Of a DNA stretch of 64,000 bases, positions 1-64,000 are shown one piece after another; the stretch's first letter is position 1, and every line of letters starts with the position of its first letter. The translations under genes were made by a program, and so were the position numbers. The stretch comes from Hydrogenophaga sp. GTDB lineage: Bacteria; Pseudomonadota; Gammaproteobacteria; Burkholderiales; Burkholderiaceae_C. The stretch covers positions 1 to 64,000 of the forward strand of contig NZ_SDDV01000007.1 of assembly GCF_014773545.1 (NCBI RefSeq). The letters are read 5' to 3'. Below the pieces are notes generated by a model. The model searched no databases. It saw only the letters and a list, made by a program, of their open reading frames with translations, and was not told the origin of the DNA.

Positions 1-81
1 GGACACCTTCTGATAGTTGTGCGACTCACGCTGGCGCGAGTTGAGCTGGCTATACGGTACTTTGGCTAGGGCAAGGGGCAT
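1..81 (-). CDS. 5' end of an unrecognised protein, cut by the window edge
   Basis: Not in the ORF track because it runs off the left edge. On the minus strand an ATG at 81 opens 27 sense codons (MPLALAKVPYSQLN...), and an in-frame TAG lies a short distance upstream, so this ATG is the likely start. No clear Shine-Dalgarno is visible. The peptide YSQLNSRQRESHNYQKVS resembles the N-terminus of a small conserved hypothetical family of proteobacteria that I recall only loosely. It lies just outside the presumed oriIS end of the neighbouring IS91-like element. Function unknown. Confidence 0.4.
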   Translation of the reverse strand, partial: MPLALAKVPYSQLNSRQRESHNYQKVS

Positions 82-471
82 ATTTTGGTGAGCCGAGGAC
101 GGCGCCTGTTGAGTGGCCTAACGAACAGCGTTTATCAGCCGCAAAGCAACGTGTGAATTCATCATGGGCCTCCCTTGCGGCTGATAAACCTTGTTGGACT
201 GAACCGCGCGAGGTGGCGGCGTGTGTTCTTGTGAATGGGCAGTGTAAGCTTCAACCGCCGATTCGGGCAATCCCAAAGGCCGCTGGGAGCGCCCATTGTG
301 TGGTGCTGACCACGTTGGAGAGGTCGGTTTCGCCCTGCACAGCGCACGACCGAGCCTGCTTGCAGGCTTTGCCCGTGTCACCACCGGCGCTCACGCCCCT
401 GGGGGCGCAGGTGAGCCCACGGCCACACCGGCGTGGCTGGCGGTGATTCTTCAAAGCGTGCCCGGCCGCAT
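82..471. other. Left terminal part of the IS91-like element, no gene seen
   Basis: About 390 bases hold no ORF that looks real; the track ORFs here are short and mutually overlapping. Going rightward the stretch contains a short flank, the GAAC/GTTC tetranucleotide at 123-126, a long inverted repeat (130-189), and then GC-rich sequence leading to the stop codon of the decayed transposase. I read it as the 3' untranslated end of the element. Confidence 0.5.
130..189. repeat. 15-bp perfect inverted repeat at presumed oriIS end
   Basis: GTTTATCAGCCGCAA at 130-144 is exactly inverted as TTGCGGCTGATAAAC at 175-189, with a 30-base spacer. On the minus strand the outer arm is followed within a few bases by GTTC (123-126). 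In IS91-family elements the origin end is downstream of the transposase, carries a palindrome and abuts GTTC or CTTG, which fits. That it is the true oriIS is inference. Confidence 0.6.
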
Positions 472-1654
472 TCATGGCGGCCCCCGGCAGGCAGCCTCTC
501 GGGTTGGACCGGTCGATCTGCTGCGCTGCGGCCCCAGCAACTGCACCAGCCGCAGCCGTCCCATTCGGCAGTGGGGACAGGTGTCGATCTCCAGCGCCGC
601 CACCCGCCGCATGAAGGCCTGCGCGTCCCAGGTGGCCTGCGGCTGCGGCTGGGGCATCTGCAGCAACGCCCTGGCCTGGCTCAGGCGCTCGCCCTTGCTC
701 GCCGGCGCCAGCAGCCCAACGTTCCGGATGCGTTTGAACCCAGCGGGCAACACGTGTTGCAGCAAGCGGCCAATGAACTCGTCCCCGGCAATCTGCAGCA
801 CGCGTTTGCCGCCTGAGTCGTTGGCGCGCACACGCAAGCGCACCGCGTCCCCCTCGATGCCCAACAAGCGCTCGTTGCCCACCGCCGTGCGGTGCGTGTA
901 GCGGAGGTAGTCCAGCACCGCTGCGGGCCCAGCCATCGGGGTCTTGGCGTACACCACCCAGTCGTGGTGGCGCAGCGCGGCCAGGCGCTGACTGCGCTCG
1001 TTTTGCGTCTGCGCCGGGTCGCGCGCAAGTGCGCCCGATTGTTCAGCCTGCACCAGCGCTGCTAGAAACTTGCCCCGAAACACTTCTCAATCAGCGCTTT
1101 GACCGGGAACAGGAAGTCCGGCGCTCGCTGGGGCATGACCCACCGGGTGTTTCCTTCACCGTCGCGCTGCAGTGCCCCACAGGCCATGAGCGCGTGCACA
1201 TGCAGGTGGCGGCGCAGGTCCTGCGTCCAGGTGTGCAGCACCAGCGTGAAGGCGCCCGTGCCGCCCAGCCAGCGCGGGTTGGCAGCGTGGCCGCCGTGCA
1301 CTGCATCAGCGCATCAAAGACCCAGCGCGGGTGAACACCGGCCAGCGCGTTCAACTCGTGCGGCAGGGTGAAGACCAGATGGCAATACGGCACATTGAGC
1401 AGCTCGGCCAGGCGTGCGCTGCGCCAGTTATCGCGCGCCCGGCTCTGGCACTGCGGGCAATGCCGGTTGCGACACGAGTGCCAGCGCCACTGCGGCGCCC
1501 CGCAACCGTCGCAGGCCAGTTGCTGGCCGCCCAGCGCCGCTGTGCGGCAGGCCACGATGGCGCGCCAGGCACGGGCCTGCACTGTGCTCAGGCGGTGCCC
1601 GCTGAGGTATTTGGCTCCAAAGTGCCGCAGCACCTGGGCCAGCGTGGTGGCCAT
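472..1654 (-). pseudogene. IS91 family transposase, two frameshifts
   Basis: Three minus-strand frames join to give one IS91-type rolling-circle transposase. Frame A (from 1654) carries the N-terminal zinc finger (CDGCG...RNRHCPQC) as far as about VFDALMQ. Frame B (about 1301-1062) carries the HUH motif HLHVHAL and VMPQRAPDFLFPVKAL. Frame C (1083-472) carries FRGKFLAAL, the tyrosine region YLRYTHR and the C-terminal CPHC. The breaks fall near 1300 and near 1085-1095. The usual motif as I remember it is YLxRYTHR with tyrosines four apart; here one residue is missing, so the tyrosines are three apart. Each lesion alone should inactivate it. Sequencing error at the frameshifts cannot be excluded. 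Confidence 0.8.
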
Positions 1655-1661
1655 GACCGCC

Positions 1662-2534
1662 TCACTGGCGGATCACCGGCGCCAGCTGGCTCAGCAGAGC
1701 CAGCGGCTGGCTGCGCGCGCCATCGGGTGCGTCCGGACGCGCCAGGTGCAGGTAGCGCGTGGTGGTGCTCACCTGGCTGTGGCCCAGCCACTGCGAGAGG
1801 CTGTGCAGGTCCACCCCGGCTTCGAGCAGGTGCGTGGCCCAGCAGTGGCGCAGGGTGTGGATGCCGCCGCGTTTGGTGATGCCCGCGTGCGCGCAGGCCG
1901 CGCGGTACCAGCGCTGGGCGCTCTCGGGCTGCAGCGGCTGGCCAGGGTCGCTTTGCGCCACGAACAGCCACTGCCGGGGGCGCCCCACTTGCCACCACGC
2001 GCGCAACAGTTCCAGCACATCGGGTGCCAGCGGCACGTAGCGGTCTTTGCCGCCCTTGCCTTGCTCGACTCGGATGCACATGCGGTCGGCGGCGCTGTCG
2101 ATGTCGCGCACCCGCAGGTGGCACAGCTCCGACAGGCGCAGACCCGTTCCATAGGCTGCCATCAGGAAGGTGCGCGACTTCGCGTGCCGGGCCACGGCAA
2201 ACAGTCGGGTCAGCTCCTGGCGCGAGAGGATCTCGGGCAACTTCTGGGGCGCTGGCGCCAGCGGGATCTCGAAGGCTTTGCCATCCAGCCCCAGCACGGT
2301 GCCGTAGAGAAAGCGGCAGGCGCTGGCGTACTGGTTGACGCTGGAGCGCGAGAGGTGTTTGTCTTGTATCTGGTGCAGCAGGTAGCGCTGTACCTCCAGG
2401 GCCGTGAGGGTGTCCGGGCTGCGCCGGTAGTGGCGCGCCAGACGCGCGACGGCCTCGGTGTATGCCTCCTGGGTGCGCGTTGCCATGCCGCGCAGCACCA
2501 TGGCTTCGAGCATGCGTTGACGAAGCGGGGTCAT
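1662..2534 (-). CDS. Tyrosine-type recombinase/integrase of the IS91-like element
   Basis: A 290-residue XerC/D-like phage-integrase-family protein. It has an N-terminal SAM-like DNA-binding domain (about 1-90) and a C-terminal catalytic domain. The catalytic set is visible: Arg in TGLRLSEL, Lys in GKGGKDRYVPL, HxxR in HTLRHCWATHL, His in LGHSQVSTTTRYLHL whose last Tyr is the nucleophile. The track ORF starts at 2630, but ATG 2534 is preceded by AAGGAG and matches the usual N-terminus MTPLRQRMLEAM. The gene ends 7 bases before the transposase start and is probably cotranscribed with it. It appears intact, unlike its partner. Its role in IS91-like transposition is not established; resolution or target-site choice are guesses. 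Confidence 0.85.
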   Translation of the reverse strand: MTPLRQRMLEAMVLRGMATRTQEAYTEAVARLARHYRRSPDTLTALEVQRYLLHQIQDKHLSRSSVNQYASACRFLYGTVLGLDGKAFEIPLAPAPQKLPEILSRQELTRLFAVARHAKSRTFLMAAYGTGLRLSELCHLRVRDIDSAADRMCIRVEQGKGGKDRYVPLAPDVLELLRAWWQVGRPRQWLFVAQSDPGQPLQPESAQRWYRAACAHAGITKRGGIHTLRHCWATHLLEAGVDLHSLSQWLGHSQVSTTTRYLHLARPDAPDGARSQPLALLSQLAPVIRQ

Positions 2535-2600
2535 TGCCTTCTCCTTGAAACCGGGAACATTCCCGTCTCCAAGGCTGTCAAGCTCACAACCCCATGCAAA

Positions 2601-2635
2601 ACGCGGTGGCAGCACCAGAGTGCCAACCACCGCGT
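2601..2635. repeat. Hairpin at the right end of the IS91-like element
   Basis: ACGCGGTGG (2601-2609) pairs with CCACCGCGT (2627-2635). It lies upstream of the recombinase start and just beyond the radC stop codon. IS91 elements carry a subterminal palindrome at the terIS end, so this may mark that end. It could instead terminate radC transcription, though no T-run is present. Confidence 0.4.
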
Positions 2636-2661
2636 CAGCGGTTTAGTTCAACTCAGCATTA

Positions 2662-3354
2662 TCAGAGCAGCCCCAACTCGGCCATCGACACCGCTTGCTC
2701 GCGCGTGACGATGAAGTGGTCCAGCACGCGCACGTCTATCAGCGCCAGCGCGGCTTTCAGTGCCTGGGTGAGCGCTTCGTCGGCGCGCGAGGGTTGGGCG
2801 GTGCCGCTGGGGTGGTTGTGCGCCAGCACCACCGCAGCGGCGTGGTGGTGCAGGGCGCGCAGCACCACTTCGCGTGGGTAGACACTGGACTGCGTCAGCG
2901 TGCCGCGAAACAGTTCCTCGAATTCGATCAGCCGGTTCTGGCTGTCCAGAAACAGCAGCGCAAAGACTTCGTGCGCGCGCGCGCCCAACTGCAGTTGCAG
3001 ATAATCGCGCACCGCCTGCGGGCTGTCGAACAGCGGTTTTTGCTTGAGCTCCTGCGCCAGCGCCCGGCGCGCGAGTTCCAGCACCGCCACCACCTCGGCG
3101 CGTTTGGCCGGCCCCAGGCCCTTGATGATTTTGAGCGCGTCGGCGCTGGTGTGCAGCAGGCCGGCCACGCCGCCAAAGCGCTCCAGCAGCTCTTGTGCCA
3201 GTTGCAGCACGTGCTTGCCGGCCATGCCGGTGCGCAGCAGCAGCGCCAGCAGTTCGACGTCGCTCAGCGCGGCGGGGCCGCGGGCGAGCAGCTTTTCGCG
3301 CGGGCGTGCGTCGAGCGGCAGGTTTTTCAGCCCGGGCGTGGCAAGGCCATTCAT
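2662..3354 (-). CDS. radC: RadC family JAB/MPN-domain protein
   Basis: A 230-residue UPF0758/RadC protein. The N-terminal third (about 10-100) holds the helix-hairpin-helix-like region ([21 protein letters not shown]...[12 protein letters not shown]). The C-terminal JAMM domain carries HNHPSG followed by an Asp in PSRADE, the zinc-binding set of the JAB1/MPN fold. The historical link to DNA repair is doubtful and the biochemical role of RadC is not settled. The gene is divergent from fkpB. The IS91-like element lies directly behind its stop codon and has not damaged the coding sequence: the C-terminus SMAELGLL is typical. Confidence 0.95.
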
Positions 3355-3384
3355 GGGTTTTCCCTTCCAGCTTTGTGTCGCTTT

Positions 3385-3392
3385 CTACAATG
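3385..3392 (+). promoter_or_regulatory. Possible -10 element for fkpB-ispH
   Basis: TCTACAAT resembles a sigma-70 -10 box and lies in the radC-fkpB divergent gap, about 70 bases before the fkpB ATG. No good -35 hexamer sits at 16-18 bases, so the call is weak. Confidence 0.3.
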
Positions 3393-3464
3393 ACCGCTGT
3401 CGGTGAGCGCACGCCGCCCGGCCCCTGCGCAGCACCTATCCCAGCCACCTTCCTCATCTCGTTT

Positions 3465-3910
3465 ATGACTCAGGTCCAAGCAGGCTCTTTCCTCACCTTG
3501 CACTATCGCCTGTCAGGGCCGCAGGGCAGGGTCGTCATCGATACCTTTGGCGGCTCGCCCGCCACGCTCAGCCTGGGTGCAGGCGAGCTCTCGCCCGCCA
3601 TCGAGCAAGGCCTGATCGGACTGCACGAAGGCAGCCGCAGCGTGCTCGAGTTTGCCGCTGGCGAGGCCTTTGGTTCGCGCCAGGCGCAACTGGTGCAGTG
3701 GGTGGCGCGCCAGTTGCTCGAGCGCCTGGGCGATCCGCAGCAGGTTTACGCCGTCGGTGACGTGGTGCAATTTCCCACCCCCGACGGTCAGGGTCGTTAT
3801 GCCGGTTCGGTGCTCGAGCTGGGTCCGGATGGCGCGTTGTTGTTTGACTTCAACCACCCGCTGGCCGGCCAGCCGGTGCGGTTTGAGTTGCAACTGATAG
3901 GGGTTTTGTG

Positions 3911-3911
<1 letters not shown>
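3465..3911 (+). CDS. fkpB: FKBP-type peptidyl-prolyl cis-trans isomerase, SlpA/FkpB type
   Basis: A 148-residue cytoplasmic FKBP of the SlyD/SlpA branch. The FKBP core opens with SFLTLHYRLSG and DTFGGSPATLSLGAGELSPAIEQGLIGLHEGS. The insert-in-flap domain follows (about 70-120), then the returning strand NHPLAGQPVRFELQLIGV. The ORF track starts at 3195, but the ATG at 3465 gives the family length and N-terminus. Its TGA overlaps the ispH ATG (TGATG), an fkpB-ispH pairing conserved across proteobacteria that implies translational coupling. Likely role: proline isomerisation and chaperoning of folding proteins. Confidence 0.93.
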
Positions 3912-6240
<2,329 letters not shown>

Positions 6241-6243
6241 AGC

Positions 6244-6260
6244 GGCTGCGCTGCGCAGCC
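6244..6260 (+). terminator. Hairpin after serS
   Basis: GGCTGCG-CTG-CGCAGCC forms a perfect 7-bp GC stem four bases after the serS stop codon. No T-run follows, so it is not a classical intrinsic terminator. It could slow polymerase or protect the 3' end. Confidence 0.35.
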
Positions 6261-6384
6261 AGCACGTGACACCGGGTTAACCCTGAGCACAAAATCACCA
6301 TACGCTCGCACAATGGGTAGGCAATTTCCTTCATAGGCATGGCGCCGTTCGCACCCAGGCGCCACCACCCCACAGGAGCGTCAG

Positions 6385-6861
6385 ATGCACAAAGCCTTGC
6401 ACATCAACCCAGATAAATGCACCGGCTGCCTGCAGTGCGAAATGGCTTGTTCATTCGAGAACTACGGCATTTTCGCAACCTCCAAGTCGCGCATCAAGGT
6501 GTTTGACTTCCACCACACCGGCAAGAAAGTCCCCTACACCTGCACCCAGTGCGACGAGGCCTGGTGCCTGCACGCCTGCCCGGTCGAGGCGATTCAAGTC
6601 GACCGGGCCACCGGCGCCAAGGTGGTCAACGAGAGCACCTGCGTCGGCTGCAAGGTCTGCACCATTGCCTGCCCGTTTGGCACCATCAACTACGTGCAGG
6701 AAACCGGCAAGGTGCAAAAGTGCGATCTCTGCGGCGGTGATCCGGCCTGCGCCGATGCCTGCCCAACGGCAGCCATCACCTTCATCGACGCCAACTGGAG
6801 CGGCATCGACAGAATGAAACAGTGGGCCGACAAGCTGGGCAACCAGTCCGCCGCCGCCTGA
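6385..6861 (+). CDS. aorA: Polyferredoxin subunit of tungsten aldehyde oxidoreductase (AorA-like)
   Basis: A 158-residue iron-sulfur protein with four cysteine clusters for [4Fe-4S] centres: CTGCLQCEMAC, CTQCDEAWCLHAC, CVGCKVCTIAC and CDLCGGDPACADAC. No signal peptide is present, so it is cytoplasmic. AGGAG precedes the ATG. It is followed after 26 bases by the catalytic subunit. In the Aromatoleum aromaticum enzyme the equivalent small subunit carries electrons between catalytic and FAD subunits and builds filaments; by position and cysteine pattern the same role is inferred. Confidence 0.88.
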   Translation: MHKALHINPDKCTGCLQCEMACSFENYGIFATSKSRIKVFDFHHTGKKVPYTCTQCDEAWCLHACPVEAIQVDRATGAKVVNESTCVGCKVCTIACPFGTINYVQETGKVQKCDLCGGDPACADACPTAAITFIDANWSGIDRMKQWADKLGNQSAAA

Positions 6862-6887
6862 CCCCCATCCACCGAAGGAGCAGCATC

Positions 6888-8735
6888 ATGTCTTGGGCCG
6901 GAAAAATTCTTCGCGTCAATCTGAGCGCGGGCCGCATCAGCAGCGAACCCTTGAACATGGCGTGGGCGCGAGCCTACCTGGGTTCGCGCGGTCTGGGCAG
7001 CAAGTACCTGAGCAGCGAAATCGACCCCCGGGTCGATCCGCTGTCGCCCGACAACAAAATCATCTGGGCCACCGGCCCGCTGACCGGCACCATGGCATCC
7101 ACCGGCGGGCGCTACACCGTTATCACCAAGAGCCCGCTGACCGGTGCCATTGCCTGCTCCAACTCGGGTGGCTACTGGGGTGCCGAGCTGAAAATGGCCG
7201 GTTGGGACATGGTTATTTTTGAGGGCCGCTCGCCCCAGCCGGTCTTCCTCCACATCAGCGATGACACAGCCGAGCTGCGCGACGCCTCCGAGCTGTGGGG
7301 TCAGAGCGTCTGGAAGACCGAGGCCGCGCTCAAGACCCGCCTGCAAGACCCGCTGCTGCGGGTCTCCAGCATTGGTAAGGCGGGTGAAAACAGCGTGTTG
7401 TTCGCGTCGGTGGTGAACGATCTGCACCGCGCTGCCGGCCGCTCGGGCGTGGGCGCTGTCATGGGCAGCAAAAACCTCAAGGCCATTGCGGTGCGCGGCA
7501 CCCAGGGCGTGGGCAACATCCGCCATCCCAAGGCGTTCATGGCGGCCACCAAGGCGGCCAAAAAAGTGTTGGCCGACAACGCCGTCACCGGCCAGGGTCT
7601 GCCCACCTACGGCACCCAGGTGCTGATGAACGTGATCAACGAGATCGGTGCCTTGCCGACCCGCAACCATCGCGACAACGCCTTTGAAGGTGCCAGGGAT
7701 ATTTCGGCCGAAGCCATGGCCACGCCGCGCGCATCTGACGGCAAGAAGCAGTTGGTGACCAACCAGGCCTGCTTTGGCTGCACCATCGCCTGTGGGCGCA
7801 TCAGCAAGATTGACCAGACGCATTTTTCGGTGGCCAACAAGCCCGAGTACTGGGGTGCCAGCGGTGGCCTGGAGTACGAAGCCGCCTGGGCGCTGGGCGC
7901 GGCCAACGGCGTCAACGACCTCGAAGCCTTGCAATACGCCAATCTGTTGTGCAACGAAGAGGGCATGGACCCGATCAGCTTTGGCGCCACTGTCGGCGCG
8001 GTGATGGAGCTGTACGAAATGGGGGTGCTGAGCGCCGAGCAGTTGGGTATCAAGGCCGGGTTTGGATCGGCACAGGCTTTGGTCCACTTTGCCGAAATTA
8101 CCGCCCGAGGCGAGGGCTTCGGCAAGGAACTCGGCCAGGGATCGAAGCGCCTGAGCGCAAAATATGGCCACCCCGATTTGTCGATGAGCGTCAAGGGCCA
8201 GGAGTTTCCGGCCTACGACGGCCGCGCGATTCAGGGCATGGGCCTGGCCTACGCCACCAGCAACCGCGGCGCCTGCCACTTGCGCGGCTACACCGTCGCC
8301 TCCGAGGTGCTGGGCATTCCGGTCAAGACAGATCCGTTGGAACACCAGGGCAAGCCCGAACTGGTCAAGGCGTTTCAGGACGCCACTGCCGCCTTCGATT
8401 CGGCGGGCATCTGCGTCTTCACCAGTTTTGCCTGGACGCTGGCCGACGTGGCGCCCCAGGTGCAGGCCGCCTGCGGCGAAGAATTCACCCTGGAGCAGCT
8501 CAACCACATTGGCGAACGCATCTGGAACATGGAGCGCGAGTTCAACAATGCCGCCGGTTTCACCCGGGCCGATGACACGCTGCCCAAGCGCTTGCTGACC
8601 GAAGCCTGCAAGACCGGCCCGGCCACCGGCAAGGTCAGTATGCTGGCCGAGATGCTGCCGGGATACTACGCTGCGCGCGGCTGGGACCACGAGGGCCGAC
8701 CGACCGTCGAAACCAGGGCCCGGCTGGGTCTCTGA
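6888..8735 (+). CDS. aorB: Tungsten-dependent aldehyde ferredoxin oxidoreductase, catalytic subunit (AorB-like)
   Basis: A 615-residue AOR-family protein that binds a W-bis-pterin cofactor and one [4Fe-4S] cluster and interconverts aldehydes and carboxylic acids. The N-terminal AOR domain (GKILRVNLSAG...TGGRYTVITKSPLTGAIACSNSGGYWGAELK) is followed by the pterin-binding middle. The cluster motif CFGCTIAC is near residue 290 and the fourth Cys is in DSAGICVFTSF. The start ATG 6888 has AAGGAG eight bases upstream; the longer track ORF overlaps aorA. The neighbours (ferredoxin, FAD protein, MoaD-like protein) place it in the AorABC subfamily and not with the single-subunit archaeal enzymes. Whether tungsten or molybdenum is used cannot be read from sequence; tungsten is the family norm. 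Confidence 0.92.
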   Translation: MSWAGKILRVNLSAGRISSEPLNMAWARAYLGSRGLGSKYLSSEIDPRVDPLSPDNKIIWATGPLTGTMASTGGRYTVITKSPLTGAIACSNSGGYWGAELKMAGWDMVIFEGRSPQPVFLHISDDTAELRDASELWGQSVWKTEAALKTRLQDPLLRVSSIGKAGENSVLFASVVNDLHRAAGRSGVGAVMGSKNLKAIAVRGTQGVGNIRHPKAFMAATKAAKKVLADNAVTGQGLPTYGTQVLMNVINEIGALPTRNHRDNAFEGARDISAEAMATPRASDGKKQLVTNQACFGCTIACGRISKIDQTHFSVANKPEYWGASGGLEYEAAWALGAANGVNDLEALQYANLLCNEEGMDPISFGATVGAVMELYEMGVLSAEQLGIKAGFGSAQALVHFAEITARGEGFGKELGQGSKRLSAKYGHPDLSMSVKGQEFPAYDGRAIQGMGLAYATSNRGACHLRGYTVASEVLGIPVKTDPLEHQGKPELVKAFQDATAAFDSAGICVFTSFAWTLADVAPQVQAACGEEFTLEQLNHIGERIWNMEREFNNAAGFTRADDTLPKRLLTEACKTGPATGKVSMLAEMLPGYYAARGWDHEGRPTVETRARLGL

Positions 8736-8814
8736 GTCTTGCCGCCCGTGCGCGTCTGGCCCAAAAAAGCAGGGACATTCGGCGCACCGCCCTTGAGCCT
8801 TGCGGAAAACCGAC

Positions 8815-10125
8815 ATGCACCACCTCATTCTCGGCGCCGGCCCGGCCGGCGTGATCGCGGCGGATACCCTGCGCAAGCACGCGCCGGCCGACCGCATCAC
8901 CCTGGTGGGCGATGAGCCTGAGACGCCGTATTCGCGCATGGCGATTCCGTATCTGCTGATGGGCCAGATCGACGAGCGCGGCACCCATTTGCGCCTGCGC
9001 GAGAGCCACTACGATGAGGCGCGCCTGCATATCGTTCGCGCCCGCGCCACCCAGGTCGACGCGCCGGGCCGCACGGTGCGTCTGGACAACGGACAGGTGC
9101 TCGGCTTTGACCGCCTGCTGATCGCCACCGGTTCGCACCCCTTGCGCCCGCCGATTGCCGGTATCGACTCAGCCGGCGTCCATTCTTGCTGGACGCTGGA
9201 AGACGCGCGCGCGATTGCCAGGCTGGCCCGGCCTGGAGCCCGCGTGCTGCAAATGGGCGCCGGCTTTATTGGATGCATCACCATGGAAGCGCTCAAGCAG
9301 CGTGGTGTGCAGCTCACGGTGGTGGAGAGGGGCGAGCGCATGCTGGCGCGCATGATGGGTGCGGTGGCCGGCGGCATGATACGCGCCTGGTGCCAGCGCC
9401 AGGGGGTGCAGGTCTGCACCGGAACCCGGGTCGAAGCGATCGAGCCGCTGGCGGCAGGCGCTGCGTCGGCACAGGCCAGCGGTCTGCGCGTGCGGCTGTC
9501 GAACGGGCAGACGCTGGCGGCCGATCTGGTCATCAGCGCCACCGGCGTGCGCCCGGCGATCGGTTTTCTGGAGCATTCCGGCATCACCTGTTTGCAAGGC
9601 GTGCTGACCGACGAGCACCTGCAAACCAATGTGGCCGGCATCTACGCCGCTGGCGACTGTGCCGAGGCGTTTGACAAAGTCAGCGGCACGTCCATCGTCA
9701 GCGCCATTCAGCCCAACGCGGTTGAACAAGCGCGTGTGGCAGCGCTCAACATGCTGGGGCTGGCCACCGAGCTGCGCGGCGTCACGCAGATCAATGTGCT
9801 CGACACCCTGGGCCTGATCAGCGCCAGTTTTGGCCACTGGGGGGGCGTGCCCGGCGGCGAGCACGTGGAGCTGACCGACCAGGCGCATGGCAAACACCTC
9901 AGCCTGCAATTCCGAGACGACGTGCTGGTCGGTTGCAACGCGGTCGGCTGGACCGAGCACGTCGGCGTGCTGCGCGGCTTGGTTGAAGGCCAGGTGCGCT
10001 TGGGCGAGTGGAAAGACCGGTTGCTGCACGATCCGACCTGCTTGATGCAGGCTTATCTGGCTTGCGCGCAAGGGCAGGGTGGGTGGAGCGGGGCGACCGA
10101 CCAGCGCCGCCGCGCCGGCGCTTGA
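8815..10125 (+). CDS. aorC: FAD/NAD(P)-dependent oxidoreductase subunit of the AOR complex (AorC-like)
   Basis: A 436-residue pyridine-nucleotide disulfide-reductase-fold flavoprotein. The FAD dinucleotide motif is at the N-terminus (LILGAGPAGVIAADTL), the NAD(P) motif near 155 (VLQMGAGFIGCITMEAL), and the second FAD signature is GIYAAGDCAEAFD. The redox-active CxxxxC of true disulfide reductases is absent, as in NADH-dependent ferredoxin reductases. The track starts at TTG 8800; ATG 8815 directly before HHLILGAG is the better start. It lies 79 bases after aorB. Inferred role: pass electrons from the ferredoxin subunit to NAD+ or from NADH in the reverse direction. Confidence 0.85.
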   Translation: MHHLILGAGPAGVIAADTLRKHAPADRITLVGDEPETPYSRMAIPYLLMGQIDERGTHLRLRESHYDEARLHIVRARATQVDAPGRTVRLDNGQVLGFDRLLIATGSHPLRPPIAGIDSAGVHSCWTLEDARAIARLARPGARVLQMGAGFIGCITMEALKQRGVQLTVVERGERMLARMMGAVAGGMIRAWCQRQGVQVCTGTRVEAIEPLAAGAASAQASGLRVRLSNGQTLAADLVISATGVRPAIGFLEHSGITCLQGVLTDEHLQTNVAGIYAAGDCAEAFDKVSGTSIVSAIQPNAVEQARVAALNMLGLATELRGVTQINVLDTLGLISASFGHWGGVPGGEHVELTDQAHGKHLSLQFRDDVLVGCNAVGWTEHVGVLRGLVEGQVRLGEWKDRLLHDPTCLMQAYLACAQGQGGWSGATDQRRRAGA

Positions 10126-10129
10126 GAAC

Positions 10130-10384
10130 ATGAAAATCACCGTCAAGCTGTTTGCCACCCTGACCGACTACCTCCCTGCGTCAGCGCGGCGCAGCAATCT
10201 GGTCGAGATCGAGGTGGAGCCGGGTGCCAGCATCAACCAGATCATCGAATCCTTTGGCCTGCCACCCAGGCTGGTGCATCTGGTGTTGGTGAATGGAAAG
10301 TACGTCGAGCCGCAGGCCCGTTTGAACACCACTCTCTCCCCCGACGACGTGCTGGCAATCTGGCCGCCGATTGCCGGTGGCTGA
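10130..10384 (+). CDS. MoaD/ThiS-like sulfur carrier, AOR-associated
   Basis: An 84-residue ubiquitin-fold protein (MKITVKLFATLTDYLP...) ending PPIAGG, the C-terminal Gly-Gly that MoaD-type carriers need for adenylation and thiocarboxylation. It starts 4 bases after aorC; the longer track ORF begins inside aorC. A dedicated MoaD-like gene beside an AOR gene is common and suggests supply of dithiolene sulfur for the bis-pterin cofactor. It might replace or supplement the housekeeping MoaD, which is not in this window. Confidence 0.82.
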   Translation: MKITVKLFATLTDYLPASARRSNLVEIEVEPGASINQIIESFGLPPRLVHLVLVNGKYVEPQARLNTTLSPDDVLAIWPPIAGG

Positions 10385-10386
10385 GC

Positions 10387-10701
10387 ATGGGTGGCGCCGC
10401 CATGCCAGCCAACGGCGCCGAAACGTTTCGGCGGGAGATGGGTTGCAGCGAAGCCGAATGGCTGCGCTGCCTGCCAGCGGCGATTGGCGAGCATGCCTGG
10501 CAGCAGGCGGGCGCCAGCGCCCGAGTTGAATTTCCTGACGGCCACCTGCAACTGCAGTGGCAGCCCCTGGCACCGCGCTGCATGGCTTTGTTGCGGCTGC
10601 CGGTGTTGCAGGTCGATTTTTCTTTTCAGGGTCTGGACGCGGCGCAGCAAGCGGCCTTCATGCGCCGCTTTGACCTGTACGTGCAACGCGGCGGTGGCTG
10701 A
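10387..10701 (+). CDS. Unknown small protein, last gene of the AOR operon
   Basis: A 104-residue protein starting 2 bases after the MoaD-like stop codon, so almost certainly in the same operon. I do not recognise it. It is soluble (no signal peptide or membrane segment), with four Trp residues and three Cys residues, none in a metal-binding spacing. The centre (PLAPRCMALLRLPVLQVDFSFQGLDAAQQAAFMRRFDLY) has alternating hydrophobics resembling the tail of a molybdenum-enzyme assembly or LolA-like beta protein, but this is too weak to name. An in-frame ATG at 10402 is an alternative start. Position suggests a role in cofactor insertion or subunit assembly (inference). Confidence 0.7.
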   Translation: MGGAAMPANGAETFRREMGCSEAEWLRCLPAAIGEHAWQQAGASARVEFPDGHLQLQWQPLAPRCMALLRLPVLQVDFSFQGLDAAQQAAFMRRFDLYVQRGGG

Positions 10702-10781
10702 AGGAATGGGCGCATTTGGCTGGGGCGCTGGGGCGCTTTAGCTGAAGCCATTCGACAGGCGGCTCAGAACGGCGGCCGCAC

Positions 10782-12146
10782 TCATTCGGCGCTGGCTTGC
10801 TGCAAGGTGCTGGCGGCGTCGAGTTTTTGACGCTGGGCCTGCGCCACCGCGTCAAAGCGTGCCTGCAACTGCGGATTCAGGGCCACGCTTTCGGCGGCCA
10901 TGTTGCGCAAGGCCAGCAGCGGATCGAGCGGTACGCCGTTCTCATGAATCTCAAAGTGCAGGTGCGGGCCGGTGCAGGTGCCGGTGCAGCCGACGGCGCC
11001 CAGGTTTTCGCCCCGGCTCAGGCGCTGGCCACGGCGCACGTCCATGCGGCTCAGGTGGGCGTAGACGGTGACAATGTCGTCCTCGTGCTGGACGAATACC
11101 ACGTTGCCAAAGCCGCGCTGAAAGCCGACGAATTGAACCACGCCGTCGCTGACCGTGCGCACCGGCGTTCCGGTGGGTGCGGCGAAGTCAACGCCCAAAT
11201 GGGCCCTGCGCACCCCGTGTACCGGATGAAAGCGCATGCCAAAACCGCTGCTGACGCGGGTGAATTGCAAGGGCGAGGCCAAAAAGCGCTGCTGGGCCAT
11301 CTGGCCGTCGAAGCCAAAATAAGCACCTGGGGTGCCGGGTTCGCCAAACCAGACCTTGGCGTACGATTTTTTGTTGTTGATGAATTCGGCGCTCAGCAGG
11401 CGGCCGCTGCCCAGTGCCTGACCGTCGGCTTGCAAAACCTCGTACACCACGCTGAAGCGGTCGCCCGCGCGCAGGTCGTTGCGAAAGTCGATTTCGTTCG
11501 AGAACAGCTCGGCCAGTTGCACCGCCACCGCATCGGGAATGTTGGCCGCGTCAGTGGCGGCAAACAAGGAGCTGCGAATGAGCCCACCACTCAGGCGGGT
11601 GCTGGTGCTGAGTTCACCGCTTTCGAGTCGGGCCACCCACTCCTGGCCCTGGCGCTCGATCTGCAGGCGGTTGAAGCTGCGCAGGTTTTCATCTGAGGGC
11701 AACCAGCGAGCGGTAAGCCGCAACAGCTCGCCGCGATCATTGGTCTGTGCGGTGACTGCGGTGCTGCCGCGATTGCCAAACAGCAAGCGCGCGCTTGCGT
11801 CGCTGCGCAGGAAGCGCAGCGCTGCCGGGTCGTTCACGCCCAGGCGCTGCAGCAGGCTTTGCGGGGAGTCGTCGCGGCGCACGTTTTCGCTGCGGTACAG
11901 CGTCAGCGGCACCGATGGCGCCGACAAGGGTGCGATGGACAGTGGCCCCAGGCTAAGGGATTCAACCACCTGAGTGACCGGCAGGTTCGAAGCCGTGGGC
12001 ACCAGCGGGGCAATGCCGAAAGCGGTGACGCCGGTGCCCAGCAGCAGCGCGCCCACGCCAGCCATGACGCGACGCGGATGGCGCAAAATGCTCTGGCGGG
12101 CGGATTGAGCGCGTTCGAACAGCGAGGTGAGGCTTGATTTGATCAA
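10782..12146 (-). CDS. M23 family metallopeptidase, membrane-anchored LytM-type
   Basis: About 454 residues. A single hydrophobic segment near the N-terminus (VMAGVGALLLGTGVTAFGIAPLV) acts as an inner-membrane anchor. The middle is an OapA/Csd3-like region (LLQRLGVNDPAALRFL; FSNEIDFRNDLRAGDRFSVVYE). The C-terminal M23 domain has HLGVDFAAPTGTPV and HLHFEI, the zinc-binding and catalytic set, so it should be an active peptidoglycan endopeptidase and not a degenerate EnvC-type regulator. No ATG is available; TTG 12146 with AGGA seven bases upstream is preferred over TTG 12173. The gene is divergent from tyrS, an arrangement common in Burkholderiales. Confidence 0.9.
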   Translation of the reverse strand: MIKSSLTSLFERAQSARQSILRHPRRVMAGVGALLLGTGVTAFGIAPLVPTASNLPVTQVVESLSLGPLSIAPLSAPSVPLTLYRSENVRRDDSPQSLLQRLGVNDPAALRFLRSDASARLLFGNRGSTAVTAQTNDRGELLRLTARWLPSDENLRSFNRLQIERQGQEWVARLESGELSTSTRLSGGLIRSSLFAATDAANIPDAVAVQLAELFSNEIDFRNDLRAGDRFSVVYEVLQADGQALGSGRLLSAEFINNKKSYAKVWFGEPGTPGAYFGFDGQMAQQRFLASPLQFTRVSSGFGMRFHPVHGVRRAHLGVDFAAPTGTPVRTVSDGVVQFVGFQRGFGNVVFVQHEDDIVTVYAHLSRMDVRRGQRLSRGENLGAVGCTGTCTGPHLHFEIHENGVPLDPLLALRNMAAESVALNPQLQARFDAVAQAQRQKLDAASTLQQASAE

Positions 12147-12341
12147 AATGCAGTCCTGGCTTGCACACCGCAAGGCGGTGTGCGAAAGGTTGAACGATGG
12201 CGCGGGGCAGACGGTTTGACCTTACCCATGGCCTGCGCTGTGGATGTGGGCGGCACCAGCCAGCCCTCTAAAATCGGCGGGAAAGCACCCGCGCAGCGCA
12301 GTATAGCCAGAACCAGGGCCGTGTCGGCCCAAATAACCCAC

Positions 12342-13604
12342 ATGAACCCCAGCTCAAAAGACTTCGAAAGTGTTAAGAATCCGACCGTTTCCGGGGTCGA
12401 GCCGACAGACGGTGTGCGCCAGGCGCTGGCCGTGACGCTGCGTGGCGCCGAAGAGCTGATCCCGCTGGACGACTGGGTGAAGAAGCTGCAGCGTGCTCAG
12501 GCCAGCGGCGTTGCGCTGCGCATCAAGCTCGGACTCGATCCGACCGCGCCCGACATTCACCTGGGCCACACTGTGGTGCTCAACAAGATGCGTCAGTTGC
12601 AAGACCTGGGGCATCAGGTGATTTTCCTGATTGGTGACTTCACCAGCCTGATTGGCGACCCTTCCGGACGCAACAACACGCGCCCGCCGCTGACGCCCGA
12701 GCAGATCAAGGCCAACGCGCAGACCTATTGCCAGCAGGCCAGCCTGGTGCTGGACCCACATAAAACCGAGATTCGCTACAACAGCGAATGGTGCGAGCCG
12801 CTGGGCGCCAGCGGCATGATCGGGCTCGCCGCCCGTTACACGGTGGCGCGCATGATGGAGCGCAATGACTTTCACGAGCGCCTGCGCAACGGGTCTGCGA
12901 TCTCGGTGCACGAATTCCTTTACCCGCTGCTGCAAGGTTACGACTCGGTCGCGCTCAGGAGTGATCTGGAACTCGGCGGCACCGACCAGAAGTTCAACCT
13001 GCTGATGGGCCGTCACCTGCAGCAGGAATACGCTCAGGAGCCGCAGTGCATTCTGACCATGCCGCTGCTCGAAGGGCTGGACGGCGTGGACAAAATGTCC
13101 AAGAGCAAGAACAACACCATCGGCATCACCGAACCCGCCAACACCATGTTTGCCAAGGTGCTGAGCATTTCAGACGTGCTGATGTGGCGCTGGTACCCGC
13201 TGTTGTCGCTGCGTCCGCTGGCCGAAATCGAGGCGCTGCGGCGCGAAGTGGCGGCGGGACGCAACCCCAAAGACGCCAAGGTGCTGCTGGCCAGGGAAAT
13301 CACCACCCGCTTTCACAGCGCGGGCGCCGCCCAGGCGGCCGAGCAGGACTTCATTCACCGCAGCCAAGGCGGTGTGCCCGATCAGATGCCAGAGCTGAGC
13401 CTGAGCGGCGCGCCGCTCGGTGTGGCGCAGATGCTCAAGTCGGCTGGCTTGGTTCCTTCCAGCAGTGAGGCCAACCGCCTGATCGACGGCGGCGGTGTGC
13501 GCATCGACGGCGGCGTGCTCAGTGACAAGGGGCTCAAGCTCGGCCCGGGTTGCTATGTGCTGCAAGTCGGCAAGCGCAGGTTTGCGCGCGTCACGCTGAG
13601 CTGA
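12342..13604 (+). CDS. tyrS: Tyrosyl-tRNA synthetase
   Basis: A 420-residue class I synthetase. The HIGH-equivalent is HLGH (DIHLGHTVVLNKM), the KMSKS loop is exact (VDKMSKSKNNTIG), and an S4 RNA-binding domain closes the protein (SSSEANRLIDGGGVRIDG). The GDFTSLIGDPSGRN signature identifies the bacterial TyrZ-like branch. ATG 12342 is chosen because the upstream part of the track ORF overlaps the divergent promoter region. The TGA overlaps the next ATG (TGATG). Confidence 0.96.
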   Translation: MNPSSKDFESVKNPTVSGVEPTDGVRQALAVTLRGAEELIPLDDWVKKLQRAQASGVALRIKLGLDPTAPDIHLGHTVVLNKMRQLQDLGHQVIFLIGDFTSLIGDPSGRNNTRPPLTPEQIKANAQTYCQQASLVLDPHKTEIRYNSEWCEPLGASGMIGLAARYTVARMMERNDFHERLRNGSAISVHEFLYPLLQGYDSVALRSDLELGGTDQKFNLLMGRHLQQEYAQEPQCILTMPLLEGLDGVDKMSKSKNNTIGITEPANTMFAKVLSISDVLMWRWYPLLSLRPLAEIEALRREVAAGRNPKDAKVLLAREITTRFHSAGAAQAAEQDFIHRSQGGVPDQMPELSLSGAPLGVAQMLKSAGLVPSSSEANRLIDGGGVRIDGGVLSDKGLKLGPGCYVLQVGKRRFARVTLS

Positions 13605-14563
13605 TGGCCGCTGTGCGCGCAGCACGCCAGGGTCGGGCTGGGTACACGCCCCGGCAACTGCTGGTCGCCTCGGTTTTCGTCGCTTTGCTGACGCTGGCGC
13701 TCAAGGTGCTGGCCTGGCAGGTCAGCGGCTCGGTTGGTCTGTTGTCGGACGCGCTGGAGTCGTTCGTCAACCTCGCCAGCGCGCTGTTTGCCCTGGCGAT
13801 GGTGACTGTTGCGCAGCGCCCGGCCGATTCGAACCATCCCTACGGCCACACCAAGGCCGAGTATTTTTCCAGCGGCTTCGAGGGCGTGCTGATCCTGGGG
13901 GCGGCGCTGGCCATCGGCTGGACTGCGGTCGATCGCTTGTTCAATCCGCAGCCGCTGGCCGCGCTGGGCCTGGGTCTGAGTTTGTCGCTGGCCAGCGCCG
14001 TGCTCAACGGGCTGCTGGCGGCGCTGATGCTGCACGCCGCGCGCCTCTACCGGGCCAGCGGCGTCGCGGGGGCCGAAGCGGTGCAGGCCGACGCGCGCCA
14101 CTTGCTGACCGACGTGTTCAGCACCGCCGGCGTCGTGCTCGGTGTGGCGGCGGTCTATTTCACCGGCTGGCTCTGGCTGGACCCATTGGTCGCGCTGCTG
14201 GTGGCGTTCAATATCTTGCGCGTTGCCGTGCGCTTGCTGCGCCGCTCCAGCGACGGCCTGATGGATCATGCGCTCGAGCCGGACGTGCAAGCGCAGATCG
14301 AGGCCGTGCTGGCGCGCTTCACCGACCCCGAGCGCCCCGGCCTGCTGCGCTTTGACCACGTCCAGACCCGACGCGCCGGCCAGCGCCGCTACGTCGACCT
14401 GCACCTGCACCTGCCGGCGTCTTGGTCACTGGGTCAGGCAGCGGCGGTTCGCACCCGTGTGGAGCACGAGCTGATGCGTGCGGTGCCGGGCCTGCGCGCT
14501 GGCATCCAGTTGCTGCCCAGTGAGGTCGAGGCGCGTTTCGACGCCGAGGAGGACGTGCCGTGA
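13604..14563 (+). CDS. Cation diffusion facilitator family transporter
   Basis: A 319-residue CDF protein with about six membrane segments between 20 and 215 and a cytoplasmic C-terminal metallochaperone-like domain (about 220-310). The TM2 site reads SDALESFVN and the TM5 site HLLTDVFS (HxxxD). The TM2 motif keeps one Asp where FieF has DxxxD, so metal choice is uncertain (Zn, Fe or Mn). It begins in the tyrS stop codon (TGATG), so it is translationally coupled to tyrS. Normally D-aminoacyl-tRNA deacylase follows; only a relic remains here. Confidence 0.92.
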   Translation: MAAVRAARQGRAGYTPRQLLVASVFVALLTLALKVLAWQVSGSVGLLSDALESFVNLASALFALAMVTVAQRPADSNHPYGHTKAEYFSSGFEGVLILGAALAIGWTAVDRLFNPQPLAALGLGLSLSLASAVLNGLLAALMLHAARLYRASGVAGAEAVQADARHLLTDVFSTAGVVLGVAAVYFTGWLWLDPLVALLVAFNILRVAVRLLRRSSDGLMDHALEPDVQAQIEAVLARFTDPERPGLLRFDHVQTRRAGQRRYVDLHLHLPASWSLGQAAAVRTRVEHELMRAVPGLRAGIQLLPSEVEARFDAEEDVP

Positions 14564-14637
14564 TCGCCTTGTTGCAGCGCGTGCGCCAGGCCTGGTTTCA
14601 GCGTTGGTCGGTCGCGCTCTATCGAAGCGCTGGGTAG
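14560..14637 (+). pseudogene. dtd: Relic of D-aminoacyl-tRNA deacylase (first 11 codons)
   Basis: GTG at 14560 overlaps the CDF stop codon (GTGA) and opens MIALLQRVRQA, which is the start of Dtd (MIALIQRVsrAsV...). After residue 11 the resemblance stops, and a TAG follows at codon 26. The remaining codons overlap the 3' end of the convergent ybeY gene. I infer that a deletion removed the rest of dtd and brought ybeY next to the CDF gene. The similarity is short but the position, start and overlap fit. An intact dtd may exist elsewhere. Confidence 0.55.
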
Positions 14638-15083
14638 GGATCGGCAAAGCCCAGACGCAGCAGCAACTGGCTCTCCAGCGCTTCCATGGCCAGCGCGTCG
14701 GACTCATTGCTTTCGTGTTCGTGGCCTTGTGCGTGCAGCGTGCCATGCACCAGCAGGTGAGCGTAGTGCGCCTGCAGTGCAATGCCCAGTTGCTCAGCTT
14801 CTTGCGCCACCACCGGCGCGCACAGCACCAGGTCGGCCATCAACAGCGGCTGCCGTGCGTAGTCAAAGGTCAGCACGTTGGTGGCGTAGTCTTTGCCCCG
14901 GTAGTCGCGGTTGAGCGCGCGGCCTTCGTCGGCGTCGACGACGCGCACCGCGATCTCGGCGTCGGACTCTAAAGCGTGGCGAAGCCAGCGTGCGACGCGC
15001 CAGCGCGCCAGCGCGGTGCGGTGCGGCGCGGCGTCGCTCAGTCGGGAAAATTGCAGCGAGAGGGCAAGATGGGGCAGGGGCAT
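14619..15083 (-). CDS. ybeY: Endoribonuclease YbeY
   Basis: A 154-residue UPF0054 metalloprotein acting in 16S rRNA 3'-end maturation and ribosome quality control. The zinc site is HGTLHAQGHEHE (family HGxLHxxGyDH; the Asp is Glu here, which is seen in beta-proteobacteria). The preceding YRGKDYATNVLTFDY is also characteristic. It lies 29 bases after the MliC-like gene and two genes behind phoH, the usual phoH-ybeY block. Its 3' end overlaps the dtd relic on the opposite strand. Confidence 0.94.
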   Translation of the reverse strand: MPLPHLALSLQFSRLSDAAPHRTALARWRVARWLRHALESDAEIAVRVVDADEGRALNRDYRGKDYATNVLTFDYARQPLLMADLVLCAPVVAQEAEQLGIALQAHYAHLLVHGTLHAQGHEHESNESDALAMEALESQLLLRLGFADPYPALR

Positions 15084-15112
15084 GCGGTCGTGTGCTTCAG
15101 GTCATGGCCGCG

Positions 15113-15550
15113 TCAAGCTAGCGCTTCGGCCCGGCAGTCTTGCAGCAGCACTTGTTCGGTGGCGGTGTGGTCGGCGGCCAGAAAGCTCAGAAAGCTGGCG
15201 TCGGCGCGCTGGTTCCAGCGCAGGCTGCGTTGCTCGTCGAGCGCGATGTAGCGCAGGCCAGCGGGGGTGGGGCGGGCTTGCAGGATGGCCAGACTGCCTT
15301 GGTAGTAAACGTGGGCAAACCGGGTGCCATCTTTCAGGTCGAGATAGCTCACCGCCAGTCGCACCTGCGCGGCGCAGCGGTAAACCACGGTCTGCGCACT
15401 CCAGTTCGGGTGCTCAAAGCGCGGGCTGCTGGTTGGTGGCGTAGCCTGCCAGTGCAGCGGGTGCAAGACCGGATCGGGTTTGCTGCAGGCCAGCAGCAAC
15501 GCCAGCGCCACAGCGCTGAGCAGGTATTTCACAGCGGCAGGCAGGAACAA
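15113..15550 (-). CDS. Lipoprotein with MliC-like domain (C-type lysozyme inhibitor family)
   Basis: A 145-residue protein with a lipoprotein signal peptide (hydrophobic 8-20, lipobox LLAC, Cys 22). The mature part resembles the MliC/PliC fold: VVYRCAAQVRLAVSYLDL opens the domain, GLRYIALDEQRSLRWNQRADASFLSF matches the GxRY...W..kg.eA pattern, and a C-terminal Cys (LLQDCRA) can pair with the first. Such proteins inhibit host or competitor lysozyme at the outer membrane. It sits between phoH and ybeY, an unusual insertion in that block. The homology is from pattern and not from a search. Confidence 0.65.
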   Translation of the reverse strand: MFLPAAVKYLLSAVALALLLACSKPDPVLHPLHWQATPPTSSPRFEHPNWSAQTVVYRCAAQVRLAVSYLDLKDGTRFAHVYYQGSLAILQARPTPAGLRYIALDEQRSLRWNQRADASFLSFLAADHTATEQVLLQDCRAEALA

Positions 15551-15565
15551 AAGACGGTTGGCCGC

Positions 15566-16570
15566 TCAGGCCGCAGACGGGGGAGCGGCCACACGCGGGC
15601 GCCGGCGCGGTCGCGGCGTTGCTGCTTCGTCCACGCCAGCAAGGCTGCGCGCCTCGTAGGCGTCGACGATGCGGGCCACCAGCGGGTGGCGCACCACGTC
15701 GGCGCTGCTCAGGTGGATGACGGAAATTCCGCTGACGCGGCGCAACACGCGTTCGGCGTCGATCAGACCGCTCAGTTGGCTGCTGGGCAGGTCGATCTGG
15801 CTGACGTCGCCGGTCACCACCGCCTTGGCGCCAAAGCCGATGCGGGTGAGAAACATCTTCATCTGTTCGACCGTGGTGTTTTGCGCTTCATCCAGAATCA
15901 CAAAGGCGTGGTTGAGCGTGCGCCCGCGCATGAAGGCCAGCGGCGCGATCTCGATTTGCTGGCGCTCGAACGCTTTTTGCACCTTGTCGGTGCCCATCAG
16001 CTCGTACAGCGCATCGTACAGCGGGCGCAGGTAGGGGTCAACTTTCTGGCCCAGGTCGCCGGGCAAAAAACCCAGCTTCTCACCCGCTTCCACTGCCGGG
16101 CGGGTCAGCACGATGCGCTGCACCGCGCCGCGTTCGAGCGCATCGACCGCGCAGGCCACCGCCAGATAGGTCTTGCCGGTGCCGGCCGGGCCAATCGCAA
16201 AGCTGATATCGTGCGTGGCCATGTTTTCCAGGTAGCGCGTCTGGGCCGGGGTGCGCCCGCGCACTTCGCCGCGTCGGGTCTGCATGCCCAGTGCCGCCAC
16301 GCCGGACTCGGCCTGCGCGGAATCAAAGCTGAGCATGAGCTGTACCTGTTCGGCCGCAATCGGTTTGCGCGCCATTTCATGCAGGGCTTGCAGCACCAGC
16401 AAGGCCTGCGTGGCCCGGGCCTTGGGGCCTTCGATGCGGAATTGCTCGAAGCGGTGCGCCAGTTTGACTTGCAGTGCCGCCTCTATGCTGCGCAGGTGGG
16501 CGTCCAGCGGACCGCACAGGTGGCTCATGCGCAGGTTGTCGGGCGGGGAGAAGGTGTGTCTGAGAATCAA
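15566..16570 (-). CDS. phoH: PhoH-like ATPase (YbeZ)
   Basis: A 334-residue P-loop ATPase of the PhoH family, a likely RNA helicase-like partner of YbeY. Walker A is GPAGTGKTYLAVA and Walker B VILDEAQNTT. The N-terminal region holds the KH-like fold. No ATG fits. The track uses TTG 16600, but the family N-terminus MILRHTF-PpDN matches TTG 16570 (LILRHTFSPPDN). It is divergent from ruvA with a gap of about 29 bases. A C-terminal basic tail (RPRRRPRVAAPPSAA) is present. Confidence 0.92.
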   Translation of the reverse strand: MILRHTFSPPDNLRMSHLCGPLDAHLRSIEAALQVKLAHRFEQFRIEGPKARATQALLVLQALHEMARKPIAAEQVQLMLSFDSAQAESGVAALGMQTRRGEVRGRTPAQTRYLENMATHDISFAIGPAGTGKTYLAVACAVDALERGAVQRIVLTRPAVEAGEKLGFLPGDLGQKVDPYLRPLYDALYELMGTDKVQKAFERQQIEIAPLAFMRGRTLNHAFVILDEAQNTTVEQMKMFLTRIGFGAKAVVTGDVSQIDLPSSQLSGLIDAERVLRRVSGISVIHLSSADVVRHPLVARIVDAYEARSLAGVDEAATPRPRRRPRVAAPPSAA

Positions 16571-16599
16571 ACCGATAATCCAGTCAAAGGAATGACGCA

Positions 16600-17178
16600 A
16601 TGATAGGCAAGTTGACTGGCACGCTGTGGGAGAAAAACCCGCCCCAGATTTTGCTCGACTGCCAGGGCGTCGGCTACGAGCTTGACGTGCCCATGAGCAC
16701 CTTTTACAAGCTGCCGCAGATCGGTGCAGAAGTCTCGCTGCTGACGCATTTCGTGGTGCGCGAGGACGCGCAGCTTTTGTACGGTTTTGCCAGTGCGACT
16801 GAGCGCACCGCTTTTCGCCAACTCATCAAGATCAGTGGCATTGGCCCGCGCATGGCGCTGGCCGTGCTCTCGGGTTTGAGTGTGGACGAATTGGCGCAGG
16901 CCATTGGCACGCAAGAGGCGGCACGCCTGATCAAGGTGCCAGGCATAGGCAAGAAAACCGCCGAACGCCTGCTGCTCGAACTCAAGGGCAAGTTTGGCCC
17001 CGACAGCGGCCTGCGCACCGTCGACGTGGCGCGCAGCGGGGTGCAAAACGACATCGAACAGGCGCTGCTGGCGCTGGGCTACAGCGACAAAGACGCCGCG
17101 CTGGCTTTGAAGACGCTGCCGCCTGAGCTGGGAGTGAGCGACGGCATCAAATGGGCCATCAAGGCGTTGACGCGCTAA
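16600..17178 (+). CDS. ruvA: Holliday junction branch migration protein RuvA
   Basis: A 192-residue RuvA. The N-terminal OB fold is 1-65 ([28 protein letters not shown]), followed by two helix-hairpin-helix motifs ([38 protein letters not shown]), and the C-terminal domain III that contacts RuvB ([17 protein letters not shown]). It binds the four-way junction and recruits RuvB. ruvB does not follow; the next gene is YgiQ on the other strand. Separation of ruvA from ruvB is seen in other Comamonadaceae. Confidence 0.96.
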
Positions 17179-17388
17179 TCGGGTGCAGCCGCAGGCGCTG
17201 CCAAGGGCGCGCTGGGTGGCGGCAGTTGGCATGGGAGGTCGGTTGTTGCGGGTCATATGGGCACCCAGGGCAGCGTTCGTAAACTCGCAGGGCAACATCA
17301 CACGGGCGTCTGCGCTTGGGTTTGAGCGCGGCACGCCTTTTCTTGAACGCGGCGCGCTGTCCAAACCTTGTACTGCCCGGATGAGCGC

Positions 17389-19662
17389 TCAAGCAGGCGA
17401 TTTCGGTTTTCGCCCGCCCTGTGCCGCTGCACGCGGGCGCGGCGGCAGGCCCGTGTGCTGCGTGAGCAAACGACCGCCCGCGGTCACCGGTGTGCTGTTT
17501 TTGCGCCGGGCGCTCTGGTAGCCGCCGTCACCCAGCGGCTGAAAAGTGGGAATCAGGTGTTGCTTGCCGTTGCCGATCAGGTCGGCGCGGCCCATCTGCT
17601 TGAGCGCCTCGCGCAGCAGAGGCCAGTTGTTCGGGTCGTGGTAGCGCAAAAAGGCCTTGTGCAGGCGGCGGCGCTTTTCGCCGCGCACCACATCGACCCG
17701 CTCGGCGCGGGCGTCGCGGTGAATCCCTTTGAGCGGATTGAGAGCGCTGTGGTACATGGCCGTGGCGCTGGCCATCGGGCTGGGGTAGAAGGTTTGCACC
17801 TGGTCGGCCCGAAAGCCGTTCTTTTTCAGCCACAGCGCCAAGTTCATCATGTCTTGGTCGCTGGTGCCGGGGTGGGCGGCAATGAAGTACGGAATCAGGT
17901 ACTGCTTTTTTCCTGCTTCCTCGCTGTATTTTCGAAACAACTGCGCAAAGCGCTCGTAGCTGCCAATGCCGGGCTTCATCATTTTTGACAAAGGGCCGGC
18001 TTCGGTGTGCTCAGGCGCGATCTTGAGGTAGCCGCCGACGTGGTGCTGCACCAGTTCCTTGACGTATTCCGGGCTTTTGAGCGCCAGGTCGTAACGCAGA
18101 CCGGAGCCTATCAAGACCTTTTTGATGCCGCGCAGCGCACGCGCGCGGCGGTAGATTTGAATCAAGGGGTCGTGATCGGTGTGCAGGTTGCTGCAAATGC
18201 CCGGATAGACGCAGCTCGGCTTGCGGCAAGCGGATTCTATGGCCGGGCTTTTGCAGCCCAGGCGGTACATGTTGGCGGTTGGCCCGCCCAAGTCTGAGAT
18301 GACGCCGGTAAAGCCTTCGACCTTGTCGCGAATTTCCTGCAGCTCGCGAATGATCGAATCCTCCGAGCGGCTCTGGATGATGCGGCCTTCGTGCTCGGTG
18401 ATGGAGCAAAAACTGCAACCGCCAAAGCAGCCGCGCATGATGTTGACCGAAAAGCGGATCATCTCCCAAGCCGGAATTTTGCTTGCGCCATCGAAGCGGC
18501 CCTGTGCGTCGGCGTAGGCCGGGTGCGGGCTGCGCGCATAGGGCAGGTCGAACACCTCATCCATCTCGGCGGTGGACAGCGGAATCGGCGGTGGATTGAT
18601 CCAGACATCACGCGCCGCTGTGCCCACACCGTGTGCCTGCACCAGCGCGCGCGCGTTGCCGGGGTTGGTTTCGAGGTGCAGCACACGGCTGGCGTGGGCA
18701 TACAGCACCGGATCGCTTTTGACTTGCTCGTAACTTGGCAGGCGTATCACGCTGCGCTCGCGCGGCACAGGAGTGCTTGCTGAACGCTGGAACACCATCG
18801 GCCTGGCCGGCGTTTGCTCTGCGGCGCCGGCGCTGCATTCGCCCCCCCGTGCGCGCGCTTGTTCAGCGCTGCTTTGATACGGGCTGAGGTGCTGCTCGAC
18901 GCGGCCGGGCCGGTCAATCTCGGTCGAGTCGATCTCGAACCAGGCGTCCCCGCTCGGGTCGCCCGAGCGGCGCACAAAGGCGGTGCCGCGCACGTCGGTG
19001 ATCTGTTCCAGCGCCTGGCGCGCTGCCAGCCGGTGTGCCACTTCCACCAGCGCGCGTTCGGCGTTGCCGTACAGCAGCAAATCGCATTTGCTGTCGACCA
19101 CGATCGAGCGTCGCACCTTGTCGCTCCAGTAGTCGTAGTGTGCGATGCGGCGCAGGCTGGCTTCGATGCCGCCCAGCACGATGGGCACGTCCTTGTAAGC
19201 TTCTCGGCAGCGCTGGCTGTAAACAATGGCGGCACGGTCGGGCCTGCGCCCGCCCACGTCACCTGGTGTGTAAGCGTCGTCGCTGCGGATTTTCCGGTCT
19301 GCCGTGTAGCGGTTGATCATCGAATCCATGTTGCCGGCCGTCACACCCCAAAACAGATTCGGCCGACCCAGCGCCTTGAAGGCGTCTGCGCTGTGCCAAT
19401 CGGGCTGGGCAATGATGCCGACACGAAAACCCTGCGCTTCCAGCACCCGCCCCACCACCGCCATGCCAAAACTGGGGTGATCGACGTAGGCGTCACCGGT
19501 GACCAGCACGATGTCGCAACTGTCCCAGCCAAGCTGCTCCATCTCCAGCCGGCTCATGGGCAAAAACGGTGCCACCCCAAAGCGCTTGGCCCAATACGGG
19601 CGATAGCTGGAAAGGGGTTTGGCTGCGCGCTCGAAAAAGGAAACGTCGACCGGAGCGTTCAT
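17389..19662 (-). CDS. YgiQ family radical SAM protein
   Basis: A 757-residue UPF0313 protein. The N-terminal domain (about 1-300) is cobalamin-binding-like. The radical SAM core has the CxxxCxxC motif in [12 protein letters not shown], and the C-terminal DUF3362 tail is basic ([13 protein letters not shown]). The track start at 19707 is replaced by ATG 19662 ([11 protein letters not shown]), which matches the family. The substrate of YgiQ proteins is unknown to me. It stands alone, convergent with ruvA and downstream of parC. Confidence 0.92.
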
Positions 19663-19786
19663 GAAAAGAAAAACATAGCTTGAGCTCGAGTGTAGGGCTT
19701 GCCCCATATCCGTGCCTGCGCAGGGTTTGAGGCTGTTGCGGGGCCTCGCACGCGCACGCCCGCACGGTCAACTGCCGGATTTAGGT

Positions 19787-22123
19787 TCAATCCACTCGGT
19801 TCACCCGAGCCGGCTTGAAGCCCATGTCGGTCGCTTTGCCCTTGCGGGCGCGTGCCGCGCGGGCGTTGTTCAAACTGCGAATCTCCAGCGTTTGCTCGCG
19901 CGACTGGCCATTGCGAGCGACCCCTTCGATTTTCACGCTGCGGCAGTACGCGGCAGCACCAGCCAGTGCGTCTTGCTCGTCCAGGTCGATCAGCAACAGG
20001 CCGCGACCGCCCTTGTCCATGTGCTTGAGTTCACCGATCTCAAATGTCAGGACGCGCCCGCCCTGGGAGACGCAGCACACATGGGTGGCCGCAGTCGGCG
20101 GCTGGCTGCCCGAACCGTTGGCGACGTGCGATGGGGCGCACAGCGTTTCGCCCTGATTCAAAGCCACGAAGGCCTTGCCGGCTTTCTGGCGCGACAGCAG
20201 GTTGTCGAGTGCAACCAGAAAACCGTAACCCCCGCTGCTGCTGAGCAACAGCACGGCGTTGGTCGGGCCAGCGAAATAGTGCAGCGCCAGCGTACCGCTT
20301 TCGAGCTCGATCAAGCTGGTGATGGGCTGGCCGTCGCCGCGCGCATTGGGAAGAGCGGCCACCGGCACCGAGTACACCCTGCCGCGACTGCCAAAGACGA
20401 TCAGCGCATCCACCGTGCGGCACTCGAATACCCCGTACAAACCATCACCGGCCTTGAAAGCAAAGCTGGTCGGGTCGTGACCGTGGCCGCTGCGCGCGCG
20501 CACCCAGCCCTTGGTAGAGATCACCACCGTGACCGGCTCGTCGATCGGCTTGACATCGACGGCGCTGCTCTTCTGCGCCTGAATCAGCGTGCGGCGCGCA
20601 TCGGCAAAGGTGTTGCCATCGCGTTCGATCTCGCGCACCAGCAAACGCTTCAAACTGGCCGGATGGGCCAGAATGTCTTGCAAAACACCTTGTTCCTGGT
20701 GCAATTGCAGCAGTTCCTGCTCGATCCGAATCGCCTCGAGCCGGGCAAGCTGGCGCAGCCTGAGCTCTAGAATGTCTTCGGCCTGACGCTCACTGAGTCG
20801 AAAACGCTCGATCAAAGCGGCCTTGGGCTCATCGCTGTGTCGGATCAGAGCGATCACCTCGTCGACGTTGAGCAACACGACCTGCCGCCCTTCGAGCACG
20901 TGCATGCGATCTTGCACCTTGGCCAGACGATGGCGAGAACGGCGCGCCAGCGTCTGCTGACGAAAATCCAGCCACTCGGACAAGAGCTGCCGCAGCGACT
21001 TTTGCATCGGCCGCCCGTCCAGTCCGACCACGGTGAGGTTGATCGGGGCCGAGGTTTCCAGACTGGTGTGCGCCAGCAGCACGCTGATGAGTTCTTGCTG
21101 ACCGATGCGGCTGCTCTTGGGTTCAAACAACAGACGCACCGGCGCGTCTTTGCTCGATTCGTCGCGCACCGCGTCCAGCAGTTGCAACAGCCGGGCCTTG
21201 AGTTGCAGTTGCTCCGGCAACAGCGCTTTTTTCCCCGCCTTGAGCTTGGGGTTGGTCAGTTCCTCGACCTCTTGTAGCACCCGTTGGGCGCTGACGCCTG
21301 GTGGCAGTTCAGTTACCACCATCTGCCACTGGCCGCGCGCGAGGTCTTCAAATTTCCAGCGCGCACGTACCTTGAGGCTGCCACGGCCGCTGCGGTAGGC
21401 GAGCGCAATGTCGCTGGCGGGGCTGATGATCTGGCCGCCAGCGGGGTAGTCTGGCCCGGGAATGATGCGGAACAAATCGTCGTCGCTGAGTTGGGGGTTT
21501 TTCAGCAAGGCCACGCAGGCATCAGCCACCTCGCGCAGATGGTGGCTCGGAATTTCGGTCGCCAAACCGACTGCTATTCCAGAGGCACCATTGAGCAGAT
21601 TGAACGGCAAACGCGCCGGCAACTGCTTGGGCTCATCGGTCGAGCCGTCGTAGTTGGGCACAAAATCAACCGTGGATTCATCGATTTCATCGAGCAAGAG
21701 CGCTGAAATTTTTGCCAAACGGGCTTCTGTGTAGCGCATCGCAGCGGCGCCATCACCGTCGCGCGAGCCAAAATTGCCCTGACCGTCGATCAACGGGTAG
21801 CGTTGTGAAAAATCTTGCGCCATGCGCACCAGGGCATCGTAAGCGGCCTGGTCGCCGTGCGGGTGGAAGCGACCGAGCACATCCCCCACGACGCGCGCAC
21901 ACTTGACCGGCTTGGCCGCCGTGTTGCCCGTCTGGCCCAGGCCCATGCGGCTCATGGCGTACAAAATGCGCCGCTGCACCGGTTTTTGCCCATCGCAGAC
22001 GTCGGGCAGGGCCCGACCCTTGACGACTGAAAGCGCATATTCAAGATAGGCGCGCTGCGCATAGGCAGCCAGACCGTCGGCCTGCGCCACAACTGCTGCA
22101 GGGCTGAATAAATCAACAGACAT
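19787..22123 (-). CDS. parC: DNA topoisomerase IV subunit A
   Basis: A 778-residue type IIA topoisomerase A subunit that decatenates daughter chromosomes with ParE. The breakage-reunion domain holds the catalytic Tyr in [10 protein letters not shown]. The quinolone-region loop is [15 protein letters not shown], with Gln where E. coli ParC has Ser80. The C-terminal beta-pinwheel follows (about 490-770). ATG 22123 ([11 protein letters not shown]) is preferred to the TTG 22135 of the track. parE is not in the window. It lies directly downstream of the polysaccharide locus on the same strand, separated by a hairpin. Confidence 0.95.
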
Positions 22124-22181
22124 AAAACCAGACAAAAAAACCGAAATAGAGAGAACGCAAGCTCAATACCGTCAACCAAGG

Positions 22182-22210
22182 CGTCTGCTGCATGGCTTGA
22201 GCAGCAGACG
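22182..22210 (-). terminator. 10-bp hairpin between the polysaccharide locus and parC
   Basis: CGTCTGCTGC (22182-22191) and GCAGCAGACG (22201-22210) are a perfect inverted repeat with a 9-base loop, 11 bases after the methyltransferase stop codon. There is no T-run on the minus strand, so it may not terminate by itself. It marks the end of the 31-kb locus. Confidence 0.45.
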
Positions 22211-22221
22211 TCGAGCAGACC

Positions 22222-22842
22222 TCATTTGCGCGCCAGCGCCCAGACTGTGACCGGGAAATCAGGCTCATTTTTCAAGGAACCAAACCAGCCACGCCTGGCC
22301 CAATGACTGAAATTCGCCCGCACGCAAGCGCGATTGCCCCAGGAACCCGTGACGACCTGGTCGAGTGGAAAGCCCGCTTCGGCCAGAAAATACTTCAAGC
22401 CGGTTTCAGTCCAACGGGTGCAATCGTGGGGAATCGGGTGATATTTTATCAAAAACGGCGTAGTCATAAGAAAATAACCACCGGCCGGCAGCATGGAATG
22501 AATATTCCGGGCCGCTCGGTAGGGCCACAAAAGATGCTCGAACACCTGATCGGCAATGATCAGATTGACATCTGCCTCAATGACATCGGTGCATATATCG
22601 TAGGCGGGATAATTCATTTCCTGGAAGCTGCGAAACGGCAAGCTGCGCCAATGCTCGCCAGCAGAGATTTCCAGCACATCGAGCTTGCTCAGGCCAATGT
22701 CGGCCAGCAGCCTGGTACAAGCCTCATGCATGACCGGCCGGGTCCAGTGCCGGTGGTCATAGCCAAGCTTGCTCAACCACGCCTTGACTTGCTGCGGCGG
22801 CAGACGCTCGGCTAAATAATTCTGATAAATTCGTGTCAACAT
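22222..22842 (-). CDS. Class I SAM-dependent methyltransferase
   Basis: A 206-residue protein with a Rossmann-like methyltransferase core: motif I is altered (LDVLEISAGEHW), DICTD is the acidic loop, and ADQVFEHLLWPYRAARNIHSML matches the post-II region of Methyltransf_11 proteins. Last gene of the locus, 46 bases after a family-2 glycosyltransferase. It probably methylates a sugar or a glycan intermediate. The motif I GxGxG is replaced by ISAGE, which is seen in polysaccharide-locus methyltransferases of this kind. The target is unknown. Confidence 0.75.
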   Translation of the reverse strand: MLTRIYQNYLAERLPPQQVKAWLSKLGYDHRHWTRPVMHEACTRLLADIGLSKLDVLEISAGEHWRSLPFRSFQEMNYPAYDICTDVIEADVNLIIADQVFEHLLWPYRAARNIHSMLPAGGYFLMTTPFLIKYHPIPHDCTRWTETGLKYFLAEAGFPLDQVVTGSWGNRACVRANFSHWARRGWFGSLKNEPDFPVTVWALARK

Positions 22843-22888
22843 GAAATGGCCTCAAAAGAATAAGCTGGCAAGGACAGCAAAGAGCAAG

Positions 22889-23761
22889 TCAAGGCCTCAT
22901 CCGATTGCGCTGCTGCTTGATTTTGCGCAGCGCAAGAAAATCAAACCAGGTATCCCAGCCGCGCCAGACCAAGGGGATAGAAACTGAAGCATCAGCGTAC
23001 AAATGAGCTATGTGGGACGGCAATGCAGACAAGCCCTGCGCCTTCAGCGGCGCCCGCAGGAGTTGCCCTTGAAAATGACGCAGGCTGTAGCGGATTTTTC
23101 TGCGATAGTAAAGACGCAGATCTGCCAACGAAAGGGGGGACAGTTTGCGGTAAGAAAAAGTTGCCGCCGGACAAGCCACCACATGCTCCCGCTTCCACTC
23201 CTGCCTGGGATTCAAGTCCCAGTAGGCCAAGGAACCAACCAGCGAGTCATCGCCAATCAAACCGACCGGCAGGCGCACATGCTGCGCCCTGAGTCGGGTC
23301 ACGAATTCAGCCGACAGGGCATAAAGATTGCCCACCAGACCACCGCTGGCAAGAATCTGCTGGCGCAGCCGGGACGATGCGCGCTCAGTCGGCACACCGG
23401 TGGCGGCGTGGATGCAGGGCTGCGCCGCCAAGCCGGCCTCCAGAGCATCCAGACTGGCGCGGGAAATGGTGCAATCGCCGTCGGTAAACACATAGAGGTC
23501 AGCCTGCACGTTCAATTCATGGACAAACACATTCCAGGCATTCGCCTTGTCGCCGATGGAGATGATGATCAGGCGGCAAAAATCATTGCTTGCAGCATAG
23601 GCGCGCACCAAACCGTCGGTGGCGTCGGTGCTGCCGTTGTTTAGCACATAACAAACGTCGCCCGGCCCGCTGGCGGCCTTGATGTGATCGAGGCAATCGA
23701 TGATATTCCTTGCCTCATTGTGCGCAAACACCGCAATCGCACGCCTGAACTTGACTGACAT
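22889..23761 (-). CDS. Glycosyltransferase family 2
   Basis: A 290-residue GT-A protein. The nucleotide-sugar site starts IAVFAHNEARNI, and the metal-binding motif is TDGDC (VFTDGDCTISRASL). The product end has GDDSLVGS, possibly the catalytic acid region. The C-terminus has a short hydrophobic patch but no clear membrane helix. ATG 23761 is preferred to 23803 because GAGGT lies five bases before it. Probably cytoplasmic or membrane-associated, adding a sugar to the lipid-linked repeat unit. Sugar specificity cannot be read. Confidence 0.82.
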   Translation of the reverse strand: MSVKFRRAIAVFAHNEARNIIDCLDHIKAASGPGDVCYVLNNGSTDATDGLVRAYAASNDFCRLIIISIGDKANAWNVFVHELNVQADLYVFTDGDCTISRASLDALEAGLAAQPCIHAATGVPTERASSRLRQQILASGGLVGNLYALSAEFVTRLRAQHVRLPVGLIGDDSLVGSLAYWDLNPRQEWKREHVVACPAATFSYRKLSPLSLADLRLYYRRKIRYSLRHFQGQLLRAPLKAQGLSALPSHIAHLYADASVSIPLVWRGWDTWFDFLALRKIKQQRNRMRP

Positions 23762-23808
23762 GAGCACCTCAATCGAATTGAATGCCAAAACCCGTTGCGA
23801 CATAAAGA

Positions 23809-25527
23809 CTATATGAATGGCTTGGCTGCCTGCAGCAGATAGATGTAACGCAAAAAACCGATCCGACCCAAAAGGTACGCAAACAAAAGCTTGCCATGAT
23901 GCAGCAGTTCATGCGGAAAATCGTTGCGCTCAAGCATCTGCTTATAAAGATCGAGCTGCCGGCGCTGATTTAAACGCCTTTCACCTGCCGGCAGCCAGCC
24001 GTCCGTCCACTGATTGCGCAAACCAAGCGGCTCAGGAACAGGACAGGGATCGCTGTTCGGGTATGCCTGCCAAGGAACCGCTTGCACCGCCGCAGGAAAA
24101 GTAGACAACCATTGGTAATACAATCGATGACGCGCCAGCCACTCGGGCGGGGCTGACAAAGCCAGCGCCACAAAATCGGCATCACAAAACGGCAGCACAT
24201 AATCGATCCGGTGCAAATCCAAGTCTTCAAAGTGAGACGGCAGGAATTCGCCACGAATTTCCTGCGTGACAATGAAGGTGCGCAAACCGCGAGCCAACTC
24301 GGTACTGGTGCATCGCTGCAATTCAGCATGTACTGAACGATTCAGCGCAGCCAAGATGATCGCATAGTGTTTGGTGCGAAAAATATGCCTGGGCAAGAAA
24401 AATCCGCTGTTGCGAAAAAAAATCTGCAACACCTTTTCCACATCGCCCGATTGCTGCGCCAACAGCAAATCGGGAGTGGCGGTGGTTTGCGCCAGCACCG
24501 CATCACCACCATGTCCAGACCAAACCTGATGGGGTAGTTCTGGCAATTCATCTGCACCCAAACCAAGCCGCCACTGCTGATGAGCAAATATCCTTAGGTT
24601 GGCGCCAGCGGGTGCGCTCTTTTGCAGCTCAAAATGGTGCGTGCCCAAAGCCTGTGCGGCCTGCCTGCCCAGCACGCAATCAACCGACCCAGCCGGGGCA
24701 AAATTTATCGAGTGCACCTGTGCGCCCGCTTGACGCATGGCGGCTATCACGCAGCGCGAGTCCAGTCCTCCAGACAACTGAGCCACGGCTGAATGCTGGC
24801 TGCCAAGACGCAAGTGCACGGCCTGTGAAAAACAATGCTGCAACTCGTTGCACAAAGCAGAACGATCGAGCGTGAAGGGACTCAGACGACTCCAATCCCA
24901 ATAGACAGATTCTGCAGGTTGACCGGCAACAATATCAAGCAGCACGCCGGGAGCCAAACGTCGGATATGCTCGTGCACAGTCCGATTCGACAGTATGTAG
25001 CCCATGGCAGACTGCTGCGCGCACGCAGTCAAGTCACGCGGGTAATTCAAGTGAGGAGCTAGCACCAGCATCATGCGCAGGCTGCAGGAAAAGATCAAGC
25101 AGTCGTTGCTGCGCGCATAATAAAGCGGGCGTATGCCGAGCTTGTCGCTAGCCAAACGAATCCGATCTGCTGCGGGGTCCAGATGTACGCAGCAAAACGT
25201 GCCGCGCGCGCGCTGCAGCACATCGCTGCGGCCGATTTGCCAATCCTTATGCAAAATGGAAATAGCCAAAGACGGCTCAGCAGCACCATCTGCGCACGCA
25301 ATGACCGGGTCACCGGCCAGGCAGGCCAGACTGCCATCACTGTCATGCCACACGACAGCCGAAGGACTCGACTGCAGGTCGACGTGAGCGACAGCATGAC
25401 GGTCACCCAAAAAAATCCGTGGACGATCCCCAGCATGTCTGCTGAGCGTGCGCTCGAGCAGCTCAATTTGCTGATGCGAAACCGAAGTAGATTGACTTAG
25501 GCTGACAATACCCGAAAAAAACTGCAT
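23809..25527 (-). CDS. Asparagine synthase-like protein lacking the glutaminase cysteine
   Basis: A 572-residue AsnB-family protein. The N-terminal Ntn-type domain (MQFFSGIVSLS...) has no Cys after Met, so glutamine hydrolysis should be lost. The C-terminal ATP-pyrophosphatase domain has the P-loop SGGLDSR near 255. Such homologues in polysaccharide loci are thought to amidate or otherwise modify sugar acids, using ammonia or another amine. ATG 25527 is used; the longer TTG start adds MRLIF only. Compare the second AsnB-type gene at 40932, which keeps the Cys. Base composition here is less GC-rich than in the XrtA core. Confidence 0.8.
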   Translation of the reverse strand: MQFFSGIVSLSQSTSVSHQQIELLERTLSRHAGDRPRIFLGDRHAVAHVDLQSSPSAVVWHDSDGSLACLAGDPVIACADGAAEPSLAISILHKDWQIGRSDVLQRARGTFCCVHLDPAADRIRLASDKLGIRPLYYARSNDCLIFSCSLRMMLVLAPHLNYPRDLTACAQQSAMGYILSNRTVHEHIRRLAPGVLLDIVAGQPAESVYWDWSRLSPFTLDRSALCNELQHCFSQAVHLRLGSQHSAVAQLSGGLDSRCVIAAMRQAGAQVHSINFAPAGSVDCVLGRQAAQALGTHHFELQKSAPAGANLRIFAHQQWRLGLGADELPELPHQVWSGHGGDAVLAQTTATPDLLLAQQSGDVEKVLQIFFRNSGFFLPRHIFRTKHYAIILAALNRSVHAELQRCTSTELARGLRTFIVTQEIRGEFLPSHFEDLDLHRIDYVLPFCDADFVALALSAPPEWLARHRLYYQWLSTFPAAVQAVPWQAYPNSDPCPVPEPLGLRNQWTDGWLPAGERRLNQRRQLDLYKQMLERNDFPHELLHHGKLLFAYLLGRIGFLRYIYLLQAAKPFI

Positions 25528-25564
25528 AAAAATTAATCTCAACGATTAAACTTGTCGACGAATA

Positions 25565-26521
25565 CTAAGCAAGCAGACGAAGAAAAGCTTTTGGCATGAG
25601 ATGTATTTTGGGGTGGCGTGCATAACGAAGGTATGTTCGACATGCCGCAACAGTGGCAGAAAAACCCTGCGTGGGTGCAAAATACAACAACACCTCAGAC
25701 TGATTCGATAACAACTCTTGCAAGCGGGAACCTGCTGCCGGATCGAGCGCCAAAATGTTCTTGTTCCTGATCATTTCAAGCACTTTGAGCACCGCCAATG
25801 CCTGCGAATACTGTTTGCGCGGACCTGACATATTGCCAGCATGACGGTGAATGATGCAACCCACTCTGTCGATGAATATTAATTGTCCAAGCGCAGCCAA
25901 CCGCACAAAGAGTTCACGATCCTCTGCAAATCGAAGACTGTCGTCGTGCAGCGTCAACGAACCTCCGATACTTCGCGGAAACATAGCGCCACTGGTTGGG
26001 ATAAAGTTTCCTCCCAGCAAAGCAGACAAAATCGATGAATTCATGGGACGCACTGTGGCAGCGTCGCTGGAACTGCAATGGCGCAGCGCCAGCAAGCGAA
26101 AATCAGGCAGGCTGACGCGCTCGGAGTCTGGTGCAGTCACGTGAAACTCGCGCCGCATGGCAGAAAAATACAAGGTGGCGGCAGGGAATTGCTGCTGCGC
26201 CAGGTGCAAAAACTCGATATGCTCCGGCTCAAACTCGTCGTCGGCATCCAGCAAGGCTATATGAGTCGAAACAGCACTGCGAATGGCTAAATTGCGCGTC
26301 GCTGCAAGGCCTGAATTTTCTTGCTGCAAGACCCGAGTCGGAATGGATTGGGCAACCGCATGGCTTCGAGCCAATTCTGCAGTCTGGTCAGTCGAGCCAT
26401 CATCCACCACCAGAAGCTCATCCGGCAGATGGGTCTGTCGCAGCACGCTGTCGAGCGCGCGGACAATGAAATGTTCGGCGTTGAAGGCAGGAATGACGAC
26501 AGCGATGGAAATTTTTGACAT
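25565..26521 (-). CDS. Glycosyltransferase family 2
   Basis: A 318-residue GT-A enzyme: IAVVIPAFNAEHFIVRALDSVLRQT opens the fold, VVDDGSTD and ALLDADDEFEP carry the DxD metal site, and FAEDRELFVRLA is the ED acid/base motif. No membrane segment. ATG 26521 (MSKISIAVVIPAFNAE) fits the family; the track ORF adds 12 residues from a weaker start. It probably transfers one sugar of the repeat unit to the undecaprenyl-linked acceptor. Confidence 0.87.
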   Translation of the reverse strand: MSKISIAVVIPAFNAEHFIVRALDSVLRQTHLPDELLVVDDGSTDQTAELARSHAVAQSIPTRVLQQENSGLAATRNLAIRSAVSTHIALLDADDEFEPEHIEFLHLAQQQFPAATLYFSAMRREFHVTAPDSERVSLPDFRLLALRHCSSSDAATVRPMNSSILSALLGGNFIPTSGAMFPRSIGGSLTLHDDSLRFAEDRELFVRLAALGQLIFIDRVGCIIHRHAGNMSGPRKQYSQALAVLKVLEMIRNKNILALDPAAGSRLQELLSNQSEVLLYFAPTQGFSATVAACRTYLRYARHPKIHLMPKAFLRLLA

Positions 26522-26584
26522 CACAATTCTTCCAAAACGACGCAGAACTGGTAGCAATGAAGGTCAGTAAGGAATGGTATCGAT

Positions 26585-27640
26585 TCAACGAATGAGTTGA
26601 AAAAGCAAGCGCTGCAGCGAACCCTGAAGAAATGCACTGCGGCCACCCTGGCAGGCGCGCGACTGATAGCCCAGCGACTTTTTGAAAAACGTCAAACCCT
26701 GCCCGCCATCGCCACCGGGATCAGCAGCGACGCCGCCGGTATTGATTTCTCTACAGCCTTGCTCGCGCATCAAAAAAACCACCGCGAGCGCTGCAAAGGT
26801 GTTGGCGCCACTTTCATATGCACCCTGGCTGCAGCCGCGCAGTAATTCTATCGAGCGCGACCCGGTTCGCAACACGAAAGTTGCCACACAGGGGTCCTGA
26901 TCGGTAAAAGTGAGATAAACAGCGCCAACGCCACTGCGGCAACAGCGTTCGACAGCCGCAAAGTCCACACCCGGCAAGCCAATATACTGATAGTCGGTGT
27001 TGCCGCGCCCAACGCGCTTGCTTTTCGTATGGGACATCAGGTCTTGCAGTATGGATACGCGATCTTCTGCCTCATAAAGTTCAAAACGAGCGCCAGATTT
27101 CAATAGCTTGCGGTATGCCTGTCTCACCTTTGGCTTGGTGCCCAACAGCAACTGCTCGGGACTGGGCTGCAAATCAAGAAAGTATTCACTGATCTCGTGC
27201 TTCCAGGGCAGGATATCGGACGGCACAGCGTGGGGATGATCATAGGCAAGCATATCGACAAAGTACCAGCCCATCTGCTTGCCGTAGGCCAGCAGCGCGC
27301 TGATGCAGGCGCGCCGGCAATTCTCGTCAACCGCAGAACGGTAGACTGCACCAGTAAAAGAGATGAAACAGGCGTCCTGCCTGCGCAATAGGCCAGTGCC
27401 AACGGGTGCTACAACGCCGGCGAGCAAGCCCAGACATTCGTCGCCGTCATAAAACCGCAAGAACACAGGCTGGCGCTCAACTGTCGCAAGCGCGCTGAGA
27501 AACCGGCTCGACAGCAGCGGACTGCCAGAGAATTCGAGCAAGCAGCGCTCCCACTCTTGCAGGTCCAAGCACGCACTGATGCGCACATCGGCAATGGGCT
27601 GGGACAGGTGCATGGACTGCCGTGAAAAAAGCAAATTCAT
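26585..27640 (-). CDS. GNAT/FemAB-like N-acyltransferase
   Basis: A 351-residue protein with the double-GNAT layout of FemAB-like and BioF2-like enzymes. The second half has TKPKVRQAYRKLLKSGARFEL, YLTFTDQDPCVATFVLRTGSRSIELLRGCSQGAYESGANTFAALAVVFLM and REINTGGVAADPGGDGGQGLTFFKKSLG, resembling the acyl-binding core. Distinct from the XrtA-associated FemAB protein at 45672. It likely acylates an amino sugar of the polysaccharide. An in-frame ATG ten codons in is an alternative start. Adjacent to the flippase gene with a 2-base gap. Confidence 0.7.
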   Translation of the reverse strand: MNLLFSRQSMHLSQPIADVRISACLDLQEWERCLLEFSGSPLLSSRFLSALATVERQPVFLRFYDGDECLGLLAGVVAPVGTGLLRRQDACFISFTGAVYRSAVDENCRRACISALLAYGKQMGWYFVDMLAYDHPHAVPSDILPWKHEISEYFLDLQPSPEQLLLGTKPKVRQAYRKLLKSGARFELYEAEDRVSILQDLMSHTKSKRVGRGNTDYQYIGLPGVDFAAVERCCRSGVGAVYLTFTDQDPCVATFVLRTGSRSIELLRGCSQGAYESGANTFAALAVVFLMREQGCREINTGGVAADPGGDGGQGLTFFKKSLGYQSRACQGGRSAFLQGSLQRLLFQLIR

Positions 27641-27642
27641 GT

Positions 27643-29124
27643 CTAGGTTTTCCTGTTAAGTCTATGCCAGGCTGGCAACAGACGCTGCATGATGAACGCC
27701 TCGCCACCAGCTGGCCGACCAGCCAGCAGCCACAGGGCAAGAATGCAGAAAACATATAGCAAGGCTCCTGCCGTACACTTAATGAGCAGCACGAATAGCA
27801 CTGGCAGAGCCAGCGCTGACTGTAGCCAGAGCAGTACCAAGGCCATTACTGCCCCAGCCAGTACGGGTCGGTAAAAAGTCCTGAGCAAATCGCTCCAGCG
27901 CAATGCAGGAAAAGCGAGCAGCAACAATGTAAATGAAAGCACAATCGCCACGCCGGCTGAAATTGCAAAGCGTGTCCAGGCAATGTCTGTTGCTGGGGCC
28001 TGTGCAATGACAGTAAAGGCAGCAGCGACAAACAGCAGCGCCAGCATCCATGAAATCAGCACATTCCATCGAATCCGACCGAGCACGATCAGCATGTATT
28101 GGCTGCTGGCAATCAGGGCAGCTCCGGCATGTACCAGCGCCAACACCTGCAGGAACGGAGCCACCCCAAGCCAGGCCGGACCCAGCAGCACCTGCACCAG
28201 TTCGTCCGCGACAATGAGCAGTCCAATAGCTGCTGGCAAGGCCAGCAGATTCTGTGCACTTTGCGCCACCAAATAGAGTCGCTTAAGCTCTTGCGGGTCG
28301 TGCGCAGCAGCGACAAAAGCCGGAAATAGGGCGCGATTGATCGGCGCCAACAATTCAGTCGTCGGCATGGCGGCAATATCATCGGCCAGCGAGTATTCGC
28401 CCATGGTGCTCGTGTTGTTCCAGCGACCGACCAGGATGCGATGCAAATTGTCCTCGGTGTAGCCGCCTAGATTACCAATCAACATCCACTGCGAGACCGC
28501 GAATATTTCTCGCATTTTCCGGGTGCTCAGCCGAGGCCGCATTGGATGCATCAGATAACTCAGTACGATTCCGCTGCTGCGCCCGGCCAGGGTGCCGAAC
28601 ACCATCGCCCAATAGCTCTGCATATACCAGGCCAGCAGCATAGTGACAGAAAACCCAATCAGGCGCCGGAACAGGCGAAAGTAAAACTCGGACTGGAAAT
28701 CAAGGTCTTTCTGAAATTTGATGACCCCGATATTTTCCAGTCCGGTCAGGAACATTGCCAGTGCCAGCACCTGCAGCACCGGCTCGATGCGCTGGTCGAC
28801 GAAATAATCAGCAATCAAGCCGGAGCAGAAAAATATCAATAGCGCGGCCGCGCTGTTTTGCAATAGACGCAAGGTCCAGGCGGAGTTGTAATGTTCCTGT
28901 GTCGCACGTGGGTTTTGAATCAGGGCCACGTGCACCCCCATGTCGAGCAGGACATCGGCCAGTCCAACCGCCAGCGCCGCCATGGCAATGACGCCAAAAT
29001 CATCCGGCAGTAATAAACGCGCCAGAATCAGCGTGCTGGCCAAACCAATCAGCCGATCCACCCAGCGCGTGGCGACGGTAAAGAGCATGCCGCGCAGGAG
29101 GCTGGGGCGAGGGGTGTCGGTCAT
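27643..29124 (-). CDS. Polysaccharide flippase (Wzx-like, MOP superfamily)
   Basis: A 493-residue integral membrane protein with 12-14 predicted segments. The start TLILARLLLPDDFGVIAMAALAVGLADVLLDMGV is the usual opening of the lipopolysaccharide-biosynthesis/WzxC branch. It should flip lipid-linked repeat units to the periplasm, where polymerisation occurs. Its ATG overlaps the stop of the upstream fusion gene (ATGA). Confidence 0.88.
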   Translation of the reverse strand: MTDTPRPSLLRGMLFTVATRWVDRLIGLASTLILARLLLPDDFGVIAMAALAVGLADVLLDMGVHVALIQNPRATQEHYNSAWTLRLLQNSAAALLIFFCSGLIADYFVDQRIEPVLQVLALAMFLTGLENIGVIKFQKDLDFQSEFYFRLFRRLIGFSVTMLLAWYMQSYWAMVFGTLAGRSSGIVLSYLMHPMRPRLSTRKMREIFAVSQWMLIGNLGGYTEDNLHRILVGRWNNTSTMGEYSLADDIAAMPTTELLAPINRALFPAFVAAAHDPQELKRLYLVAQSAQNLLALPAAIGLLIVADELVQVLLGPAWLGVAPFLQVLALVHAGAALIASSQYMLIVLGRIRWNVLISWMLALLFVAAAFTVIAQAPATDIAWTRFAISAGVAIVLSFTLLLLAFPALRWSDLLRTFYRPVLAGAVMALVLLWLQSALALPVLFVLLIKCTAGALLYVFCILALWLLAGRPAGGEAFIMQRLLPAWHRLNRKT

Positions 29125-31355
29125 GCTGTGTCAGGCCTATGCAAGCGATCAAACAACTCGACCAGGCGCTGCGTCTGTGCCGCGCGCGAGTATTTTTCCA
29201 GTTGCTTGCAATTGGACTGAAATAAAGTTGCAGGGCGTTCGCGCCGGAGTTGCTCGAAAAAAATCAGCAGCACGGTCTTGATGGCATCGTGATTATTGCT
29301 GTCGGCCTGCCACACCTGTTGGTAGTTGGCTAGGAATGCCGCTGAATCGCCCTGCGGATCGACCAATGCCAGCAGCGGTCGCTGCGCGCGCAGATACTCG
29401 TAGATTTTGGCAGGAATTTGGGCATTGAATTGACTGCCTTGAATCACCAGCAAGCCGTCGGCGGCTAGCATTTCAGCGATCGCTTGCCGGTAGGGCACAG
29501 CTGGCGCCAGATCGACAATGGTTTCCAGCGAAAAACGGCTGGCGCAGGCCAGCACTTCTTTTTCGTGGTGCGCCGCCCGGAATCTGAGCTGCAATTGCTC
29601 GGGCCGCAGCAAGCCCTGATCGATCAGGCTGCGCAGCGCGGCAAACAAAGCGGACGGGTCCCGTTCGCGGGGATAAATCAAGCCGCTGTGCAACAAAACC
29701 AGCTTGCCTGCATCGACATCGCTGCGCTGCGCCTGCACTTGTTCAAATGCCGATTCATCATAGCCGTTCTCGATCACCCGGCACTTATGCGCCGCAGCCG
29801 GGTAGCGCTGCTGATAGGCGGTGGCGGCCCGAGCGGTTGTGAATACGCAGAAGGCGGCTTCTCGCATGGCCTGCTGCTCAAGCAGGTTCCAAAGGCGGCG
29901 CTGCACCCCAGCGGCTGGAAATGTATCGGTCAGCATCGGGTCGCGAAAATCGGCCACCCAGGGCAGGCCGCTCAGTCGCGCCAGGCTGGCGGCGATCCCG
30001 TGTGCGGTGGCTATCGGGTAAGTACTCCAGATCAGTTGCGGCCGCTTGCGTCTGATCTCTTGCAAACCTGCCAGCACAGCGCCGGGCCACCAACTGGACC
30101 AGCGGTCAGGCCAGGCAAAAGCCGCCGGATATTTTCCGAACAGCGACAGATGCCGGGAGGCGTCGAGCGCAAAGCCGCGCAGGATGCGGGTGGCAGCGGG
30201 TATAGACGCCACCAGATCGGTGCGCGATTCGACGTAGGCGCGCGGACTCGCGGTCAAGACGGTGGGGTGCCAGTTGTGTGCAGGCAGATTTTTGACAAAA
30301 TTCAACGTGCGCAAAACGCCGCTGCTGCCCGCCTGCGGCGGAAAATGAAAAGCGACCATCAGTACACTTTTGCCGGATTCATTTTCCCGCAGGCGCTGCG
30401 CATGTGTTTTCTTTTGCTGCCATAGTTGCCGGTTCAGGCGGGCCCCAGCGCTTAGCGCAGGCGTGCATCTGGGTAACTGCAGTACCGAAGTGCTGTGGCT
30501 TGCCAGCCCCGGCTGCGTGCTCACGGCCAGACAGTAGCCGCAACGGCTGACCATTTCCATATGCTCCGAGCGATACCCCAGCCCCGGCTCGCCAAAGGGA
30601 TAGGCCAGTGCCTGCACCCGACCTTTAATTAACCCTTCCAGTTGTTCTTTGGACTGACCGATTTCCTGATAAGCCAGCGTGGCTGGGCAGCACGTCAGCA
30701 TGGCATTGGAAATGGTTTGACTGCCGATGGAAAATCCCCGGCCATGAAGTGCGCGCACCTGTTCGGGCAGCAGGCGCGGGGTTTGCATCGGGTTGCTCTT
30801 CAATTGCGTCTCGATCTGCTGCAGGTATTGTTCGCGTGGCGCCGATTCTTGCGCACGCAATTTGCTTTCGAGCTGGCTGATGGTCTGCAAGCGTGCGCTG
30901 GTGTTACCGAGTTTGAGCGCTGAAGCTGCAATGGAAGGCAAAACCAACTCATCAATGTCTGCTGCTGCCTGCAGGACTGCGTGGCGCAGTCGATCGCTCC
31001 ATAAAGGGTGGCCAAAAAACTGTCCGCTGCTGATAAAGAAGGTGGCGTGCAGTTGCTGCTGCTCTAGTTGGGACGCGACCGCATGCAACCATTGAGTGCT
31101 GCCCTGATCGAAGGTGATGGACGCTGCGGCGCCAGGCAGCTGGCCCGCACGCAATCCCAACACCGCATCAGATAGCGGCAGCACCCGGTAGTTGTTGTTT
31201 ATGCGCAAGAGCAGTTTTTGAAAAGCACGCAGCGCCGCTTCACGCGTATCGGCAGAGTTGTCAAAATCAGCCGGCATGACGAACCTGAACAGCGTCAGCT
31301 TGCCGCGCAAGAGCCAGCTGTTCGTTGCGGTCAGCAGGGTTTCAAGGTGTTCCAT
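29121..31355 (-). CDS. Fusion: metal-site-less NodB-type deacetylase domain plus glycosyltransferase
   Basis: A 744-residue two-domain protein. Residues about 60-300 follow the polysaccharide deacetylase fold: SITFDQG (motif 1), LHATFFISSGQF, SIGSQTISNAML (motif 2), AYPFGEPG (motif 3), CGYCLAVST. The normal metal ligands are Asp of TFDDG and two His of SHTxSH; here they are Gln84, Gln213 and Asn217, so the metal site is gone. Residues about 328-744 are a GT-B glycosyltransferase (LMVAFHFPPQAGSSGVLRTLNFVKNL, PWVADFRDPM, VIENGYDESAFE, AQIPAKIYEYLRAQRPLLALV). The deacetylase half is probably a glycan-binding or structural module for the transferase. The start overlaps the ligase gene by 14 bases, and the stop overlaps the flippase ATG. 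Confidence 0.82.
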   Translation of the reverse strand: MEHLETLLTATNSWLLRGKLTLFRFVMPADFDNSADTREAALRAFQKLLLRINNNYRVLPLSDAVLGLRAGQLPGAAASITFDQGSTQWLHAVASQLEQQQLHATFFISSGQFFGHPLWSDRLRHAVLQAAADIDELVLPSIAASALKLGNTSARLQTISQLESKLRAQESAPREQYLQQIETQLKSNPMQTPRLLPEQVRALHGRGFSIGSQTISNAMLTCCPATLAYQEIGQSKEQLEGLIKGRVQALAYPFGEPGLGYRSEHMEMVSRCGYCLAVSTQPGLASHSTSVLQLPRCTPALSAGARLNRQLWQQKKTHAQRLRENESGKSVLMVAFHFPPQAGSSGVLRTLNFVKNLPAHNWHPTVLTASPRAYVESRTDLVASIPAATRILRGFALDASRHLSLFGKYPAAFAWPDRWSSWWPGAVLAGLQEIRRKRPQLIWSTYPIATAHGIAASLARLSGLPWVADFRDPMLTDTFPAAGVQRRLWNLLEQQAMREAAFCVFTTARAATAYQQRYPAAAHKCRVIENGYDESAFEQVQAQRSDVDAGKLVLLHSGLIYPRERDPSALFAALRSLIDQGLLRPEQLQLRFRAAHHEKEVLACASRFSLETIVDLAPAVPYRQAIAEMLAADGLLVIQGSQFNAQIPAKIYEYLRAQRPLLALVDPQGDSAAFLANYQQVWQADSNNHDAIKTVLLIFFEQLRRERPATLFQSNCKQLEKYSRAAQTQRLVELFDRLHRPDTA

Positions 31356-32649
31356 CGATCAATGGCAATTGGGCCTGTCGGCGTTGTTGCTGCCGGATGA
31401 CCTCCAGCAGCATCATGCAGATGTAGGGCAGCTCAAAGTACGCCACGCTGAGCAAAGAACCGGCCACCAAGTAGACGCACAGCGCAATGATCAACATGCC
31501 GGCCAGATCGCCGGCCCAGCGCTGCGCGACACCGGCCTGTTTGACTAGCCGGCGAATTTCTTGGTAGGTGTATGCGGCGTTGATGAAAAGGGCCAGAAAA
31601 ATAAAAAACCCAACAAAACCCAGATCGCCCAGCACCTCGAACCAGATGCTGTGCGCCGCCACTCCGCTGCGGCCAACATCTGGCGTTTCAATGAAACCCA
31701 GTAGACCCGGTTCGTCCTTGAATTTGTCCCAGACCGGGTACGATTGAATCGCCCGAAAGCCACCACCAAAAATCGGATGCTCGACTGCAATGGCTGAGCT
31801 GACCTTCCAGGCGGTGACTCGGCCCATGAAAGACTCATCTTCTTCAGCGGTTTGGATGGTTTGCATGCGTTCGGTCCATTCGGTCGGCGCGAGCTGCAGC
31901 ACCAGAAAACCGCTCAGCAGCACAAACACCAGTCCGGGAATGATTTTCCTGCTGCGCAGCACGATCAGTAGGGCGACGGTAAACAAGGCGATCAGGCCGC
32001 CGCGCGAATGGGTGGCGACTACAGCCAACACGGTCAGGAGCAGGGCGCCGGCAAAGCCCCAGCGAATGAGCTTGTGCGAGCTGTACTGCCAAAGGTAGTA
32101 GAGCAGCGGCAATACCATGGCCAGCACCATGGCGAGGTGGTTGTTGTCACCAAATTTCAAGATCACCTGGGCGTTGTGGGCGCCCCCACTGGCTATGAAT
32201 TTCAAGCCGTCCAGGACACCATGAAAGCTGGTTGCAATGGCGATCATGATCACCAGGGCATGGATGCGCAAGCGATTTGTCACCAGCATCGGCATGAACA
32301 GACAAAATAATACGGTCTTTGCCAGGTTGCTGAACAGCTCCCAATTTCGCACCAACCCAGGATAGGCAAACAGGGCGCAGAAAAAACCGTGCAGCACGAA
32401 CAGCAAAAATAAAACAGTGGTGCGGTTGAACTCGAAGCGCTGATTTTCGCTGTCCTTCAGAAGCAGCAAGCTGGCCATGGTGATCATGGCAAAAATTTGC
32501 ACGAATGGCACGCCGATCATGAAGCCGTAGAGATAACTTCCGATTGCGATCAGACCGGCCCAGCCCCACAGCAAATAGGCAGTATACGAATGGGTGAAGG
32601 CCAGCGGCACGAATAGCAGCATGAAACCGAAGACGAGCAGGTCACGCAC
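31342..32649 (-). CDS. O-antigen ligase-type polymerase, exosortase A-associated O-glycosylation ligase family
   Basis: A 435-residue membrane protein with about 11-12 segments. It opens RDLLVFGFMLLFVPLAFTHSYTAYLLWGWAGL, the pattern of the putative O-glycosylation ligase found beside xrtA. The Wzy/WaaL signature region is THSRGGLIAL, followed by a large periplasmic loop (GGGFRAIQSYPVWDKFKDEPG...AAHSIWFEVLGDLG). GTG 32649 with AGGA nine bases upstream is the preferred start; the track ORF adds 37 unlikely residues that overlap the small gene upstream. It either polymerises repeats or transfers glycan to protein. Confidence 0.85.
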   Translation of the reverse strand: MRDLLVFGFMLLFVPLAFTHSYTAYLLWGWAGLIAIGSYLYGFMIGVPFVQIFAMITMASLLLLKDSENQRFEFNRTTVLFLLFVLHGFFCALFAYPGLVRNWELFSNLAKTVLFCLFMPMLVTNRLRIHALVIMIAIATSFHGVLDGLKFIASGGAHNAQVILKFGDNNHLAMVLAMVLPLLYYLWQYSSHKLIRWGFAGALLLTVLAVVATHSRGGLIALFTVALLIVLRSRKIIPGLVFVLLSGFLVLQLAPTEWTERMQTIQTAEEDESFMGRVTAWKVSSAIAVEHPIFGGGFRAIQSYPVWDKFKDEPGLLGFIETPDVGRSGVAAHSIWFEVLGDLGFVGFFIFLALFINAAYTYQEIRRLVKQAGVAQRWAGDLAGMLIIALCVYLVAGSLLSVAYFELPYICMMLLEVIRQQQRRQAQLPLIDGTP

Positions 32650-32815
32650 GGGGCTTGTCCTTATTCGGCTTTTTTGCAGCCGGGTCCCCGGCTTCGATTT
32701 TGAAGGAGAACAGGCCGAGATGGGATTTTTTCCCCGACAGCCGGGCTTGACGCACGGCAATCAACAGCAGCAGCACCAGCAGCAGTTGGGCCAGCAAAAT
32801 CAATCCAACGATCAT
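32642..32815 (-). CDS. 57-residue single-pass membrane protein, unknown
   Basis: A small gene hidden inside a longer shadow ORF of the track. ATG 32815 overlaps the TGA of the upstream glycosyltransferase (ATGA), and GGAG lies six bases before it, so it is translationally coupled. The protein is MIVGLILLAQLLLVLLLLIA followed by a basic, soluble tail (VRQARLSGKKSHLGLFSFKIEAGDPAAKKPNKDKPRA). Its 3' end overlaps the ligase start. N-out/C-in topology by positive-inside rule. Unrecognised; perhaps an accessory of the ligase or an XrtA complex. Confidence 0.6.
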   Translation of the reverse strand: MIVGLILLAQLLLVLLLLIAVRQARLSGKKSHLGLFSFKIEAGDPAAKKPNKDKPRA

Positions 32816-33981
32816 GCCAGGCTCCGAAACAGCTTGAGTTGTGCTTGGGTGGTGGCGTCCCAGGAAAAACCTTGCGCGTGCGCGCGTGTGGCTGCGCGGC
32901 TGGGTGGGGTTTGCATCAATTGCTGCCACGCGGCCACCAGCGCCGCCGGATCGCGTTGCTGCAGCAACACCCCGGCTGCCGGGTGGTTTACGATGTCGGG
33001 CGTGCCGGAAACGGCCGTGGCGAGCACTGGCGTTCCGCAGGCCATGGCTTCGAGCAGCACGTTGGGCCAGCCTTCGCTGCGGCTGCACAGAGCGAGCGCG
33101 TCGGCGGCGCTGTACCACCATTTGAGCTGATCTTGCGCCACCTGCCCAATGAAGTGCACTCGGTCTGCCACCCCGCAGCGCTGCGCGGTGGCTTGCAAAG
33201 ACTGGCGCAGCGGTCCAGCGCCGATCAGCAACAGCTCCAGTGCAGGAATGCTCTCGATCGCCTCAATTGCAATGTGCTGGCCTTTGAGTTCGACCAGGTT
33301 GCCGACCATCAAAAGGTATTGCTTTTGCATGCTCAAGCCCAATTGCTGTCGGGCGCCGGTGCGCGGCTCGGGGCAAAAGCGCTGCAAATCGACGCCGTTG
33401 CGCATCGTCTTGACCTTATTCGCGTCGGCGCCGAGCCGCACCAGTTGGTCGGTCAGCGCTTGCGATACGCCAATGGAGGCGGCGGCTTTTGCAGCGGCAT
33501 CCAGCATCCAGCGGCGCGGCAGCGCATAGCGTGCGATCAGGTTGATGTCGGAGCCGCGCGCGGTCACCACAAACGGTTTGTTCGACCAGCGCGCGAGCAG
33601 GGCTGCCGCCACCCCGTCGGGGTAGTAGTAGTGGGCGTCGATCAGTTGAAAATCAAAGCCAGCGCGCTGGAGTTGGCGCAGTGTGGGCCAGGCGGCGCGC
33701 GCCATCGCGTAGGGGGCCAGATGCATGCCGACTTTGGGCGCCAGCAGGTAGCGGGGGTGGTGGACCTCGATGCCGTTGCGGTGTTCAAAGCGCGGTGTGG
33801 CGGCAAACTGCGCGTAGGCGCCAAAGCGGGGCGATTGGAACGGAAACCAGGGCACCGGCGCCACCACGCGCGCCTGCACCTGCCCGGATTTGAGCAACTC
33901 GCGCAGCCGGGTTTCGACAAAAATGCCGTGTACCGGCCGCACCGAACTGGGAAATAACGATGAAAATAGAAGAATTTTCAC
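32812..33981 (-). CDS. Glycosyltransferase family 4
   Basis: A 389-residue GT-B enzyme: MKILLFSSLFPSSVRPVHGIFVETRL, acceptor domain 1-190, donor domain with SRSEGWPNVLLEAMACGTPVLATAVSGTPDIV (the EX7E motif). This matches the glycosyltransferase type commonly coded next to the exosortase A O-glycosylation ligase. It starts 53 bases after wecC. Probable retaining transfer from a nucleotide sugar, possibly the ManNAcA made by WecB and WecC, but donor identity is inferred only from proximity. Confidence 0.88.
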   Translation of the reverse strand: MKILLFSSLFPSSVRPVHGIFVETRLRELLKSGQVQARVVAPVPWFPFQSPRFGAYAQFAATPRFEHRNGIEVHHPRYLLAPKVGMHLAPYAMARAAWPTLRQLQRAGFDFQLIDAHYYYPDGVAAALLARWSNKPFVVTARGSDINLIARYALPRRWMLDAAAKAAASIGVSQALTDQLVRLGADANKVKTMRNGVDLQRFCPEPRTGARQQLGLSMQKQYLLMVGNLVELKGQHIAIEAIESIPALELLLIGAGPLRQSLQATAQRCGVADRVHFIGQVAQDQLKWWYSAADALALCSRSEGWPNVLLEAMACGTPVLATAVSGTPDIVNHPAAGVLLQQRDPAALVAAWQQLMQTPPSRAATRAHAQGFSWDATTQAQLKLFRSLA

Positions 33982-34034
33982 GACAACCGATTCCCGTACT
34001 GCAAGCTCAGCGGCGCGCGACTCATGCGCTGCCC

Positions 34035-35255
34035 TCAGCGCAACACGCCTTTGGTATCAATCACCACCTTGTCTTTGATCATCTGTGGGTCGATTTCGGT
34101 GAATTCGGTGTGATCGACCAACAGCAGCAAAATATCGGCTTGTTTGAGTACGTCTTTCAATTCGAACAGGGGGAACGGTACTTTGTCGCTGGCCACGTTC
34201 GGATCGCAGGCCAGCACGGTGCCGATTTGACTCTCGCGCAGCCTTTGCACGATGTCCATCGACGGGGATTCACGCATATCGTCGATGTTGGCCTTGAAAG
34301 TCAGACCCAGACAGCCAATGATAGGGTCGCGAAAGCGCTGCGCCTTGGCGCGCACTTTTTCCAGCACCCAGTGCGGTTTGGCGTCGTTGACTTCACGGGC
34401 CGTGCGGATCAGGCGTGCCTCTGCGGGAGCGCTGGAGACGATGAACCACGGATCGACCGCGATGCAATGGCCGCCGACGCCCGGGCCGGGCTGCAAGATG
34501 TTGACGCGTGGATGGCGGTTGGCCAGCGCAATGGTTTCCCAGACGTTGACGCCCAGGCGGTCGCAAATCAATGACAGTTCGTTGGCAAAGGCAATGTTGA
34601 CATCGCGAAACGAGTTTTCCACCAGTTTCGAGAGTTCGGCCGTGCGGCTGTCGGTTTCCAGAATGGCCCCGTTGCAAAAGGTTTTGTAGAGCGTTCTGGC
34701 CTTGGCCAGTGCGGCCTTGCTGGTGCCGCCGATGATGCGGTCGTTGTCCACCAGTTCGCGCAAAATCTGGCCCGGCAACACCCGCTCGGGGCAATGCGCG
34801 CAGTGCACCTTGCCGGCCAGTTCGGGCCGCAGGTCAAGGATGATTTGTTCGACCACCTCGGTGGTACCTACCGGCGAGGTCGATTCGAGGATGACCAGGT
34901 TGCCCTCGCGCAAAAAAGGCGCAATGGCGCGCGTAGCGGCCTGCACATAGGACAGGTCGGGCGCCTTGAGGTTGCCGTTTTCTTCCTTGAACGGCGTCGG
35001 CACGGCCAGAATGAAGGTGTCGCCCTCTTCCGGTAGCAAGGCAGCGCGCAGGTTGCCGCTGTTGACGGCAGAGCGCACCAGGATGTCGAGGTCGGGCTCG
35101 ACGATGTGAATGCGACCAGAATTGATGATATTAACTGCCGTTTCATTGACATCCACACCCAGCACCTGATGGCCCTTGGTGGCCAGCATAGAGGCGGTCG
35201 GCAGGCCGATGTAGCCCAGCCCCATCACGATGATTTTTTGTATTTCGCGCGGCAT
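34035..35255 (-). CDS. wecC: UDP-N-acetyl-D-mannosamine dehydrogenase
   Basis: A 406-residue UDP-sugar dehydrogenase. N-terminal Rossmann motif: IIVMGLGYIGLPTASMLA. The thioester Cys is in GPGVGGHCIAVDPWF. The C-terminal UDP-binding domain contains CLGLTFKANIDDMRESPSM. The length and sequence style fit WecC (UDP-ManNAc to UDP-ManNAcA, two NAD+) over UDP-glucose dehydrogenase. Its ATG directly follows wecB, so substrate and product enzymes are adjacent. The glycan is therefore likely to contain ManNAcA. Confidence 0.92.
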   Translation of the reverse strand: MPREIQKIIVMGLGYIGLPTASMLATKGHQVLGVDVNETAVNIINSGRIHIVEPDLDILVRSAVNSGNLRAALLPEEGDTFILAVPTPFKEENGNLKAPDLSYVQAATRAIAPFLREGNLVILESTSPVGTTEVVEQIILDLRPELAGKVHCAHCPERVLPGQILRELVDNDRIIGGTSKAALAKARTLYKTFCNGAILETDSRTAELSKLVENSFRDVNIAFANELSLICDRLGVNVWETIALANRHPRVNILQPGPGVGGHCIAVDPWFIVSSAPAEARLIRTAREVNDAKPHWVLEKVRAKAQRFRDPIIGCLGLTFKANIDDMRESPSMDIVQRLRESQIGTVLACDPNVASDKVPFPLFELKDVLKQADILLLLVDHTEFTEIDPQMIKDKVVIDTKGVLR

Positions 35256-36395
35256 TTATGGCTTTCCTTTCCAGTTAAGAATCGATTCGATGATGCGCCG
35301 CACCGCCTGACCGTCGCCATAGGGGTTGTGCGCCCGCGCCATGCGGGCGTAGTCGTCGGTGTCGCTGAGCAGGCGCAGGGTCTGCTCGACAATTTTTTCA
35401 CGCGAGGTGCCAACCAGTCGAACCGTACCAGCCGCTACCGCCTCGGGGCGCTCGGTGGTCTCGCGCATCACCAGCACCGGCTTGCCTAGCGAGGGGGCTT
35501 CTTCTTGCACGCCGCCCGAGTCGGTGATGATGAGATGCGAGCGGTCCATCAGATAGACGAACGGCAGGTAGTCGACCGGCTCGATCAGGTGCACGTTGTC
35601 GAGCGCGCGTGCGGCCAAAATCTCCCGCACGGGTCTGCGCACCTGCGGATTGAGGTGCACTGGATAGAGAATTTCAACCTCGGGCTGCGCAGCAGCAATG
35701 TCGGCCAAGGCCAGGCACATGTTTTCAAACCCGGCACCAAAATTCTCCCGCCGGTGGCCGGTGACCAGAATCAAGCGCCGCTGCGGGTTCAAAAAGGAAA
35801 ACTGCTGCTGCAGCGACTGCTGCACCGCAGCAACGGTGCGCACCTTGTGCACCACCGCCAGCAGCGCGTCGATCACGGTGTTGCCGGTGACGTGAATGCT
35901 CTCGGCCGCCACGCCCTCGCGCAGCAAATTGGCGCTTGCCTGGCTGGTGGGGGCGTAGTGCAGGTCGGCCAGGGCGCCGGTGAGGCGGCGGTTCATTTCC
36001 TCTGGGTAGGGCGCGTGTTTGTTGCCGGTTCGCAGCCCGGCCTCGACGTGGCCCAGCGGCACCCGGCTGTAATAAGCAGCCAGGCTGGCAGCCAAGGTGG
36101 TGCTGGTATCGCCGTGTACCAGCATCAGGTCGGGCCGCTCCTGCTGCAACACGGGTTTGAGTCCGCGCAGGATATTGCCGGTGATGTCAAACAGGTCTTG
36201 TCCGGGCTGCATGACGTTGAGGTCGTGCTGCGGCACGATGTCAAACAGCTTGAGCACCTGGTCGAGCATTTCACGGTGCTGCGCGCTCACGCAGACCAGC
36301 GTCTGCACCCGATCACCCAACGCTTGCAAGCCCTTGACCAGGGGCGCCATTTTGATGGCTTCGGGACGGGTGCCGAAGACGAGCATGACCTTCAT
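35256..36395 (-). CDS. wecB: UDP-N-acetylglucosamine 2-epimerase (non-hydrolysing)
   Basis: A 379-residue epimerase of the WecB/MnaA type converting UDP-GlcNAc to UDP-ManNAc. Diagnostic stretches: [70 protein letters not shown] 36395 is used; the track ORF includes 51 extra residues from the upstream gene. The ATG overlaps the TGA of the upstream glycosyltransferase (ATGA). Cytoplasmic. Feeds WecC. Confidence 0.94.
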
Positions 36396-37669
36396 CGAGA
36401 AAACCCCTCCACGACCGATGCATACGCGGCCTGGTAATTGGATACGCTGTTGCGCCAGTTGCGTACCGACTCGACAAAGTGTCGGCCGTTGGCGCGCAAG
36501 GCAGGCCATTGTTGTGGCTGCTGCAACAAGCCCAGCAAGGCAGCGCACAGCGCCTGGACGTCGTCGGCCTTGAACAGAATGCCGGTTTTTTGGTGTTGTA
36601 CCAGTTCACGATGACCGCCGACGTCGGACGCCACGAATAATTGCCCCTGCGCCATGGCCTCCAGCGGTTTGAGCGGTGTGACCAATTCGGTCAGGCGCAT
36701 CGAGTGCCTGGGGTAAGCCAGGATGTCGATCAGATCGTAATAGCGGCTGACGCTGTGGTGCGCTACCCGCCCGGTGAACACCACGTGCTGCTGCAGGCCC
36801 AGGGCTTGCACCAGCGCTTTCAGGCCGGCCTCTTGCGGCCCACCGCCCACCAGCAGCAAGCAGATATCGGGCCGCGCCTGCCGCAGCGCAGGCAGCGCGC
36901 GCAGCAGCAAGTCCAGCCCTTCATAGGCATAAAAAGAGCCGATGAAGCCGATTACCACGCGCCCAGCCAGCCCCCACTGCTGCTGCAGCGCCGGGTCCGG
37001 CGCCTGCGCCCACTGGAAGGCGCCGACGTCGACCGCGTTCGGGATGACGGTGATTTTGCTGGCCGCCACGTCGCGCGCGACGATGTCGGCGCGCAGACCC
37101 TCACAAATGGTGAAGACGTGCGCCGCCTGGTGGATCGCGCGCGTCTCCAGTGCACGAGTGAGACGGTAGCGCAAACTGCCCTCGCGTGTGCTGCCGTGAT
37201 CGACCGCCGCGTCTTCCCAAAAGGCGCGAATTTCATACACCACCGGTATGCCGAGCTTGCGCCCCACCCGCAAGGCCGGCAAGGCGTTGAGCACCGGCGA
37301 ATGGGCGTGAATGAGGTCGGGCCGCAGGCAGGCCGCCACCTCCTCTAAACGCTGCGCGAGCTTGCGCATCAGCAGCCATTCACCCGCCAGCGGCCACTGC
37401 CCGATGGCCGACTGCAGCGGCGCCGTGCGGTAAAAACCCAGTCCATCGACGTCTTCTTCGTCGAACGCCACTGGCCCCTGCTTGGGTGAGGTGAGGTGCC
37501 AGGTGTGCCAGCCCAGCGCGCGCTGCTCGCGCAGCAGTGCCGCAGTGCGAAAGGTGTAGCCGCTGTGCAGCGGAATCGAGTGATCGAGCACGTGCAGAAT
37601 TCGCAGCGGTCGCTGCGCCTGGGCAACTGGCGCGCGCTGCGTGGGTGCTGCTGGGTGTGAATCAGTCAT
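36392..37669 (-). CDS. Glycosyltransferase, exosortase A-associated (Daro_2409-like)
   Basis: A 425-residue GT4 protein. The N-terminus [45 protein letters not shown] is close to my memory of the Daro_2409 family found only with xrtA. The donor domain has [37 protein letters not shown] 37669 (MTDSHPAAP) overlaps the stop of the upstream gene by 8 bases. The first 25 residues are a low-complexity Ala/Pro/Gln leader. Confidence 0.9.
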
Positions 37670-38795
37670 GCGCGCCTCGACCCAGATGGCCGTCAAAGAC
37701 GGCTTTCCACTCGGTCAGCATCTGGGCGCGCGAATACGAACGGCGTACTTTCTCCCTGCCAGCGTGCGACCAATAGGGCCAGCGGGCCCGCTGTTGCACC
37801 GCGGCGATCAAGGTGCGGGCAAAACTTTCGTCGTCCGGCGCGGCCACGTTCTCGGGTGAAACATCGGCCAGCATCGACCCCACATCGCCCACTCGCGTAG
37901 CCACCACCGGCAGTCCGATCGCCATCGCCTCGAGCAAGGCCAGCGGCAGCTGCTCGGTGTCGGACGAGAGCGCAAACAGGTCAAATTCGGCCAGCCTTTG
38001 CGCTGGGTCCGGCAAATACCCGGTGAATTCAACCTCGGCCGCCACACCCAGCTCCTGCGCCAAGGCCTGCAATTCGCCCAGCAAAGGCCCGCCGCCGACC
38101 ACGATCAGACGCGCCGCCTGGTGCGCGCGCAACTGGGCAAAGGCACGCAGCAGACGCGCCAGATTTTTCTCCGGCCGCAAACCCGCTACGGTGCCAATGC
38201 AAACCACAGTCTCGGCGCCAGCCGGGCGGGTGGTCTCGCGCTCAGACGGCGCAAGCGCAACGCCGTTGGCCAAAAAATGCACCTGGTCGGCGCGCAGCCT
38301 CCAGTGCTGGCAGGCGATGCGCTCCAGATGGCGCGATGCCACCACCACCGGCACCCGATTGAAACCAAGCAGAATGTGGCGCGTCAAGACCCGGCGCGGC
38401 AGTTGCCGCCCGGCCTCGTCCGGACCAAAACCGTCTTCGACGTGTACCTGCGGCAAGAGCTTGGGAAAATTCGCCGCCGCCCACTCGATCGCGCCCCAGT
38501 TGTACGACAGCAGCAAATCGGGTCGAACCGATTTGAGCACGGCACGAAACTGTTGCTGATTGTCCAGCGCACCGCCCTTGGTCACATGCAGCCGCAGCGG
38601 TTGCCAATCGACGCTTGCGCCCAGGCGCTCGCCGGCGTCAAAGCAATTGTCCATCGCCAGCACCAGATGGCGGTAGGACGAGCCGAGCGCATGGGCCAAT
38701 TCGACGAAGCGTGCCTGCGGCCCGCCCAGCTTGAAGGTCGAGAAGGCGTGCAGCAGCACGCGCGCCGGTGCTGCCTGGTGGGTGCTGGCACTCAT
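37662..38795 (-). CDS. Glycosyltransferase family 4
   Basis: A 377-residue GT-B enzyme: ARVLLHAFSTFKLGGPQARFVELAHAL at the acceptor side, CIGTVAGLRPEKNLARLLRAFA at the hinge, SSDTEQLPLALLEAMAIGLPVVATRVGDVGSML at the donor side. ATG 38795 overlaps the TGA of the upstream fusion gene (ATGA), whereas the track ORF is extended by 114 codons of overlap. It is followed by the Daro_2409-like transferase with an 8-base overlap. Sugar specificity unknown. Confidence 0.87.
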   Translation of the reverse strand: MSASTHQAAPARVLLHAFSTFKLGGPQARFVELAHALGSSYRHLVLAMDNCFDAGERLGASVDWQPLRLHVTKGGALDNQQQFRAVLKSVRPDLLLSYNWGAIEWAAANFPKLLPQVHVEDGFGPDEAGRQLPRRVLTRHILLGFNRVPVVVASRHLERIACQHWRLRADQVHFLANGVALAPSERETTRPAGAETVVCIGTVAGLRPEKNLARLLRAFAQLRAHQAARLIVVGGGPLLGELQALAQELGVAAEVEFTGYLPDPAQRLAEFDLFALSSDTEQLPLALLEAMAIGLPVVATRVGDVGSMLADVSPENVAAPDDESFARTLIAAVQQRARWPYWSHAGREKVRRSYSRAQMLTEWKAVFDGHLGRGAHD

Positions 38796-40891
38796 TGCCC
38801 ATGCACGGCAATGCCACGCCGGTGAAACGCCGCCGGATCCGCTTGCGGCTGCCAGTTCAGGTCTTGCTTGACATCGGCGGTGTTGAACGAGGCCGGCAGG
38901 CCGCGCGAAAGCAGGTCGCGCCGGTACGGCCGCGCCACTTTTCTGCCACTCAGCCGCTTGATCAACCACTTGCCCATTTCCACCAGCCACAAGCCGGTGG
39001 GTGAGGAGGGCACAAACTTGAGCGGCCGCTGTGTGACGCTGGCAACAGCGGCCAGGTACTCGCGTGCGCTGGGGCGCACATCGCCCACCAGGTTGTAAGC
39101 CTTGCCAACCGCCGCCGGCGCCGTCAGGGCCGAGCAAATCGCCGTGGCGCAGTCTTCCACCAGCACCCAGGGCAGCGGGTTGTTCCCCTGGTTCCAGCCG
39201 ATGCAGTACTGATCGTTGTTAAAAAAGCCAAGACCGCCATGAAAGGCCGACGTGCCCGCGCCGGTGACCAGTCCGGGGCGCAGCAACACCACCGGCAAAC
39301 CGCTGTCTTGGTGAAATTTCAACACCGCATCGTCGGCCAGCGCTTTGGCGTGCGCGTAGTCGTTGCGGGTGGTGGGCTGGCGGTCGGTCGGCGTCGAGCC
39401 GGTCACTTCTTCGCGCGCATCGCCCAGGTACAGACCGGCGATCGAACCCACATGCACCAGCCGGTCGACCCCGGCGGCCTGACAGACCTGGGCCACGGCA
39501 AGGGCCGAGTCGACCATGGCCGCACGTATGGCTGCGAAGTCGGCCCCACCGCCGCCGTGAGCTAGATTGATGACGTAGCGTGTTCCGGCGATGGCGCGCT
39601 CAAGGTCGGCAGCTCGCTTGACGTCACCGCGCAGCAGTTCGACGCCAGGGCGGTGGAACACCGCTTGCAAGTTGGTGTTGCCGCGCGCCATGACGCGCAC
39701 CCGGTAACCCCGATCGAGCAAGGCGGCCACGGTATAAGAGCCGATGAAGCCGGTTCCGCCCAGCACCGCAACCCACGGCCCGGTTGGCGTTGCGGCGGCG
39801 GATTCGATCTTGCTGCTGGCCGCCAGCGGTTTGAAGCCACTGGCCATTTGCTCGCAAACGTGCACCAGATGCGCGCCGAATTCGAGGTCGAGCACGGGTT
39901 TTGTGCCGGCTTGCAGCGCGCGGTAGAAGGCTTGCAGGCTGCCCTTCATGCCCAGATAAAAAGCGTCTGAACGGGGCTTGAGTTTGAGCATCGCCAGCGT
40001 GTAGTCGCGCAAGCTGGAAAAGCCCTGCTGAATGATTTGCTTGCCACTGGCGCGCGCTGAGAGCCAGGCGTCGACCGGCTCCATATAGGCGCTGCGCTGC
40101 AGGGTGTGAAACTGGTTGGAGAATATGTCGGCCACCGCCACGCCGTCGTCGCACACCACGCTCATGCGGCAGACGCTGAACTGGGCACCGACATGAAAGC
40201 GCAGCTGCGCTGGCATGCGCTCGCACAGCATGGAAACCTGGCAGGCGTTGTGCAATCCCACACCGGGAGCGATTTCAACCGGGGCTTGGGCCTGTACGCT
40301 CAGCTCGATCACGCGCCCGGCCAAGTCGACCAGTTGCGCCAGCGGGTGCACCGCCTGTTCGAGCAAGATATTGATCGGCTGATGAAACATCCAGTGAGAA
40401 AACTGCCGCGCCGCCAGTTGCCGCAAGGGCACTTCGTAGATGTAGTTGATGTAACGCGGCTGACCCAGACGCCCAGATGCGATGGCCTGCTTCAGCTTCA
40501 GATAGGCCGGGTTGAACACCAGGTTCTGGTTCACCCCCACCACAGCACCCGACTGACGGGCGGCGGCACGCATCTGATCGCATTCGGCGCTGCTGAGCGC
40601 TAGCGGTTTTTCCAGCAATACAGCTTTGCCGGCGGCGATGAACGGCATGGCGGTGCTCAGGTGCAGATCGGGCGGCGTCAGCACGTGTACTGCGTCGGCC
40701 GCGCAGTGCACGGCCTGGTCGATCGTCTCGAACACATGCGGGGCGCCGAACGCTTGTGCCAGACTGCGCGCCGCAGCGGTGTTGAGGTCAAAGACACCAT
40801 ACAAATCGACCCCTGGCAGCTCGCGCAGGACAGCTGCATGGGTTGCGGCAATGTTGCCGGCACCCACCAGCAGGACTTTCTTGTTGCTCAC
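38792..40891 (-). CDS. Fusion: Gfo/Idh/MocA oxidoreductase plus NAD-dependent epimerase/dehydratase
   Basis: A 699-residue two-enzyme protein. Residues 1-360 are a Gfo/Idh/MocA oxidoreductase (VLLVGAGNIAATHAAVL, LLEKPLALSSAECDQM). Residues about 372-699 are an extended SDR: VAVLGGTGFIGSYTVAALLDRGY, LVHVGSIAGLYLG, and the catalytic YAHAK. Both NAD sites look complete, so sequential steps on one nucleotide sugar, or an oxidation and an epimerisation, are plausible. Such two-domain proteins occur in some XrtA loci. It opens a run of glycosyltransferases, 41 bases after the amidotransferase gene. The precise substrate cannot be read. Confidence 0.85.
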   Translation of the reverse strand: MSNKKVLLVGAGNIAATHAAVLRELPGVDLYGVFDLNTAAARSLAQAFGAPHVFETIDQAVHCAADAVHVLTPPDLHLSTAMPFIAAGKAVLLEKPLALSSAECDQMRAAARQSGAVVGVNQNLVFNPAYLKLKQAIASGRLGQPRYINYIYEVPLRQLAARQFSHWMFHQPINILLEQAVHPLAQLVDLAGRVIELSVQAQAPVEIAPGVGLHNACQVSMLCERMPAQLRFHVGAQFSVCRMSVVCDDGVAVADIFSNQFHTLQRSAYMEPVDAWLSARASGKQIIQQGFSSLRDYTLAMLKLKPRSDAFYLGMKGSLQAFYRALQAGTKPVLDLEFGAHLVHVCEQMASGFKPLAASSKIESAAATPTGPWVAVLGGTGFIGSYTVAALLDRGYRVRVMARGNTNLQAVFHRPGVELLRGDVKRAADLERAIAGTRYVINLAHGGGGADFAAIRAAMVDSALAVAQVCQAAGVDRLVHVGSIAGLYLGDAREEVTGSTPTDRQPTTRNDYAHAKALADDAVLKFHQDSGLPVVLLRPGLVTGAGTSAFHGGLGFFNNDQYCIGWNQGNNPLPWVLVEDCATAICSALTAPAAVGKAYNLVGDVRPSAREYLAAVASVTQRPLKFVPSSPTGLWLVEMGKWLIKRLSGRKVARPYRRDLLSRGLPASFNTADVKQDLNWQPQADPAAFHRRGIAVHGQ

Positions 40892-40931
40892 AAAACTCCC
40901 CGGTTCAAATGAAAATGGGACTCAAGACCCG

Positions 40932-42839
40932 TCAGGCGGGCGTGTATTTTTCGCTCTGACGCAAAAAAGCGTCGAACATGATGAGCATCCAGAGCGCGGT
41001 CGAGTGATCGCTGCGGCCGCCCAGATGCTGGCGCACCAGCGTTTGCACGGTGGCGGCGTTGAAATAACCCGAGTCCAGCATGCGCGCACTCAACACCGAA
41101 TCACACAGGCGCTGGCGCAGCGGGCCGCGCAGCCAGCTCGCCAGCGGCACCGAAAAGCCCATCTTCGGTCGGTACAGCACCTCGTGCGGCAACAGCGGCT
41201 CGAGCGCTTTCTTGAACAGGTACTTGCCCTGTCCGTTGTGAATCTTCAGACGGCTCGGCAAGCCAGCCAGCCATTCAACCAGTGGGTGATCGAGCAAGGG
41301 TTCGCGCACTTCGAGCGCGTGCGCCATGCTGGCGCGATCGACCTTGGTGTTGATGTCGCCCACCAGCCAGGTCTTGTAGTCCAGGTACTGAATCAGCGCC
41401 AGTGGGTCCTCGGTCTGTGCCTGGCTGGCGTGCTGGCGAAACACGTCCAACGCGCGGTAGCCGTTGAGGCCGCGCACAAAGGCGGTCGAAAACAAACGCT
41501 GGCGCTGTTCGCTGCGCAAGTGCGAGACGCTGTGATGGTAGGCCTGCACCGCGTCCATTGCCAGCGCCTCAAACGTGGTCTTGGCACGCAGCGGACGCGG
41601 CGCCCAGTCGGCCTTGGGGTAGAGCCGCCCGAGCAGGCCAAACAGCGGCTGGCGCAGTTCCGGTGGCAGCCGGCTGCGCAGGCTCTCTTCGGCCAGATGG
41701 AGCCGGTAGCGCCTGTAGCCGCCCAGGCCTTCGTCGCCGCCGTCGCCGGAGAGTGCCACCGTGACGTGCTTGCGCGCCATCTGGCAGACGCGGTAGGTGG
41801 GAATGGCCGAACTGTCGGCATAGGGCTCGTCGTACAGCCAAGCCAGGGTGTCGATCAGGTCGAAATCGTCGCTCTTGACGACTTCGATCCGGTGATCGGT
41901 CTGATAGCGCGTGGCCACCTGCTGGGCAAAGGCCAATTCGTTGAAGCGCGGGTCGTCAAACCCGATCGAACAGGTGTGCACCGGCGCATCCGACAAGCCG
42001 GCCATGGTGGCCACCACCGCGCTTGAATCGACGCCGCCGGAGAGAAAAGCACCCAGCGGCACCTCGGCCACCAGCCGCAGTTGCACCGCTTCGCGCAGCC
42101 GCTCGCGCAGCTCGGTCTGGGCATCCGGCAGGCTGATCGGGTTGTGGTTGCTGAACCGCAAATCCCAGTACGGCTGTGACGCGGGCATTTCCGCCTGACC
42201 ACGGCGCAGACTCAGTGTGTGGCCGGCCGGCAGCTTGTGCGCCTGCCGGTAGATGCAGCGCGGGTCGGGCACGTAGCCAAAGCTGAAGTAATCCTCCACC
42301 GCCAACGGATCTATGCTGCGCGCAAAACCGGGGTGAGCCGTCAGCACCTTGAGTTCGGAGCCAAAAATGAAACTGCCGTCGGGCAGCCAGGCGTAGTGCA
42401 GCGGTTTGACGCCCAGCCGGTCGCGCGCCAGAAACAGGGTTTGCTGCTGGCGGTCCCACAGCGCAAAGGCAAACATGCCGCGCAACCGCTGCACGCAGGC
42501 AGGTCCCCAGGCGCGCCAGGCGTGAACGATGACTTCGGTGTCGCTGCGGGTTTTGAAGTGGTGGCCCAGCGCCCGCAACTCAGGCATCAGTTGCATGAAG
42601 TTGTAGATTTCACCGTTGAAGACGACGCCCACGCTGCCGTCCGGGGTGAATAGCGGTTGCTGACCAGTGGCCAGATCGATCACCGACAGCCGTCGGTGGC
42701 CCAGCGCCAAGCCGGGCTCCAGGTGCAAGCCGTCTTCGTCCGGGCCGCGGTGCGACTGTATGTTGTTGATGCGCGCCGCCAGCGCGCGGTCAAAAGAGCG
42801 CTGGCCTTGCGGGTCGAACAAACCAGAGATGCCGCACAT
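40932..42839 (-). CDS. XrtA-associated amidotransferase (asparagine synthase family, type 1)
   Basis: A 635-residue AsnB homologue with an intact Ntn glutaminase domain (MCGISGLFDPQG, Cys2; HRRLSVIDLATGQQPLF; NGEIYNF) and an ATP-pyrophosphatase domain with the P-loop LSGGVDSSAVV. Proteins of this length next to xrtA are the exosortase A system amidotransferase 1 family. They likely amidate a uronic acid such as ManNAcA, which the neighbouring WecB/WecC would supply (inference). ATG 42839 lies 2 bases after the xrtA stop. The track ORF starts earlier in a region overlapping xrtA. Confidence 0.9.
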   Translation of the reverse strand: MCGISGLFDPQGQRSFDRALAARINNIQSHRGPDEDGLHLEPGLALGHRRLSVIDLATGQQPLFTPDGSVGVVFNGEIYNFMQLMPELRALGHHFKTRSDTEVIVHAWRAWGPACVQRLRGMFAFALWDRQQQTLFLARDRLGVKPLHYAWLPDGSFIFGSELKVLTAHPGFARSIDPLAVEDYFSFGYVPDPRCIYRQAHKLPAGHTLSLRRGQAEMPASQPYWDLRFSNHNPISLPDAQTELRERLREAVQLRLVAEVPLGAFLSGGVDSSAVVATMAGLSDAPVHTCSIGFDDPRFNELAFAQQVATRYQTDHRIEVVKSDDFDLIDTLAWLYDEPYADSSAIPTYRVCQMARKHVTVALSGDGGDEGLGGYRRYRLHLAEESLRSRLPPELRQPLFGLLGRLYPKADWAPRPLRAKTTFEALAMDAVQAYHHSVSHLRSEQRQRLFSTAFVRGLNGYRALDVFRQHASQAQTEDPLALIQYLDYKTWLVGDINTKVDRASMAHALEVREPLLDHPLVEWLAGLPSRLKIHNGQGKYLFKKALEPLLPHEVLYRPKMGFSVPLASWLRGPLRQRLCDSVLSARMLDSGYFNAATVQTLVRQHLGGRSDHSTALWMLIMFDAFLRQSEKYTPA

Positions 42840-42841
42840 AT

Positions 42842-44443
42842 TCAGTCGGCCGCTCGGGTTTGCCGCAGCGCCGCCTGCAGGCCGGCACCCTGCGCTTGCA
42901 AAAACTGGTGCAGCACGGCGTTGGCGGCGGCGCGCCCGTCGGCCTCGGGCAGACGGGGATCGAGTGTGGTGTAGAGCACGACGATGGCGCCGTCGTCGCC
43001 TCGCCCCAGCAGCAGGCCGAGGGCGGTGTAAATCTTGGCGCGCACGCCGCTGGAGGTGAAGCGGTCGTCGACCCAATAAAACTTCCAGACTTGCAAGCGC
43101 TTGGCCGATCGGCTGGAGAGTGTGCTGCCGAGCTGGCGCAGGCTGAGCGTGCTCACCTGCAGGGGTTGACCGGCCAGTGCGGTTGTGGCGCTGGCCGCTG
43201 TCACCCCTGACCAGTTCGGGTCGGTGCTCAGCACCAGCGCGTTTTCCGAGCTGACCAGCTTGCGCCGCTTATCTTGCTGGCGGTAGTAGCTCAGGTGTAC
43301 GCCAACCGCCTGTCCCTGCGGGTTGACGTAGCCGGTGTGGGCGCTGGCGACCACGTGGCTGAAAGCCGGTAGCCAGTCGCTCGGAGCGGCTTCGGCGCGC
43401 TGCCACGGCGCTTGCGGCGCGAGCACGGCCAGTTGTACCGGAGTGCTGCGCACGCTCAGCGCCAGCGCGCGCTCGAGCAGATGCGGCGTGGTCACGATGA
43501 ACAGAACAAACAGCGCTGCCTGCGCCGTCCAGCGCCGCTGGTTCGGGGTGGGGCTGGCGTCAGGGCTGGCGTCGGCGGTCACCGTCGGCGCGGGCAGTGG
43601 CGGATCGATCCAGCGCGCACCGATGAGCAGCATGAGCAGGATCACGACGCCGAAGAACACCCAGCCGTACAGGATGTGGTCGACACCGGTGGCCAGTTCG
43701 TTGCCCGAGAGATGACCGAGCAGGACAATCATGTAGGCGCGCAGCCAATTGGCCACCAGCGGCACCAGGATCGCCACGCCGACGAAAATCAGGCGTTTGC
43801 GCAAACTGCGGTAGCTCAGGTAGGCAAACAGGCAGCCGACGGTGACGGATGCGATCAGGTAGCGAATGCCGCTGCAGGCCTCTATGACCGACCACGAACC
43901 CGAGGGAATGACGAACTGCAAGCCCTCGCGGTAGACTGGAATGCCGCTCCAGCGCAGCGCCAAGACGGTGAAATCGGCCGTCCAGTCCATCAACTGCGGC
44001 AGCATGAAATCGCCCATCGGAACGGCAAAAAACAGGAAAGCAAGCGCAAAAGTCATTACCCGGGCCACGTGCCAGCCGAGCACAGCGGGCACCGCCAGCA
44101 CCAGCAGCATGACCAGCGCGAGTTGGCTGACGACGTTGACGCCGCCCAGATCGCCGGCCAGCCACAGGCCGGCCGCGCCCAGCATCAGCAGCCCAGCCAG
44201 CCCGGCCGGCTGCGGGCGCAGCGGCGCCAGTGCGTGGCGCACGCGCCAGATCAGCCAGAGCGAGATCAGCGGCACCGCGAAGCCGTGGCTATAGGTGTCC
44301 GACTGCGCCCAGATCGACGCCATGATCCAGACGGTGTGCCAGTACAGGCCCAGAATCGACAGCAGCAGCAGACCCAGCGCCGCCAGCGGCACACGCCAAG
44401 GGGCCGGGATGTCAAGCGCTGCAGACGTGCCTGTCTTAACCAT
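42842..44443 (-). CDS. xrtA: Exosortase A with fused EpsI domain
   Basis: A 533-residue protein. Residues about 15-300 form the eight-segment exosortase: catalytic Cys190 (IEACSGIRYLIAS), Arg235 (ANWLRAYMIV) and His256 (VDHILYGWVFFG). The C-terminal part (about 310-533) is a periplasmic EpsI domain (APQAPWQRAEA...VHLSYYRQQDKRRKLVSSENALV). It would cut PEP-CTERM proteins at the inner membrane and hand them to the envelope or polysaccharide. ATG 44443 with GGGAG seven bases upstream overlaps the upstream gene by 8 bases. No PEP-CTERM substrate (VPEP motif) is encoded in this window. Confidence 0.93.
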   Translation of the reverse strand: MVKTGTSAALDIPAPWRVPLAALGLLLLSILGLYWHTVWIMASIWAQSDTYSHGFAVPLISLWLIWRVRHALAPLRPQPAGLAGLLMLGAAGLWLAGDLGGVNVVSQLALVMLLVLAVPAVLGWHVARVMTFALAFLFFAVPMGDFMLPQLMDWTADFTVLALRWSGIPVYREGLQFVIPSGSWSVIEACSGIRYLIASVTVGCLFAYLSYRSLRKRLIFVGVAILVPLVANWLRAYMIVLLGHLSGNELATGVDHILYGWVFFGVVILLMLLIGARWIDPPLPAPTVTADASPDASPTPNQRRWTAQAALFVLFIVTTPHLLERALALSVRSTPVQLAVLAPQAPWQRAEAAPSDWLPAFSHVVASAHTGYVNPQGQAVGVHLSYYRQQDKRRKLVSSENALVLSTDPNWSGVTAASATTALAGQPLQVSTLSLRQLGSTLSSRSAKRLQVWKFYWVDDRFTSSGVRAKIYTALGLLLGRGDDGAIVVLYTTLDPRLPEADGRAAANAVLHQFLQAQGAGLQAALRQTRAAD

Positions 44444-45659
44444 GTTCAGCTCCCTGCCTGCTGGCAAAAGTGAGAAATTTGTCCAGGCCGCCGAGGTGGG
44501 CTTGCCAGCTAAAGCCTTGCAGCACGAAGCCGCGCGCTTGGCGTCCGTGCGCCGCCGCTTGCCTGCCGCACTGCAACAGCGTGTGCAGCGCCTGGACGAA
44601 TTCGTGCGCCGTATCGGCGCGCAGCAGGCCTTGTGCGGCGCCGGCGCCGATCGCATCGGCGCAGGCGCGCACCGTCACCACCGGCTGCGCCATCGCCATG
44701 GCTTCCAGAATCTTGTTTTGCAGACCACGCGCCACCCGCAGCGGTGCTACCACGGCGCCAGCATGCTGCAGATAGGGGCGCACGTCGGGCACGGTGCCGG
44801 TGACCACCACCCGCGGCGAAGCCAGTGCACGCACCGCTGGCGTGGGTGCACGGCCGACGACGTAAAAGCGCAGTTGCGGCCAGCGCGCCAGCAGCAGCGG
44901 CAACATATCGGCCACAAACCACTGCACGGCGTCGACGTTGGGCCAGTAATCCATTGCGCCGGTAAAGACCACGGCCTGCTCGTCGGCGGCAAACGGGTTC
45001 GGGTGGCGCACCTCGGGGTCGAAAAAATCCGCGTCGACCCCGTTGCCGAGGGATTGCACGCCGCCGCGCGCCTCTGGCGCGTGCGACAGAAACAGCGCCG
45101 TCTCCTGCGCGGTGACGAAAAAAGAACACCGCGCCCGCGCCGCCAGCAAGCGTTCATACGCCAGCAGCCGCGCGCCTTCGCGCCGGTACAGCCACGACAG
45201 CGGCCAGCGGTGCGCGAACGCGTACTGGCTCCATTTGGCCGAATCGACATCGACGAAATCAACCAGCATCGGCACCTGGGGCAGCAGGGGCAGCGCGTAC
45301 TGCGCCATCGAGGAGGAAAACACCACGCTGGCCTGCAGGTCATGGGCGGCTGCCGTTTGCCGTACCCAGCGCTGCAGGGCCGCGCTGCCGTAGTAGGCCA
45401 GCGTGAGCGGCTGCGACTGCAGCAGACCGCTCAGGCTCTTGAGTTTGGCGCTGCGCGGGTGCAAGCGCTCGACGTGTACATCGGGGCACAAGGCTTTGAG
45501 CGCCGGCAGGTGTTGCTCGTCCTGCGGGTCGTCAATGAAAGTGCCCAGAAACACCCGGTGCTGCTGCAGCAAGTGGCGCAGCAAGTGGTACGAGCGCACC
45601 TTGTCGCCTTTGTTGGGCGGATAAGGCAGTCGGTGCACCAGATAAAGAATATTGGCCAT
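44436..45659 (-). CDS. XrtA/PEP-CTERM system-associated sugar transferase
   Basis: A 407-residue GT4-type protein: ILYLVHRLPYPPNKGDKVRSYHLLRHLLQQHRVFLGTFIDDP is the recognisable opening of the family associated with XrtA loci. The donor half has VVFTGAMDYWPNVDAVQWFVADMLPLL and VVAPLRVARGLQNKILEAMAMAQPVVTV. No membrane segment. Between the FemAB-like gene and xrtA, as in other betaproteobacterial loci. Confidence 0.92.
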   Translation of the reverse strand: MANILYLVHRLPYPPNKGDKVRSYHLLRHLLQQHRVFLGTFIDDPQDEQHLPALKALCPDVHVERLHPRSAKLKSLSGLLQSQPLTLAYYGSAALQRWVRQTAAAHDLQASVVFSSSMAQYALPLLPQVPMLVDFVDVDSAKWSQYAFAHRWPLSWLYRREGARLLAYERLLAARARCSFFVTAQETALFLSHAPEARGGVQSLGNGVDADFFDPEVRHPNPFAADEQAVVFTGAMDYWPNVDAVQWFVADMLPLLLARWPQLRFYVVGRAPTPAVRALASPRVVVTGTVPDVRPYLQHAGAVVAPLRVARGLQNKILEAMAMAQPVVTVRACADAIGAGAAQGLLRADTAHEFVQALHTLLQCGRQAAAHGRQARGFVLQGFSWQAHLGGLDKFLTFASRQGAEHG

Positions 45660-45671
45660 GGCGCAAGCCGC

Positions 45672-46724
45672 TTAGCCCAGATGGCGCACGATGTGCGGCC
45701 CCAGCCAGTTGGCCACCCCCAGCGGCAGGCGGCGCCAAGCGGAAATCAGCAACTGGTAGTTGGCGTTGGCCGGGTTGTGTTGCGGAATGGCTTCGCGCTT
45801 GTAGAGGCAGAACTCGTAGTGCAGCGGCGTCGGCTCGAAGCCCCAGTTTTTCTTGAAGGCGTAGGTGCCGGTGCCGACCTTGCTGCGGCCGTAGTCGAAC
45901 ACTTTGAGTCCGCGCGCGCAGGCGCGGCGCATCAAATCCCAGTACTTGAAGTCGTTGGCGGCCAGATCGCGTGCGGTCTCGTCGTCGCCGGCGTAGTAGG
46001 CCAGCACCTGGTCGCGGAAGTAAAAGCTCAACACGCTGCTGAGTGGGCGGCCATCGGGCGCGCAAACCGTCAGCACCTCGCAGTCGCTGCCAAAGGTGTC
46101 GAGCAAGGCCTGAAAGTAGCGCTGCGACAAGGCCGGTGTGCCGTGGCGGTGCACGTTGTGGGAAAACAGCTTGAAAAAACGCTTCGCATCGGGATCGAGA
46201 TGCGCCGTCAAGCCATTTTTGATGCCTTTGCGCACCATGGCGCGCTGCTTGCGCGGAATCGCCAGCAGGTTGTCTTCTTCGGTTGGCAGGATTTCCTTGC
46301 GGAAGGTGACGTACAGGTCTTGTGCCGGCCAGTCGGGGTGGCGCCGCTGCAGGTGGCGCAATTCGAGGTGATCGACGCCGAGTTGACGCGCCAGTTGCTG
46401 TGCTTCTTGCTCCAGGACTGCCGCCGCCGCCTCGGTGCTGGCCGCCACGCCGCCGTAGACGGTGAACGGCAAGGCGGTCAGGGCGTTGCCAAACAGCCAG
46501 CTCTTGACGTGCCCGAGCGGCAACACGCCCTGGATTTGGCCGTGTGCCTGGGCGTAGAGGAAATAGGTGTCGTGGCGCAACTGCTGGCGGATGATGGACT
46601 GCCAGCCCGCGCGGTGAAAAAAGGTCGCCTGTGGGCAAGCCAGGACGAAAGCGTCCCAGCGCGCTTGCTCGGCGCTGTCGCTGCCGCTGAGGCGGTGTAC
46701 CCGCAGCGCGGTCGCATCAGACAC
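45672..46724 (-). CDS. FemAB-family XrtA/PEP-CTERM system-associated protein
   Basis: A 350-residue FemAB-like double-GNAT protein. Diagnostic stretches: ATFFHRAGWQSIIRQQLRHDTYFLYA, VYGGVAAS, IPRKQRAMVRKGIKNGL, YAGDDETARDLAANDFKYWDLMRRACARGLKVFDYGRSKVGTGTYAFKKNWGFEP. Family members are coded in almost every XrtA polysaccharide locus. Proposed role is peptidyl- or amino-acyl transfer to the glycan; not demonstrated. Overlaps the deacetylase stop by 8 bases. Confidence 0.92.
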   Translation of the reverse strand: MSDATALRVHRLSGSDSAEQARWDAFVLACPQATFFHRAGWQSIIRQQLRHDTYFLYAQAHGQIQGVLPLGHVKSWLFGNALTALPFTVYGGVAASTEAAAAVLEQEAQQLARQLGVDHLELRHLQRRHPDWPAQDLYVTFRKEILPTEEDNLLAIPRKQRAMVRKGIKNGLTAHLDPDAKRFFKLFSHNVHRHGTPALSQRYFQALLDTFGSDCEVLTVCAPDGRPLSSVLSFYFRDQVLAYYAGDDETARDLAANDFKYWDLMRRACARGLKVFDYGRSKVGTGTYAFKKNWGFEPTPLHYEFCLYKREAIPQHNPANANYQLLISAWRRLPLGVANWLGPHIVRHLG

Positions 46725-47577
46725 AGGGCGCTCCAGCCGTTGGAAAGAAAATGTGATCCATGCGACCCCAGCGAAAGTCCTGCAGCAGCCGCTGCAGGCG
46801 CTGCTCGGTGCGGCCGATGTTGACGTAGTGGCGAAAGCGCGTTTTCAGACCGACGCCGGGCACGCGCGGTTGATCGGGGTCGATCTCCCACGGATGGCAG
46901 TAAAAAATGACGGGCTGCGCGTCGCGCAGATTGATTTGGCGCAGCATCCAGCGCGATAGCGCGTAGGGCAAGAGCCGAAAATAGCCGCCGCCGCTGGACG
47001 GCAGGTTGCGCTGGAACACGCGCAAGGTGCTGGGCGGAATCTCCAGCAGTCCGGCGCGCACCGGGTGGGCAAAACGCGGCGCCTCGGGCATGCCGTAGTG
47101 GTCGTGCCGCACCGGGTAAATGCTCGAGCTGTAGCGGTAGCCGGCGCGCAACAAGGCATCGAGCGCCCACAAATTGCCCGCACCGATGGAAAAACTGGGC
47201 GCACGATAGCCCAGCACCGCCACCCCGCAGAGGTCTTCCAAAATTGCTTTGGCCGAATAAACGTCTTGGTAAAACGCCGCTTCGCTCAGGTCGCTGGCGC
47301 GCTGATGACCGTAGCCGTGGCTGGCGAGCTCGTGCCCGTCGGCGACGATGCGCCGCACCAGTGCCGGGTAGCGTTCGGCGACCCAGCCCAGGGTGAAAAA
47401 AGTGGCTTGGGTGCTCCGCTGCGCCAGCAGGTCGAGCAGGCGGTTGACGTTGCGTTCAACCCGGCATTCGCAGCGCTCCCAGTCGGCGCGATCAATGTGG
47501 GGCGCAAACGCCGATACCTGAAAGTAATCTTCGACGTCAATCGTCAAGGCGTTGGTAATGGACGCACGCTCAGTCAT
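46717..47577 (-). CDS. XrtA system polysaccharide deacetylase
   Basis: A 286-residue NodB-type deacetylase: TIDVEDYFQVSAFAPHI is the opening of the XrtA-associated family, HELASHGYGHQ carries two metal His, and the TFFTLGWVAERYP strand and DUF3473 C-terminus (WEIDPDQPRVPG...RFRHYVNIGRTEQRLQRLL) are intact. Unlike the fused domain at 29121 this protein keeps its metal ligands and should be active on N-acetylated glycan. ATG 47577 overlaps the ATPase stop by 8 bases. Confidence 0.93.
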   Translation of the reverse strand: MTERASITNALTIDVEDYFQVSAFAPHIDRADWERCECRVERNVNRLLDLLAQRSTQATFFTLGWVAERYPALVRRIVADGHELASHGYGHQRASDLSEAAFYQDVYSAKAILEDLCGVAVLGYRAPSFSIGAGNLWALDALLRAGYRYSSSIYPVRHDHYGMPEAPRFAHPVRAGLLEIPPSTLRVFQRNLPSSGGGYFRLLPYALSRWMLRQINLRDAQPVIFYCHPWEIDPDQPRVPGVGLKTRFRHYVNIGRTEQRLQRLLQDFRWGRMDHIFFPTAGAPCV

Positions 47578-48697
47578 GGTGATTGGCTCTTGCTGCATCG
47601 GGCGTCGGCGCTTTGCGGCCCGCTTGGGTGATTTTTTTCAAGACCGTCAGAATCTCCAGGCTGATGCGTTCTTGGCGCAGCACGCTGCGTTCGATGCGCA
47701 ACAGGCGTGCACTGAGCTGCTCGGCCGAGACGCGACCGAGTTGTTCGTTCAGGCTGTCGGCCAAGCCGGCGTCCAGGTTGAGGTTGGCCAGATCGAACTC
47801 TTCAGCACTCCAGTCGACCACCGCAGACGCGTGGGCGGGTGGGCTCCAGGCTTGCCTGCGGCTCGGCTGCGTCGTGGTCGGGGTGTCGTTTTCGGCTTGA
47901 ATCTCGCCCAGCACCTCGTGCAAGGCGGCGCTGTCGATATACGGGTTCTCGCTCAGATAACCCTGCAGCAGTAGACGGTCGCATATGCTGTTGATGCGCC
48001 GAGGAATACCGCCCGAATGCAGGTGAATGTCGGCAAACACCGCCGCTTCGAAACGGGGACTGCCGAGCGCTCCGGCACACTTGAGCCGATGCTCGATATA
48101 GGCGCGGGTGTCCTCGGCGTCCAAGGGTCCTAGGTGGCAGCGGGCGGTGACGCGCTGGCGCAACTGCAGCATGCCCGGGCCTTGCAAAATGTCCCGGAAT
48201 TCGGGCTGTCCGATCAGAAAAGTCTGCAGCAGCGCCTGCTCGCCGAACTGAAAATTCGACAGCATGCGCAACTCTTCCACCGCCTGCGGCTGCAGATTCT
48301 GCGCTTCGTCGACGATCAGCAGACAGCGCTTGCCCTGGGTGGTTTGGGTGATGAAGAACGCCTCCAGCGCCATCAGCAGGTCGGCCTTGCTGTGGCCGCG
48401 CACCGACACACCGAAAGCGCCGCAGACCAGCCGTAGCGCATCTTCGGCGCCGAGTTGTGTGCTGACCAGGTGGGCAGCGACTACGGTGCCGTCTTCCAGG
48501 CTCTCCAGCAAATCGCGCACGACGGTGGTTTTGCCCGCGCCGACCTCGCCGGTGATGACAATGAAGCCCTCGCCGCGCATGACGCCGTAGACCAGGTACG
48601 AACGCGCCCGCCGGTGCGGCTTGCTGCTGTAATAAAAACGGGGATCAGGGTTGAGCTGAAAGGGCTTGCCGCTCAAGCCGTAAAAGGCTTCGTACAT
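47570..48697 (-). CDS. XrtA-associated AAA ATPase
   Basis: A 375-residue ExeA-like AAA ATPase: MYEAFYGLSGKPFQLNPDPRFYY, Walker A GEVGAGKTTVV, Walker B CLLIVDEAQNL, and sensor-type arginines in GGIPRRINSICDRLLL. The C-terminal 110 residues are a variable, coiled-coil-prone tail (LNEQLGRVSAEQLSARLLRIERSVLRQERISLEIL). Found with TyrKin and chain-length genes in XrtA loci. Probably couples ATP hydrolysis to polysaccharide assembly or export. Confidence 0.93.
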   Translation of the reverse strand: MYEAFYGLSGKPFQLNPDPRFYYSSKPHRRARSYLVYGVMRGEGFIVITGEVGAGKTTVVRDLLESLEDGTVVAAHLVSTQLGAEDALRLVCGAFGVSVRGHSKADLLMALEAFFITQTTQGKRCLLIVDEAQNLQPQAVEELRMLSNFQFGEQALLQTFLIGQPEFRDILQGPGMLQLRQRVTARCHLGPLDAEDTRAYIEHRLKCAGALGSPRFEAAVFADIHLHSGGIPRRINSICDRLLLQGYLSENPYIDSAALHEVLGEIQAENDTPTTTQPSRRQAWSPPAHASAVVDWSAEEFDLANLNLDAGLADSLNEQLGRVSAEQLSARLLRIERSVLRQERISLEILTVLKKITQAGRKAPTPDAARANHHD

Positions 48698-48700
48698 GGC

Positions 48701-50299
48701 TTAGAACCGGTGCGTGAGCAGTCCCGCGACGGCGGTTTCCTGCGCCGAAGCTGCAGCGCCATCGCTCAGGGTGCGACGCAGTTGCAAATGGGCGCTGGTG
48801 CGCAGCCCAAGCTGGCTTGCCAGGCCCAGTGTCAGCGAGCGGCTGCGCGACTGTAGCGCGAGATTTGACCCCTGTGCCCGTTGGCTTTCCAGTGTGGTGC
48901 TGATCGAGGTCAGCGGGGTCAGGCGGTGCGCATAGGAGGCGCTCCAGGACCGCTGGCGGATGCTGCTGTGGCGGTCGAAATCGTCACCCAGACGGATGGC
49001 CGGACTCAGGCGACTGCTGCGACCCTGCGCCGCTGTCAGCGTGACAATGCCGCGCACGCCCAGCCACGCCACCGAGAGCTGCTGGTTGCGCTGCAACATG
49101 GCCGACGAACTGAGAAAGCTCTGATGCACCGACAGGTTTGCCGGCAGACCGAGCCGGTTCAGTTCGGATTGAACGCGCTGGGCGCGCCGGATTGGGTCTG
49201 GCTCGACCCCGACGTAGAGCCGATCCAGTAAATCGTACAAGCTGCCGAGCGAGGCCGTTGTCGCCTCCAGCGGGCTGTTGACCGCAGAACGCGTATCGGA
49301 GAAGCGCCAGACGGTGCGCCGACTGCGGTGTTCGAGCAAGAGGCTGTGCGCGCTGCCGAAATAGCGCTGCTGCAAATCCAGCGCGACCCGGGTGCGCGTC
49401 GACGGCCGCCAATCCAGGCCCAGACCGGTGTTTTGGTACGACTGGCGCGTCAGCGTGAGCACGTCGTTGGACTCGACGCCGGCTTGCAGGCTGAGTCTGA
49501 GCTGAGGCGAAACAGAATAAATCAAATTCGCACGCACGGCGTCGGCCTCGGTGCGCCGACCCAGCGAGTGCTCCACCTCTTGCAGCGACGCATCGAGTGA
49601 CCAGCCCAGCGGCGAGCCGGTTTGGCGGCTGTCCAAGCGCAGCGCCAGCTCCTGTACGTCGACATCCGAGCGCTGGGCCGTCTCGGTGCGGGTCGATCGC
49701 AGGCGGTAGCGCAGCTCGTAATCAGCCAGGGCAGCGATCTGACCCCTGAAGTAAGGCGAAAACCCGAAGCTGGCGGTCTGGGATCGATTGGCATCGGTCA
49801 GGCGCCCGACCGATTGCAGGCCCAGCGCCGAGACCGACTGATCGGCCACCACGCCCGAGAGATCGACGAAGGCGCGCTGATCCCAGGCCTGTAGCGTGGC
49901 GCTGGCGTTGAGCTCGTGTCGCAGCCCATCGCCTGCAGTGCCTTGCACGTGGTGTCGATGGCTGAGCGAATAATCCAAAAAGCCCTGTAGGCGCGGGCGA
50001 TTCATGAGCACGCGCAGCCCGGGACGGACGTCGAGCGCTTGTTCGCTTTGTGGGTTGAGGCGAGAGAGGTTGCTGTTGTTTGAAAGCGTCAGACCGATCG
50101 CCACCCGCGGCTCGATCCAGGCGTCGGGGCGCGCGGGCGCTGCCTGATCCGGATCCGGCAGCGCCGAGGTCTGCGCCAGTGCCAGCAGCGGCAGGCACAG
50201 CGCGGCCACACTGCTCAGGGCCATGGTGCGCAAAGGCAGGTTCAACCCGGGTTGTGTGGGTTTGTGGGTCATGGGTTCCGATCCTGGGTGTTGTGTCAT
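48701..50299 (-). CDS. XrtA/PEP-CTERM system outer membrane beta-barrel protein
   Basis: A 532-residue secreted protein (signal peptide around 25-45, MALSSVAALCLPLLALAQTSA). The rest alternates short amphipathic strands, ends in THRF (aromatic C-terminus) and fits an outer membrane barrel. This matches the PEP-CTERM-associated outer membrane family between the tyrosine kinase and the ATPase. ATG 50299 overlaps the upstream TGA (ATGA); the ATG at 50272 is an alternative that gives a more normal signal peptide. It probably takes part in polysaccharide export. Confidence 0.85.
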   Translation of the reverse strand: MTQHPGSEPMTHKPTQPGLNLPLRTMALSSVAALCLPLLALAQTSALPDPDQAAPARPDAWIEPRVAIGLTLSNNSNLSRLNPQSEQALDVRPGLRVLMNRPRLQGFLDYSLSHRHHVQGTAGDGLRHELNASATLQAWDQRAFVDLSGVVADQSVSALGLQSVGRLTDANRSQTASFGFSPYFRGQIAALADYELRYRLRSTRTETAQRSDVDVQELALRLDSRQTGSPLGWSLDASLQEVEHSLGRRTEADAVRANLIYSVSPQLRLSLQAGVESNDVLTLTRQSYQNTGLGLDWRPSTRTRVALDLQQRYFGSAHSLLLEHRSRRTVWRFSDTRSAVNSPLEATTASLGSLYDLLDRLYVGVEPDPIRRAQRVQSELNRLGLPANLSVHQSFLSSSAMLQRNQQLSVAWLGVRGIVTLTAAQGRSSRLSPAIRLGDDFDRHSSIRQRSWSASYAHRLTPLTSISTTLESQRAQGSNLALQSRSRSLTLGLASQLGLRTSAHLQLRRTLSDGAAASAQETAVAGLLTHRF

Positions 50300-51216
50300 A
50301 GGGCCACGGCAGCCGAGGCCGCAGTGGCCGCTGGCTTGGACTCCTGACCGTAACCGTAACCGTAACCGTAACCGTAAGCATCCTGCGCTCCTGCGGTACG
50401 CGCCTGGTTGAGCAGCAGCAGCTTGACGGGACAGGCTTCGATGGTGCTTAGTGCATGCTGGACTTGGGATTGCAGCGTTTTCTCGGCCTGAACCACCAGC
50501 ACGATCTGCCCCATGTGCGCAGCCAGCGCGCGCGCCTCGGTGGTCAGCAGCAGGGGCGGCGAGTCGAAAACGACGATGCGGTCGGCGTAGCGTCGTCCTA
50601 TCTCCTGCACCAGCGCACGCATGGCGTCGCTGGCCAACAACTCGGTCGCGCGCGGGTGTGGTGTGCCGCTTGGCAGCACGCTGAGCTTGTCAACGTTGGT
50701 GCGCAACAGCGCCTGCGCTACGTCGAGCGAGCTATCGAACAGCAGGTCCAGCAAACCCGGTCCGCTCGGCAAGCCCAGGGATTTCGACAGCGAGGGACGG
50801 GCCACGTCGGCATCGACCAGCAACACCGTGTGGTCGAGCTCCATGGCAATGCTCATCGCCAGGTTGACGGCGCTGAAACTCTTGCCCTCAGCCGGCATGG
50901 CGCTGGTGATCATGATCAGATTGCCATGCTGCACCACGGCCGCGCCCTTGTTCATGGCGTTGTCGAGCAACGGGCGTTTGATGATGCGAAACTGATCCGC
51001 AATTGCCGAACGCGGGGCGTTGGGGGTGACAAAACCCTGCGCCAGCAAAGCGGCCAAATCCAGCGTGACGACACGGGACGGCGGGACGCACGGGGTACGA
51101 GCGTCCGGCGTCGGCTCAGGCGGGCTTTTGCCCGGCAGGGCAGCGGCGCCGACATCGACCCCGGCCTGACGCAATTGCTCCAGCCGCTGCGCGGCCTTCT
51201 CGATCAAACTTGACAT
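50296..51216 (-). CDS. XrtA-associated tyrosine autokinase with (YG)5 tail
   Basis: A 306-residue BY-kinase. Walker A: TSAMPAEGKSFSAVNLA. Walker A': VLLVDADVARPSL. Walker B: IVVFDSPPLL. The C-terminal tyrosine cluster, the autophosphorylation site of BY-kinases, is AYGYGYGYGYGQE: five Tyr-Gly units encoded by a perfect hexanucleotide repeat. It pairs with the chain-length protein 27 bases upstream, which supplies the membrane activator domain. It controls polymer length and export through cycles of phosphorylation. Confidence 0.93.
   Translation of the reverse strand: MSSLIEKAAQRLEQLRQAGVDVGAAALPGKSPPEPTPDARTPCVPPSRVVTLDLAALLAQGFVTPNAPRSAIADQFRIIKRPLLDNAMNKGAAVVQHGNLIMITSAMPAEGKSFSAVNLAMSIAMELDHTVLLVDADVARPSLSKSLGLPSGPGLLDLLFDSSLDVAQALLRTNVDKLSVLPSGTPHPRATELLASDAMRALVQEIGRRYADRIVVFDSPPLLLTTEARALAAHMGQIVLVVQAEKTLQSQVQHALSTIEACPVKLLLLNQARTAGAQDAYGYGYGYGYGQESKPAATAASAAVAL
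50347..50376 (-). repeat. (ACCGTA)5 hexanucleotide tandem repeat in the kinase tail
   Basis: Five exact copies of ACCGTA on the plus strand (minus strand TACGGT) code Tyr-Gly units. The repeat is uninterrupted and in frame, so copy-number slippage would change the number of phosphorylatable tyrosines without breaking the gene. Confidence 0.9.
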
Positions 51217-51243
51217 CCGACGCTCCTATCTGGCAGTGCCATA

Positions 51244-52782
51244 TCAAAGCGCCAGCAAGGCCATGCCGAGCGCAAACAGCAGCACCAGCGCCAGCACAGA
51301 AGCCAGGAAACGCAGCAGGCTGCGCCGCTCGGCCCGGCGCGAACGCTCGTTCTGAATCTGTGTGACCACGCCGAGCAGCGGCAACTGGGTCGAGGCGCGC
51401 AGGCTGTTGGCGTCAAAAAATACCGGCCGAAACTGGCTCATCAGAAAACTCACGCTCAGCCCGGCCGCCAAAGCGCCCAACAAGGCCAGCGGCAGCAGCA
51501 GCAAGCGGTTGGGCGCCACCGGCGCGGGATTGGCGCGCGGCGGGTCTATGACGCGAAAGTCAGCCAGACTGGCCGCACCGCTGAGGGCGCCGCCGATGGC
51601 GATCGACTCACGGCGGCTGACCAGCTCTTCGTAATTCTTTTTGTGTATGTCATAGTCGCGGTTGAGTTGCGCCAGCTCCGCTTCTATGCGTGGAGCGAAT
51701 TGCAGTTGCTCACGAACCCGGCTGGCGCGTGACTCGTGCTCGGCGACCCGGGCACGCAAACCAGCCACCTGCACCTCGGCAGCAGCCAGCACGCGCGTGA
51801 GTTCGACCAGCGCCGGATTGGCCTCAAGAACCGGTTGGCCCGGGTTGGCCTGTGCGATACGCTGCAATTCGGCCACCTCGCGCTGCTTTTGCTCCTCCAA
51901 TTCACGCACCAGGCGGCGGGTGTTGGCCACATCCGGGTGCTGTTCGGTGTAGCGTTGCAGCAGCGCGTCCAGGCTGCGCCTGAGGGCGTCGATGCGCGCG
52001 TCGAGCTCAGGGGTGGCAGCGCCCGAGAGCGCGGGCAACTGGCGCTGGGCCGCACGGGCTTGCTCCAGTTGGCGCCGGGCCGCCTCGCGGGCACTCTCGG
52101 CCTCGCGCAGCTCGAGCCGGGCCGAGCTCAGCGCTGTCGAAATTTCATTCGCCCGCGCCGCTATGTCCAGCCCGCCCTGGGTCTGCATGTCGATGTTGCG
52201 CAAACGAAAATCCTTCAGCCGCAATTCGGCCTGGGTGAGCAAGGTTTCGTAGGCCTTGATTTGCTCGTCGATGAAACGACGCGCGCTGTCGGCGTCGGCT
52301 CTGGAGTCGCCCAGACCCGATTCGACGAAAATCGACATCAGCGACTGCACCACCCGCAGGGCAGATTCAGGACTCTCCCCCCGATACGACAAGGTGTAGA
52401 GGTTGTCGCGACCAGTGGAGCGGATCGACAGCGACCGGGTGACCTGGTCGATCAGCGCATCTTGCTCGGCTTTGGTGTTGGCGCCCAAGTCGAGATCGGC
52501 CATTCGAACCAGCCTCTCGACGGTGGGGCGGCTTATCAAGGTGCGGCTGAGCATGGTGACTTGCTGCTCGATGTCGGGCTGAATCGCCAGCCCGGCCATC
52601 AAGGGACGCAGAATCGACTGTGTATCGACGTACACCCGGGCCGAAGCCTCGTAGCGGTGTGGCATCTGCAACACGGCTACCGCCCCGACGGCAGCCACGA
52701 CCCAGGCCACCAACACCGCCAGCCGGCGGTGCTTCCACATGCCACGCAGCAGCGTCAGCGCCTGGTTGATGATTTCATGCAT
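51244..52782 (-). CDS. XrtA system polysaccharide chain-length determinant (Wzz/PCP-like)
   Basis: A 512-residue inner-membrane protein. N-terminal segment about 20-40 (LAVLVAWVVAAVGAVAVLQ), Wzz domain VYVDTQSILRPLMAGLA, a long coiled coil (about 170-400: RARELREAESAREAARRQL...AEHESRASRVREQL), and two C-terminal segments (LLLLPLALLGALAAGLSVSFLM; LLRFLASVLALVLLFALGMALLAL). The Pro-rich motif PPRANPAPVAPNRLLLLP is typical before the second segment. Partner of the tyrosine kinase. Confidence 0.93.
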   Translation of the reverse strand: MHEIINQALTLLRGMWKHRRLAVLVAWVVAAVGAVAVLQMPHRYEASARVYVDTQSILRPLMAGLAIQPDIEQQVTMLSRTLISRPTVERLVRMADLDLGANTKAEQDALIDQVTRSLSIRSTGRDNLYTLSYRGESPESALRVVQSLMSIFVESGLGDSRADADSARRFIDEQIKAYETLLTQAELRLKDFRLRNIDMQTQGGLDIAARANEISTALSSARLELREAESAREAARRQLEQARAAQRQLPALSGAATPELDARIDALRRSLDALLQRYTEQHPDVANTRRLVRELEEQKQREVAELQRIAQANPGQPVLEANPALVELTRVLAAAEVQVAGLRARVAEHESRASRVREQLQFAPRIEAELAQLNRDYDIHKKNYEELVSRRESIAIGGALSGAASLADFRVIDPPRANPAPVAPNRLLLLPLALLGALAAGLSVSFLMSQFRPVFFDANSLRASTQLPLLGVVTQIQNERSRRAERRSLLRFLASVLALVLLFALGMALLAL

Positions 52783-52863
52783 ACGCTAGACCGTGTGCGA
52801 GAGCGAATTACGGTACTGAAGACCGAGACGCCGAATCTCAGTGGTCCGCCTGGACGCGATCAC

Positions 52864-53502
52864 TCAAAACCAGCCCTGCGGAATGATCAGCACGTCGCCC
52901 GGCAGCATTTCGACGTTGGCCGAAATGTCGCCGCGCTTGACCAGATCGTGCAGCCGCACGCTGTAGCGTTTGTTGCCTTCAGCGGCGCGAACGATGGTTG
53001 CGCTGTTGCCGGCGGCAAAATCGGTCAGCCCGCCGACGGCGATCATCACGTCGAGCACGGTCATTTTCTGCCGAAACGGCAGAGCCTGAGGCCGGGTGGC
53101 TTCACCAAGCACACGAATTTGCTCGCTGTAGGGTCCGACAAAATTGGTGACGATCACCGTTACCACTGGATCGCGAACAAACCTGCCCAGCGCCTGCTCG
53201 ATGTCGCGGGCGATCTGCGTTGGGGTTTTGCCCTGCGCCAGCAATTCATCGACCAGCGGCGTCGACACTTTGCCATCGGGTCGCACCGGCACGGTGGCCG
53301 ACAACTCGGGGTTGCGCCAGACGTTGATGTTGAGCATGTCGCCTGGCCCAACGATGTAGCTGTAATCGGCTTTTGCTGCAACCGGCGGCGCCGGGAGCAG
53401 ACCCGCTGTCGGCGAGGCGCAGGCGCTCAGACCGAGCACCACCACGCCAGCGCCCAAGCCTTTGAGCACAGCCAAAACGAATGCAGAAGTTCGTCTAATC
53501 AT
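52864..53502 (-). CDS. XrtA/PEP-CTERM exopolysaccharide export lipoprotein (Wza-like)
   Basis: A 212-residue lipoprotein: signal peptide about 8-28, lipobox LSAC. Polysaccharide export domain: YIVGPGDMLNINVWRNPELS, VRPDGKVSTPLVDEL, and a second SLBB-type domain VRVLGEATRPQALPFRQKMTVLDVMIAVGGLTDFA. It forms the periplasmic or outer membrane exit. First gene of the locus; GAGG lies eight bases before ATG 53502. The gap of 81 bases to the chain-length gene is the largest in the core. Confidence 0.93.
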   Translation of the reverse strand: MIRRTSAFVLAVLKGLGAGVVVLGLSACASPTAGLLPAPPVAAKADYSYIVGPGDMLNINVWRNPELSATVPVRPDGKVSTPLVDELLAQGKTPTQIARDIEQALGRFVRDPVVTVIVTNFVGPYSEQIRVLGEATRPQALPFRQKMTVLDVMIAVGGLTDFAAGNSATIVRAAEGNKRYSVRLHDLVKRGDISANVEMLPGDVLIIPQGWF

Positions 53503-53521
53503 GATGCGCGCCTCAAGAACT

Positions 53522-53546
53522 GGTTAAATGTTATTAAAGGTTAACC
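53522..53546. promoter_or_regulatory. Inverted repeat upstream of the polysaccharide locus
   Basis: GGTTAA (53522-53527) and TTAACC (53541-53546) form a 6-bp inverted repeat with a 13-base centre, 20 bases before the export gene ATG. The second arm belongs to the palindrome GGTTAACC. It could be an operator. A TATATT hexamer on the minus strand lies 5' of it without a matching -35. No convincing sigma-54 GG/GC box is seen here. Confidence 0.35.
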
Positions 53547-53755
53547 TCGGGTGGTGAATATACATCATTCCGGTGACGGTAGCGCGAAGGCTTTTACCCG
53601 ATTGGGTTCAAACGGGTGGCTTTTTTGGCTTTGATGTCGGTATTATTTACAGTCGGCCACGCCAACCAGCGCCGGGCAAGCCCTCTGACCGCTCCGAGCG
53701 CTGCCACGCAGCGCTTAAAATCAGCCGCAGTGCACGTCAACTTCAGGAAATCCGC

Positions 53756-54952
53756 ATGTCTGTCTTCTCCGCCGTCGAATTGGCCCCGCGTGACCCGATT
53801 CTGGGTCTGAACGAGCAGTTTGTCGCTGATGCAAACCCCTATAAAGTCAACCTCGGCGTCGGGGTTTACTTTGACGACCAGGGCAGGCTGCCGCTGCTGC
53901 AGTGCGTACAGGCAGCCGAAGCGGCCCTGATGGAAAAGCCCAGCGCGCGCGGCTACCTGCCGATTGACGGCATGGCCGCCTATGACAGCGCGGTGAAGAA
54001 TCTGGTGTTCGGTGCCGGCAGCGCCGCCGTACAAGCGGGCCGGGTGGTCACCGTGCAGGCCATCGGCGGCACGGGAGGACTGAAAATTGGCGCCGACTTC
54101 CTCCAGCGCATCAGTCCCAAGGCCCAGGTGCTGATCAGCGACCCGAGCTGGGAAAACCACCGCGCGCTGTTTGGCAACGCCGGCTTCCAGGTTGACAGCT
54201 ACGCCTATTACGACGCCGATCTGCGCGGCGTGAACTTCGATGCCATGCTGGCCAGTCTGAACGCGGCAGCGGCCGGCACCATCGTGGTGTTGCACGCCTG
54301 CTGCCACAACCCCACCGGCTACGACATCACCCCGGTCCAGTGGGAGCAGGTGATTGCGCTGATCAAGGCGCGCGATCTGACCGCGTTTCTCGACATGGCT
54401 TACCAGGGCTTTGGACACGGCATTGCCGAAGACGGTGCGGTGATTGAAAAGTTTGCCGCCGCCGGTCTGAGCTTTCTGGTCTCGACCTCGTTTTCCAAGA
54501 GCTTTAGCCTGTACGGAGAGCGCGTGGGCGCGCTGTCGGTGCTGTGTCAGAGCAAAGAAGAGGCCGACCGGGTGCTGTCGCAGCTCAAGGTGGTGATTCG
54601 CACCAACTACTCCAACCCGCCGATTCACGGCGCTGCGGTGGTGGCAGCGGTGCTCAACAACCCGCAGCTGCGTGCCCTGTGGGAGCGCGAGCTGGGCGAG
54701 ATGCGCATGCGCATCAAAGCCATGCGACAAAGACTGGTCGACGGCCTGCAAGCCGCTGCTGTGCAGCAAGACATGAGCTTCATCACGCGGCAGATCGGCA
54801 TGTTCAGCTATTCGGGTTTGCAGCCAGAGCAGATGCGGCGTCTGCGCAGCGAATTTGGCGTCTACGGCACCGACAGCGGCCGCATGTGCGTGGCCGCACT
54901 CAATAGCAAGAACATCGACTACGTCTGCCAGTCGGTCGCCAGCGTGCTCTGA
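53756..54952 (+). CDS. tyrB: Aromatic amino acid aminotransferase (class I, TyrB-like)
   Basis: A 398-residue class I aspartate/aromatic aminotransferase. VNLGVGVYFDDQGRLPLL is the N-terminal substrate-binding stretch. HACCHNPTGYD and DMAYQGFGHG line the PLP site. The Schiff-base Lys is in STSFSKSFSLYGERVGAL. ATG 53756 with AGGAAA upstream fits; the track ORF is longer by 61 residues. Divergent from the polysaccharide locus. Interconverts Tyr, Phe, Asp or Glu with the keto acids; AspC or TyrB cannot be separated with certainty. Confidence 0.93.
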   Translation: MSVFSAVELAPRDPILGLNEQFVADANPYKVNLGVGVYFDDQGRLPLLQCVQAAEAALMEKPSARGYLPIDGMAAYDSAVKNLVFGAGSAAVQAGRVVTVQAIGGTGGLKIGADFLQRISPKAQVLISDPSWENHRALFGNAGFQVDSYAYYDADLRGVNFDAMLASLNAAAAGTIVVLHACCHNPTGYDITPVQWEQVIALIKARDLTAFLDMAYQGFGHGIAEDGAVIEKFAAAGLSFLVSTSFSKSFSLYGERVGALSVLCQSKEEADRVLSQLKVVIRTNYSNPPIHGAAVVAAVLNNPQLRALWERELGEMRMRIKAMRQRLVDGLQAAAVQQDMSFITRQIGMFSYSGLQPEQMRRLRSEFGVYGTDSGRMCVAALNSKNIDYVCQSVASVL

Positions 54953-54986
54953 GCCCGCGCTGGCTCACGAGCTGCTGCGACGCCGC

Positions 54987-55907
54987 ATGAGCGACCCGGA
55001 CCTGCCCAGCGCATCCGCGCGCGGCAAACCGCTGCGTGGTGTGCGCGTGCTCAGTTTGGCGCTGAACCTGCCCGGCCCGGCCGCCTTGCTGCGCCTGCAA
55101 AACATGGGCGCGCGCTGCCTGAAGTTTGAGCCCCCAGCCCCAGCAGGCGCGCCAGCGATCAGCAGCGCCGACCCGATGAGCCAGTACAGCGCCAGCGCCT
55201 ACGCCAGCTTGCATCAGGGCATCAAGCGTGTCGAGGTCGATCTGAAAAGCCAGCGCGGGCAAACCAGACTGCAGCGCGAACTGGCCCGCACCGACGTGCT
55301 GCTGACCTCGTTTCGCCCGGCGGCGCTGGCCCGCCTGGGACTGGCGCCGCAAGCGCTGCGCCAGCGTTACCCGGCGCTGTCGGTGGTCGCCATCGTCGGC
55401 GCACCCGGTGCGCGCGCCAACCAGCCGGGACACGACCTGACCTATCTGGCCCAAGCCGACTTGGTGCCTGGTCTGGACTTGCCGGCCACCTTGTTTTCCG
55501 ACATGGCCGGTGCCTTGCTGGCCAGCGAAGCCGTGCTGCAAGCCGTGTTGCGGCAAAAAACACGCGGCAAGAACAGCTTTCACCAAGTCGCCCTGTCGGC
55601 CGCTGCCGACTGGCTGGCGCTGCCCCGCCGCTGGGGCCTGACCTTGAGCCACAACATCCTGGGCGGCGCGCACGCGGGCTACCGGGTCTACCCCTGCCAG
55701 GATGGCCGCGTCGCGCTGGCCGCATTGGAGCCGCACTTTGCCGCGGCGCTGTGCGCCGTTGCCGGTCTGCCCGCGCCAGCAGCCAAGGCCATGTGGCAAG
55801 CGGACATGCACACCGCAGTGGCGGCTTTTTTGGCGTCGAAAACGCGGCAGCAAATTGACGCCCTGGCGGCCCGGCACGACCTGCCGCTGCACGTCCTGCC
55901 CGCCTGA
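54987..55907 (+). CDS. Short CaiB/BaiF CoA-transferase family protein, AMACR-like
   Basis: A 306-residue CoA-transferase family III protein: PLRGVRVLSLALNLPGPAALLRLQNMGARCLKFEP is the N-terminal CoA domain, GHDLTYLAQADLVPG and ATLFSDMAGALLASEAVL match the His and Asp positions of alpha-methylacyl-CoA racemase. At 306 residues it lacks about 60-80 of the usual C-terminal part. The ATG at 54987 replaces the longer track ORF. It lies 34 bases after tyrB and 15 before the YhiN-type gene. Function as racemase or CoA-transferase is not decided. Confidence 0.8.
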   Translation: MSDPDLPSASARGKPLRGVRVLSLALNLPGPAALLRLQNMGARCLKFEPPAPAGAPAISSADPMSQYSASAYASLHQGIKRVEVDLKSQRGQTRLQRELARTDVLLTSFRPAALARLGLAPQALRQRYPALSVVAIVGAPGARANQPGHDLTYLAQADLVPGLDLPATLFSDMAGALLASEAVLQAVLRQKTRGKNSFHQVALSAAADWLALPRRWGLTLSHNILGGAHAGYRVYPCQDGRVALAALEPHFAAALCAVAGLPAPAAKAMWQADMHTAVAAFLASKTRQQIDALAARHDLPLHVLPA

Positions 55908-55922
55908 GCCGTCGGCGTGGCC

Positions 55923-57137
55923 ATGCAAACATTTGACGCCGTCGTCGTTGGCGCTGGTGCCGCCGGTCTGTTCTGCGCCGGCGTGGCGGGTCAGCGCGGC
56001 TTGCGCGTGTTGCTGCTCGACCACAGTGCCAAGGTGGCGGAAAAAATCCGCATCTCAGGGGGTGGCCGGGCCAACTTCAGCAACCGCGAACTCGACCCGC
56101 GCGCGCCGCACAAGCACTACCTGAGTGAAAACCCGAATTTTTGCCGCTCGGCCCTGGCGCGCTACACGCCGGCTGATTTCATCGCGCTGGTGCAGCGCCA
56201 CGGCATAGCCTTTCACGAGAAACACAAAGGCCAGTTGTTCTGCGACCGCTCGGCCGAAGACCTGATTGCCATGCTGCTGCGCGAATGTGCGCTGGGCGGC
56301 GTGCAGCGCTGGCAGCCCTGTGCGGTGCGGGCGGTTCGGCTGGCGGCCGATGCCCACTATGAAATCGACACCGAACAGGGAACGGTGCGCAGCCCTGCGC
56401 TGGTGGTAGCCACCGGCGGACTGTCTATCCCGCAGATCGGCGCCAGCGACTGGGGCCACCGGCTGGCCCGGCAGTTCGGCCTGCGCCTGGTGCCCACACG
56501 CCCCGGTCTGGTGCCGCTGTGCTTTGAAGACCGCGCAGCGTTTGCGCAACTGGCTGGCCTGGCGTTGCCGGTGCGGATTGAAACCGGTGCGAAGAAAACG
56601 CGCATCGGCTTCAACGAAGACCTGTTGTTCACGCACCGCGGCCTGTCGGGCCCGGCGGTGCTGCAAATATCGAGCTACTGGCAAGCGGGCACGCCGCTGC
56701 ACATCAACTTGCTGCCGGGCGCAGACCTGAGCCAGACGCTGGCGCGCGCCAAGGCCAGTTCACGCAAACAAATCGCCAACGAACTCGCTGGCCTGCTGCC
56801 CGCCCGTCTGGCCGACGCCTGGGTGCTGCAATCGGCCGACTGGCAGCGCCCGATCAGCCAAGCGAGCGACCAAGCGCTGGCGCGGCTGACCGAAAGCCTG
56901 ACGCAGTGGGACATCACGCCCAGCGGCAGCGAAGGCTACCGCAAAGCTGAAGTCACGCTCGGCGGCGTCGATACGCGCGACCTGTCGTCGCAAAGCATGG
57001 AGTCCAGGCAACGCGGTCTGTACTTCATCGGTGAAGTGGTCGACGTCAGCGGGTGGCTTGGCGGTTACAACTTCCAGTGGGCCTGGTCCAGCGCCTACGC
57101 CTGCGCGCTGGCGCTGGCGGCTGGAACTACACGCTAA
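55923..57137 (+). CDS. NAD(P)/FAD-dependent oxidoreductase, HI0933/YhiN family
   Basis: A 404-residue BaiN/YhiN-like flavoprotein: FDAVVVGAGAAGLFCAGVAGQRG is the FAD motif, KIRISGGGRANFSN the family signature, ALVVATGGLSIPQIGASDWGHRLARQFG the second FAD contact, and the C-terminus VEVVDVSGWLGGYNFQWAWSSAYACALAL closes the fold. The track starts with GTG 55917; ATG 55923 is preferred. Substrate unknown; family links to 3-oxo-delta-4,5-steroid-like reductase and tRNA-associated roles are not assignable here. Confidence 0.9.
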   Translation: MQTFDAVVVGAGAAGLFCAGVAGQRGLRVLLLDHSAKVAEKIRISGGGRANFSNRELDPRAPHKHYLSENPNFCRSALARYTPADFIALVQRHGIAFHEKHKGQLFCDRSAEDLIAMLLRECALGGVQRWQPCAVRAVRLAADAHYEIDTEQGTVRSPALVVATGGLSIPQIGASDWGHRLARQFGLRLVPTRPGLVPLCFEDRAAFAQLAGLALPVRIETGAKKTRIGFNEDLLFTHRGLSGPAVLQISSYWQAGTPLHINLLPGADLSQTLARAKASSRKQIANELAGLLPARLADAWVLQSADWQRPISQASDQALARLTESLTQWDITPSGSEGYRKAEVTLGGVDTRDLSSQSMESRQRGLYFIGEVVDVSGWLGGYNFQWAWSSAYACALALAAGTTR

Positions 57138-58333
57138 CTTCTGGCCAGTGCCGCGGCCAGGCATTGCACGCCGGCTTCAATTTTTTCCAGCCCCACGGTG
57201 GCAAAACTCAGGCGCAGCGTGGCCGGGTCGGGCTGGTTGGCGTAAAAGGGCGCACCGGGCACAAAGGCCACACCTTGTTCAAGGGCGCGGCGGGCCCATT
57301 CGGCTGCGTCTTTGACCGGCGCGTGCGCCCCGTTCAGACGCGCCCAGACGAACAGGCCACCCTGCGGTGGCTCAAAATCGATCGCCGGGCCGAGTTCGCG
57401 CCGCAGCGCCTGCGTCATGGCGGCGGCGCGTTCGGCGTAGACCTGGCGCATACGCTCCAAGGTGGCCGGCAAGCGACCGGCGCGCAGGTAGTGCGCCGCA
57501 GTGGCCTGGGCAAAGGTGCTGGTATGGGCGTCGCTGAACTGCTTGCACATGGTGGCCTTGGCCAGCAGTTCGGCCGGCCCGATCAGCCAGCCCACACGCA
57601 GACCGGGGCTGAGCACCTTGCTGAGTGAGCCGCAGTACGCCAGCCGCTCGCGGCTGCCGGGCACCTGGCTGCTCAGGGCCAGCAGACTCGGCGGCGGCGC
57701 GGTGTCAAAGTACAAATCGCCGTACGGGTCGTCCTCCACGATCAGCGTCTTGTGCCGCAGCGCCAGCTCCAGCACGCGCCGGCGCCGCTCCAGACTGAGC
57801 AAGGCGCCGCTGGGGTTGCCAAAGGTGGGGATCAGGTAGACGAACTTGGGCTGGTGTTGTTCGATCAGTTGCTCCAGCACGTCGACCTGCACGCCCTGGG
57901 CGTCTACCGGCGCACTGATGAGCTGCGCACCGTAGAGTCGAAAGCACTGAATGGTGGCCAGAAAAGTCGGGGCTTCGACGATCACCTTGTCGCCCGGGGA
58001 AATCAGCGTCTTGCCCAGCAAGTCCAGCGCCTGCTGGCTGCCGGTGGTGACGATCAGGTCGGCCGGCTGCACATCGCTGTGGCCCTTGCCGGCCATGAAG
58101 GCGACGAGCTGCTCGCGCAGCGGCTGGTAGCCCTCGGTGGCGCCGTATTGCAGCGCAGCGCCGGGCTCATCGGTCAGCGCGGCGTTGACGGCGGCGCGAA
58201 TACCCTCGACGTCGAACAGCGCGCTGTCGGGAAAGCCGCCCGCAAAGCTGATGATGCCAGGCTTGCCCAGCAGCTTGAAGAGCTCACGAATGGCCGATGT
58301 TTCGACGTGGTCGAGGCGAGAAGCAAATTGCAT
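57134..58333 (-). CDS. PLP-dependent aminotransferase (LysN/2-aminoadipate type, ARO8 family)
   Basis: A 399-residue fold-type I aminotransferase: ISFAGGFPDSALFD, LQYGATEGYQPLREQL, TTGSQQALDLLGKTLI, YLIPTFGNPSGALLSLERRRR, and the PLP Lys in CGSLSKVLSPGLRVGWLIG. Members transfer amino groups of 2-aminoadipate, aromatic or branched amino acids. It converges with the YhiN-type gene with a 4-base overlap. Substrate unspecified. Confidence 0.9.
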   Translation of the reverse strand: MQFASRLDHVETSAIRELFKLLGKPGIISFAGGFPDSALFDVEGIRAAVNAALTDEPGAALQYGATEGYQPLREQLVAFMAGKGHSDVQPADLIVTTGSQQALDLLGKTLISPGDKVIVEAPTFLATIQCFRLYGAQLISAPVDAQGVQVDVLEQLIEQHQPKFVYLIPTFGNPSGALLSLERRRRVLELALRHKTLIVEDDPYGDLYFDTAPPPSLLALSSQVPGSRERLAYCGSLSKVLSPGLRVGWLIGPAELLAKATMCKQFSDAHTSTFAQATAAHYLRAGRLPATLERMRQVYAERAAAMTQALRRELGPAIDFEPPQGGLFVWARLNGAHAPVKDAAEWARRALEQGVAFVPGAPFYANQPDPATLRLSFATVGLEKIEAGVQCLAAALARS

Positions 58334-58747
58334 GGAAATGTCTCTGTGGGGCTGAGCTTGTTGCCAGGATCCCTCTGTTAATGGCGATACTGTACAGGCA
58401 AAGATCCACCCGTTCGGGCTGAAATCCGCGCATCTTGAGCCCGTCCTTCGACCCTTCGACAGGCTCAGGACAGGCCAAGCTCAGGATGATCGGAATTCAA
58501 ACCCTTCGTACTCCGTTCCCCCTGAGCCTGTCGAAGGGCAAGCTCAGGGCGAACGGTCAAAATGAGCGGTACTGGTGCCAATGGTGGCCGACCCTTCGAC
58601 AGGCTCAGGGCGAACGGTTCACCCAGGCCGACCCTTCGACAAGCTCAGGGCGAACGGTGCAAAATGAGCGGTACTGATGCCGATGGGCCAGCGGCTGTAA
58701 CCGGCATGGCCGCCAACCACGCCTGTTCGGCCCTACACTGAAGCGCC
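58334..58747. other. Intergenic region with dispersed repeats, no gene seen
   Basis: About 414 bases between a minus-strand aminotransferase and plus-strand nth. The track ORFs here translate repeats and look spurious. It contains four copies of a CCCTTCGAC(A/G)GGCTCAGG type element and a direct repeat of about 100 bases. The promoters of both flanking genes must be here but none stands out. Confidence 0.6.
58451..58658. repeat. Array of four dispersed CCCTTCGACAGGCTCAGGG repeats
   Basis: Plus-strand copies at 58451-58470, 58591-58618 and 58631-58658; an inverted copy at 58521-58538 (CCTGAGCCTGTCGAAGGG). Two copies extend to GGCTCAGGGCGAACGGT; the third plus copy has AAGCTCAGGG. The sequence AATGAGCGGTACTG(G/A)TGCC occurs at 58561 and 58663, giving a direct duplication of about 102 bases. 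The element is a known type of dispersed intergenic repeat in betaproteobacteria, self-complementary when copies face each other. Confidence 0.8.
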
Positions 58748-59380
58748 ATGAACGACACCCAGATCGAAGCCTTCTTTGCCACTTTGCAGGCCGCCAACCC
58801 GCAGCCGCAAACCGAGCTGGCATACGGCAGCGTGTTCGAGTTGCTGGTTGCCGTGCTGCTGTCGGCCCAGGCCACTGACGTCAGCGTCAACAAGGCCACC
58901 AGAAGCCTGTTTGCGTGCGCCCACACGCCGCAAAAGATGCTAGACCTCGGCCTGGAAGGTCTGCAAGCGCACATCAAGACGATTGGCCTGTACCGCAGCA
59001 AGGCCAGGCATGTGTTGCAGACCTGTCAGATGTTGCTCGATCTGCACGGCGGTGAAGTCCCACGCACGCGCGCGGCGCTGCAAGCCCTGCCCGGTGTCGG
59101 ACGAAAAACCGCCAACGTGGTGCTCAACGTGGCCTTTGGCGAGCCCACTTTTGCCGTCGACACCCATCTTTTCCGCGTTTGCAACCGCAGCGGTCTGGCG
59201 CCAGGAAAAACGCCGCTGGCGGTCGAGCAGCAATTGATCCAGCGCGTACCCAAGGCCTACGCGGTGAACGCGCACCACTGGCTGATTTTGCTCGGGCGCT
59301 ACGTCTGCCGGGCGCGCAAACCGGAGTGCTCGCGTTGCCTGGTGGCCGCGTATTGTGACTTCAACTTAAATAGCGCTTAG
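58748..59380 (+). CDS. nth: Endonuclease III
   Basis: A 210-residue DNA glycosylase/AP lyase for oxidised pyrimidines. HhH motif: LPGVGRKTANVVLN with catalytic Lys. Catalytic Asp: FAVDTHLFRV. The C-terminal [4Fe-4S] loop is CRARKPECSRCLVAAYC, matching Cx6Cx2Cx5C. Length normal. It stands alone after the repeat array, and the decayed DUF6155-like gene follows in the same frame 10 bases later. Confidence 0.96.
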   Translation: MNDTQIEAFFATLQAANPQPQTELAYGSVFELLVAVLLSAQATDVSVNKATRSLFACAHTPQKMLDLGLEGLQAHIKTIGLYRSKARHVLQTCQMLLDLHGGEVPRTRAALQALPGVGRKTANVVLNVAFGEPTFAVDTHLFRVCNRSGLAPGKTPLAVEQQLIQRVPKAYAVNAHHWLILLGRYVCRARKPECSRCLVAAYCDFNLNSA

Positions 59381-59390
59381 GACGGTGAGG

Positions 59391-59806
59391 ATGTCAGAAC
59401 GAAAAAGAGCACGCCTACTTGGAGCGACGTCAAAATCAAACTGGCCGACTTCGACCGTGCCGCTCTGCTTGGCCTGGTGCACGACCTGTACGCCGCCAGC
59501 AAGGACAACAAGGCATTTCTGCATGCTCGCTTTGGTCTGGGCGATGACCCGCTGCAGCCCTACAAGGATGTGATCATTCGTTGGATCAATCCGTCAGATT
59601 TTCGCAATCCGATCTCGGTCAGCAAGGCGAAAAAGGCGATCAGCGACTACAAGAAGTCGCTGGGCCAGCCCGAGGGTTTGGCGGAACTGACGGTGTTTTA
59701 TTGCGAAGAAGTGTTCGCGTTTCTGGCTGTTTGCGGCATGGACGACGAAGGTTTTTATGCCGTGCTGGTGCGGATGTTTGAGCAAGCGCTGAAATCCCAG
59801 GGCAGT
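59391..59806 (+). pseudogene. DUF6155-like gene, frameshifted at the start and cut at the end
   Basis: In frame 2 the reading KKSTPTWSDVKIKLADFDRAALLGLVHDLYAASKDNKAFLHARFGLGDDPLQPYKDVI...YKKSLGQPEGLAELTVFYCEEVFAFLAVCG...DDEGFYAVLVRMFEQALK matches a small conserved family (DUF6155 from memory). No start codon is in this frame before the TAG of nth. ATG 59391 (MSERK) is in another frame: adding one A to the run CGAAAAAG joins them. At the 3' end similarity stops after EQALK, where the convergent proC gene begins, and the frame then runs through proC antisense. So the gene has lost its start phase and its last quarter. A sequencing error in the A-run could explain the first but not the second. 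Confidence 0.7.
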
Positions 59807-59808
59807 GG

Positions 59809-60636
59809 CTACTTGCCAAACTCCCGCCCCAGTTCCTCGGCGCGCTTTTGCGCCGCAAACAGGGCTTCTTCAAACTTCGTTTTCACCCCGCTCGCGTCCA
59901 TCGACGTGAGCGCCGCGAAGGTCGTTCCGCCCTTGGAGGTGACGCGCTCGCGCAGGGTCTGCAGCGGCTCGCTGGAGCGCTGCGCCAGGGTGGCGGCGCC
60001 AATGAAGGTGCCGATGGCGAGTTGCTGCGCCACTTCGGGTGTCAGGCCCATGCGGGCGCCCGCGTCGCGCATGGCTTCGAGGAAATAGAACACGTAGGCC
60101 GGGCCGGAACCCGAGAGCGCGGTCACGGCGTCGAGGTCGCGCTCCACCTTCACCCAGACCAGCTCGCCGGTGCTGCGCAGCACGCGCTCGACCAGCGCTT
60201 GGTCGTCGGCGCTCACGGCAGCGCGCGCCATCAGGCCGGTCATGCCCAGCCCAACCAGGGCCGGCGTATTGGGCATGGCGCGCACGATGCGCTCGCTGCC
60301 CAGCCAGGCGGCGATGCTGTCGCTGGTGATGCCGGCGGCCACGCTCAGGTGCAAGGCGCCGGTGACAAAGGCCCGGGTGGCCGCCGCAGCGTCTTTGAAG
60401 GTCTGCGGCTTCACGGCCCAGACCACCAGATCGGAAGGTTTCAGCGCGGCACTGGCCGCGGGCAGCACCGCCACGCCCGGGAATTGCTGCGCCAGCTTGG
60501 CGCGCTGCCCGTCCCAGGGCTCGACCACCTGCACGGCGCTGGCGGGGTGGCCCTGGCGGAACAGGCCGCCGATGATGGCGCTGGCCATGTTGCCGCCGCC
60601 GATGAAGGTGAGGATGGGGTGGGTGTAGGTGTTCAT
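59809..60636 (-). CDS. proC: Pyrroline-5-carboxylate reductase
   Basis: A 275-residue NAD(P)H-dependent reductase making proline. Rossmann motif: LTFIGGGNMASAIIGGLFRQ. Conserved MPNTPALVGLGMTGL and ALSGSGPAYVFYFLEAM. C-terminal TSKGGTTFAAL binds substrate. ATG 60636 (MNTYTHPILTFIGG) replaces the track start. The minus-strand stop lies next to the decayed DUF6155-like gene. Confidence 0.95.
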   Translation of the reverse strand: MNTYTHPILTFIGGGNMASAIIGGLFRQGHPASAVQVVEPWDGQRAKLAQQFPGVAVLPAASAALKPSDLVVWAVKPQTFKDAAAATRAFVTGALHLSVAAGITSDSIAAWLGSERIVRAMPNTPALVGLGMTGLMARAAVSADDQALVERVLRSTGELVWVKVERDLDAVTALSGSGPAYVFYFLEAMRDAGARMGLTPEVAQQLAIGTFIGAATLAQRSSEPLQTLRERVTSKGGTTFAALTSMDASGVKTKFEEALFAAQKRAEELGREFGK

Positions 60637-61042
60637 GCCGCCATTGTCCCCGAGGCGGGGAGCGCTCAGGGCGCAGTCGTTGGCCGCAGGGCATGTTCCC
60701 ATTCGGCTTTTTTTCTGCCGCGCGTTCGCGCGACAGCGCCAAGTGTAACACCCGCTCGGCGCGCCACCGGAAGGCGCAGCAGATCGGCCTGGAACTGCAG
60801 CAGCAGGTCGTTGACGCAGGCACCGCCGATTCCAACGAGTGCACGTTTTGCCTCAAGCGCCGCTGCTACCCGCTCAACACTTTGCGCTCATGGCCCCGGA
60901 TAAGAACGGTTCTTGATTCTGAGCTTGCGCGTGCAGGCGCAGCGGAATCGGGTTTCGCTGCGGGCGTCAAGGCGATGCCGATTCAACGAAAAAGCCATTG
61001 AATCGCTACTATTCGTTTGGATTCAAAGGCTTGCGTCATTTC
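60637..61042. other. Intergenic region, no gene seen
   Basis: About 406 bases between proC and the tRNA-Ser gene. A plus ORF (60693-61001) encodes a Cys/Arg-rich peptide with CTFCLKRRC, but it has no start signal or recognisable family, so I do not call it. The proC promoter should lie at 60640-60740. Confidence 0.5.
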
Positions 61043-61132
<90 letters not shown>

Positions 61133-61157
61133 GAGGCAGTTTTGCATTCTAGCAGCC

Positions 61158-62075
61158 TTAATTCGCTTGCCTGAGCGTTCCTATCATCTTCATGGCTGAA
61201 GAGATCAAGGCCGAGACTTCGGTCATGTTGCCGGGCACGATCAGCGTCGTGTTGGCATCGGCCGCCACTTTGCCGTAGGCGTCCACCGCGCGCTCAGCCA
61301 CCTTGAGTTGCACCGCCATTTCACCGCCGGGCTGGCGAATCGCACTGGCGATGCGCTCGATCGCCAGTGCGGTGGCGTTGGCTACTTCGGTAATGGCGGC
61401 GGCCTCGCCCTGGGCGTTGTTGATGGCGGCTTGCTTTTCACCTTCGGAGCGGGCGATGAAAGCCTCGCGTTCGCCGGTGGCGATGTTGATCTGCTCTTGG
61501 CGCCGTCCTTCCGAGGCGGCGATCAGGGCGCGTTTCTCGCGCTCGGCCGTGATCTGCTGTTGCATCGCGTGCAAAATTTCCTTCGGCGGTGTCAGATCCT
61601 TGATCTCGTAGCGCAGCACTTTGACGCCCCAGTTGAGCGCGGCTTCGTCGATCGCTTGCACCACCTGAGCGTTGATGATGTCGCGCTCCTCGAAGGTTTT
61701 GTCGAGTTCGAGTTTGCCTATCACCGAGCGCAGCGAGGTTTGCGCCAGTTGCGTCACAGCAATGATGTAGTTCGACGAGCCGTAGCTCGCTCGCATCGGG
61801 TCGGTGACCTGGAAGTACAAAATGCCGTCCACCTGCAACTGGGTGTTGTCGCGCGTGATGCAAACCTGGCTCGGCACGTCGAGCGGAATTTCCTTCAGGC
61901 TGTGCTTGTAGGCCACTTTGTCGATGAAGGGCATCAGGAAGTTCAGGCCGGGTGCCAACGTGGCGTGGAATTTTCCCAGGCGCTCGACCACCCAGGCGTT
62001 TTGCTGTGGCACGACTTTGATCGAGCGGGTGATGAAGATGACTGCAATGATCAGCAGCAGAATGGCAATTTCCAT
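61158..62075 (-). CDS. SPFH/band-7 protein, stomatin-like (QmcA type)
   Basis: A 305-residue membrane protein: N-terminal anchor (IAILLLIIAVIFITRSI), the band-7 domain (VVPQQNAWVVERLGKFHATLAPGLNFLMPFIDKVAYKHSLKE), and a long Ala/Glu-rich coiled coil (AEREKRALIAASEGRRQEQINIATGEREAFIARSEGEKQAAINNAQGEA). Paired with an NfeD protein 34 bases upstream, the usual paralogue-protease-chaperone arrangement for membrane microdomains. ATG 62075; the track ORF adds 51 residues. Confidence 0.92.
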   Translation of the reverse strand: MEIAILLLIIAVIFITRSIKVVPQQNAWVVERLGKFHATLAPGLNFLMPFIDKVAYKHSLKEIPLDVPSQVCITRDNTQLQVDGILYFQVTDPMRASYGSSNYIIAVTQLAQTSLRSVIGKLELDKTFEERDIINAQVVQAIDEAALNWGVKVLRYEIKDLTPPKEILHAMQQQITAEREKRALIAASEGRRQEQINIATGEREAFIARSEGEKQAAINNAQGEAAAITEVANATALAIERIASAIRQPGGEMAVQLKVAERAVDAYGKVAADANTTLIVPGNMTEVSALISSAMKMIGTLRQAN

Positions 62076-62109
62076 GGTGAACCCTTGTTGAGTGGATGCG
62101 GTTGACAGA

Positions 62110-62580
62110 CTAAGCGACTGTGGTGTCAGGGGGATGTTGCGGGTCGTTTGGGGCTGGCACGCGCTGCACCAGCAAGCGGTTGCCCACCAGCTCAGCCACG
62201 CGGTACAGCCCCGGCGCGGGGGTCTCACCCGGGCGCAGCACGGCGGTCCACTGCGCGCCGCGGTACTTCACCTGGGCGCTGCCGTCGGTTTGCCAGGTCT
62301 CGATGTGCAGTTGCTCGCCCACGTCCAGGTGCATGCTGTGCTGGGCGCGCTCAGAAGTGCCTGCGGAGCGGCGATTTTTCACCAGGTACCAAGCCAACAC
62401 CGCTGTCGATCCGACCGCGGCGGCGGCCACCAACTGGCCTACCATGCCGGCGCCGGCGTGAGCAGCCAGCGCTGCCGCCACCAGGCCCAGGGCCAACATC
62501 AGCAGGTAAAAAGTGCCGGTAAAGAGCTCCAGCGTCACCGCTAAGCCGGCCAGCAGCCACCAAATGGTCGAATCGGACAT
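62110..62580 (-). CDS. NfeD family membrane protein (short type)
   Basis: A 156-residue NfeD1b-like protein: two or three segments in 7-75 (IWWLLAGLAVTLELFTGTFYLLMLALGLVAAALAAH...VGQLVAAAAVGSTAVLAWYLV) and a C-terminal OB-fold domain (VKYRGAQWTAVLRPGETPAPGLYRVAELVGNRLLVQ). It has no ClpP-like protease domain. It partners with the SPFH protein downstream. ATG 62580 is used. Confidence 0.9.
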   Translation of the reverse strand: MSDSTIWWLLAGLAVTLELFTGTFYLLMLALGLVAAALAAHAGAGMVGQLVAAAAVGSTAVLAWYLVKNRRSAGTSERAQHSMHLDVGEQLHIETWQTDGSAQVKYRGAQWTAVLRPGETPAPGLYRVAELVGNRLLVQRVPAPNDPQHPPDTTVA

Positions 62581-62756
62581 GCAAGGCCTTGTGAAAAAAA
62601 GAATCTTGGCACCCGCCGCCGCCGGGCACTGGTGCATGACACATTCTGCCCTTAAAGTGCGGCCGACATGCCTGAGCTGTGATTTACGTACACTTCGCGC
62701 CTGTTCGTCCACCACCGTATGCCCCTTGAGCGCTTGCTCGCCGCCCGGAGATCGTC

Positions 62757-64000
62757 ATGAAATTTCGCTTTCCCATCGTCATCATAGACGAGGACTTTCG
62801 CTCGGAAAATACCTCGGGGCTGGGCATACGCGCGCTGGCACAGGCGATTGAATCCGAGGGGTTCGAGACCATGGGGGTGACCAGCTACGGCGACCTGTCG
62901 CAATTCGCCCAGCAGCAGTCGCGCGCCAGCGCTTTTATTTTGTCGATCGACGATGAAGAGTTCAGCTCCGGCCCCGATCTGGACCCGGTGGTCTTGAACT
63001 TGCGTCAATTCATTGGCGAGGTGCGGCGCAAGAATGCCGACGTGCCGATCTATATTTACGGCGAAACAAAGACCAGCCGTCACCTGCCGAACGACATTTT
63101 GCGCGAGCTGCACGGCTTTATTCACATGTTTGAGGACACGCCCGAGTTCGTTGCGCGCCACATCATCCGCGAAGCCAAGAGCTACCTCGAAGGCATACAG
63201 CCGCCGTTTTTCAAAGCCCTGCTCGACTACGCCGAGGACGGCTCGTACTCTTGGCACTGCCCCGGTCATTCTGGCGGCGTGGCGTTTCTGAAAAGTCCGG
63301 TGGGTCAGATGTTTCACCAGTTTTTTGGGGAAAACATGCTGCGCGCCGACGTCTGCAATTCGGTCGAAGAACTGGGGCAACTGTTGGACCACAACGGCGC
63401 CATCGGTGCCAGTGAGCGCAACGCGGCGCGCATTTTCAACGCCGATCACTGCTTTTTCGTCACCAACGGCACCAGCACCAGCAACAAAATGGTCTGGCAC
63501 CACACGGTGGCGCCGGGCGATGTGGTGGTGGTGGATCGCAATTGCCACAAGTCGGTTTTGCACAGCATCATCATGACCGGGGCGATTCCGGTTTTCCTCA
63601 AGCCCACGCGCAACCACTACGGCATCATCGGCCCGATTCCGCAGAGCGAATTCACCATCGATTCGATTCAGGCCAAGATTCGCGCCAACCCCTTGCTGGC
63701 CGGCGTGGATGCGCAGAGCGTCAAGCCGCGCGTGCTGACGCTTACGCAGTCGACCTACGACGGCGTGCTCTACAACACCGAGGCCATCAAGCACATGCTG
63801 GACGGCTACGTGGCCAACCTGCATTTTGACGAGGCCTGGCTGCCGCACGCAGCTTTCCATCCGTTTTATGGCAGCTTTCACGCCATGGGCAAGAAGCGCG
63901 TGCGACCCAAGGAGTCGGTGGTGTATTCGACCCAGTCGATCCACAAGCTGCTGGCCGGCATCAGCCAGGCCAGCCACGTGCTGGTGCAGGACTCGCAACA
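62757..64000 (+). CDS. Arginine/lysine/ornithine decarboxylase, 5' part
   Basis: Reaches the right edge; 414 residues seen of about 750-760. The N-terminal wing (MKFRFPIVIIDEDFRSENTSGLGIRALAQAIE) is a response-regulator-like domain, followed by the PLP domain (WHCPGHSGGVAFLKSP, FVTNGTSTSNKMVWHHTVAPGDVVVVDRNCHKS, LHFDEAWLPHAAFHPFY), and the PLP Lys in STQSIHKLLAG. GGAG lies six bases before ATG 62757. Open-ended, so absent from the ORF track as one entry. Whether it acts on Arg, Lys or Orn needs the rest of the sequence. Confidence 0.92.
   Translation, partial: MKFRFPIVIIDEDFRSENTSGLGIRALAQAIESEGFETMGVTSYGDLSQFAQQQSRASAFILSIDDEEFSSGPDLDPVVLNLRQFIGEVRRKNADVPIYIYGETKTSRHLPNDILRELHGFIHMFEDTPEFVARHIIREAKSYLEGIQPPFFKALLDYAEDGSYSWHCPGHSGGVAFLKSPVGQMFHQFFGENMLRADVCNSVEELGQLLDHNGAIGASERNAARIFNADHCFFVTNGTSTSNKMVWHHTVAPGDVVVVDRNCHKSVLHSIIMTGAIPVFLKPTRNHYGIIGPIPQSEFTIDSIQAKIRANPLLAGVDAQSVKPRVLTLTQSTYDGVLYNTEAIKHMLDGYVANLHFDEAWLPHAAFHPFYGSFHAMGKKRVRPKESVVYSTQSIHKLLAGISQASHVLVQDSQ

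Follow-up and report, generated by a model that had tools for sequence, protein, structure and literature searches.

The gene at positions 29121–31355 (minus strand) of the window, the 64,000-nucleotide stretch of a Hydrogenophaga sp. contig (NZ_SDDV01000007.1) that was analysed, encodes a protein of 744 amino acids (ATG start, one stop codon) in which an N-terminal NodB/CE4 domain and a GT4-type (GT-B) glycosyltransferase (GT) share one reading frame. Based on the results presented below, we suggest, with a probability of about 0.6, that the deacetylase of a bifunctional enzyme is dead in this lineage and that its domain has been kept as a folded structural, possibly acceptor-holding part of an intact transferase.

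Domain organization and catalytic residues of the fusion protein

The deacetylase domain is of the NodB2 type and occupies residues ~15–305 (30441..31313, minus strand); according to its sequence it is probably catalytically dead. Based on Pfam annotation, Polysacc_deac_1 (PF01522) matched residues 74–274 with an E-value of 2.8e-12, above the cut-off, and the assignment agreed with AF2 and Foldseek results. The GT4-type (GT-B) domain, residues ~329–744 (29124..30371, minus strand), was recognised by the GT4 N-domain models (PF13579/PF13439) at residues 349–534 as well as by Foldseek, and it is intact judging by conservation. No transmembrane segment was found in the fusion protein by hydropathy.

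The original prediction, which was made from the sequence alone, had described a set of altered and retained deacetylase motifs, and all of them were located where it had placed them in the 744-aa ORF. Motif 1, TFDQG (residues 81–85; 31101..31115, minus strand), retains the base Asp83 and carries Q84 in place of the metal ligand Asp (D84Q). Motif 2, SQTISN (residues 212–217; 30705..30722, minus strand), has lost two further metal ligands (H213Q and H217N). Both motifs were examined in the sequence and in an alignment of 102 relatives. The motif 3 region, AYPFGEPG (residues 251–258; 30582..30605, minus strand), retains Pro253 and shows N254F when aligned with relatives, and the landmarks TFFISSG and GYCLAVST were found at residues 105–111 and 273–280.

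At positions 26, 83, 84, 213 and 217, each of the 102 distinct relatives has H, D, D, H and H, where the query reads V, D, Q, Q and N. It departs alone, at four of the five positions, the base Asp83 being the sole survivor. The claim that all three metal ligands are gone was thus borne out (D84Q, H213Q and H217N against a DHH triad in 102/102 relatives). A fourth loss, absent from the original prediction, is that of the motif-5 catalytic acid, which is N-terminal in the NodB2 topology: Val26 (31278..31280, minus strand) replaces a His present in 102/102 relatives. In the profile (HMM) alignment with PplD, H26 falls on YH, D84 lies in TFDD, and H213 and H217 fall on HTVNH. The loss of H26 is important in view of the predicted NodB2 fold, in which the motif-5 catalytic His (MT5) is N-terminal (PMC10967932). 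The query also shows Y86S, K167R, Y168A, P218A, I219M, F250L, N254F and D260G, each at a position invariant in 36/36 aligned relatives.

The four substitutions at catalytic positions are in frame, affect single residues and lie in motifs that can otherwise be aligned, which gives no sign of a frameshift artefact; with five positions invariant in 102 distinct relatives, the alignment argues that they are not chance variation. No deacetylation would be expected from such a domain if the accepted CE4 mechanism (PMC4505593) applies. Among the features of CE4 membership, the NodB fold and the base Asp are present, and the Asp-His-His triad and the motif-5 His are missing. Judged by its sequence, the domain would count as a pseudoenzyme of the NodB fold: essential residues are lost, the frame is open and the core is kept, and the fold is predicted. 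The label "polysaccharide deacetylase" for the fusion gene would then be functionally wrong here.

The full-length AF2 model had a mean pLDDT of 90.8 and a pTM of 0.87, and the model of the deacetylase domain alone reached 90.4 and 0.89, respectively. According to Foldseek, structural matches of the domain model were PplD (6dq3), PgaB (3vus/4f9d), IcaB (4wcj), BC0361 and BA0330 (4v33), and those of the GT half were MshA, GlgM and PimA. The expected retention of the NodB fold is consistent with the predicted barrel, its high confidence and its matches to PplD, PgaB and IcaB. It should be noted that the AF2 alignment was built from homologues whose active sites are intact, which would pull the model towards their fold, and therefore the model confidence does not amount to proof that the query folds. 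With a pTM as high as 0.87, the deacetylase and GT domains would be expected to have a defined orientation towards each other, presumably with an interface.

Related fusions and the XrtA locus

The fusion gene lies in a locus for XrtA/PEP-CTERM exopolysaccharide, as indicated by matches to TIGR03109, TIGR03006, TIGR03019, TIGR03015, TIGR03108, TIGR03087, TIGR04063 and TIGR03097. The XrtA-locus components present include XrtA, the TIGR03006 deacetylase, FemAB, an ATPase, an amidotransferase and stp glycosyltransferases. An XrtA-associated O-ligase/polymerase-like gene (TIGR03097; 31342..32760, minus strand) shares 14 bp with the start of the fusion gene, and a gene for a Wzx-type flippase (27643..29124, minus strand; Polysacc_synt_3, E-value 3.9e-74) shares 4 bp with its end. 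These overlaps, upstream and downstream, place the fusion gene in an operon. The O-ligase gene was found directly upstream in most related loci (L004, L005 and L007–L010), and wzx was downstream in L004–L006, with WecB/WecC nearby.

An active deacetylase had also been proposed for this locus, and the gene at 46717..47598 (minus strand) agrees with the proposal: it matched TIGR03006, the XrtA-system polysaccharide deacetylase, with a score of 444.8 bits (cut-off 276.2), and both DVED and HGYGH are intact. Judging by its sequence, it is probably the deacetylase that is active in this locus. In a PF01522 profile search of the genome, no second member of the fusion's deacetylase family was found. 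A replacement copy was also considered and rejected, the other two PF01522 genes being the TIGR03006 deacetylase at 46717 and an unrelated CE4 gene at a contig end.

To survey related loci, one genome per species was scanned, which gave 80 loci. About 20 of them, betaproteobacterial and with a similar XrtA exopolysaccharide locus, carry the same deacetylase and GT4 in one frame; about 15 more, mostly from Oxalobacteraceae, have the same two as adjacent separate genes. Many relatives possess the same GT without any fused deacetylase. The homologue search, with its ~20 betaproteobacterial orthologues, confirmed that the fusion recurs in relatives. In other genomes (L148–L151, L034 and L157), the fusion partner of related deacetylase domains is another GT4, of the canonical Glycos_transf_1 type, so the deacetylase–GT fusion probably had at least two origins.

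The closest fused orthologues (e.g., L004; L006, a Hydrogenophaga MAG; L005, a Rhodoferax MAG; and L007, Acidovorax) resemble the query in domain order, with ~45–50% full-length identity, and in having the O-ligase gene upstream and often wzx downstream. Unlike the query, which has only D83, they keep H26, D83, D84, H213 and H217. In the deacetylase tree, the query and L004 are sisters, nested in a clade of fused proteins whose motifs are intact. The ligand loss and the role of a glycan reader therefore failed as properties of the fusion class, in that fused relatives all keep D-D-H-H and the N-terminal His; the same finding rules out that the fused family as a whole has lost its ligands. Since every fused relative retains these residues, the ancestral protein was, on the sequence comparison, almost certainly a working bifunctional enzyme, whose activity would have been lost in this lineage only. 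No sister lineage sharing the loss was found, there being no homologue above ~50% identity among 67 genus members and samples of ~400 genomes each from the family and the order. Plasmid-borne relatives were sought as well, with nothing beyond two Alteromonas records of 27.6% identity.

Divergence of the two halves and possible roles of the altered domain

The two halves of the query have diverged very differently. Among deacetylase positions conserved at ≥90%, the query lost 14 of 44 and its relatives lose 0–5; of 98 conserved GT positions, 97 were kept and one was lost. With a fixed topology, the terminal branch of the query was 1.28 substitutions per site for the deacetylase and 0.45 for the GT, and the corresponding values for the sister L004 were 0.55 and 0.46. 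Mean p-distances to the 10 closest fused relatives were 0.63 in the query and 0.32 in L004 for active-site columns, 0.59 and 0.535 for the other deacetylase columns, and 0.443 and 0.446 for the GT. Outside the active site, 48/50 conserved hydrophobic columns were kept in the query; the active-site mask behind this count and the p-distances was partly chosen after the losses were seen. When preset motif windows were used instead, unanimous columns lost in the query numbered 11/24 in motifs vs 14/65 elsewhere (Fisher p = 0.034), an enrichment that is modest, as 19 of 223 circular shifts were equally extreme. In L004, the losses were 2/26 and 7/72, respectively.

A fair reading of this pattern, as far as the sequence goes, would be a strong loss at the active site combined with milder relaxation elsewhere and a preserved core. 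As for selection on the dead domain, the core is kept, yet columns outside the motifs are relaxed too, and this is seen in a single genome with no close relative for dN/dS.

Based on the above results, we propose the following scheme. In the relatives, the GT4 half would transfer a sugar (probably N-acetylhexosamine) onto a lipid-linked acceptor, presumably at the cytoplasmic face of the membrane, and the fused NodB2 half would then remove the N-acetyl group of this sugar. In the query lineage, the metal site and the catalytic acid are gone and the de-N-acetylation step would be lost with them, the transferase half remaining intact; the sugar concerned presumably stays acetylated. The dead domain would remain folded and serve the transferase structurally, and it may still hold the acceptor. 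In this scheme the fusion, the unique loss of catalytic residues, the intact GT and the preserved hydrophobic core are read from the sequence and the fold is taken from prediction, while the substrate, the cytoplasmic location, the lack of activity and the structural role are what we infer.

It is possible, if on the unlikely side, that the deacetylase domain is instead decaying under relaxed selection and has no present function, its frame being kept open as stops or frameshifts would abolish the downstream transferase. This alternative is a serious one because many genomes have the GT but not the domain, and because the loss is seen in one genome, that is, in a single lineage. The acceleration of the domain even outside the motifs also speaks for it, as does the small genome of 2.2 Mb, compared with mostly 4–6 Mb in well-assembled genus members. 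However, a domain without function is harder to reconcile with the 48/50 intact hydrophobic columns outside the active site, with the conserved G, L and W positions, which are largely kept, and with the non-motif losses, 6/14 of which are conservative swaps. Against retention as a structural part, it can be said that slow decay also fits the relaxed columns outside the four motifs, that the dead version is known from one genome, and that this GT class can do without a deacetylase domain, as the many unfused relatives do.

The original prediction had offered a special case of the structural role that we prefer, namely a glycan reader that holds acceptor chains in position for the transferase. 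In such a protein, the N-acetylated acceptor chain would be bound, and left unhydrolysed, in a pocket lined by Gln84, Gln213 and Asn217, from which the transferase would receive it. This idea is in keeping with the data. All three ligands have indeed been replaced by amide side chains, which hydrogen-bond sugars; the fold and the motif residues T81–D83, G85, Y252 and P253 are kept, and non-catalytic glycan-binding CE4 proteins are known, BA0330/0331 binding peptidoglycan (PMC4505593). However, H26V, Y86S, N254F, Y168A and W300A alter conserved, probably pocket-lining positions, and substrate contacts may have been lost with them. Moreover, a single base change is enough to turn His into either Gln or Asn, and the amide pattern may be due to chance. 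We consider this special case unlikely. Also rather doubtful is the proposal that the deacetylase half has turned into an acceptor-binding module, in which the former metal site, now Gln/Gln/Asn, would hold the lipid-linked sugar with its acetyl group in place and pass it on to the transferase. If this were true, the loss of catalysis would both change the charge of the polymer and create a built-in acceptor-selecting domain.

A changed enzyme, in which Asp83 still drives a metal-independent reaction, seems very unlikely. There is a precedent in 3CL6 (allantoinase PuuE), a NodB-fold enzyme without metal dependence or the triad (PMC10967932), and Asp83 is kept; but the catalytic acid His26 has been lost too, and there is no new polar residue set suggesting another active site. 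Least probable of all is a metal site rebuilt in the pocket from other residues, e.g., C222, C223 and C297: the domain does contain five Cys, with C222, C272, C275 and C297 seldom or never found at the corresponding positions of relatives, but C223 is also Cys in 16/36 relatives with a normal site and is ancestral, the other Cys are sporadic, C272 and C275 sit at a strand start, where NodB active sites are not, and no replacement set of metal ligands was recognised in the query by sequence.

Comparison with known systems

The retention of the inactive domain as a structural part of the transferase, which remains our preferred reading, can be set against several described proteins. The NodB2 de-N-acetylases PplD (6dq3), PgaB (3vus, 4f9d), IcaB (4wcj) and BC0361/BA0330 resemble the query in fold, motif order and the N-terminal position of the catalytic His. 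Unlike the query, they have the metal triad (PplD by HMM alignment, the rest by literature), and none of them is described as fused to a GT-B transferase. The GT4 transferases MshA, PimA and PglA share the GT-B fold with the C-terminal half of the query at ~11–17% identity.

Pseudo-NodB proteins, which have the NodB fold and are inactive or lack required residues, include BA0150 (4M1B) and the E. cuniculi CDA (2VYO) (PMC10967932). No activity could be measured for BA0330 and BA0331, which bind peptidoglycan and are able to complement in mutated form (PMC4505593); they keep the metal triad, whereas the query has lost all three ligands. BA0150, 2VYO and BA0330/BA0331 are not known to be fused to a glycosyltransferase, and their losses are independent of that in the query. 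NDST1, whose N-terminal domain is non-catalytic, was considered as a parallel and rejected, as this domain has a Rossmann-like fold and is not a NodB pseudo-domain. In a search of the literature available to us, we found no report of a pseudo-deacetylase fused to a glycosyltransferase.

The query would be a bifunctional polysaccharide enzyme in which one half has been knocked out naturally, and well-matched orthologues of ~50% identity with intact active sites are available for comparison. The pair allows a direct test of whether the fused deacetylase domain serves the transferase beyond deacetylation, and of what the exopolysaccharide loses when one deacetylation step drops out. Pseudo-NodB domains are already known, and the novelty here lies in the architecture and the context, not in the kind of system.

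Other fusions of a deacetylase with a glycosyltransferase

Deacetylase domains with intact motifs were found joined to a GT4 of another type, with a Glycos_transf_1 C-domain, in the relatives' loci L148 (1045-3357), L149 (938-3280), L150 (1059-3326), L151 (1242-3713), L034 (2566-4866) and L157 (718-3234). These deacetylase domains are related to that of the window but are fused to a different GT4 type. The fusion of deacetylase and glycosyltransferase seems to have originated repeatedly.

Base composition of the XrtA locus, a gene particular to it, and the genomes concerned

Between positions 22000 and 34000 of the window, the GC content falls to 0.54-0.60, compared with about 0.65 in the surroundings, which gives the XrtA locus's variable half, with the fusion gene in it, the look of a cassette that has been exchanged. 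A 351-aa protein (26585-27640, minus strand), GNAT/FemAB-like by eye, had no match in Pfam and no relatives among the loci compared with that of the window; it seems to be particular to the window's version of the locus.

At 2.2 Mb and 99.98% completeness, the genome carrying the window is a reduced one; in its genus, most of the well-assembled genomes measure 4-6 Mb. The closest locus, L004 (JALHRC010000016.1), is a betaproteobacterial XrtA locus deposited under the title Candidatus Paceibacterota, and this record is probably a misnamed or contaminated MAG.

AsnB-like proteins and their neighbour

In L004, the AsnB-like gene (10084-11937) is followed by one for an AMP-binding protein (12031-14178), NRPS-like by eye, which hints that the glycan may be decorated with aminoacyl or acyl groups. 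Glutamine hydrolysis by AsnB-type proteins requires Cys2. Judging from the likely N-termini, this residue is absent from the AsnB-like proteins of both the window (23809-25542, minus strand; MQFFSGIV) and L004 (MSLFAGVI). Cys2 is likewise missing from amide-forming ligases such as beta-lactam synthetase and lasso cyclase.
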